35,481 bases of DNA from a virus, in IMG/VR virus record IMGVR_UViG_3300017783_000089, positions 1 through 35,481 of that record. The stretch is one strand, 5' to 3'. This document shows positions 1 to 35,481 of the stretch, piece after piece (position 1 is the stretch's first letter; each line of letters starts with the position of its first letter). The notes beneath the pieces are model-generated. The model saw only the letters and a list, made by a program, of their open reading frames with translations. It was not told where the DNA came from and did not search any database. A program made the position numbers and the translations under genes.

Positions 1-2178
1 ACCATCAGCATCTTCTAGAACTTTGTAAATTCTCTGCTTGCCATTCAAGAAAGAAATATCAGGACTATTATTTGTTGGTAGTCCTTCAATTAAAATCTCT
101 TGACCTTCTTTTAGTTCGTGAGTATTTGATCTGCCAACTAGAGCACTGGTGTAGAAAACAACACCACCAATATCTTCTGAATTACCATACAAATTGCTCT
201 GGAAACCATTTTGTGAAATACTAGGATCGTTCTGTAAAGAGAAGTCAATTCTAGAAATAGGTAGAGTTGCGGTTATATCTTCGTCATACGATACAACCTC
301 ACCTTCAGCTCTAATTGATACAACGTCTGTAGAGTCAAATGTTTCTGTAACTACAGATGCATTGAATATATTGATTGATCCGTTGCCTACACCGTCCCAT
401 GCTGGAGAATTGAGAATAGGTACAACTACAACATCCCAATAAGTTGGGGTATTCTCGTCATCTGGTGTAACAGAAGCAACTTCATAATAACCAGCTGTAA
501 AGTAAGTATCTGTGATATCATCTAGATACAGATAAGTACCACCAGGAATAGTTGGTTCTGGATCTGTTCCAGTAAATCTCAGGGTGTTTGTTCCACTAAC
601 ACCACTACAAGTGAGGTTTGTAACTTGAGCTCCAGTAGAACCAGAAAGGAGATATCTAAATTGCTCACCAGCGATAAACGAACCACTGGTTAGTCTTACA
701 TCAACATTACCATTGATGTATGCACTAGCACCTGTTGTTACGTCAAATTCAACATCGATTAGTATTGCTCTAGAACCAGTGTTAACACCAATTACTTCAA
801 TACCAGTTACAAGTTGCTGTAGACCAGTGTTTTGCTGGAAAGCAACACGGAATTCGTCGTTTCCAAAAATTTGATGACCAATTGGATACGATACACCAAA
901 GTCGCCATTGGTCTCATTATCAATGATGATTCTTTGCTTGTCATCGAAGACCATAGCAAAGTCCCAAGTAGCAACTGGGTCACCATTGGAATCAATTTGG
1001 TCGCGGTATGTAACACCAATAACGTAGTTCTTATCACCAAACTTGAAAATATGTTTATTGGCATTTGCTGGTCTGATAATTACCAGACGGAGGTTGTCTC
1101 CAACAACAGAGCAGTCAGGTGGTAGAGAAATTGGGTTATCTTCTACGTAGTCACCACCAGAAACAACTAGTGTTTCTTTTACTCCAACTGTAGCCCAAGC
1201 AAGTTGTGCTGCCTTTTTAATTGTGCGAACAGGGTTAACTGCTGAACGACCATCGTTCAGGTCAGAACCAATTTGTTCAGAAACGTAAATACGACCACCA
1301 ACGTCATTAGTTGCCAGGTTGAGGACGTATTCTGTCGTAGCAATCTTGTCTGATCTATCACCAAGTAAAGGTGTAATAGAACGTGGATAAACACCAGCTT
1401 CTCCAGTTTCTTGATACTTAAATGAATTTGGATCATCTACGCGAAAACCAATATGCTTTAATTGAACTTCGCCGTTAGTAAGGATACCATCGGTATGTTC
1501 TGGAGCTAGAGTACCTGTCTCACCAGCATTCAGTGCTTGGTAAACATTATTACCAAAATATCTGTAGGAATTTTCCTGAATAATAACATTAGGGGACCAG
1601 ATAGTACCACTACTGTTAACATAAGTCTTGAAGTTTGGACCTCTTAGTTCTAGGTCTGGAGTAACAAAGTTGTCAATATCGAGGTTCAGAACTCTCGCCG
1701 TATCGGAAATGATAGACGTAGACGTTCTAATAGCACCGTTGATATCAAGTTCAAATTCAACAGTATCCAATTCTGCTACAAGAGAAGCACCCTGACCATT
1801 ACCACCAGTAACAGATACAGTAGGAGCAGAACTATAACCAGAACCAGGATTATTAACAGCAACGTTAATAACACGTCCGTTAAAAATAAACGCGGAAGCC
1901 TGTGCTTGAACACCTCCAGCACTAGTTGGCGGGTCAACGGTGACAGTTGGAATTACAGTATATCCAGAACCACCCGAGGCAACATTAATGTTGTTTACTC
2001 GTTCTCCTGTTCTGTTAATACCAACGCGAGGCAATCCAGTCGCAGCATCAAGTTCAGTTCTGACAATCTCTCTTTCAAGAGCGCCAGTACCTCCCCTAAT
2101 GGTTAATTCATTATCACCGATGAGTTGTGGTTTTGAACCTCTAATAAACTCTTTATCGGAATTAATGTTAAAACTCAT
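1..2178 (-). CDS. Virion structural protein with beta-helix (tailspike-like) region, C-terminus cut off by window edge
   Basis: This is the N-terminal 726 residues of a large protein whose frame is still open at base 1. It starts at ATG 2178, with a GGAGA about 11 nt upstream. Residues 66-135 hold two G-x-G-Y modules (SGGSGYT, NPGSGYS) of the kind found in the neighbouring large proteins. Residues 296-375 read GRIYVSEQIGSDLNDG, then P-x-x-T-I-x-x-A-A, then VVSGGDYVEDNPISLPP. That is the usual opening of right-handed parallel beta-helix (pectate-lyase/tailspike-like) domains. No catalytic residues can be assigned. It is the last gene of a run of tail and baseplate genes, so a fibre or tailspike attached to the baseplate is a reasonable inference. 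The exact role and full length are unknown. A CTAAATA late-promoter-like element lies 38 nt before the start. Confidence 0.85.
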   Translation of the reverse strand, partial: MSFNINSDKEFIRGSKPQLIGDNELTIRGGTGALEREIVRTELDAATGLPRVGINRTGERVNNINVASGGSGYTVIPTVTVDPPTSAGGVQAQASAFIFNGRVINVAVNNPGSGYSSAPTVSVTGGNGQGASLVAELDTVEFELDINGAIRTSTSIISDTARVLNLDIDNFVTPDLELRGPNFKTYVNSSGTIWSPNVIIQENSYRYFGNNVYQALNAGETGTLAPEHTDGILTNGEVQLKHIGFRVDDPNSFKYQETGEAGVYPRSITPLLGDRSDKIATTEYVLNLATNDVGGRIYVSEQIGSDLNDGRSAVNPVRTIKKAAQLAWATVGVKETLVVSGGDYVEDNPISLPPDCSVVGDNLRLVIIRPANANKHIFKFGDKNYVIGVTYRDQIDSNGDPVATWDFAMVFDDKQRIIIDNETNGDFGVSYPIGHQIFGNDEFRVAFQQNTGLQQLVTGIEVIGVNTGSRAILIDVEFDVTTGASAYINGNVDVRLTSGSFIAGEQFRYLLSGSTGAQVTNLTCSGVSGTNTLRFTGTDPEPTIPGGTYLYLDDITDTYFTAGYYEVASVTPDDENTPTYWDVVVVPILNSPAWDGVGNGSINIFNASVVTETFDSTDVVSIRAEGEVVSYDEDITATLPISRIDFSLQNDPSISQNGFQSNLYGNSEDIGGVVFYTSALVGRSNTHELKEGQEILIEGLPTNNSPDISFLNGKQRIYKVLEDADG

Positions 2179-2215
2179 GGTATCAACTATCTCCAGACCC
2201 GTTTATCCTAGTTTA

Positions 2216-2222
2216 TATTTAG
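2216..2222 (-). promoter_or_regulatory. Late-promoter-like element CTAAATA
   Basis: The minus strand reads GCTAAATATAAAC in the 46-bp gap between the 166-residue gene and the gene starting at 2178. CTAAATA resembles the T4 late -10 element TATAAATA and recurs as an exact 7-mer before the gene at 34897. Position, strand and distance (38 nt before ATG) fit. The motif is short and AT-rich, so chance occurrence is possible. Confidence 0.4.
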
Positions 2223-2224
2223 CA

Positions 2225-2725
2225 TCACTGCCACTCGATACTGACGACTTCAGTAACTGCAACCCACTTAATATTATTTGTTGTACCTGCTCTAGTTGTG
2301 TTGTAACTAAATCGATTTGAAGACCCTAGTGGATCAATGTTCCACGTCTGTCCACTGGGGACATCATCTTTGATAACCGTTCTCATACTAGACAAAACAG
2401 TAGTAGCTCCAACACTATCACAAAATACTACAGACTCAAGTTTTGCTGAGTAAACAGTGCCAGAAGCATTGACTCCCATAATGTGTCCAGTGACAAAATT
2501 AAGGGTATCGTTTTCAATGGTAACTTGTGTGCCATTAACATCCAGTTGAAGAACTGCTGTGTTTAAACCACGTAAGATGAATGTACGACGCGCACTATCT
2601 GTATACTCAGAGTTTTTGATTTCTAGAGTATTCAAATCTTTTGCGTTTCTTAACTCATCAACAATAACAGTCTTATCGATGGAAAACCCACCTGTTGAGT
2701 CAAATTTTTCTTTTGTAGTTGCCAT
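2225..2725 (-). CDS. Conserved-looking 166-residue virion-associated protein, function unknown
   Basis: The ORF starts at ATG 2725, one base after the TAA of the 1,717-residue gene (TAA-A-ATG), and has a weak AAGAAG ribosome site inside that gene's last codons. The two genes are therefore probably translated in tandem. The protein is mostly beta-type and polar, with a single cysteine and no signal peptide or membrane segment. I recognise no domain or catalytic motif. Its place between two large tail-fibre-like genes suggests a virion or fibre-attachment component, but that rests on position only. A chaperone or adaptor for the neighbouring fibre is an alternative. Confidence 0.8.
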   Translation of the reverse strand: MATTKEKFDSTGGFSIDKTVIVDELRNAKDLNTLEIKNSEYTDSARRTFILRGLNTAVLQLDVNGTQVTIENDTLNFVTGHIMGVNASGTVYSAKLESVVFCDSVGATTVLSSMRTVIKDDVPSGQTWNIDPLGSSNRFSYNTTRAGTTNNIKWVAVTEVVSIEWQ

Positions 2726-2726
2726 T

Positions 2727-5700
2727 TTACTTCTTAGTGATGGTGGAGGTTACAGTAATATTTACCGTTTCAGTTGTTGGAACATTAGAACCAATTGCAA
2801 TATTGAGTCTAACTTCATTAGAACCAGTAACTTCAAATGTCGGAACAATTAGTTGTGTGCCAGTTCTGACATTACCATATTCTGTATGGAATACATTGGT
2901 ATTGTCATCAGTAATTCCAAATTCAATAAACTCTTTTTCGTTAGATGTAGTATTGTGAGCAACAATAACTGTCTTGGCTCCCATGGCAGTTGCCGTAGGA
3001 TAAAGGATAGAGTTTGTATTATTTACAGTTCCTTGTGTTAATGAAACTTTATCAGTCAGAATCTTAATATCATTAAGTTCAAATTCTCGCAGGTCACCAT
3101 CAAAAACTTTAACTTGATTGATGGTTCCAGTTCCAAAACCTGTGTTGAGGTATACATCACCTTGGTTATCGAGTCTCAAGACTGGTTCGACAAAAAGACC
3201 ACTAGAAAGTCCAATATCAAAGTATTGCTTGCTACCATGCAAGAATGTTGTATCTACAGCGGTGTTGTCTAATGTTGTTGCAGCACCATCAAATGTCATT
3301 AGAGATGCTGTAATCTCAAATTCATCAGAAGTAGATGAAACAATTGTATCTACAGTATCAAACTGCAATTCTGTAGTAGTCAGTCTTAATGTATTATTAC
3401 CATCGTTATAGAAATACAAGACATTTTCATTTGCTCCAGGTGAAGTTTCTGGAATAATATAAGTATTTTGGTCAACGTCTTTTACTCCACCAAGAGAACC
3501 CCAGTTTGATCCATCGTATCCTTCAAACTGTGTTGCTGAAGTATTGAATCGAATACTGCCTTGTGCTTGAACTCCTCTTTCACCATCGGTGCCAACTGGA
3601 ATTACAATTGAAGACGCAGCATCAATAGTTAACTTTTTACCAGCATTTGGTCTGATGACCAAATCACTAACGTCAGTGCTAATGGTATTGTCTGCCAAAC
3701 GCAGTTCTGAATTAATAACAACTGGACATGCAGCATCAGGTCCGATTCTAACTTCTTCAATCTCTTCAAATGTTAAAGGTGCAACTGCTAACTGAGACCA
3801 TGTAAGAATTGCAGTACCATTTAGTTGATTACCTGTGGTGTGGATAGGTTCGTTACCACTAGTTCCAGTTGTACCAGCAACCGTAACTTCGTATAAGTTA
3901 TTCAACCACTTGACATATTGACCAATTGTTACTGGAGTATTTGCTGTCCAAGTTTGATATGCAGGTGCATTGACTGCTGGAGATTGAATCTTTTTATTAG
4001 TTACAAACTCTAACTTGGTTGGACCAAACTTAACAGTATTGATAGCATCGTTATAGAACCAAAGGGTATTATCATTAGAACCAATTGTTTGTTCTGCAAT
4101 GATATAAGTATTGCCATCTAGGTCTCTAACACCACCAAGAGAAGACCATGCTTGAGATGTAGCACTGTATCCTTCATATTGGTTTGTTTGTGTATTGAAT
4201 CTGATAGATCCATTACCAACTGCTGCTGCGCCAGGTCTTTCTGATGTATCGCCAGCAGGAATGTTAATTGCTGTAGTTCCTTCTACTTTGACAACTCTAC
4301 CAGTAGCTGGTTCTAAAACTAGGTCGGAAGTTACAGAGCGAACCTCATTGTTTTCTAAAACAAGTTCACTATTAATATTAATTGTATTAGTAGTTACAAA
4401 AGTACCACCGATCGTTAGGTTACCAGTAGATTCCGCAACAGTAAATGCACTACCAACCGCAAGATCAGCAGACACGTTAACATTACTTGTGTTTAATGTA
4501 ATCGTATTGGTGGTGATATTAGTTAAGTTTGTTACCTCAATGTCTCCTCCATCGATCCTTGGAGCAGTTAGAGTTCCCGATATATTAGCAGCACTTGATG
4601 ACAATTGCTGAGAAACTACTTCCACCAAGGTAATAGTTCCAGTATCGACATCTTGTCTAATTGTATCAGATACTTGAGTTTGAGTTACAGTAACTTCAAA
4701 TCCACTACCAAATACTTTGGGGTTATTTGGATCTGATGTTATAGTTGCTTCGCTACCGATGTCACCACCAGACTCAGCATTTTCTGGATCATTAATTGAG
4801 TTGTAGTAATATAGTGTAGTTGGAGTATTTGCAGTAACTGTAATCTCAACATCATTTTGATTACGAATTACACCATCAGTATACTCATTACCAGCGAATG
4901 TCAGAGTTACTAGACCAGAAACTAGTGGGGCATCTGATAGAGTAATTGTTGTTGCATTATCAACAGATTCAACAGTTGTATTGATTGCCAATTCTCCAGC
5001 ACCAGTTCCAGTCTCTGTTACTGTCATTCCAGCAACGATACCAGCTGATGAGGTTACAGTAATTTGTGTAGAAGTAGAATCAAGGGTCGTACTAACACTC
5101 TCTACTAAACTTGGTGCTTTAGATCCACCTGGCAGTGCAGAGAAAGCAAATGTATGTACATTGTTTGATGCATCAGATGTATCAATCTGATACTTATTAC
5201 CAACATAGAAAGTTAGATCTGGATGCATTTGTGGTCCAGAACCAATATCAAGGAAGAACTTATTTCTAGTTGTTCCTGCTGTATTGATGGTATATTCAGT
5301 TGTTCCATAAGAAGCAGTGGTAGCACCAACAATAATGCTTTCCGCATCAGCGAACCCAGCAGCATATGTAATAATGTTGGCGATGTTTCCACCAGCAGTA
5401 TTGACTACATAAACTTCTGCATCTGTGCTTAGAGAAGCACCATTAATAGTAACGGTAACATCATCTGCTGGACTTGCACCACCAACTAGGTTTCCGCCAA
5501 TCGTACAAGTGTCTGTGTCTGCATAGAACAAACCACCAGTAAATATAACTGTGCTAACGTCACCAGCACTGTCTCTAGAAATATCAATGGTACCACCCTG
5601 TCCATTTCCAGATGTTGTGAATACTGTAATTCCAGAATATACGGCAGATGCTTCTGCTAGAATAGTTGAACCAGCACCACTTACTGATTGTGGCACACCA

Positions 5701-7880
5701 TCGGCAACTTTAACAACATCACCAACACTAATTGCAGAAGACGTAACTGCACTAGAGAATGTGATTAGTTGAGTTGGTTGTGTTGTAAGTGTGTATATAA
5801 TTGGTTGTGTGAGTGAAGATGCGTCTACACTCAGACTATCGCCAATGTTGTATCCATTACCATCATCAGACAGTGTGAACACTGTATCATCAATAACTCC
5901 TAGAGCGTCAATTGTAAATGCGAATGGAGTTGTTCCTACTCCAAATGGAGGTGCAAAGTCTAGAACTGCAGCACCAGGAGTTGTTGGTGAAGCAGAAAGA
6001 ACAATTTGATTTGGTGTAGTTGTTAGATCTACAGAAGAAACTGTGGTGTCGTCAGCGAGAACACCAGCACCACTTACTTTACTAACAGTATATCCACCAA
6101 AAATACCAGAAGCATCGGCAACTTCAATCGTAGATAGTCCAAGTGGAGAAACAAAAGTCAAGGTTGCTGCACCACCAGTGATTGCAGGACCAGACATAGT
6201 AATCTGGGTAGCATTATCAACCGTTTGAACAGTTAGTGTTCCAGAACCAGCATCACCAGTGCTTCCAGCATCAGTGTAGATATTCATTCCTGGGTTGATT
6301 CCTGCAGTAGTTGTCATTGCGACAACAGCAGAAGAACCAGTGAGAGTTGCAGATGCACCGTTTACCTGTCCAGGCAGTGTAGAAGATATACTAGAGACTG
6401 CTACTGGTAGAGTTTGAATATCACCTACTGCATGATCAGTTCCATAAGATGAAATCGTAATTGCATCAATTTTACCAGGGTTACTAGTTACTGTGTACGA
6501 GAATCCAGATCCACCGCCTCCACCTAGGTCAGAGTCTGCAGCACTTAGAATATTACCAGTTACATAATTTTGTCCATTGTCTGTAAATACAACGGCAGTA
6601 ACTTCACCGTCATATACAGGACCACTTAACGTAAATTCTAATCCAGTACCAGCACCACCCAAGAAACTATTTGGGAAATTTACAACGTCGCCTGCTTGAT
6701 ATCCAATGCCACCAGAAGCAGTGATAATACCAGTAGCAGATCCACTAGTAATAGTGATGTCATAAGAAGTACCGTAACCATAAGATCCAGCAGTACCAGA
6801 TACGATATTAATTGTTGCACCCATGCCAGCATGGACAGAACAATTGTATTGTATAACAGTACCAACGGTTGCTTCAGGAAGAACGATAATATCTGCGAAT
6901 GCTCCAGCACTACCAGGAGTACCGTTAGAAAGCATGATGTATTCTGCAGGTAAGAAACTACCTACACTATCATTGAACATCAACGGATGACCAGTATTTG
7001 ATGCATCAGACTGGTCAAATCTGTAAGTATTACCGACGACCAAATTTAGTACAGCTTGATTTTGACCATCAATTTGGAAAATCTCTGCTGGTGGTGGTGT
7101 TCCTCCATTTGCTACTGTACTAACAGCAAATGTTTGTGTTGGTGTATTAAATGCTTGTACAAATGTATACACACCATCTGGGTATCCAGAACCAGCGTTG
7201 GAAATAGTACCAGGATATTGGGTATTACCAGTAATAGTAATCGTTGCTTCCGCACCAGTTCCTGAACCACCTGTAATAGGGACATCGGTATATGTTCCAG
7301 GAACATACGCGGAACCCTCTACAATGTCTCCTATAATACCATCTACATCAAAGTCAGCAAACATTCCTAGTGTAGGGGACCCACTAGAAACAAATGGTTG
7401 TGCTGCATAACTACCAGCAGCATAGTTAGCACCTGTGTTAGTAACTGTGCCTTTAAATTCTAGTACAACAATATCTGCAGTTGCACCTTCACCAGATCCA
7501 CCAGTCAAAATTACACTACTATAGTTGCCAGTATCGTAGTTTTGACCCTGGTTTACAACTGTTAAACCAGACTGAACAAGAATCTTCTTTCTTACTTTGA
7601 TATCTCTGTAACTAATTACCTCTAAAGGTGCATAGTCGAATAGATTTTTACCAGCAGAAACAATACCCAAAGTTCCTGTATCTGCCTTGAAGATACCCAG
7701 TGATGAATCGCTAGTGAACGCCAAACTTGGCGTAACTCTAGTTCCATCACCAATTTTTAGTTCTCCAGTAGCGAGGTTACTACCACCAGATGTGACATCG
7801 AAAATTTGGGTACTGATGTCATTAATTTTTAACCTTTGCTGTTCAAAGGTATCAGTACGTGCTACATTAATTGCTGGCAT
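2727..7880 (-). CDS. Giant tail/baseplate structural protein (1,717 aa) with cupredoxin-like domain
   Basis: A repeat-rich, extended protein. Residues 105-240 carry four G-x-x-Y beta modules (for example NQGQNYDTGNY, NAGSGYPDGVY). Residues 266-361 form a cupredoxin-like domain with H298, C347, H350 and M353 in YNCSVHAGM, the type-1 copper ligand order. Residues 512-576, 581-642 and 933-996 are three copies of a small beta domain (AGI..GM, VDNAT.I). A second cupredoxin-like stretch (873-1030) is split by the third copy and lacks the Cys/His/Met cluster. Residues 1171-1292 and 1391-1507 are a direct duplication (SIRFNT, EGY, SLGGV.D, NTYII). The start at 7880 overlaps the preceding gene by 14 nt, with GAGAG about 11 nt upstream. 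A baseplate-fibre role is inferred from context; copper binding has not been shown. Confidence 0.88.
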   Translation of the reverse strand: MPAINVARTDTFEQQRLKINDISTQIFDVTSGGSNLATGELKIGDGTRVTPSLAFTSDSSLGIFKADTGTLGIVSAGKNLFDYAPLEVISYRDIKVRKKILVQSGLTVVNQGQNYDTGNYSSVILTGGSGEGATADIVVLEFKGTVTNTGANYAAGSYAAQPFVSSGSPTLGMFADFDVDGIIGDIVEGSAYVPGTYTDVPITGGSGTGAEATITITGNTQYPGTISNAGSGYPDGVYTFVQAFNTPTQTFAVSTVANGGTPPPAEIFQIDGQNQAVLNLVVGNTYRFDQSDASNTGHPLMFNDSVGSFLPAEYIMLSNGTPGSAGAFADIIVLPEATVGTVIQYNCSVHAGMGATINIVSGTAGSYGYGTSYDITITSGSATGIITASGGIGYQAGDVVNFPNSFLGGAGTGLEFTLSGPVYDGEVTAVVFTDNGQNYVTGNILSAADSDLGGGGGSGFSYTVTSNPGKIDAITISSYGTDHAVGDIQTLPVAVSSISSTLPGQVNGASATLTGSSAVVAMTTTAGINPGMNIYTDAGSTGDAGSGTLTVQTVDNATQITMSGPAITGGAATLTFVSPLGLSTIEVADASGIFGGYTVSKVSGAGVLADDTTVSSVDLTTTPNQIVLSASPTTPGAAVLDFAPPFGVGTTPFAFTIDALGVIDDTVFTLSDDGNGYNIGDSLSVDASSLTQPIIYTLTTQPTQLITFSSAVTSSAISVGDVVKVADGVPQSVSGAGSTILAEASAVYSGITVFTTSGNGQGGTIDISRDSAGDVSTVIFTGGLFYADTDTCTIGGNLVGGASPADDVTVTINGASLSTDAEVYVVNTAGGNIANIITYAAGFADAESIIVGATTASYGTTEYTINTAGTTRNKFFLDIGSGPQMHPDLTFYVGNKYQIDTSDASNNVHTFAFSALPGGSKAPSLVESVSTTLDSTSTQITVTSSAGIVAGMTVTETGTGAGELAINTTVESVDNATTITLSDAPLVSGLVTLTFAGNEYTDGVIRNQNDVEITVTANTPTTLYYYNSINDPENAESGGDIGSEATITSDPNNPKVFGSGFEVTVTQTQVSDTIRQDVDTGTITLVEVVSQQLSSSAANISGTLTAPRIDGGDIEVTNLTNITTNTITLNTSNVNVSADLAVGSAFTVAESTGNLTIGGTFVTTNTININSELVLENNEVRSVTSDLVLEPATGRVVKVEGTTAINIPAGDTSERPGAAAVGNGSIRFNTQTNQYEGYSATSQAWSSLGGVRDLDGNTYIIAEQTIGSNDNTLWFYNDAINTVKFGPTKLEFVTNKKIQSPAVNAPAYQTWTANTPVTIGQYVKWLNNLYEVTVAGTTGTSGNEPIHTTGNQLNGTAILTWSQLAVAPLTFEEIEEVRIGPDAACPVVINSELRLADNTISTDVSDLVIRPNAGKKLTIDAASSIVIPVGTDGERGVQAQGSIRFNTSATQFEGYDGSNWGSLGGVKDVDQNTYIIPETSPGANENVLYFYNDGNNTLRLTTTELQFDTVDTIVSSTSDEFEITASLMTFDGAATTLDNTAVDTTFLHGSKQYFDIGLSSGLFVEPVLRLDNQGDVYLNTGFGTGTINQVKVFDGDLREFELNDIKILTDKVSLTQGTVNNTNSILYPTATAMGAKTVIVAHNTTSNEKEFIEFGITDDNTNVFHTEYGNVRTGTQLIVPTFEVTGSNEVRLNIAIGSNVPTTETVNITVTSTITKK
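3360..4370 (-). repeat. Internal protein-level duplication of about 120 residues in the 1,717-residue protein
   Basis: Residues 1171-1292 and 1391-1507 align over their length. Both begin SEL-L-N, continue with DLV-P, then I-P-G, GSIRFNT, a Q-x-EGY, SLGGV-D, NTYII and NxLxFYND. The copies are separated by about 100 residues that contain a carbohydrate-module-like W/Y-rich stretch (YQTWTANTP, GQYVKW). The copies are diverged, so the duplication is old. The span given covers both copies and the spacer. Confidence 0.8.
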
Positions 7881-8073
7881 TTTTGATTAGCTCTCGCAGT
7901 AAGGATTTGATCTCAGAAACTTCATTCTTCAACATATTTATGTCGTCCAACGCGGAATTCAATTGCTTTGATTTTCTCCTCGCCTCTATAGCCGAGGAGT
8001 CCTTACATATGATGGCACCTGTGTTTAGGTCCCTTACGAGACTATCATGTCCCGTGACTTTTGCATATCCCAT
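7867..8073 (-). CDS. Small (68 aa) protein with C-terminal coiled coil, function unknown
   Basis: The ORF starts at ATG 8073, nine bases after the TAA of the large DUF4815-linked reading frame. It ends 14 nt inside the next gene, so translation is probably coupled. The N-terminal half (GYAKVTGHDSLVRDLNTGAI) is compact and basic-acidic mixed. Residues 35-65 form a clear amphipathic heptad pattern (LDDINMLKNEVSEIKSLLREL) typical of a short coiled coil. Small proteins of this build sit beside structural genes in T4-like marine phages, but I know of no defined function. An assembly factor or a trimerising fibre adaptor is an inference from the coiled coil and the location. No usual Shine-Dalgarno is visible. 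Confidence 0.8.
   Translation of the reverse strand: MGYAKVTGHDSLVRDLNTGAIICKDSSAIEARRKSKQLNSALDDINMLKNEVSEIKSLLRELIKNASN
7935..7942 (-). promoter_or_regulatory. Late-promoter-like element CATAAATA
   Basis: The minus strand reads GACATAAATATG inside the 68-residue gene, 55 nt before the ATG of the 1,717-residue gene. It fits an N-ATAAATA late motif, but it lies in coding sequence (Asp-Ile-Asn-Met), so selection on the protein could equally explain it. Confidence 0.25.
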
Positions 8074-8082
8074 ACGCGGAAA

Positions 8083-11000
8083 TTAATACGAAGCAACTGC
8101 TCTTAAATCTTGAATCTTAGGAACGTACACTGGATCGTTAGATCTCATGACAATCTTGATTCCAAAAGAGCTGAATTCTGGAAGATTTGCAACACTATAT
8201 TGCAGTTCTTGATAAGAAATTTGCTTCTCTACGATACCAGAAACGGTATTTTCGTTGGTTGGCAATTCATCTGTATCTGGAAAACCTGTTGCATTGAAAT
8301 ATTCCCACTCGATATTATCGAAAGATTCTTGACTAGAAGATTTCTTGTAACGGAATAGAACTTGTATATCATCAATATTCTTGACATTTGCTGTCAATCT
8401 AACATCAATTGTTGTTCCAGGATTGCCAATAGCAATTTCTTTGGTTACATACTTAGCAACAGAAGAACTATTGCTGAAAGAAATTTCTGGTCTGTATTCA
8501 ATACCATCTGTATATGATACGTTAGAGACTTCCCAATATCCAGTTGTTTCACTTTGTTGATCTGGATAAGCAATAATATCTCCTACTCTGAAGATATCTT
8601 GTACACCTTCTCCAGATCTAGCATTACCGCCAGTTGCAGATTCAACAAGAGATTCTGTATATCCTAAAGTTCCAAATGGTTTCTTATCATTCCTTACTGT
8701 AATCGTAAGATTTTGAGCGTCAAAGATCTCGACTTTACCATTAATCTTATTATCAAAGGTAGCACTAAGAGCACTTGGATTTCTAGCTACAATAGTTTCA
8801 GCAACATCTACATTAAACAGTTGTCTGGTTGGATCGGTAGATACAGCAGCACGAGATTGATTCTGAACTTCAGTTAGTGTTGGATCAAATCCAATATTAG
8901 AAAGTGAAGTGTCGCCAAATGTAATGCCTTCATCCTTTTGGAATCCATTTGATGTAGATAGTCTTACCCAAATGGTTGGACTACCATTAATTTCCTCAAC
9001 TCTAGCAATTGTTCCTTTCGCTTTACTTACGGCACCTACAACTGCTTGTGGTACTGTAAGTACAGTTCCAGATGGAATGTTTGTTAGTCCGAAACTATAA
9101 ACTTCTTTAAACTCAAGGACTTGATCTCTTCTTCCATAACGATCTTCCTGTCCAACAGACTTCTCAATTCTATTGCTTGCTAACTTGATAGAAGCAGAAG
9201 ACATGTCAATAGCAGGAGACAGATAAGAAACTGTAGATGCTAGTTTGATACTATACTGTAGTGACTTATCAATGTTATTGGAAGTTTGGTTGATCTTAGA
9301 AGCAAGAACTTTTTGATTAGTGAAGTAGTGAATTTCATTCAAGAAAGTTTTTTCGTCACTAACCTGGGTGTAAGAAGTGTAGTTGTTAGTAGTAGAGTCA
9401 ACTGGGATAATGTTAGTAGTTTGAACAGTTGTCTTTACACTAGTAGCAGTAAATGTTAGATAATTTACTTGTGGATATAGACGCTCATACTTCTTGTTAT
9501 GTGCGACAAGGATAGATGATCCACCACCTTTCAGTGTACTGGCAGCAACAGTTGGACTTGTAATATGGTAATAATCAACACCAGCACTATCTACAGTATA
9601 GAGTCTGGAGTTTAGTTGGGTTGCTGGAATACCACCAGTATCTTCTGAACCCTTGAAGAATACGAAAGACTTTGCGCGATCCTCAAAACCATGATTTTGG
9701 TGATAAACGCGAATAACCTTATTGTTATTTCTGAATAGATCAGATGTAGCACCTGCATTAGATCCACCATCTGTTTCAAATGGATCTCTTCCGAGAGCCT
9801 CATATGTTAGATCTTCATTCTCAATCTTAAGTGTTCCTTCTCTTGCAATATCAAATTCTGCTCTATGAACAGTGAACTTGATATCCTCAAAGAGATCTTC
9901 CGACCAAGTGTCTACGTTTTGGGATCTGAATACAGATCCTAGTAGTGGTTGTGTTGTTACAGGTGTACTTGTAGCAAGTTCAATTTCACCCAGTCTAGAT
10001 GTCCATAGTGCATACTCTGTAGAATCAGTTTCAACAACTAGTGCATACTTAGAATTATTCTGTAGATAAACTGGGTTATCAAAGATAAATCTAGTTGGTG
10101 TTGTCGATTGTGTAAGTCCCTCAGAATCAACTGCTACGCCCATTCTAACTGCTGGTGTGTCAATCGTAACGCTTGCTTCAACTATAGCGCCTGCAGCGCC
10201 ATTACCGATGCCTTTGACAACGATAGATGGTGGAGATGTATACTCAGAACCAAATAGTGTTGGTTCTGCAAAATAAATCTTACCTTCTGAAATACTTACT
10301 CTACCGTTTGCAACACTACCACCAGGCAATTGTGGACTTTCAAAAGAAAGAATAGCAGTTTCGTAATTTCCGCCAGTCTCTTTGACTGTCAAGTCAGTGA
10401 CTTTACCAGCGTCTTTTGCAATGGTCAACGCAACACTAGCATTGTTAGTTGCATTTGATGTAGTCAAAGATCCAACAATTAGATCTTCATTTTGTACGAA
10501 AGTTTTACCATTGTGATTGCTTAGAACAAGTGTATAGACTTGCTCGTTAGTCAACGTAACTTCTCCGTTTACAGTCGCGGTAATTTCATTATTATTCTTG
10601 TCCAGAACTCTTGTTAGAGGACCACTGCAATTTGATCTAGAACCAGTAATGATTTCATTGATATTGATAGTAGCGGTACCGTTAGCAAATACACGGATTT
10701 TTGTGTTAGGAGTCAAAGAACGTTCTGTTCCAGGAAGAATATACTTGCCAGGTTTGTCGCTCTCTGTGTTGGTTAGATATACTCTGATAGGAATATTGGT
10801 AGACTTCTTATTAAAGTAGAGGTCAACACCAGTAGCAAAACAACCACCATCGAAATTCTCAATTTTAAATGTCTGTGCTAGTGGATTTGGTTTTGATTCA
10901 ACATCAGTTACACTATCTATTAACTGCACACCTTCATTTGCTTTGAAGATAGCAGGTAATGTGGAGTTGATAGTAGAAGGATTTTCAGGCAATCTACCGA

Positions 11001-14000
11001 GAGCATAATACTTAATTTCAGCATAAGAATCTACAGTATCCTTAGCAGCATTAGTTTCACTAGATGTAAACCTAATAGTCTTAATACCAGTGGTAACTCT
11101 AACCTGCTCGGATGTCAAATCATAGTTGATGGTGTTAACATCGCCAGTATAAGTAGCGTTCTCAAGCGGAGCATATCCACCAGGAATTAGAATCAAACCA
11201 CTTGCATTACCATTTTCATCAGTAATAATATTACCATTGAAACCAGATAATGAATTACCTGCAAGACCAGTAAATCTAGTATCTGGATTTACCCATCTTG
11301 TAACATCTCTCCCTTCTAGGAAAGGATACAATTTAGTAGATGGCTTAAGTCTCTTAATTACATACTTAACAGCAATACTCCTTGCGAAGAATTTGAGAGA
11401 AGTTGCAATTGATCCCTTTTCATTGCTATCTGCAGATAAACCTTTTCCTAACTCATTGTTTTGTGGACTTACATTAGAAGAACTTGCGACAGAAGCAGAT
11501 TCAACCTTGGAGAATGCATTGTCGGAATTGGTAGATCCAAATGACGTGATTTCACCAAAGCTGTTCTTCGATCCAATCCAGTTAACAATAAAAGAATTGA
11601 AGATACTGGAATATGCTTCAGTAATATCACTCTTTGCAATGAAGATAGAATATAGTTGTGTGTTATTATCAACAACTAATGGTTCTACACTATCGTCATA
11701 CCAGGAATCAATGCTTGGTTCTAAGGTACCTTCTCCAACATACTGGAGTGCTACAAATGGATTTGGGTTAATCGTCTTTGTAGCAAAATCGTTACCTAGT
11801 AGAGGTAAGGTTGTATAAGGTAGAGTTACAATACTACCAGTTTTTTGGTAACCATCAAGAACACGTTGATCATTTCTTGTATTCGACTCTACAAGAGCAT
11901 AAGCATCCTCATGTGTTTGAGATCTCAGTACAGACTGTTGTGTATCAATAGCACACTTATAATCGCTAGAAGATACTTCACCTCTTAGGTGAGTTTCAAA
12001 GTTATCGACGATGAATCCAGTTTTAAATCTGTTGAATCCAATTTCATCACGAATTTGCATTCCCAGTGCCTGTTGCTCAAGGATGCTAAGAGTAGTGTAG
12101 TATTCAAGTCTTTCAACACGCTTCTCCAACTTAGCAATATCCTTCATCGTATATCTACGATTATCAACAGGAGTAATTCTTACATCCTTACTGCTCGTAG
12201 TGAATGCTGGAATATAGAGATAGTATAGAGCAATTGCATCATCCAGAGGTTCTGGACGAGTTGGGTTCTGTGAGGAGTTACCTTCTTTCAGAACAAATTG
12301 ACCTTTCTTATTAAGGAAGATACCATCAATTCTGCTCAGGAATTCTGTTTGACTAAAACTAAATGTATACTCTAAATTCTTATCGGGAGCAGGTGTTACA
12401 GAAACTACACCACCCTCTCCAATAAAGCTGGTAGCAATACCTTGCCTGGAAGAAGTGTTTGAATATCCAGTAATATAAGAAGAGTTATCAACTTTGGGTC
12501 TGAAGTCAAGGACGTTCTTAAGTGAAACGATACCATGAACAGCAGAGTTAAATGATGGGATTTGTTCTAGGGTCACACCAGATTCGTGGTTGTAACTATC
12601 TACTGTACAGAAGTCACCAGCAGAGTGCTCGAAGTAATCAAATGCTACAACAAGTTGTCCTGTAGGTGCAGGGTATCCTGGTTTTAGGACAATTCTGGAA
12701 ACATCATAGAATGTATCTCTCTGTCCATCATCGAAAGTAAATCTTTCAGTGATATCCTGACCATTACCAACTAGATTGCCAGCAGTATCAACTTCTGGTG
12801 CAGCAACAGATGTTCCTTCATAAACATATCTCAATTTGTATGCATCTGCATAAGTTGTGAGTGTAGTGGACTCATTATCAAAGTCTTCTCCACGGAAAGG
12901 AATAACTCTGTCACCAACAGACTTGATAAGAATTCTCTTATTAGGAACGTTAGTTTTAATTCTAGGACGTGCTTTGGAAAGTTCTAGAGTAGCAGTTAAT
13001 TTTAGTTTGGGGAAAACGCTTGTCGCGTTGAATACTGTAGTTGGCAAACTAATTTCTACAGAACCAGCATTCAATCCACTTGCCTGATCAGTTTGATTTG
13101 ATGTAGATACATTGTTGGAAGTGACGTATACGATATCACCTTTCTTGACAGTAGTAGCATCACCAGGATCAAGAACAGTCATTACAAAATTAGACTCATT
13201 GAAACTTACAAATCTTTGAGTACCAAATGGTAGTTGTGCTGTAAATGTAATTGTATTTGAGTTACTAGTAGAAGTAGTTACAAAATCTCTTCTGTAGTAG
13301 TATTGAATCTTGGAATCTTCAGATCCTCTAGAAACTGATGCAACCTGACCACTTCCAGTTGGATAAATTAGTGTTCCAGATCCAAAGTTATCAATCTTTG
13401 GTGAAATTTTTACAATACTATCATTAGTTACATCTGCTGGAATTGAAGTGTTCAGATAAATTCTGGACTTAATAGTTCCTTCTGGTTTAGTTGCATATTG
13501 AACAGATGCTCTTACAGACTTACCATCGGTTCCAGTAAACTGGATGTAATCACCTTGCTTTAGAAGTTGTGTAGCATCTCCACCAAAACCATTACACTCT
13601 AGAAATCTAAATCCTTGCTTACCAGAGAAAGTAAATTCAGTAACAGATGTGAGGTTTACGTATTCTGTTTTGTTGCTTTCGATATCAGCAGTAAACTTGT
13701 TAGCACCAAGGCTACCAAATGCAGAACCAAAAGATTTAACATCTGCTGGACTATAAGTAGTAACTGTATTTCTGAACAATACTGCATCAACTCTTGCAGC
13801 AAGAGCAATGTTTGCAGCACCAGAATCAATAGTTATTGTGGGTGGTTGCGAATATTTTTGCGCGAAAGATTTTCTTTCTCTAATAACAACAGAAATAACA
13901 AAACCACTAGCATCAAGACTAAGAGTTACTTTAGAACTATCAACTTTTTGACCATTGACCAGCACTGCTGCATCAGTTGAATATCCACTAGTAGATCTAT

Positions 14001-14118
14001 ACTTGACAACAAAATGAGAAATTGTGTTGTCAGTTGCAATTTTAGCACTGTTGTTGTTTTCATCAATTAGGACTTCCCCAGACTTAAACGTTCCAGAGAG
14101 AGTACGGACCATCAACAT
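8083..14118 (-). CDS. Giant virion structural protein, downstream part of a DUF4815-type reading frame split by an in-frame TAA
   Basis: From the first ATG (14118) this reads 2,011 residues. The same frame is open for another 82 codons upstream, back to the TAA at 14365-14367, and those codons look like real protein (SGEYIIGVTSGAYGVVEG leading into SGTFKSGEVLID across the ATG). None of them is ATG, GTG or TTG, and there is no ribosome site before 14118. The simplest reading is therefore the C-terminal part of the 726-residue gene. Residues about 645-690 hold a helical stretch (YTMKDIAKLEKRVERLEYY), and much of the rest is beta-rich with G-x-x-Y modules (KETGGNYE, FGSEYTSPP). It occupies the T4 gp9/gp10 position after gp8, so a baseplate-periphery or fibre-attachment role is inferred. 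The chain ends with TAA at 8083. Confidence 0.8.
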   Translation of the reverse strand: MLMVRTLSGTFKSGEVLIDENNNSAKIATDNTISHFVVKYRSTSGYSTDAAVLVNGQKVDSSKVTLSLDASGFVISVVIRERKSFAQKYSQPPTITIDSGAANIALAARVDAVLFRNTVTTYSPADVKSFGSAFGSLGANKFTADIESNKTEYVNLTSVTEFTFSGKQGFRFLECNGFGGDATQLLKQGDYIQFTGTDGKSVRASVQYATKPEGTIKSRIYLNTSIPADVTNDSIVKISPKIDNFGSGTLIYPTGSGQVASVSRGSEDSKIQYYYRRDFVTTSTSNSNTITFTAQLPFGTQRFVSFNESNFVMTVLDPGDATTVKKGDIVYVTSNNVSTSNQTDQASGLNAGSVEISLPTTVFNATSVFPKLKLTATLELSKARPRIKTNVPNKRILIKSVGDRVIPFRGEDFDNESTTLTTYADAYKLRYVYEGTSVAAPEVDTAGNLVGNGQDITERFTFDDGQRDTFYDVSRIVLKPGYPAPTGQLVVAFDYFEHSAGDFCTVDSYNHESGVTLEQIPSFNSAVHGIVSLKNVLDFRPKVDNSSYITGYSNTSSRQGIATSFIGEGGVVSVTPAPDKNLEYTFSFSQTEFLSRIDGIFLNKKGQFVLKEGNSSQNPTRPEPLDDAIALYYLYIPAFTTSSKDVRITPVDNRRYTMKDIAKLEKRVERLEYYTTLSILEQQALGMQIRDEIGFNRFKTGFIVDNFETHLRGEVSSSDYKCAIDTQQSVLRSQTHEDAYALVESNTRNDQRVLDGYQKTGSIVTLPYTTLPLLGNDFATKTINPNPFVALQYVGEGTLEPSIDSWYDDSVEPLVVDNNTQLYSIFIAKSDITEAYSSIFNSFIVNWIGSKNSFGEITSFGSTNSDNAFSKVESASVASSSNVSPQNNELGKGLSADSNEKGSIATSLKFFARSIAVKYVIKRLKPSTKLYPFLEGRDVTRWVNPDTRFTGLAGNSLSGFNGNIITDENGNASGLILIPGGYAPLENATYTGDVNTINYDLTSEQVRVTTGIKTIRFTSSETNAAKDTVDSYAEIKYYALGRLPENPSTINSTLPAIFKANEGVQLIDSVTDVESKPNPLAQTFKIENFDGGCFATGVDLYFNKKSTNIPIRVYLTNTESDKPGKYILPGTERSLTPNTKIRVFANGTATININEIITGSRSNCSGPLTRVLDKNNNEITATVNGEVTLTNEQVYTLVLSNHNGKTFVQNEDLIVGSLTTSNATNNASVALTIAKDAGKVTDLTVKETGGNYETAILSFESPQLPGGSVANGRVSISEGKIYFAEPTLFGSEYTSPPSIVVKGIGNGAAGAIVEASVTIDTPAVRMGVAVDSEGLTQSTTPTRFIFDNPVYLQNNSKYALVVETDSTEYALWTSRLGEIELATSTPVTTQPLLGSVFRSQNVDTWSEDLFEDIKFTVHRAEFDIAREGTLKIENEDLTYEALGRDPFETDGGSNAGATSDLFRNNNKVIRVYHQNHGFEDRAKSFVFFKGSEDTGGIPATQLNSRLYTVDSAGVDYYHITSPTVAASTLKGGGSSILVAHNKKYERLYPQVNYLTFTATSVKTTVQTTNIIPVDSTTNNYTSYTQVSDEKTFLNEIHYFTNQKVLASKINQTSNNIDKSLQYSIKLASTVSYLSPAIDMSSASIKLASNRIEKSVGQEDRYGRRDQVLEFKEVYSFGLTNIPSGTVLTVPQAVVGAVSKAKGTIARVEEINGSPTIWVRLSTSNGFQKDEGITFGDTSLSNIGFDPTLTEVQNQSRAAVSTDPTRQLFNVDVAETIVARNPSALSATFDNKINGKVEIFDAQNLTITVRNDKKPFGTLGYTESLVESATGGNARSGEGVQDIFRVGDIIAYPDQQSETTGYWEVSNVSYTDGIEYRPEISFSNSSSVAKYVTKEIAIGNPGTTIDVRLTANVKNIDDIQVLFRYKKSSSQESFDNIEWEYFNATGFPDTDELPTNENTVSGIVEKQISYQELQYSVANLPEFSSFGIKIVMRSNDPVYVPKIQDLRAVASY

Positions 14119-14364
14119 GGAAGAGCTACTGAAAGAAGAATCTGTACTTCCTTCAACTACACCATATGCACCGCTGGTAACACCAATAATATATTCACCA
14201 GAAGTGAAACCACTAGATGGTGTTTCTTCTAGTAGTAATTTTGTGAAGAACGTAGGACCAAAGTATCCTAGTCCAAAAATAGAATTATAAACTTTTTCGC
14301 CACTAACAAGAGTTCCTTTGGAGAGGACAATATCGGTATCGCCATTAAATCCAAATCCTCTTTC

Positions 14365-16545
14365 TTATAGATTAAAGTTGCTGGATTTAGTAGTTCCAAC
14401 TAGAGGAGTCATTACATCACTGTAATCAGTAATGTATCCAAGTCTAGCAACATTATCGATAGTTGCTACTGTGATGGTAACGTCATCTGTAGTATCAACA
14501 CCACCAATGGTGCTACCAAGAATTGTAATAGTTTCGGTTGGTGTATAGTTAGTTCCACCACCACTAATAGTAATGTTAGAAATCACACCACTACTGTTAC
14601 GAGCAATAGTGAATGTTGCACTGAGACCATTACTAGAAGAATTACCAGTAACACCAGTGTAAGTGGCGTTTGCTTCTCCAGCAAGAGTAGTACCAGGAGT
14701 ATTTGTAATTGTAGCAATCGGACCTAATCCAGCACCAGTTGTAGTGTTTAGATAGAAATATCTTCTACTTCCATCGTCTTCTACATCAAATTCTACGAGA
14801 GAATCTAATTGTGCTTTACTTCCTAATAGTGTGATCTCTGCAAATCTTTTTGATATATCGCCAGGGCTTACATCAGGTCTGTTTACAATACTGAATCCTA
14901 GAACTTTGAATGTGCTGTAAGACTCTGGAAGACCAGATGCTCTGGTCGCAACAGTATACAACTGATTACTACTATCACAGATATCCGTGAATGAAATAGT
15001 AGGAGAAGCATTGTTTGCTGGATTTAGTTTTTGAACAGTGCCAGACTGTGTAACTTCTACAGTAAAAGTTTTTACACCATCGTTATCACTGTAGATAGTT
15101 CCTCTACGGTTTACGGTGCTTACTCTTTCGTTGAGATCTTTTACAAATCTTGTTCCTGCAGAGAAATCAACCTGTTGACCGATTGTTCCATCATTATACA
15201 GAGAGAACATCTCAACGTCTGGATATGCAGTAAGATCAGAACCCTCTGCATTCAAAGGAACAGATCCAGATACGTTAGCAACAGAATAACTAGGGAGACC
15301 TCTAGTCTTGATAAATTGATTATCGCTATCAAGGGTTTCTCTTGCCTTGCTTACTTCGATCTCTTTTGTTTCTTTATTAACAATTTCATAACCTCTAATG
15401 TATGCTTTACCAGCACCAACATTAGAAATCATTTTTCTAGATGCATCTTGCTCATCTAGACCATTATAGTTACCGTCAGCATCAATAGCATAGACACCAT
15501 TATTTCCTTCTTTTTGTGCCCACTCTCTAATATCTACAGAGAAGTTGTCAACAACATAATCACCAGACTCGTCATAAGTTCTTCTGGCGAGTGTTTGCTC
15601 TAGTAGGGAATAGTCTGCTTGTACAACTTTCTTTTGTACAACACCTCTCTTCACTCGAAGGAGCTGAATAAAATTCTTATCTGTTTGAGTATCTAAACTA
15701 TACTTCTTAAGTGTTAAACTAATTTTTAGTCTATGTGCTCCAGGAGCAGAGAAGTTAGAAGACCCAATAGAATTGTCATACAAAGATTCGTCTTCTTCTG
15801 GAGTAACGATGTCTTCAACAACTCTGAATCCAATTTTTGAACTAGGTGCATTAAAATATGGATCGATGACTAGTATTTGCTCTTCATTTCTTACGAAATA
15901 TCCGTTAGCAAAATAGATACCTTCTTCTACCTTAACAGCAGAAGCAAAACCCATTGCTGGACTTACTACAGATGATTCTTCCGCTGTGTCAGGATCAACA
16001 ATAGTGACAGCAGTTGGTAGAACAGAACCATCTGTACCAACAACCATCAATGGTGTGTTGATACCATCAATGACCTCTAGAGTTTCACCTTGGCGGAAAG
16101 TAGATTCATTGTTGGCATTACCACTGGTTACGTAGATTACAAACAGTGTATCTGCATTGGTTTCAGTAGCATTCTGTGTAGAAACTACGTTTCCAATAAC
16201 ACCAGAGGTAAGACCTCGTAATTGTGTACCAACTAACGTTTCAATGTCATACTTCTTATAGACGATATTATCGTCACCATCATTTACAGCAACTTCTGAT
16301 ACTGAAGATAACTTAACGTAGTCTAGTTTATTGTTTAGTCCTACTTCACCTGGGATTACTAGATCACCCTGTTTGAATGCATACTTACCATAACTTTCAA
16401 TCTGATTTTGTAGAATCGATTGAAGTTGTGTTAATTCTCTACTTTGGATCGAGTATCCAGGACGGAATAGAATTTTATAGAAATTCTTATTGTCGTTAAA
16501 ATCCTCGAAATAAGGAGAAACATTTAGGTTAGTCTTCTGTGGCAT
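14365..16545 (-). CDS. DUF4815-family virion structural protein, N-terminal part ending at an in-frame TAA
   Basis: The ORF is 726 residues from ATG 16545. The N-terminus (residues 5-50: NLNVSPYFEDF, FRPGYSIQSRELTQLQSIL) is what I recognise as the DUF4815 family of T4-like phage structural proteins. A further conserved-looking block spans residues 200-330. Near the C-terminus (about 640-700) is a G-x-x-Y beta module (SGGGTNYTPTETI). The TAA is in the same frame as the following 2,093 open codons, so this is probably an interrupted longer protein, not a complete one. It is the first gene after the gp8 terminator and has its own TATAAATA late element 37 nt before the ATG. GGCGGAA precedes the start codon at useful distance. 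Confidence 0.85.
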   Translation of the reverse strand: MPQKTNLNVSPYFEDFNDNKNFYKILFRPGYSIQSRELTQLQSILQNQIESYGKYAFKQGDLVIPGEVGLNNKLDYVKLSSVSEVAVNDGDDNIVYKKYDIETLVGTQLRGLTSGVIGNVVSTQNATETNADTLFVIYVTSGNANNESTFRQGETLEVIDGINTPLMVVGTDGSVLPTAVTIVDPDTAEESSVVSPAMGFASAVKVEEGIYFANGYFVRNEEQILVIDPYFNAPSSKIGFRVVEDIVTPEEDESLYDNSIGSSNFSAPGAHRLKISLTLKKYSLDTQTDKNFIQLLRVKRGVVQKKVVQADYSLLEQTLARRTYDESGDYVVDNFSVDIREWAQKEGNNGVYAIDADGNYNGLDEQDASRKMISNVGAGKAYIRGYEIVNKETKEIEVSKARETLDSDNQFIKTRGLPSYSVANVSGSVPLNAEGSDLTAYPDVEMFSLYNDGTIGQQVDFSAGTRFVKDLNERVSTVNRRGTIYSDNDGVKTFTVEVTQSGTVQKLNPANNASPTISFTDICDSSNQLYTVATRASGLPESYSTFKVLGFSIVNRPDVSPGDISKRFAEITLLGSKAQLDSLVEFDVEDDGSRRYFYLNTTTGAGLGPIATITNTPGTTLAGEANATYTGVTGNSSSNGLSATFTIARNSSGVISNITISGGGTNYTPTETITILGSTIGGVDTTDDVTITVATIDNVARLGYITDYSDVMTPLVGTTKSSNFNL

Positions 16546-16581
16546 CGTTTTCCGCCAAATACTAGCATTCTTTGTCCTTAG

Positions 16582-16589
16582 TATTTATA
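16582..16589 (-). promoter_or_regulatory. T4-type late promoter TATAAATA upstream of the DUF4815 gene
   Basis: A perfect match to the T4 late -10 octamer, read on the minus strand (CTCTATAAATACTAAGG). It lies just after the gp8 terminator and 37 nt before the ATG at 16545. Late promoters of T4-like phages need no -35 box and depend on the phage sigma factor gp55; that is known for T4 and assumed here. Confidence 0.8.
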
Positions 16590-16594
16590 GAGAT

Positions 16595-16625
16595 AAAAAA
16601 AATCCCCCCATTTCTGGAGGGATTT
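16595..16625 (-). terminator. Rho-independent terminator after gp8
   Basis: On the minus strand the RNA folds as AAAUCCCUCC, loop AGAAAU, GGGGGGAUUU, giving ten pairs (one G-U) with a strong G-C core, followed at once by a run of U (8 T including the last stem bases). It lies 18 nt after the gp8 stop codon. It should separate gp8 transcripts from the DUF4815 unit, which restarts from its own late promoter immediately downstream. Confidence 0.9.
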
Positions 16626-16642
16626 ATAATTGTTTGTTTTAA

Positions 16643-18460
16643 TCAGAATTCGATAACAAGTTTGATATCTTCAATCTGGTCAGGAGCGCGGGTGATTAGT
16701 CTTCTGTTTTCAATGTAGATCAGATCACCAGAGTTATTATCAACTTCAGGTGTTCCGATACCGTTGGTTAGCGTGACGCCTTCAACAGAACCGTTAACAG
16801 TAGTGTCTGGACTTCCACCAGAGTTGGATGAAGCACCAGTGACTGCTGCAGAACCATTTGCTTCAAAGAGACGAACCTTACCGTCGCTATCAAGATGCTC
16901 AGCAGGAGACTGATAATACTTGAGGATGCCATCGGTTGTAGAACCGTTGTCTAGTACCCATGAAACAACTGTACCGTATGCAGTACCACCAGTTACAGTC
17001 TGCGAAATCTTTTCGTCAGCGATGTAGTCAGTACCACCAGTACCAGTGATCTTAACTGCATATAGACCGTTGAGGGTATCAGCGGTAGCAAATGTAGTAG
17101 TTCCTTGGTTGTATGGGTCCTTAAGAATACCAATTCTACGGAAATCGTTGTCAACAGGGAAGTCTCCAGCACCTTCAGCATAGGTGAGGCGAATGTTGGT
17201 CATAACGCGCTTAGCGTTGAGCTCTAGTTCCATATCAGAACCATGACCACCCTTAGGAGGTACGACTACTTCAATAGATCCAGTGAAACCACTAGGAGTT
17301 GCGACTGCACTACTTAGTGCTTGATCTCCAAAGAGGTTACCGTTAGCAAGAGAAACAGAAGCGTATGTATAACCAGTTCCGTTAACTGCAACAGAAACGG
17401 AAGTAGGATCAATAGCACCACCAGCAGTGGTAGTGAACTGTACAACACCGTTAGCACCATCACCACGGATTGCGGTGTATAGTGTCTGTGCTGCAGGTAG
17501 GTTGCTACCTGCATCTTCTACGACAGCAACGTTGACTGCACCAGGAACTGCTGCGTTCTGAGTGGCAACACGAGTAGCGTTGTTAGAAAGAACGATTGGC
17601 ATGAAGTCCGAAGAGAGGAAACGGAGTACGTCATCGGTAGGAAGCGTGAACAAATACTTCCAAACATAACCAGCACCAGATGCTTCTGTGTAGATGCCGT
17701 TGGCATAGTTACCAGAAGTTGTGCTTGGTTCTTCGGTTGCATTCTGACCAGATGGGTTAGCAGAACTTTCACCGTTGTAAAGGCACTTGAATACTTCGTA
17801 AGTGCTATTCATTACATAGAACTTAGCGTCAGCAATGCTGGTCTGACCTGTAGCAGATGCTTTACCTAGTTGACCGCCACCTGCAGGAGTTCCTGAGTAG
17901 TCGGGCTTGTACATGTCAAACTTAGGATTGGCAACTAGATCCCAGTTGTAACGACGAATGACGGCACGGGCAAACTCGCTGGTGATTCTCTTAGCAGCGA
18001 TAACGTCGTCATAAACTTCAAACTTCTCAGTTTGGTTGTCTAGTGGAAGGGGTGGCTCGTTTTCTGTACCATAACGATAGACACCTGCTTTAGCAGTAGT
18101 ACCAGTGTCGGATCCGCCAGAATACTCTTTGAGAGCAGCACCTAGGGCACCAGGAGTGGAATTAACGCCAGAGGAACCAAAGATTCCAGACAAAAGAACG
18201 GCACCATCATAAACTTTGGCAATAGTTCCTCGGAATGTAGCAGCACCATAGTTGGCACCTACGTAAACTTCTGCACCTTCCGAAAGAGCACCACCCGTTA
18301 CAGAGTATGTCTCAAGGTACGCATACCAGGGTTGTGGGCGACCCACAAAGAAATACATTCTAGAGCGTTCTGCACTGGTGTCATTCGGACCCTCAGTTAA
18401 CGACTCAAGAAATTGTTTCGCGTTAAAAATTCTAAACTTATCAGAGATAATAGCAGCCAT
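16643..18460 (-). CDS. 8: Baseplate wedge protein gp8-like, enlarged
   Basis: Homologue of T4 gp8, a dimeric subunit of the baseplate wedge. Recognisable gp8 features are the N-terminal ISDKFR, FFVGRPQPW at residues 37-45 (T4: FGRSEPW) and GYVWKYLFTLP at 264-274 (T4: YVWEYLFEIP). T4 gp8 is 334 residues; this one is 605. The extra length is mainly after residue 290 and contains G-x-x-Y beta modules (NGTGYTYAS, GTGGTDYIADE). Position after gp6 and the gp7-site protein matches T4 order. ATG 18460 is preceded by GGAACGGAAA and by two overlapping late-promoter octamers; a strong terminator follows the stop. Confidence 0.88.
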   Translation of the reverse strand: MAAIISDKFRIFNAKQFLESLTEGPNDTSAERSRMYFFVGRPQPWYAYLETYSVTGGALSEGAEVYVGANYGAATFRGTIAKVYDGAVLLSGIFGSSGVNSTPGALGAALKEYSGGSDTGTTAKAGVYRYGTENEPPLPLDNQTEKFEVYDDVIAAKRITSEFARAVIRRYNWDLVANPKFDMYKPDYSGTPAGGGQLGKASATGQTSIADAKFYVMNSTYEVFKCLYNGESSANPSGQNATEEPSTTSGNYANGIYTEASGAGYVWKYLFTLPTDDVLRFLSSDFMPIVLSNNATRVATQNAAVPGAVNVAVVEDAGSNLPAAQTLYTAIRGDGANGVVQFTTTAGGAIDPTSVSVAVNGTGYTYASVSLANGNLFGDQALSSAVATPSGFTGSIEVVVPPKGGHGSDMELELNAKRVMTNIRLTYAEGAGDFPVDNDFRRIGILKDPYNQGTTTFATADTLNGLYAVKITGTGGTDYIADEKISQTVTGGTAYGTVVSWVLDNGSTTDGILKYYQSPAEHLDSDGKVRLFEANGSAAVTGASSNSGGSPDTTVNGSVEGVTLTNGIGTPEVDNNSGDLIYIENRRLITRAPDQIEDIKLVIEF

Positions 18461-18497
18461 TGTTTTTCCGTTCCGACGTAGGGGTTTGTGCCAAAGT

Positions 18498-18511
18498 TAT
18501 TTATATTTATA
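18498..18511 (-). promoter_or_regulatory. Two overlapping TATAAATA late-promoter octamers upstream of gp8
   Basis: The minus strand reads GGTATAAATATAAATAAC, containing TATAAATA twice with a two-base overlap (18504-18511 and 18498-18505). They lie 38-51 nt before the gp8 ATG in a 58-bp gap. A CTAAATA (18516-18522) covers the stop codon of the preceding gene. The double site is the strongest late-promoter signal in the window. Confidence 0.82.
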
Positions 18512-18518
18512 CCGATAT

Positions 18519-21500
18519 TTAGGAAATTGAGAACGGTACGATTTCGTCTCCGCTCGCAATAGTAGTAGTTCCTCTCAGTAAGGTACATCCTGTAAAGGAT
18601 GTTGCAGTTGTGCCCGTATATTCTATCACAGATCCGCTCTCGGTAAATAAGTGACCTGATGATGGGAAGTACGTTGTATCCGCAACTGCGATGGTAGATG
18701 GTATTGAACCACTTGATGTGGTTATGGTGACAGGGTTTTGGATAGATGGATTACCAAGATTCCACTTTTGACCACTGAGAGTAAAGTTTGAATTTGCCCT
18801 CTTAACAAAGTCATTGATGGAAACTGCGGCAAAATATCTCTCGAAGTGCTGGATAGACCAGTTAGAAACATTTGCCGTGCCATCATCAAATCCAACTGTT
18901 GTCCAGTTGCCAATATTGGAACCTAAGTTGCCAACAGTATACTCTCCTTGGTATGTATTCAATCCCTCATCTGCGTTAACAAGGTCAATAACAATGGAAT
19001 TTCTCTTAGTGACGGTTTTTGCTATGAGAGTAACAGGTCCATTATTTCTTGTTTCAACAGGGTTAGTGAAGAATACTTCCTCTTGGTAGAAGTCAAGTAG
19101 ACCACTCGGTGGTGTGAATAGTAAGAGCGCAGTAGACTCTCTCCTTACAGAGTAATCAAATACAACATTGATTTGTTGATCAGTACGAACAGTGGTCTCT
19201 TGATATGTAATGACCATTGGGTCAATACCAACAACACCAGTCTCGATGAGTGAATTTCTAACAAACGATACAGTAGAAATAGATTCCGTATCAATCTGTA
19301 CTTGTAGTCTGAGAATACTTAATCTGTCAGTAGTTCCAGGAAGTGTTGTAGATCCACCCTGTACTTGTAACGTTCTTAAAGACTCAACAGATGCTGAGGT
19401 TGAAGAAGATACAGAACTGATACTCTGAATTGTATTGACGCCACCAGGAATAACAGATACAAGATCTTTTAGCTGACGGACAAAAGTTCCTGCAATCCAC
19501 AATTGATCATTTGTTCCTTCCTGTCCTCTTTCGCAGAAGAGGAAACGATCTTCATACTTACGTGGGTAGTAAATAACCTCGTTACCAACCAGAATTTTTC
19601 CGTTAGAGGAGAACTGGGATGTATCTGGAATGTATACAATAGTAGAACCTTGTGGAAGGTCCGTTTGTAAGAAGGCACCAGCAGCATTGTATGTTTTTCT
19701 TTCCAGGAATGTACTATCAATTTCTCTCTGAACAGTCGTAGTGATTGCTCTAGAGGTAGAAATAACAGATGCACTAATGACATTAGGTGCAGCAGTAGCA
19801 GCAACAGATACAATCTGTCTGGTTACATCAGGTTTCACCATTGCAATAGGAGTGATCCTATCTGTAGATCTTTGGCGAACAACAATACCAGGCTGGTCAT
19901 CACCAGTTGGCATATCGTTCAATTGCTCTACAGGCCAGATGTTATCAACAATTTTTCTCTCAATTAGATATGGAGAGATGAGCAAGAACGATGAAATATA
20001 TGCTGCGAGTGGTGGTGGAAGTGTAATAGGTGTAACTTCAGATTGAATTGTAATCGATTGTTTTACAACACTCTGTACACCAATTTTGATAACACTTACT
20101 TCAATATCATTAGAACGAATATGTTTATAGTTCCTTGTTACAACTGCTTTTGGTATATCAGTATAACCACTACCACCATCAATTAACTCAACTGCGATTA
20201 CATTACCATTACTTACAATAACAGCAGCTTTAGCACCACCACCATTACCATTCTTCGGTACAAACTCTACCTGTGGTGGAGTGTAATATTGATATGCGGT
20301 TCCTTCTGCACGGGATCCGTTAGACCTGAATACTTTTCTATTCCAATCTAATCTTTCAATTTTACCCGTTAAATTGCCACTGCCGTCTTTCTCCATGATT
20401 GGAGTAATACTCAGACCTTCACCACGAGTAATGCCATTATAAGGTGATACTGTATATGTACCGTAATGATCAGAAGTAACATCACTATTATTTCTATATT
20501 CTTTAGAATATACGTTAGGTGCTACCTTTTTAATAGTTCTTGGTTTGTCTTCACCGTCGATTTTAATTACATCTCCAGGTGCAACCTTAAAGAATCCTTT
20601 TTTAGTTAGAGCATCATTAGTATTAGCAACATCGTTTTTAAACCAAGTTTGTGATTCTCTAGAAAGAATAGTAATTCCATCTGCATCTACATTATTTGTA
20701 GTTAATGTACAAGTATAAGTTGCAGTATCAATAGTAAATGTTGGACCATTTGGATTCAAGAAAATACCAATTTTGATGTCTAAGGTAGGATCAAATGTAG
20801 TGTTATTGGATCTTAGTTGGAACTTGAAGTCAGTGCCTTGAATATAGTAGTTGACCATTTTGCCAAGAGGATTCTTAGCACCAGATGGCAACTCTTGATA
20901 CAACCAGACATTTGCATAATTAGATGGATAACCTTTATCAGAATTCCACCAATCATTATAACCAAAATAAACTGTGCTAGCACCATTACCGACTGTTAGT
21001 GTCTTATTATAAAGGTAACTGCCAGGTTCGTGGTCATACAGAGTAACTACTTTTTCGTAATCTTTACCATATAGTAGTCTCATATCAACTACATCTTCTT
21101 TCCTTAGGGGATACTTGAATGTAATTGCGGGTCCAGAAATCTCATATGCAGATTCATAATCTTGAAGTACACCATTGACAAGGACGATCAGGAAGTCTCT
21201 ATCCTCAACGTTGTAAACCGTGTCTGTGTCTACAGATTTAATAAGGAATGGACCTTTAGAAGAATAGTCATCTTCAAGAATTAGTGTCTTATCAGTTGTG
21301 TATCTCTTATAGCTACCGATGTTGAAAGCAAAGAATTTCTCAACAGCAGTTGGTTCACCAATAGTTTTAGCAGTGATGTCTTGATCCCAAATTGGTGGAG
21401 AATCAAATACAATTTGGTTGGGATTTTTGGTTCTATCAATATAGTAAGCATCAAATGCAGGTTCAAATGAATTGAACTTATTACGCTGTACAACACCATT

Positions 21501-24500
21501 GAGTACAACAATCAGGTCATCTTCTGGTCCTGGTAATTGAACAGCAGTGTCATCCTCATAATATAGGTCAAAGACTGTAGTTTCTCCGTCGATATAATCA
21601 GGAAGAGATCTAGTTTCTGTAGATCCTGTGATAGTAGAAGTAATATTTGTTGTCAACTCAGAAATAGCAGATACAACAGTTGCACATTCGGAAGATGGTA
21701 ACTGATTATCTGGAAGAATATTTAAGTTTGTAATTGGAGTTGTATTTGTATATGCTCCAGTCTTGTTTGAATTGTAGTAAGTTTTGCCGAGAACTGTTGG
21801 ACCACTATTAAAGATAGTATCAATGATGTCATAATACGTATTCAACGCTGCAGCAACACCAGCACATGCAGGAGAGTTAGCATCAGCAATAACTTCGCCG
21901 TTGATAACAGGTGCGATAGTTGTATAGATGCTAGTTCCAGGCAATGTTTGTCTCATTGCCAGAACACAAAGTTCATTCAATACTTTATCATAAGTTGCTA
22001 GTGTTTGTGGCAACTGATCATTGATATATGCTAATTTGCTTCCAATGAAGTATAGTTCTGCATATTCAACAATTTTATAGTTACCACCATACCTTAGATG
22101 ATCAACAACACGATCAATCAGAATACCAGTGTCTCTTCTACACTTGGTTTCCTTGGATGACCAGTTAACTAATGGATAAGTTGCCTTTGCCCAATTTACA
22201 GAGTAGTCAATAATATACTCTCTATTCTTGGCAATTAGATCAGAACCATCATAGAATGTTCCGTTATTGGTTCCAGCAAATGTGAATGTTACCTGATTCA
22301 AACCATTGAATACAGGTGCAACTGTCAATGATGTTCCAGGACCAACAGAATACTGATCTCCAGGAGTTACAACACCCGTTGCTGTGGGTAGTGTAGTATC
22401 TACAGTCTGGGTGCCATTTAAGTAAGTGTTGCCAGGAGCAGCAGAACCAGCAGGAGGTGTGCCGCTAGTGATAAGAGCATTAGCAGATACTCTTACTTGA
22501 GTATCGTTGATAATCTCGGTAACCTTAATATTATTAGCAGATGGGAATGCTCCACCAGCACTGATGTGTGCTCCAATAGCAACATTAGAACTGTCTGTAA
22601 CTGTGATAACATCATTACCAGCAGTCCAAGAAGCATTAACTTCAATCCAATCCCAGTTTCTAACTGCTAGTTTTGCTAATCTAACTGCATATTCAATTGC
22701 AGCATTAATGTAAACTTCATATGTATCATACTTAGTGACGAAATCTGCTGCGTAATCCAAGGATTTGACGTTACCACCAAATCTAATATCATGATCAAGA
22801 GCTATCATAGTTAGTCTAATGTCATCCTTAAACTTAGGTTCTAGGATGTTCCATGGAATAGTATTATTACTAATTACAGAAGCATACTGTGACTCAAACC
22901 AACCAATAGTCTCAGCAATAATAAAATCTGTGTTTTTCTCAATTTGATTGGCAGCATCAATCCATGTACCACCTCTCTGATAGATATTTCTTACTTTCTT
23001 AAGTGTAGACTGACTTACACCAGGATCTCTAAAGTAGAATAGTCTGGCTAACAGTTTCTGTTGTGGTACTTTCTGACCCTCTATAATTTGTTCACCTAAA
23101 GGAGGAGCAGCAAATGTGATAGTGCTACCAGAAATAGAATATGCAACTCCAGGTTCTTGAATCACACCATCAAGAGTAACAATTAGAGATTGATTGTTAT
23201 ATGGGACAATAACACTGTTATTATTTTTCTCTCTAAGATTAAATGTTGTAGTTCCAACTAGTTGACCATTAGAATTAAACCTTCCATCAAAAGGAGTATC
23301 TAACTTAACTTCGGCAGATAACAAATCAGCAAAGTTATATTCTTGTACAGAAACCGTACCTGTACCTTCTTTTGCTCTATAGTCTTCAATTCTTTGAACA
23401 GTTTGAGTGACAACTCTACGGGTGTTCTCTACTGTAATTTTATTTTTCTCTGGATCCCAAAGTTGTACAACACTGAAATGTGATGACTTTGGCATTTCCG
23501 TTGGCATCTCTGAAGATGCTACTGGATCAATGATTACCTCACCAAACAGTTTCATGCCTGCTGGATGAGTTGTATTCTTGATCAAGTCTCTCCAAATATT
23601 AATTGGAGTTCTAGATTTAATTACATACGAATAATCCTGATAGAAGAAAGAATCTGTCAGTCTTTGATTACTGTTACCGACTCTACCTCTGTCAGATGTA
23701 TAGTATCCTTGGTTATCATAAGAAGATCTAATGTCTAGAGAAAACTTAGTTACATAGGTCGCAAAAATCTCTCCAGTGTTTCCTGAACGCAGACTTTCTA
23801 CAATGTAGTTTTCTCTAAACTCACCAGTGATGTTAACAATAGAAAGCAGATTAGAACCTTCGCGCCATTCAGCAACAGTTCCTCTTGCAACTTCAATGTT
23901 GTTGATCGTCTGTACTACAATTTCACCTTTATCAAATGCATTATTAGGATAGTTCTTCAGTGCATAGACATATGGTGTAGTATAATCAGAATATAATGTT
24001 TTATCTTTATGGAAAGAAGCACCGTTTCTAATTATAGAAACATTTTTAGGTACACCAATATCTTCACCTTGTGCAAATAGTTTTACATCAGATTCAATAA
24101 CTGCAATTGTTGGTGCAGAAGTATAACCCTTTCCTTTTGTTTTTACTTTAATATCAAATACTTTACCACCTGCACCCATCGTGACAGTAAATGATGCATC
24201 GATGCCTCCTTTGGCATCTGTTACTACTACAACTGGTTTGGAGTAATTTGAACCAAAAGTGTCAACTCTTACACCAGTAATTGTATTGGTGAAAGAGTCA
24301 AACAATACAGTAGCAGATGCCAGGTTGTCTTCTGATGGGAATACACCAGTAATAATTGGTGTCTTTCTGTATGTGTCACCAATATTTGTAATATCAACCT
24401 TACTAATTCCACCAACAGAAAATGCTGACGTTGTTGTATAGGTGATAGATCCACTACCATCATACTGTGGTGTTTTCTCCAAAGAATAGCAAATTCTATT

Positions 24501-27500
24501 TGAAGTAACGTAGTTTACTACCCTTCTACCTACAAGAGGATCATTAATAATTTGAAGGTATGAATCTTCTGATGAAATTATGTTGTTCCTATCAAAGTAG
24601 TAGTAATTAGAGAACTCAGTTGGTCTCTTAACATTATATGTGTTAGTTGCGTCTGTTGAACCAAAACCAAACTTAAGTTCGATTTGTGCTCCAGATGCTC
24701 CAGGAAGAATAGCAGATTCTACTTTTTCTACTGGAACTAGGTTAAAACTTTTACTTGGGCTGAAGTCTAAGTAAGTTCCAGACAAAGAACTATCCGATGT
24801 ATCAAAGACATACTTATAGTATTCTTGAATTTCAATAATTGGATTTGTCTGATAAGTGCCACTCGTTCCTCTCTTAAACTCAAACTTATTAGTTGCAACA
24901 CTAGCATTGACAATATCAGTCAATCTTTGTGGACTACTATTGTCAAAGAACGAATCAAATGATGTAACAGGAGTCAGATTATTGAGAATGGTTGAAGACG
25001 GATAAACAATGAATAGTTTATGTGTTACTGGATCATAGGTAACAGTTTCAGACCCATTGACTTGGAAATTAGCGTCAAAATTATATCTTCCTTTGTAAAG
25101 AACAAATGGTGCGTTATCGTAATGATCTACGGCAGTTGTTCCCTCTTGTGCTCTTTCTACAGTTAGAGTATTGCTAGAGATTGACGATACCTTGACAATC
25201 TCAGTATCAATCGTTGCTAGATCGTTTATAGAAAATCTGGATGCATCATCAATAGTAATTTTAGTTGACTCTCTGGAAACTCCAACGTGGTCAACGTATA
25301 CTTTTAGTCTCTGTGTGCTTTGAGAAGCACCAGATCTACCCAACTCCACATCATCTATAGAAAGTAAATCTTCTCTCTCGTAACCAGTGCCACCATCGGT
25401 AATTTGAATATCAGTTACATATCCATCAGTGCCTACAACAATATTTGCTGTTGCATCAGATCCAGAACCACCAGTTAGTGGAATGTTTGTATAACTGCCT
25501 GCCGTATAATCCCAACCAACATTATATACGAGTAGACGACCAATACCAGTGTAATTTACTTTGGTAGTGATTGTTGGTGGGATTAATTGTAAATCTTGAT
25601 AGATTCTCTTTCTGACATAATATGTTGTTGTCTTGGTTGCATCATCAGGATTGATTGCAACGTTAACAACATCATTTAGACCAATACCATGGTTTTCAGA
25701 AGTTTGAATTAGAGCTACCAACTGGTTTACATCAAACGGTTCTAAACCATCACTTAATGAGACGAAACCTGTAATTTTAGTACCAGAGGTATCACTTAAA
25801 TTATTACTTGCTAGGTAATGCTCTGCAAGGTTTGCTTCTGTCTCAAAGTAGTATGGAGATGTGCCAGTTGCAACGTCATTAGAAGTTGTTGGGTCATTGT
25901 CGTAATCTGCAGATGGCAGAACTTTTACAGTAACAACGTTTGAATCTGCTGTTGTAGCAAGAACTTCACCAAATGCTACTTGTGCTACAGCACCATCAGT
26001 TAATTTTAGAATCGATCCTACTGAATAAGAAGATGCTGTATCTAACTGAAGATTCAGAACTTTAATCGAAGCAGAGAAGGTATTTGTAGTATCAAAGGTT
26101 CCCTGTACATTTCTAAGAACAACAACATTATCATTTCTTACAGTACCTACAATCTCACCAGAAGATCCAGTAGAAGGTTGAGTTAAAGTGTCTCCATCAA
26201 ACAGATATGCTGGATTAACAATTTCTAATCTGGTTGCCTTGATTTCGGTAGATTCTAACCAGTCAACATTTTTACCTTTTAGTTCAGATACAGTTGCTTC
26301 TGCACCAAATCCTTCTGTGCCAGTGTTATTAAAGAATAGTTTAGATCCAACACTGAAAGTGTTTGTTGAGGAAACAATATCAATATTGTCGATACTACCA
26401 CTCTTAACATCATTAACTGTAGCAAGGAAGTTTCCACCATTGCTAGGAGTTCCAGACCTATAAAAACGTCTTACGTTTGTAGGTAGATTTGTTTGTGATA
26501 TGTCTGAGTTGTAATTAGAATCAACAGGCAGAGAATAGAAATTTTCTCCAAGAATATATGGATATTGTGGTTCTTGTTGACTATTGATAGTCAAGAAGTA
26601 TGCATACACTCCTGTTGGAAACTCTGGAGTTACACAATATCTTCCATTGTTCTGATCAAGCAGTCCACTACGATGTCTATACTCATAATCATCAATAAAT
26701 GTTCCTAAAGTATATGTGGAAGTAGATGGTCCCTCAAGACGACTTGTTTTTAGAATATAACTAGAAGTCATCCTAGTGATGCTAGATGCAGCATTTAGTG
26801 GATTCTCATATCCAAATGGTCCATAGATGGGGTTGCCATCATATGCATATCCAATAATAGGAGAGTGTGTTTTGCTTGCTGGTTCTTGGAAAGTAGAACT
26901 AAGGTTGTCATTTAAGGCAACACGAAGAGATTTTGGATTACCTAGATGTCCATAACCGTATTCTAGTTCTTTATTATAATTTTCAAACAGATATCCATAC
27001 TCATCATCTAGTTTTGTCTCTAGTTTGGTATATCTGTTCTTTACCCACTTCTTGATAGTAGCTACACCTGTCGCTCCAGATCCAACAGGAAAAACAATTA
27101 CTTCAATATTATTCTGTGAATAGAACTCACCTTCGTTAATTACTTCATAACCAGTAACTTTACCACCTTCAATTGTAGCAACATATTCAGCAAATCTACC
27201 TCTTCCTACCTTATCTCTAATTAAAATTGTAGGTGGAACAGAATAGTATTCTCCTTGATTGTCAATTAAAAGACTTGTTACTTTGCCTTGAGTTACAACA
27301 GCACGAACAATAGCACCTCTACCCGAGAGAATTTCTACTCTTGGAGTTTTCGAGTATTGACTTGGGTTTCTTAATTCAACAGACTCAACAAATTCTCCAG
27401 ATAGTTTTGCGACTGCTCTTCCAGGTACACCATCTACAAGAACGTTTGGTGGTGCAGTATATTTGGTTCCTTTGACGGTAACATCAATTTTTTCTAGTTT

Positions 27501-29120
27501 ACCAAAATTGACAAAATCTTCATCTTTATAACTGTAGACACGAACACCATTGACTAAGATTCCAACATCAGCATCTGGAGTTTTGTAAATCTCAGTAGTT
27601 CTCGTTGCTTGCTTTCTAACTAACTTGAGAAGTTTTTGATCTTGAATGTTTGTTGGGTATCCACTTGCTCCGTCTAGAATATCATATGAAGGATAACCAG
27701 TAGATGCAATATAATAGTATTGGTCATCTTCAAATATAGCAGATACATCTGCTGTCAATCCAGCAAGAATAGATTGAATTGCTGGTTTTCCAGGAGCTAC
27801 TGGAACTGCACCAGTAGAAAACTTAAATCTTGAATTGTTTTGTGCGTCAACTATCTTGGCATCGGAAGTAATAAATCCAGGAAGACCAACTTGGATTTTT
27901 TCACCAACCGTACTATTTGGTTGTCCATTCTCTACATTTAAGTTGTAGACTAAACCAAATGACAGTAAGGTTACACCAGCGCCACTTAGTCCGACAGGTT
28001 CATATACATCAGATTCTACTGCATATGTTCCCTGAGTCTGTCTACTAGCAATAGTAAACTGTGTAATGTTCTTCTTATCAAAAGTGATAATTTCATTACC
28101 AACCAAGATACTACCAGTCTTCTTCCATCCAAGTGTGGAGAATACTTTAACCGTATCACCAGGACCATCACTAGATAGGATTTGTTCTGTTAACTGGGTC
28201 TTTGACGTGATTGCAAATGTTCCATTGATAGTCTCTTCAGCAAGGAAGATATTGTAGATGTTCTCTCCATCTACAGTGCTATCATATCTTACGTTATCTA
28301 CAGTAGCAGAAGCAAATGCAGTATTGTCAGTCTCTGGTTGTGTAATTACCTTACCAATTAGATCATTGACATCACCACTAAGAACCTTTGCTTTCAAGGC
28401 ATATCCTTGTACCCAATCAGATTCAGAAGACTTATATGTAAAGTCTTTTGGTTCATACTGAGTTGGTGTATTTTCTTCACCACCAGCAACCAGCGTATTG
28501 AACAGGAATCTTACAGAAGCTTCTGTTCCTTTTGCCTTGTAAAACTTACGGATATTCTTGATAAGAGTTCTCTTATCAACTTCACCTTTTAAATACTTTT
28601 CTGGGAAAGCACCAAGATACTGCGCTTCAAAACTCTTGATTAATGCATACAGAAATAGATTACTGATATTCTGTACATCAGATCCACCAGAGTGTGATGC
28701 AGCAACTGTAGAAACATAATTATTAGAACTATACAGGTCACCTAGTTTGGTATTACCACTAACACCTCTACTTACTTCTTGGAAAGTGTTGTTAGTTCTT
28801 GTCTTGTAAAAACAAATTTCATCATCAATTTTAATGTAACCATTTTCTTCTGGGAAGGAAGTGGCATCTGCAACCTGAATAGAAGTAGCAGAATCTGTAA
28901 CGTTAGTTACTAGTGTAGATTTTTGCTTAAGTAAATTCTTTTCATAATAATCGATGTCAGCATAAGTCTGCAAGTTGCTGATAACATCAAGAGGTTGACC
29001 CTGCAACTCTTGCTGCTCATAATACTTGGTTATGAACTTACTAAAAAGTTCATATTCAGAGATGATAAACTCTGGGAGTTGTGACTCGATCAGAGTTGAA
29101 ATTGCCTTTTTTACTGCCAT
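18519..29120 (-). CDS. Giant structural protein (3,533 aa) in the gp7 position, with YHYH-like domain
   Basis: It lies between gp6 and gp8, where T4 has gp7 (1,032 aa), and is over three times as long. Residues 1-210 are helical (LPEFIISEYELFSKFITKYYE, then EKYLKGEVDKRTLIKNIRKF and KAKGTEASVRFLF) and look like a wedge-docking region. Residues 540-690 are four tandem G-x-x-Y beta modules. Residues about 700-850 resemble a YHYH domain (HSPIIGYAYDGNPIYGPFGY; NNGRYCVTPEFP). Residues about 2060-2190 and 2310-2420 are duplicated helical modules (DIRFGGN, HLRYGGN) with a beta insert between. More G-x-x-Y modules occur through the rest. ATG 29120 follows the gp6 TAA by five bases. A gp7-equivalent wedge role is inferred from order; I cannot show homology to T4 gp7. 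Confidence 0.87.
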   Translation of the reverse strand: MAVKKAISTLIESQLPEFIISEYELFSKFITKYYEQQELQGQPLDVISNLQTYADIDYYEKNLLKQKSTLVTNVTDSATSIQVADATSFPEENGYIKIDDEICFYKTRTNNTFQEVSRGVSGNTKLGDLYSSNNYVSTVAASHSGGSDVQNISNLFLYALIKSFEAQYLGAFPEKYLKGEVDKRTLIKNIRKFYKAKGTEASVRFLFNTLVAGGEENTPTQYEPKDFTYKSSESDWVQGYALKAKVLSGDVNDLIGKVITQPETDNTAFASATVDNVRYDSTVDGENIYNIFLAEETINGTFAITSKTQLTEQILSSDGPGDTVKVFSTLGWKKTGSILVGNEIITFDKKNITQFTIASRQTQGTYAVESDVYEPVGLSGAGVTLLSFGLVYNLNVENGQPNSTVGEKIQVGLPGFITSDAKIVDAQNNSRFKFSTGAVPVAPGKPAIQSILAGLTADVSAIFEDDQYYYIASTGYPSYDILDGASGYPTNIQDQKLLKLVRKQATRTTEIYKTPDADVGILVNGVRVYSYKDEDFVNFGKLEKIDVTVKGTKYTAPPNVLVDGVPGRAVAKLSGEFVESVELRNPSQYSKTPRVEILSGRGAIVRAVVTQGKVTSLLIDNQGEYYSVPPTILIRDKVGRGRFAEYVATIEGGKVTGYEVINEGEFYSQNNIEVIVFPVGSGATGVATIKKWVKNRYTKLETKLDDEYGYLFENYNKELEYGYGHLGNPKSLRVALNDNLSSTFQEPASKTHSPIIGYAYDGNPIYGPFGYENPLNAASSITRMTSSYILKTSRLEGPSTSTYTLGTFIDDYEYRHRSGLLDQNNGRYCVTPEFPTGVYAYFLTINSQQEPQYPYILGENFYSLPVDSNYNSDISQTNLPTNVRRFYRSGTPSNGGNFLATVNDVKSGSIDNIDIVSSTNTFSVGSKLFFNNTGTEGFGAEATVSELKGKNVDWLESTEIKATRLEIVNPAYLFDGDTLTQPSTGSSGEIVGTVRNDNVVVLRNVQGTFDTTNTFSASIKVLNLQLDTASSYSVGSILKLTDGAVAQVAFGEVLATTADSNVVTVKVLPSADYDNDPTTSNDVATGTSPYYFETEANLAEHYLASNNLSDTSGTKITGFVSLSDGLEPFDVNQLVALIQTSENHGIGLNDVVNVAINPDDATKTTTYYVRKRIYQDLQLIPPTITTKVNYTGIGRLLVYNVGWDYTAGSYTNIPLTGGSGSDATANIVVGTDGYVTDIQITDGGTGYEREDLLSIDDVELGRSGASQSTQRLKVYVDHVGVSRESTKITIDDASRFSINDLATIDTEIVKVSSISSNTLTVERAQEGTTAVDHYDNAPFVLYKGRYNFDANFQVNGSETVTYDPVTHKLFIVYPSSTILNNLTPVTSFDSFFDNSSPQRLTDIVNASVATNKFEFKRGTSGTYQTNPIIEIQEYYKYVFDTSDSSLSGTYLDFSPSKSFNLVPVEKVESAILPGASGAQIELKFGFGSTDATNTYNVKRPTEFSNYYYFDRNNIISSEDSYLQIINDPLVGRRVVNYVTSNRICYSLEKTPQYDGSGSITYTTTSAFSVGGISKVDITNIGDTYRKTPIITGVFPSEDNLASATVLFDSFTNTITGVRVDTFGSNYSKPVVVVTDAKGGIDASFTVTMGAGGKVFDIKVKTKGKGYTSAPTIAVIESDVKLFAQGEDIGVPKNVSIIRNGASFHKDKTLYSDYTTPYVYALKNYPNNAFDKGEIVVQTINNIEVARGTVAEWREGSNLLSIVNITGEFRENYIVESLRSGNTGEIFATYVTKFSLDIRSSYDNQGYYTSDRGRVGNSNQRLTDSFFYQDYSYVIKSRTPINIWRDLIKNTTHPAGMKLFGEVIIDPVASSEMPTEMPKSSHFSVVQLWDPEKNKITVENTRRVVTQTVQRIEDYRAKEGTGTVSVQEYNFADLLSAEVKLDTPFDGRFNSNGQLVGTTTFNLREKNNNSVIVPYNNQSLIVTLDGVIQEPGVAYSISGSTITFAAPPLGEQIIEGQKVPQQKLLARLFYFRDPGVSQSTLKKVRNIYQRGGTWIDAANQIEKNTDFIIAETIGWFESQYASVISNNTIPWNILEPKFKDDIRLTMIALDHDIRFGGNVKSLDYAADFVTKYDTYEVYINAAIEYAVRLAKLAVRNWDWIEVNASWTAGNDVITVTDSSNVAIGAHISAGGAFPSANNIKVTEIINDTQVRVSANALITSGTPPAGSAAPGNTYLNGTQTVDTTLPTATGVVTPGDQYSVGPGTSLTVAPVFNGLNQVTFTFAGTNNGTFYDGSDLIAKNREYIIDYSVNWAKATYPLVNWSSKETKCRRDTGILIDRVVDHLRYGGNYKIVEYAELYFIGSKLAYINDQLPQTLATYDKVLNELCVLAMRQTLPGTSIYTTIAPVINGEVIADANSPACAGVAAALNTYYDIIDTIFNSGPTVLGKTYYNSNKTGAYTNTTPITNLNILPDNQLPSSECATVVSAISELTTNITSTITGSTETRSLPDYIDGETTVFDLYYEDDTAVQLPGPEDDLIVVLNGVVQRNKFNSFEPAFDAYYIDRTKNPNQIVFDSPPIWDQDITAKTIGEPTAVEKFFAFNIGSYKRYTTDKTLILEDDYSSKGPFLIKSVDTDTVYNVEDRDFLIVLVNGVLQDYESAYEISGPAITFKYPLRKEDVVDMRLLYGKDYEKVVTLYDHEPGSYLYNKTLTVGNGASTVYFGYNDWWNSDKGYPSNYANVWLYQELPSGAKNPLGKMVNYYIQGTDFKFQLRSNNTTFDPTLDIKIGIFLNPNGPTFTIDTATYTCTLTTNNVDADGITILSRESQTWFKNDVANTNDALTKKGFFKVAPGDVIKIDGEDKPRTIKKVAPNVYSKEYRNNSDVTSDHYGTYTVSPYNGITRGEGLSITPIMEKDGSGNLTGKIERLDWNRKVFRSNGSRAEGTAYQYYTPPQVEFVPKNGNGGGAKAAVIVSNGNVIAVELIDGGSGYTDIPKAVVTRNYKHIRSNDIEVSVIKIGVQSVVKQSITIQSEVTPITLPPPLAAYISSFLLISPYLIERKIVDNIWPVEQLNDMPTGDDQPGIVVRQRSTDRITPIAMVKPDVTRQIVSVAATAAPNVISASVISTSRAITTTVQREIDSTFLERKTYNAAGAFLQTDLPQGSTIVYIPDTSQFSSNGKILVGNEVIYYPRKYEDRFLFCERGQEGTNDQLWIAGTFVRQLKDLVSVIPGGVNTIQSISSVSSSTSASVESLRTLQVQGGSTTLPGTTDRLSILRLQVQIDTESISTVSFVRNSLIETGVVGIDPMVITYQETTVRTDQQINVVFDYSVRRESTALLLFTPPSGLLDFYQEEVFFTNPVETRNNGPVTLIAKTVTKRNSIVIDLVNADEGLNTYQGEYTVGNLGSNIGNWTTVGFDDGTANVSNWSIQHFERYFAAVSINDFVKRANSNFTLSGQKWNLGNPSIQNPVTITTSSGSIPSTIAVADTTYFPSSGHLFTESGSVIEYTGTTATSFTGCTLLRGTTTIASGDEIVPFSIS
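26571..26870 (-). other. YHYH-like domain core inside the giant gp7-position protein
   Basis: Residues 751-850 contain HSPIIGYAYDGNPIYGPFGY, then after about 50 residues an aromatic/His stretch (DDYEYRHRSG), LDQNNGRYCVTPEFP and GVYAYFLTI. The DG-PIYGP signature followed by NGR and a V/T-P-x-P strand is how I recognise the YHYH family. The signature YHYH tetrad itself is diverged here (VYAYF). Its biochemical role in phage tails is unknown to me. Confidence 0.6.
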
Positions 29121-29125
29121 CTATA

Positions 29126-30922
29126 TTACTCTGAGAACGCAGCGAAGCTGCTTTTTGCTACATCAACATCCAAGTAGACCTCACGTTTTGCCACAATGTC
29201 ATTTTCTAAAGGTCTTACTCGCAACTCAATACGATTATCACCAAAGGTACCTTTAATGATTGTCACATCATACAATTTGATTTCACCTTTTGCATAATCA
29301 ACATCACCAACATTATCGTCCAAAAGGACTTTTTCGCCAGTGATTCCATCTAGTCTATATAGGATCATTTTGCCAAGGCGATCCTCAAGATACACTGTAA
29401 ATGTTGGGTATTCTGTCACTACGAAACCCGTTGAAGACACTACAGGGTCATCATCATCGAGGAATGCATTTTGGTAACAAACTTCATAAAATGAAGTGGA
29501 ATTAATCTGAGCGAAAAAGTCCTTTCTCATCTTTACTGAAGTGAGGTTGGAATTGATCGAAATATCAGAATTGTCTATTACAGCAACTGCTTTACTATAT
29601 CTAAACTTACCGTTGAATTTTTCTGTATTAGATGTATTAATGTAGGACTGAAATTCAGAGATTGCATTATCTCTAATTTGAGTTTTGGTCAATTCAGTTT
29701 TAGACGAATCGAAGAATATTCTACTGTTTACCTCAACATATAGAATAGATGGGTCGATCAACTCAGGTGTGATCGCAGCAACACGATATTCTTTAAGTTT
29801 TCCTCTGATCTCTTCTTTAGTAACAGAAGTTAACCTAGCAGCATCTTCTGGTTTGACTGCAATGAAGACTTTTCCATATGCAGGTGGTTCTGCATCTTCA
29901 CCACCAAATACGATAATATCACTAACAGATGGATACAAATTACGAACAATAGCACCATAGTCACCAGCGGTCACTGCACGGTCTTGTGCAGCAAACATCT
30001 TAGGAGCGGTAAACTTGATCTTATCAACGCTCTCTGCCGCTGTACCGCCTGTTGCAACGCTCACAGTGGACACAGTAGCAACAACGGTTGCTGGGTTGTT
30101 TCCAGTCTGGTTTACAAGGGTTCCAGAGAACGTGAACGTCTTTGCTCCGTTAGATTCTGCACCAGCAGTAACTAGATACGATATCTCAATCTTCTCGCCG
30201 TTTTCTAGTTTTCTGCCTAATACACCATCACCAAATAGAACTTCGTATCTTTGCTCAGATACTTCTTCCAAGAAGTAAATTTCAGATGATGGTTTTGCTT
30301 CTAAGATATTTTCAGATAACTTATACTCTTTGAATATAGTAGCTACTGCTGATGGGTATACCTTAATTTGAATAGTAGATGTGTCAATGCCAGGGTTGTC
30401 TAAAATAAAACGCTGACTTGTTAATGCTGAATTGAAAGTGTATGTATTAGTCAACATAGCACCTTCTTTAAGTTCTAGATCGTCAAAATTTACGACGCCA
30501 TTGACGACCTGACCTAAAACGTCTCTCGTTACTGCATACTGATATAGTGTATTATCAAACGAGGAGACAAAACCTGTTCCTGCCTTTAGTGTTAAACTTG
30601 TGTCTACAGTAGCAGCAGCATATGTAACGGCAAGATTTACATTTGCTGTTGGTGAGACTGTTGACTTTGGACGATATCCTAATTGCTTAGCAAGAGACAC
30701 AACGTTGTCTCTTAGACTAGCAGAGTCAATGAACATCTCATTGACTGTCATGTTGGCATTAAATGCCGTGTAGTACGTATTATATGCCAGTGTGTCAATC
30801 AACGTTGCTAATGCTGATCCTTCAAAGTCATAATCAGTGAAATCAGAATTTACCCTCAGATAATCTTTGAGGGCCGCTTTGATTTCATTAAAATCTAAAT
30901 TTGCTACCTGCGTATATGGCAT
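29126..30922 (-). CDS. 6: Baseplate wedge protein gp6 (baseplate J-like)
   Basis: T4 gp6 forms the iris-like inner ring of the baseplate and changes shape at contraction. Here the N-terminal region (residues 7-95) shows the family pattern: DFEGSALATLIDTLAYNTYY, then NEMFIDSASLRDNVVSLAKQ and LGYRPKS. The middle reads SEIYFLEEVSEQRYEVLFGDGVLG and later TAGDYGAIVRNLYPSVSDI, both characteristic of gp6/baseplate-J proteins. Length is 598 residues against 660 in T4. ATG 30922 directly follows the TAA of gp25 (TAAATG), so the two wedge genes are translated as a pair. The gene ends five bases before the giant gp7-position gene. Confidence 0.93.
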   Translation of the reverse strand: MPYTQVANLDFNEIKAALKDYLRVNSDFTDYDFEGSALATLIDTLAYNTYYTAFNANMTVNEMFIDSASLRDNVVSLAKQLGYRPKSTVSPTANVNLAVTYAAATVDTSLTLKAGTGFVSSFDNTLYQYAVTRDVLGQVVNGVVNFDDLELKEGAMLTNTYTFNSALTSQRFILDNPGIDTSTIQIKVYPSAVATIFKEYKLSENILEAKPSSEIYFLEEVSEQRYEVLFGDGVLGRKLENGEKIEISYLVTAGAESNGAKTFTFSGTLVNQTGNNPATVVATVSTVSVATGGTAAESVDKIKFTAPKMFAAQDRAVTAGDYGAIVRNLYPSVSDIIVFGGEDAEPPAYGKVFIAVKPEDAARLTSVTKEEIRGKLKEYRVAAITPELIDPSILYVEVNSRIFFDSSKTELTKTQIRDNAISEFQSYINTSNTEKFNGKFRYSKAVAVIDNSDISINSNLTSVKMRKDFFAQINSTSFYEVCYQNAFLDDDDPVVSSTGFVVTEYPTFTVYLEDRLGKMILYRLDGITGEKVLLDDNVGDVDYAKGEIKLYDVTIIKGTFGDNRIELRVRPLENDIVAKREVYLDVDVAKSSFAAFSE

Positions 30923-31315
30923 TTATCTCGTGCTCTCTAAGAAGAAATCAACATTCACGGGTAAATCCTCTCTGCCAACGATCAAGAACGATAATTCTAC
31001 TTCAAATCCGTTGCTGTCAAAGTCTGGAGTAATGAGCACAGAGTCTACAATTACACGAGGTTCATAATTTACGATAGTTTCTTCTACTGCTTGTTTAATC
31101 AAGGCAGCAGTACCATAATCTAGAGGTTCAAATAACAACCTGTAGATATCAGACCCCAATTGAGGTTGAAAAGGTCTCTCCCCCTTATTTGTAAGAAGGA
31201 GATTGCGAATAGATTGAATGATGGCAGCCTTATCCTTGACAACGACTAGATCATCGTTGACAGGGTGTTTCTTGAAAGTAACGCTCAAATCTTTGAACGT
31301 TTGAAACGCAGGCAT
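30923..31315 (-). CDS. 25: Baseplate wedge protein gp25
   Basis: GPW/gp25 family protein, which joins the wedge to the hub and helps start sheath assembly in T4 and related contractile systems. The 130 residues match the usual family length (T4 gp25 is 132). The core is IRNLLLTNKGERPFQPQLG at residues 36-54, GSDIYRLLFEP at 54-64, and the conserved YEPRV at 84-88. ATG 31315 lies 24 nt after an AATAAATA late-type element. There is no clear Shine-Dalgarno. In T4, gene 25 lies elsewhere in the genome; its place directly before gene 6 is common in marine T4-like phages. Confidence 0.94.
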   Translation of the reverse strand: MPAFQTFKDLSVTFKKHPVNDDLVVVKDKAAIIQSIRNLLLTNKGERPFQPQLGSDIYRLLFEPLDYGTAALIKQAVEETIVNYEPRVIVDSVLITPDFDSNGFEVELSFLIVGREDLPVNVDFFLESTR

Positions 31316-31338
31316 GGAGATACAATATGACTACGTTT

Positions 31339-31346
31339 TATTTATT
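31339..31346 (-). promoter_or_regulatory. Late-promoter-like element AATAAATA upstream of gp25
   Basis: The minus strand reads TGAATAAATAAAACG, starting at the TGA stop of the 56-residue gene and lying 24 nt before the gp25 ATG. It fits the relaxed N-ATAAATA late motif of T4-like cyanophages and lies in noncoding sequence. It could drive the gp25-gp6-giant protein unit. Confidence 0.55.
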
Positions 31347-31516
31347 CACTTGCCACAAAACCCATCTGCCCATTCTGCTTGATTGTTAAAGAGCTCTCCT
31401 TCCTTAACATCTCTAAGCTTCTTTGCTCTCTTCAAGTGTCTCTCACTATCAGTCTCTGTAATGAGAGTCATTCCTGATTCTCTAAACTCTTCACTCTTGT
31501 CTACTCGTTTATCCAT
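31346..31516 (-). CDS. Small hypothetical protein (56 aa), lysine/glutamate rich
   Basis: I take ATG 31516 as the start. AGAGG lies eight bases upstream, and ATGGATAA overlaps the stop of the preceding gene, a typical coupled junction. The frame is open farther upstream, to ATG 31609 and to two ATGs at 31549/31546, but those starts would overlap the previous gene by 40-100 nt and have poorer ribosome sites. The protein is highly charged: DKSEEFRESG, then ERHLKRAKKLRDVKEGEL, probably one long helix, ending AEWADGFCGK. I recognise no family or function. Its position between an unknown gene and gp25 gives no firm clue. Confidence 0.65.
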   Translation of the reverse strand: MDKRVDKSEEFRESGMTLITETDSERHLKRAKKLRDVKEGELFNNQAEWADGFCGK

Positions 31517-32180
31517 TTGTGGCCTCTGTTCGTAGTTTTCGTTCATCATTAGTTTCCCAAAAATAATTATCAGTGTCTCCAAGGCGTCCCCAGTCGGTTC
31601 CACTCTCAACTTCGTATTCTATGGTAGATACTTTAAAGTCAGGGAATGCGGGTTCTTCTGGGGTCAAGGAGAGATCATACAGACGCATCCTATTATTAGG
31701 ATACAATGCGTATTGACCATTGTTCAATAAAATACAATTATGTGATTTATGCTCTTGTGGAGTCTCACTCACATTATTATCTATCACATCAGGATTTGCA
31801 TGGTAATTGTCTAATGTAAACAAGTATTTCCCTTTCTGTAACCCATGGTCACGAGTAAAGATCTCTACTTCCATCTCAGCAATAAAACCTTTGTTAATTG
31901 CCATGATACCATAGTCCATACAATTCCAGAATTGTAGATTCGCCAAATCCATGTCTATGACTGGGGTTTCGGGGGACCGTACAAATGCACTGATGGGTAA
32001 TTTGTCGTACATAGCACCATATGATGGTAAGTATGTCTCAAAATAAAAAGCGCGTCCAGGTATACTCTTTGCAGAAACCCAGACACCCTCTACAAACTCT
32101 CCATGTCCATCTTGGTGATCTCGTAAGTATTCTTTACGAACCCAAACTTTTTGTGAAGGTAGGTTACAAATTAAGTTCAC
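31509..32180 (-). CDS. Hypothetical protein (223 aa), translationally coupled to the 2OG oxygenase
   Basis: It starts at GTG 32180, whose GTGA overlaps the TGA of the upstream oxygenase gene (ACGTGAAC). The sequence is globular and rich in aromatic residues, with conserved-looking stretches GRAFYFETYLPSYGAMYDKLP (about residues 43-63), FWNCMDYGIMAINKGFIAE and NHCILLNNGQ-like NCILLNNGQYALYPNNRMRLYD. It has no signal peptide, membrane segment or recognised catalytic motif. The tight coupling suggests it works with, or is at least co-expressed with, the oxygenase. A structural role is less likely because it lacks the beta repeats seen in the fibre genes, but this is only inference. Confidence 0.8.
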   Translation of the reverse strand: MNLICNLPSQKVWVRKEYLRDHQDGHGEFVEGVWVSAKSIPGRAFYFETYLPSYGAMYDKLPISAFVRSPETPVIDMDLANLQFWNCMDYGIMAINKGFIAEMEVEIFTRDHGLQKGKYLFTLDNYHANPDVIDNNVSETPQEHKSHNCILLNNGQYALYPNNRMRLYDLSLTPEEPAFPDFKVSTIEYEVESGTDWGRLGDTDNYFWETNDERKLRTEATNG

Positions 32181-32809
32181 GTAAATTCAATCCAACCAGT
32201 AATAATTGATTTGTTTTCGTTAACAACCCTACCACGATGAGTATGGGTCCAGTCTGCAGGCCAGATCAATGTAGATCCTTTCTTTGCTGGATAGTATTTA
32301 CTCTGATAGTAAAACTCTGTTCCACCGTTGGGGTTGTCAGTAAGATATGTCATCCACACTAGATGCCGTGCCGTCGCCAACTTGTCGTTGGTACGTTCAA
32401 AATGCCAAACCTTATACCCACCTCTTTCTGGATATGTTTGGATATTGAACATTGGGTGGATAGCACAGTCAATTAGTGCAAACTCATACTTGCTAAAGTA
32501 ATTTTTCATCACTCCATCAAGTTCCGCCAAATAGTGTTGAAGTGACGGTTCTGTGTCAGCAAGCATTACATGACAACACATATCTGTAGAAACCTTCCGC
32601 TCAGAAGATTGAGATATACCACTGATATCACTGTAACCAATGAATCCTGGTTTTTTCTTCAGATACGTGCATTCTTTATTGTACTCTAGGATTTCATCGC
32701 AAATTTTAGGATCGATAAAATCTTCGTAGATGAAATCAGTATGGTTTCCACCTTTACCAAAGTCATCCCACTCAATCTCACGCATCAAGTTCTGCGGACT
32801 GAGATTCAC
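32177..32809 (-). CDS. 2OG-Fe(II) oxygenase (prolyl-4-hydroxylase-like)
   Basis: Probable non-heme iron, 2-oxoglutarate-dependent dioxygenase of 210 residues. The C-terminal half has the double-stranded beta-helix pattern: H136-F-E138 (an H-x-E in place of the usual H-x-D), the strand HLVWMTYLTDN, NGGTEFYYQSKYYPAKKGS, a distal histidine in WTHTHRG (H191, alternatively H189), and K200 in a NENKSIITGW strand as candidate 2OG carboxylate ligand. Start GTG 32809 is chosen because GTGA overlaps the stop of the 48-residue gene and AGGG lies just upstream; an ATG eight codons in has no ribosome site. Such oxygenases are common in cyanophages, but their substrate is not known. Set among baseplate genes, it might modify a virion protein. 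Confidence 0.85.
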   Translation of the reverse strand: MNLSPQNLMREIEWDDFGKGGNHTDFIYEDFIDPKICDEILEYNKECTYLKKKPGFIGYSDISGISQSSERKVSTDMCCHVMLADTEPSLQHYLAELDGVMKNYFSKYEFALIDCAIHPMFNIQTYPERGGYKVWHFERTNDKLATARHLVWMTYLTDNPNGGTEFYYQSKYYPAKKGSTLIWPADWTHTHRGRVVNENKSIITGWIEFT

Positions 32810-32952
32810 TTGCCCTGCCCACGATAACGCTTCTTAGCACTATTGCGTGATGTGGAAGTGTACTTTGTATGCTTTCCACGTCCTTGACGGGTTCTTTTTG
32901 GTCTAGACTCAATCGTCTCAGCACCAGAAAGTCCAACTCTGCTCTTTGCCAT
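32806..32952 (-). CDS. Very basic 48-residue protein
   Basis: Short ORF from ATG 32952 to TGA 32806, reading MAKSRVGLSGAETIESRPKR at the start and ending SAKKRYRGQGK. Fifteen of 48 residues are Lys or Arg and almost none are hydrophobic, so it is probably disordered and nucleic-acid or membrane-surface binding. Its stop overlaps the GTG of the oxygenase gene (GTGA), which supports both. Spacing to a near-consensus sigma-70 promoter upstream leaves a leader of only about 18 nt, and no clear Shine-Dalgarno is seen. The sequence looks familiar from T4-like cyanophages, but I know no function. The larger alternative frame at 32778-33032 looks non-coding. Confidence 0.75.
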   Translation of the reverse strand: MAKSRVGLSGAETIESRPKRTRQGRGKHTKYTSTSRNSAKKRYRGQGK

Positions 32953-32976
32953 AGTTTAAAATCAGTAGACTTGAAT

Positions 32977-33005
32977 ATTATAGCACAAACCTCAGTTTGT
33001 GCCAA
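32977..33005 (-). promoter_or_regulatory. Sigma-70-like promoter (TTGGCA, 17 bp, TATAAT) before the basic-protein/oxygenase genes
   Basis: On the minus strand, TTGGCA (33005-33000) is followed by exactly 17 bp and then TATAAT (32982-32977). This is five of six and six of six against consensus at optimal spacing. The ATG of the 48-residue gene follows 25 nt after the -10 box. Unlike the other candidate promoters here it is of early/host type, not late type. It overlaps the last codons of the PAAR gene. Confidence 0.6.
32983..33002 (-). promoter_or_regulatory. Perfect inverted repeat filling the promoter spacer
   Basis: GCACAAAC-TGAG-GTTTGTGC, an 8-bp perfect stem with a 4-nt loop that includes the PAAR stop codon. 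It ends exactly where the TATAAT box begins, so it could be an operator for a dimeric repressor or, as RNA, a 3' hairpin of the PAAR transcript. It lacks a U-run, so it is a poor terminator. Confidence 0.55.
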
Positions 33006-33369
33006 CTGAAAGGGGAATAAGTGGCGCATCACCCATCATAACTGTGATACTTGCGGCTCCAATTACAGGTGCGCCAAAGTCTGTTACGGAACCAATGGTT
33101 GCAGCTGCGCCTCCATTGATCCTTACTGTCGCATGACCTGTCAAAAGTTGGTCAGAGTGCGGAGGTGGTGGCGGAAAAATAGGAATTGTATGCAGAATAG
33201 ATCTATTCCCTGTACTCATTGCGGGTAGACCGTTGATATACACGTTAGAAGACCACCCTGCTCCAGGTGGATGTATGGGTGACGGTGCTGTCGGTATTGG
33301 AATTTGGGTCGGGTGGATATCATGGTTTCCATATGGACCTCCAGCCATCCTGAAAATGGGCATTGCCAT
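32992..33369 (-). CDS. PAAR-motif spike-tip protein (gp5.4-like)
   Basis: PAAR proteins form the sharp cone at the tip of the central baseplate spike (T4 gp5.4, type VI secretion). Of its 125 residues, the N-terminal part GPYGNHDIHPTQIP and the proline-rich middle (PIFPPPPPH, 63-71) flank two PAAR-like beta units: SNVYINGLPAMSTGNR (41-56) and GHATVRINGGAAATIG (78-93), followed by GAPVIGAASITVMMGD. The His residues at 16, 19, 60, 71 and 79 could supply tip metal ligands. ATG 33369 lies one base after the TAA of the 396-residue gene; a second in-frame ATG lies two codons in. The T4 order PAAR before gp6 is kept, with four small genes and gp25 between. Confidence 0.88.
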   Translation of the reverse strand: MAMPIFRMAGGPYGNHDIHPTQIPIPTAPSPIHPPGAGWSSNVYINGLPAMSTGNRSILHTIPIFPPPPPHSDQLLTGHATVRINGGAAATIGSVTDFGAPVIGAASITVMMGDAPLIPLSVGTN

Positions 33370-33370
33370 A

Positions 33371-34561
33371 TTATAATGATATATCAGTAGATACTCTATT
33401 TATTCCTGCCTTCCTAAAATACTCGGCGTACCGTTTGGCGGGTATATCTCCATTGTACCTTACAGGCAGATAGAAATACCAAAGATTGTTTGATAGGTTA
33501 CTACCAAGAGTTTCTAGAGCACCTACTAATAAATCATCGATAGTTGCCTTATCAAGGTCTGCAATAGTACCATCAGGTACTATAACAGTTGTAGCAGCAA
33601 CCTTGATCGTATAGACAACAGTATCCATTTCAGAAGTTCTAATGTCTTGTATTAAACCTGCCCTAGGATTGCCTGTAATGCCGTCGCCTTCGATCTTGGT
33701 GGATGCATCATAATAATCATTTCCGATGCTCTGTGCGTCCGTATAGTCCTGTATGGCGGTGTCTAAGTAACTATTCTGGATATACGGTTCATAATCATTT
33801 GCTAAATCTGGCGCACCATACTCATCCGTACTAAACTCAGGAATTGACCCATCAACACCAATTTCGGCGTCGCGGTATATCCAGGCTCCATCAGGTCTTA
33901 ATTTGATAACCTCGGAGTAATCGTATCCCAATGCATCAGCACCTCCATATCCCCACTGTGGTTGACCAAATCTCGTACCATTAATAATAGTCATCTCCTG
34001 GTCATAAAATCCCCACTCGGTGCAACGTCCTGATAACGATGCAATACCCAGATAACCCAGGGTAAGCCCTGGTGGAATGAAATTCAAGTTCTGTGCAATA
34101 CTAATACCAGGATCCAAACTACCGTTGAATGATGGTAAAAGATTCACAGCACCGTGTGCTTTCTCCACTACATCTCCCCCATATACTGGAGGTTTCCAAT
34201 TCGCCAACTCAAATGCCACGTCATCAGGCATTGTATCATAGTCCGTTGTAGACCTTGGTTTGACATCGATTCTCTCGATCGTCACATTCATCGTGATGAT
34301 CCGTTCATCCTCAAATACTGGTATCATCCAAATCTGAGTGGGTTGGATCTCCTCCCATGTTAACCACGGCGGAGACTCACTAATTAAACCTAATTGTAAT
34401 CCGTCGATAATTGCTTGTGAATCCTTCGGATAAAACCTGCCAGCATAAAAAGGTACTCCATTCGACTGTGATAACTCATTTAACCATGAGATATCACGAA
34501 CTTCGATTGGACCTATACCACCCATCGACGGCGCTAAGAAGTTTATAAAAGGTACTGCCAT
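33371..34561 (-). CDS. Conserved-looking 396-residue protein, probably baseplate/spike associated
   Basis: It starts at ATG 34561, whose A is shared with the TAA of the upstream frame (TAATG), and ends one base before the PAAR gene. It is therefore expressed between a coiled-coil protein and the spike tip. The N-terminal third (NFLAPSMGGIGPIEVRDI; TMNVTIERIDVKP) is beta-rich. Residues about 235-320 are acidic and Asp/Tyr rich (YEPYIQNSYLDTAIQDY), and the last 60 residues form a mixed domain ending YFRKAGINRVSTD. I recognise no catalytic motif, membrane segment or known T4 homologue. Co-location with PAAR suggests a hub or spike component, or a chaperone for it; this is inference. Confidence 0.85.
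   Translation of the reverse strand: MAVPFINFLAPSMGGIGPIEVRDISWLNELSQSNGVPFYAGRFYPKDSQAIIDGLQLGLISESPPWLTWEEIQPTQIWMIPVFEDERIITMNVTIERIDVKPRSTTDYDTMPDDVAFELANWKPPVYGGDVVEKAHGAVNLLPSFNGSLDPGISIAQNLNFIPPGLTLGYLGIASLSGRCTEWGFYDQEMTIINGTRFGQPQWGYGGADALGYDYSEVIKLRPDGAWIYRDAEIGVDGSIPEFSTDEYGAPDLANDYEPYIQNSYLDTAIQDYTDAQSIGNDYYDASTKIEGDGITGNPRAGLIQDIRTSEMDTVVYTIKVAATTVIVPDGTIADLDKATIDDLLVGALETLGSNLSNNLWYFYLPVRYNGDIPAKRYAEYFRKAGINRVSTDISL
33397..33404 (-). promoter_or_regulatory. Late-promoter-like element AATAAATA upstream of the PAAR gene
   Basis: The minus strand reads GGAATAAATAGAG, 28 nt before the PAAR ATG and within the last codons of the 396-residue gene (Gly-Ile-Asn-Arg). It matches the relaxed N-ATAAATA motif, but its coding location weakens the case. 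Confidence 0.35.
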
Positions 34562-34842
34562 TAGACTGTCTTTGCCATCTTTATAAAATCTTTCTTGATC
34601 CCTTCGATGTTATTATGTAGATAGTCAAGCGTCTGTGCTAGACTCTCCCTCTCCGTCGCTGTGGGACGCTTGTACATCAATTGTGGGCTCTCCAGCCGTT
34701 GGACTCTCTCCTCCAGGCTCGCTAATCTCGCGGACAGCACTAGGAGTATCTCCTCCACCTTGAGAGGCGTACTTTCCAAGGACTGATCCGTCCTTTCCTC
34801 CCCTGAGGAATCGTTCTGCTGCTTGTTTCTCGAATCCATCAC
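34561..34842 (-). CDS. Coiled-coil protein or downstream half of a frameshifted gene
   Basis: This frame reads 93 residues from GTG 34842 (an ATG follows at 34839). Its stop overlaps the next gene as TAATG, which supports translation of at least its 3' half. The centre is a strong heptad coiled coil (VEEILLVLSARLASLEERV, then QRLE), and the end is amphipathic (LDYLHNNIEGIKKDFIKM). The first 25 residues are polar and low in character, and no ribosome site precedes 34842. It overlaps the frame at 34625-34897 by 218 nt, in the +1 register. A true start inside the frame, for example a GTG near residue 29, or a +1 shift from the upstream frame, are both possible. Confidence 0.6.
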   Translation of the reverse strand: MMDSRNKQQNDSSGEERTDQSLESTPLKVEEILLVLSARLASLEERVQRLESPQLMYKRPTATERESLAQTLDYLHNNIEGIKKDFIKMAKTV

Positions 34843-34897
34843 AAAATGCGTCGAAGTTTTCTAGTATGCTGTCGTAGTTCCCGAAAGGGTTTTCCAT
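34625..34897 (-). CDS. Small acidic protein overlapping the coiled-coil frame
   Basis: It starts at ATG 34897 and gives 90 residues. Residues 1-43 look like real protein (NPFGNYDSILENFDAFCDG, then EKQAAERFLRGGKDGSVLG). Residues 44-90 are Gly/Ser/Glu-rich and probably disordered (EPGGESPTAGEP, DGEGESSTDA). All but the first 18 codons overlap the +1 frame at 34561-34842. The N-terminal half has the better coding look in this frame and the C-terminal half in the other, so either two genes overprint one another or one protein is made by frameshifting. A late-type CTAAATA and a small hairpin lie upstream; there is no Shine-Dalgarno. Confidence 0.55.
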   Translation of the reverse strand: MENPFGNYDSILENFDAFCDGFEKQAAERFLRGGKDGSVLGKYASQGGGDTPSAVREISEPGGESPTAGEPTIDVQASHSDGEGESSTDA

Positions 34898-34957
34898 GAT
34901 TTTTTTGCTGGGAAAATTTTTTGGTTTTCGAGGTTTTCAAAAAACCATTTTCAAAAA

Positions 34958-34964
34958 TATTTAG
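34958..34964 (-). promoter_or_regulatory. Late-promoter-like element CTAAATA at head of the spike/baseplate gene run
   Basis: The minus strand reads GCACTAAATATTTTTG, 61 nt before the ATG at 34897 in noncoding DNA. It is the same 7-mer seen before the gene at 2178. As the only candidate upstream of the whole 34897-to-31346 run it would be the natural late start point, but the match to TATAAATA is partial. Confidence 0.4.
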
Positions 34965-35036
34965 TGCTCGTCTGGATACTTTTGTAGGTTAGGAGGGACC
35001 CATGGATTTTCGCTAGGCGCATCGCTAAGGGGCTAA

Positions 35037-35073
35037 GGGGGGGCATATAACAGTCCGTAGACTGTCCACCCCC
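35037..35073 (-). terminator. Hairpin after the NYETWN-type gene, possible terminator
   Basis: On the minus strand: GGGGG, a 3-nt bulge, ACAGTC-loop TACG-GACTGT, a 6-nt bulge, then CCCCC. The inner 6-bp stem (35050-35065) is perfect and closed by a stable tetraloop, and the outer G/C arms can pair. No U-run follows, so intrinsic termination is doubtful; RNA stability or a processing role is possible. Confidence 0.35.
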
Positions 35074-35085
35074 TGTCCCCTGTGA

Positions 35086-35307
35086 TCACAACTCTGCTAG
35101 CATCTCATCCATCTCATCGGTATCGATGTCGTCATGCAACCATGCCACACCATCGCCCGTGATGTACTCGCCAAACTCATCGATGAATCGCTTTGCCCAC
35201 TTGCGGTAGCCCAGATTCTTGTTCTCTTTGGCGTGGCGGTAGATCATCTCCTCGTTGCCGATCCACAGAGCAGCGTTCCAAGTTTCGTAGTTTGCCCAAC
35301 CGTTCAT
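35086..35307 (-). CDS. Small NYETWN-type phage protein (DUF7249-like)
   Basis: A 73-residue acidic protein from ATG 35307. The N-terminus GWANYETWNAALWIGNEE is a signature I associate with small proteins of cyanophages and cyanobacteria (DUF7249-type, from memory). The middle is basic and helical (HAKENKNLGYRKWAKRFI). The C-terminus is acidic (DDIDTDEMDEMLAEL), so the charge is strongly polarised. Function is unknown; it does not look structural. Codon use is more GC-rich than in the baseplate genes, and it is separated from them by a hairpin-containing gap, so it probably belongs to a different transcription unit. Confidence 0.85.
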   Translation of the reverse strand: MNGWANYETWNAALWIGNEEMIYRHAKENKNLGYRKWAKRFIDEFGEYITGDGVAWLHDDIDTDEMDEMLAEL

Positions 35308-35357
35308 GTGCTTTGTTCGTGTGTTCTTTTGAATTCTAGTCGATGTGATGCCGTTGC

Positions 35358-35481
35358 CTATGCCAGCAGTGCCAGCTCCTGCTCTGTCACACTGCTGATG
35401 TTCTCGTCTTCATAGACCCTCACCCATGGGATGGGTTGCCCTGAGGTGAGACGCCAGATCATCTGGTCTCCCTCTCGCTCC
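35358..35481 (-). CDS. C-terminal fragment of an unidentified protein, cut by the right window edge
   Basis: The last 40 codons of a frame open at base 35481, ending in TAG at 35358. The visible sequence contains GDQMIWRLTSGQPIPWVRVY followed by an acidic end (EDENISSVTEQELALLA). It has a coherent protein character and GC-rich codon use like the adjacent 73-residue gene, 50 bp downstream. An ATG within it (Met-Ile-Trp) could be the start of a very short protein, but the frame is open further upstream. No function can be assigned. Confidence 0.6.
   Translation of the reverse strand, partial: EREGDQMIWRLTSGQPIPWVRVYEDENISSVTEQELALLA

Follow-up and report, generated by a model that had tools for sequence, protein, structure and literature searches.

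The cultured Synechococcus phage S-MbCM7 / ACG-2014h (Kyanoviridae; NC_023587, KF156338) carries a single CDS of 8,463 bases, corresponding to 2,820 codons (S-MbCM7_079, YP_009008213.1). For Synechococcus phage S-H9-1 a continuous orthologue of 2,822 codons is recorded in the same gene order (PQC11_gp070, YP_010669674.1). A homologue by position and sequence is S-PM2p087 of S-PM2, annotated as 'Virulence Associated protein' and belonging to the phrog_358 / PF16075 family. Identity is lower in this family, and the sequences read show no break at the junction considered below. The virion proteome of S-CREM2 has been published (PMC10665884). In this phage two inner wedge proteins are followed by a long 'baseplate wedge protein, intermediate' and then by a shorter intermediate one (PMC10665884).

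The window, i.e. the whole stretch of 35,481 bases analysed here, was co-linear with S-MbCM7. Both sequences share this gene, its neighbours and the frame length; they differ at 18 positions without any indel (99.95% identity). In the window the gene is interrupted by an in-frame TAA (Table 1), whereas S-MbCM7 has no stop but a lysine codon at this site, and its CDS covers both parts. Three of the 18 base differences lie in a patch around the TAA. The lysine codon is also present in S-H9-1, which shows about 75% DNA identity to the window over a 3.6-kb query.

On the minus strand the TAA at 14367-14365 is in frame with the ATG at 16545. Past the TAA the frame is open again for 2,093 codons to 8086 and ends with the native TAA at 8085-8083. 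Hence 726 codons, the TAA, 82 codons and 2,011 codons form a single frame of 2,820. The preliminary description, made from the sequence alone, had regarded these frames as one 2,820-codon gene split by a single stop. This was right, including the frame counts, as S-MbCM7 possesses exactly such a CDS. All of the approximately 6.3 kb of the gene past the TAA is identical to S-MbCM7; thus, this part shows no decay.

Table 1 Location of the gene, its premature stop codon and the clustered differences in the window
Feature	Position	Strand	Basis
Whole 2,820-codon gene, baseplate/tail structural protein (predicted); label in S-MbCM7 'baseplate wedge initiator'	8083..16545	-	annotation and alignment
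First 726 codons, comprising DUF4815 (PF16075) and the initial part of phrog_358	14368..16545	-	frame and profile matches
In-frame TAA, private to the contig; lysine codon in S-MbCM7 and the nearest relatives	14365..14367	-	sequence comparison
Remainder of this gene (2,093 codons) with its native stop; no difference from S-MbCM7	8083..14364	-	frame and alignment
Patch of three substitutions relative to S-MbCM7 (14367, 14372, 14389) within 23 bases	14365..14389	-	alignment
Second cluster (knot) with four mismatches to S-MbCM7 over 12 bases; distance to the contig end 31-42 bases	35439..35450		alignment

The continuity of the gene in homologues was examined by tblastn with a query of 211 residues across the junction against fetched loci. 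Every homologue read had a sense codon at the TAA site, and in all of the closest ones it was a lysine codon. About 70 further sequences covering the junction were read, and none of them had a stop at this site. For scoring, 55 loci with a frame closed at both ends were used (S-MbCM7 counted twice), and one ORF of 2,684-2,829 codons was found in 54 of them. In the annotated phage collection a single named feature lay under the junction in 59 of the 60 matching records; the remaining record is unannotated. Among the compared loci, a frame break at the junction position was seen in the window only. Judged by these sequences, continuity is the normal state of the gene, and the family is not characterized by a stop with a downstream start. 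The preliminary description had allowed for a normal gene boundary, with a stop and a start downstream in the homologues. The comparison decides against such a biological boundary, since a sense codon occurs in all homologues read.

The exception among the 55 loci is the IMG/VR contig L057, whose copy of the gene is broken at another place by an isolated in-frame TAA (5498-5500). At this stop L057 departs by a single base from L059, in which the gene is intact; the two are 99.7% identical.

In the course of evolution, large structural genes of phages do become divided. A true split of this gene would need downstream initiation, either from a non-canonical start or by translational coupling. 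Four ATT codons are available for this within the 82 codons following the TAA, but ATG, GTG and TTG do not occur among these codons (14364-14119). The first ATG downstream of the TAA is located at 14118, and no purine-rich Shine-Dalgarno-like stretch was detected in the 15 bases before it. Thus, the second part has no recognizable start of its own, as already noted in the preliminary description. The SGE motifs run on through the junction as well. None of the relatives is broken at the junction, and the phrog_358 profile carries on through it. Residues 1-488 of the first part were matched to profile positions 1-421 and residues 23-1028 of the second part to positions 441-1239. A genuine split is regarded as highly improbable. 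The DUF4815 domain, earlier assigned to the first frame from the sequence alone, was recovered there by profile search (PF16075, 4.3e-32, above the cut-off).

Programmed or leaky readthrough of the UAA would yield a minor form of 2,820 residues beside the form of 726 residues. The open and perfectly conserved frame beyond the TAA would suit this explanation. However, if the stop is new or false and the gene is intact in the parent population, this conservation is no evidence of translation past the stop. The stop is not conserved but absent from all relatives compared. Recoding of TAA was rejected, because UAA is the usual stop of the genes in the cluster. Folding of 103 bases after the TAA revealed no stimulatory RNA structure beyond shuffles (z -0.08), and tRNA genes, including suppressor tRNA genes, were not found in the window. 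There is very little probability that readthrough accounts for the stop. Even less probable is a real strain with the TAA that relies on UAA readthrough for the complete baseplate protein and also incorporates the short form into its virion.

The TAA occurs in this contig alone, and two further changes cluster with it. Confinement to one record, together with other unexpected changes close by, is a mark of local sequence or assembly error. The three substitutions of the patch are one nonsense, one missense and one synonymous change, and all are transversions. For 14 randomly placed differences, the four at the contig end being left out, the chance of any such triple within 23 bases was estimated at about 0.0004, in a post hoc test with small numbers. 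The seven clustered changes comprise one transition and six transversions, versus eight transitions and three transversions for the eleven scattered changes (Fisher p = 0.05, likewise post hoc and from small numbers). At each of the three patch sites, the closest relatives (L007, L008 and L014) agree with S-MbCM7; of the five scorable scattered sites, four show them in agreement with the window. Hence, the scattered differences resemble genuine variation, unlike those of the patch. The knot near the contig end probably consists of read-end errors. Contig ends are the typical place for read errors, and a position within 43 bases of the end fits this origin. The knot can be taken as this contig's internal control for sequence of low quality.

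Clustering, excess of transversions, the relatives siding with S-MbCM7 and the knot together give the pattern of a local read or consensus error. From this pattern we infer a read or assembly error as the source of the changes in the patch. The gene is most likely an ordinary, continuous 2,820-codon baseplate/tail gene of a T4-like cyanophage, and the TAA a local error of the consensus. The stretch of about 14367-14389 may have been assembled from a poor or single read. Three wrong bases would have entered the sequence there, and one of them would have created the TAA by chance. Against this reading it has to be considered that genuine clustered substitutions occur, by multinucleotide mutation or error-prone repair.

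A very recent true nonsense mutation is rather unlikely. It would imply that the sampled genome was defective or belonged to a minority variant, either short-lived or complemented in mixed infection. One substitution suffices for it, and if it is very young an undecayed remainder of the gene is expected. The isolated private stop of L057 demonstrates that such stops turn up in this gene. But a nonsense mutation alone leaves the two further changes, 5 and 22 bases away, unexplained. Moreover, in nearly all relatives this gene is conserved without a break, so that strong selection against its loss is to be expected. Readthrough, a nonsense mutation, an assembly or sequencing error and a genuine split had all been listed beforehand. 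Among these, the error agrees best with the clustered private transversions and the nonsense mutation ranks second; the other two found no support. The TAA is almost certainly an artefact or a private mutation and no biological feature of the gene.

An origin of the patch by copying from elsewhere in the window or from the S-MbCM7 region was considered. The best other match was 18 of 27 bases, and no donor was identified. Recombination with another sampled phage was rejected as well, as two exact patterns of the window's version gave no match in IMG/VR viral contigs, a search in which the contigs closest to the window could go unseen. A pattern also fitting the S-MbCM7 version did not match any viral contig either. 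Thus, no independent contig of the same strain is visible.

For the biology of this phage group the TAA changes nothing. Caution is called for when a metagenomic virus contig shows a single in-frame stop; a proposal of readthrough or gene fission should be preceded by comparison with close relatives. Among the contigs compared for this gene, isolated private stops are present in two, the window and L057.

Regarding function, the product of the 2,820-codon gene is predicted to be a large structural component of a T4-like baseplate or tail. The annotation, the neighbouring homologues of gp25, gp6 and gp8 and the family matches point to this role. The label 'gp7' or 'baseplate wedge initiator' given to this gene in S-MbCM7 is doubtful. 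Based on gene order, another gene of 3,533 residues (18519-29120), located between gp6 and gp8, would hold the place expected for gp7, which corresponds to that of the long intermediate wedge protein in S-CREM2. Just upstream of the baseplate cluster, at 31509-32809, S-MbCM7 is annotated with a 'ferredoxin' carrying the note PurM and with a 2OG-Fe(II) oxygenase. For the 'ferredoxin' gene, product name and PurM note are in conflict.
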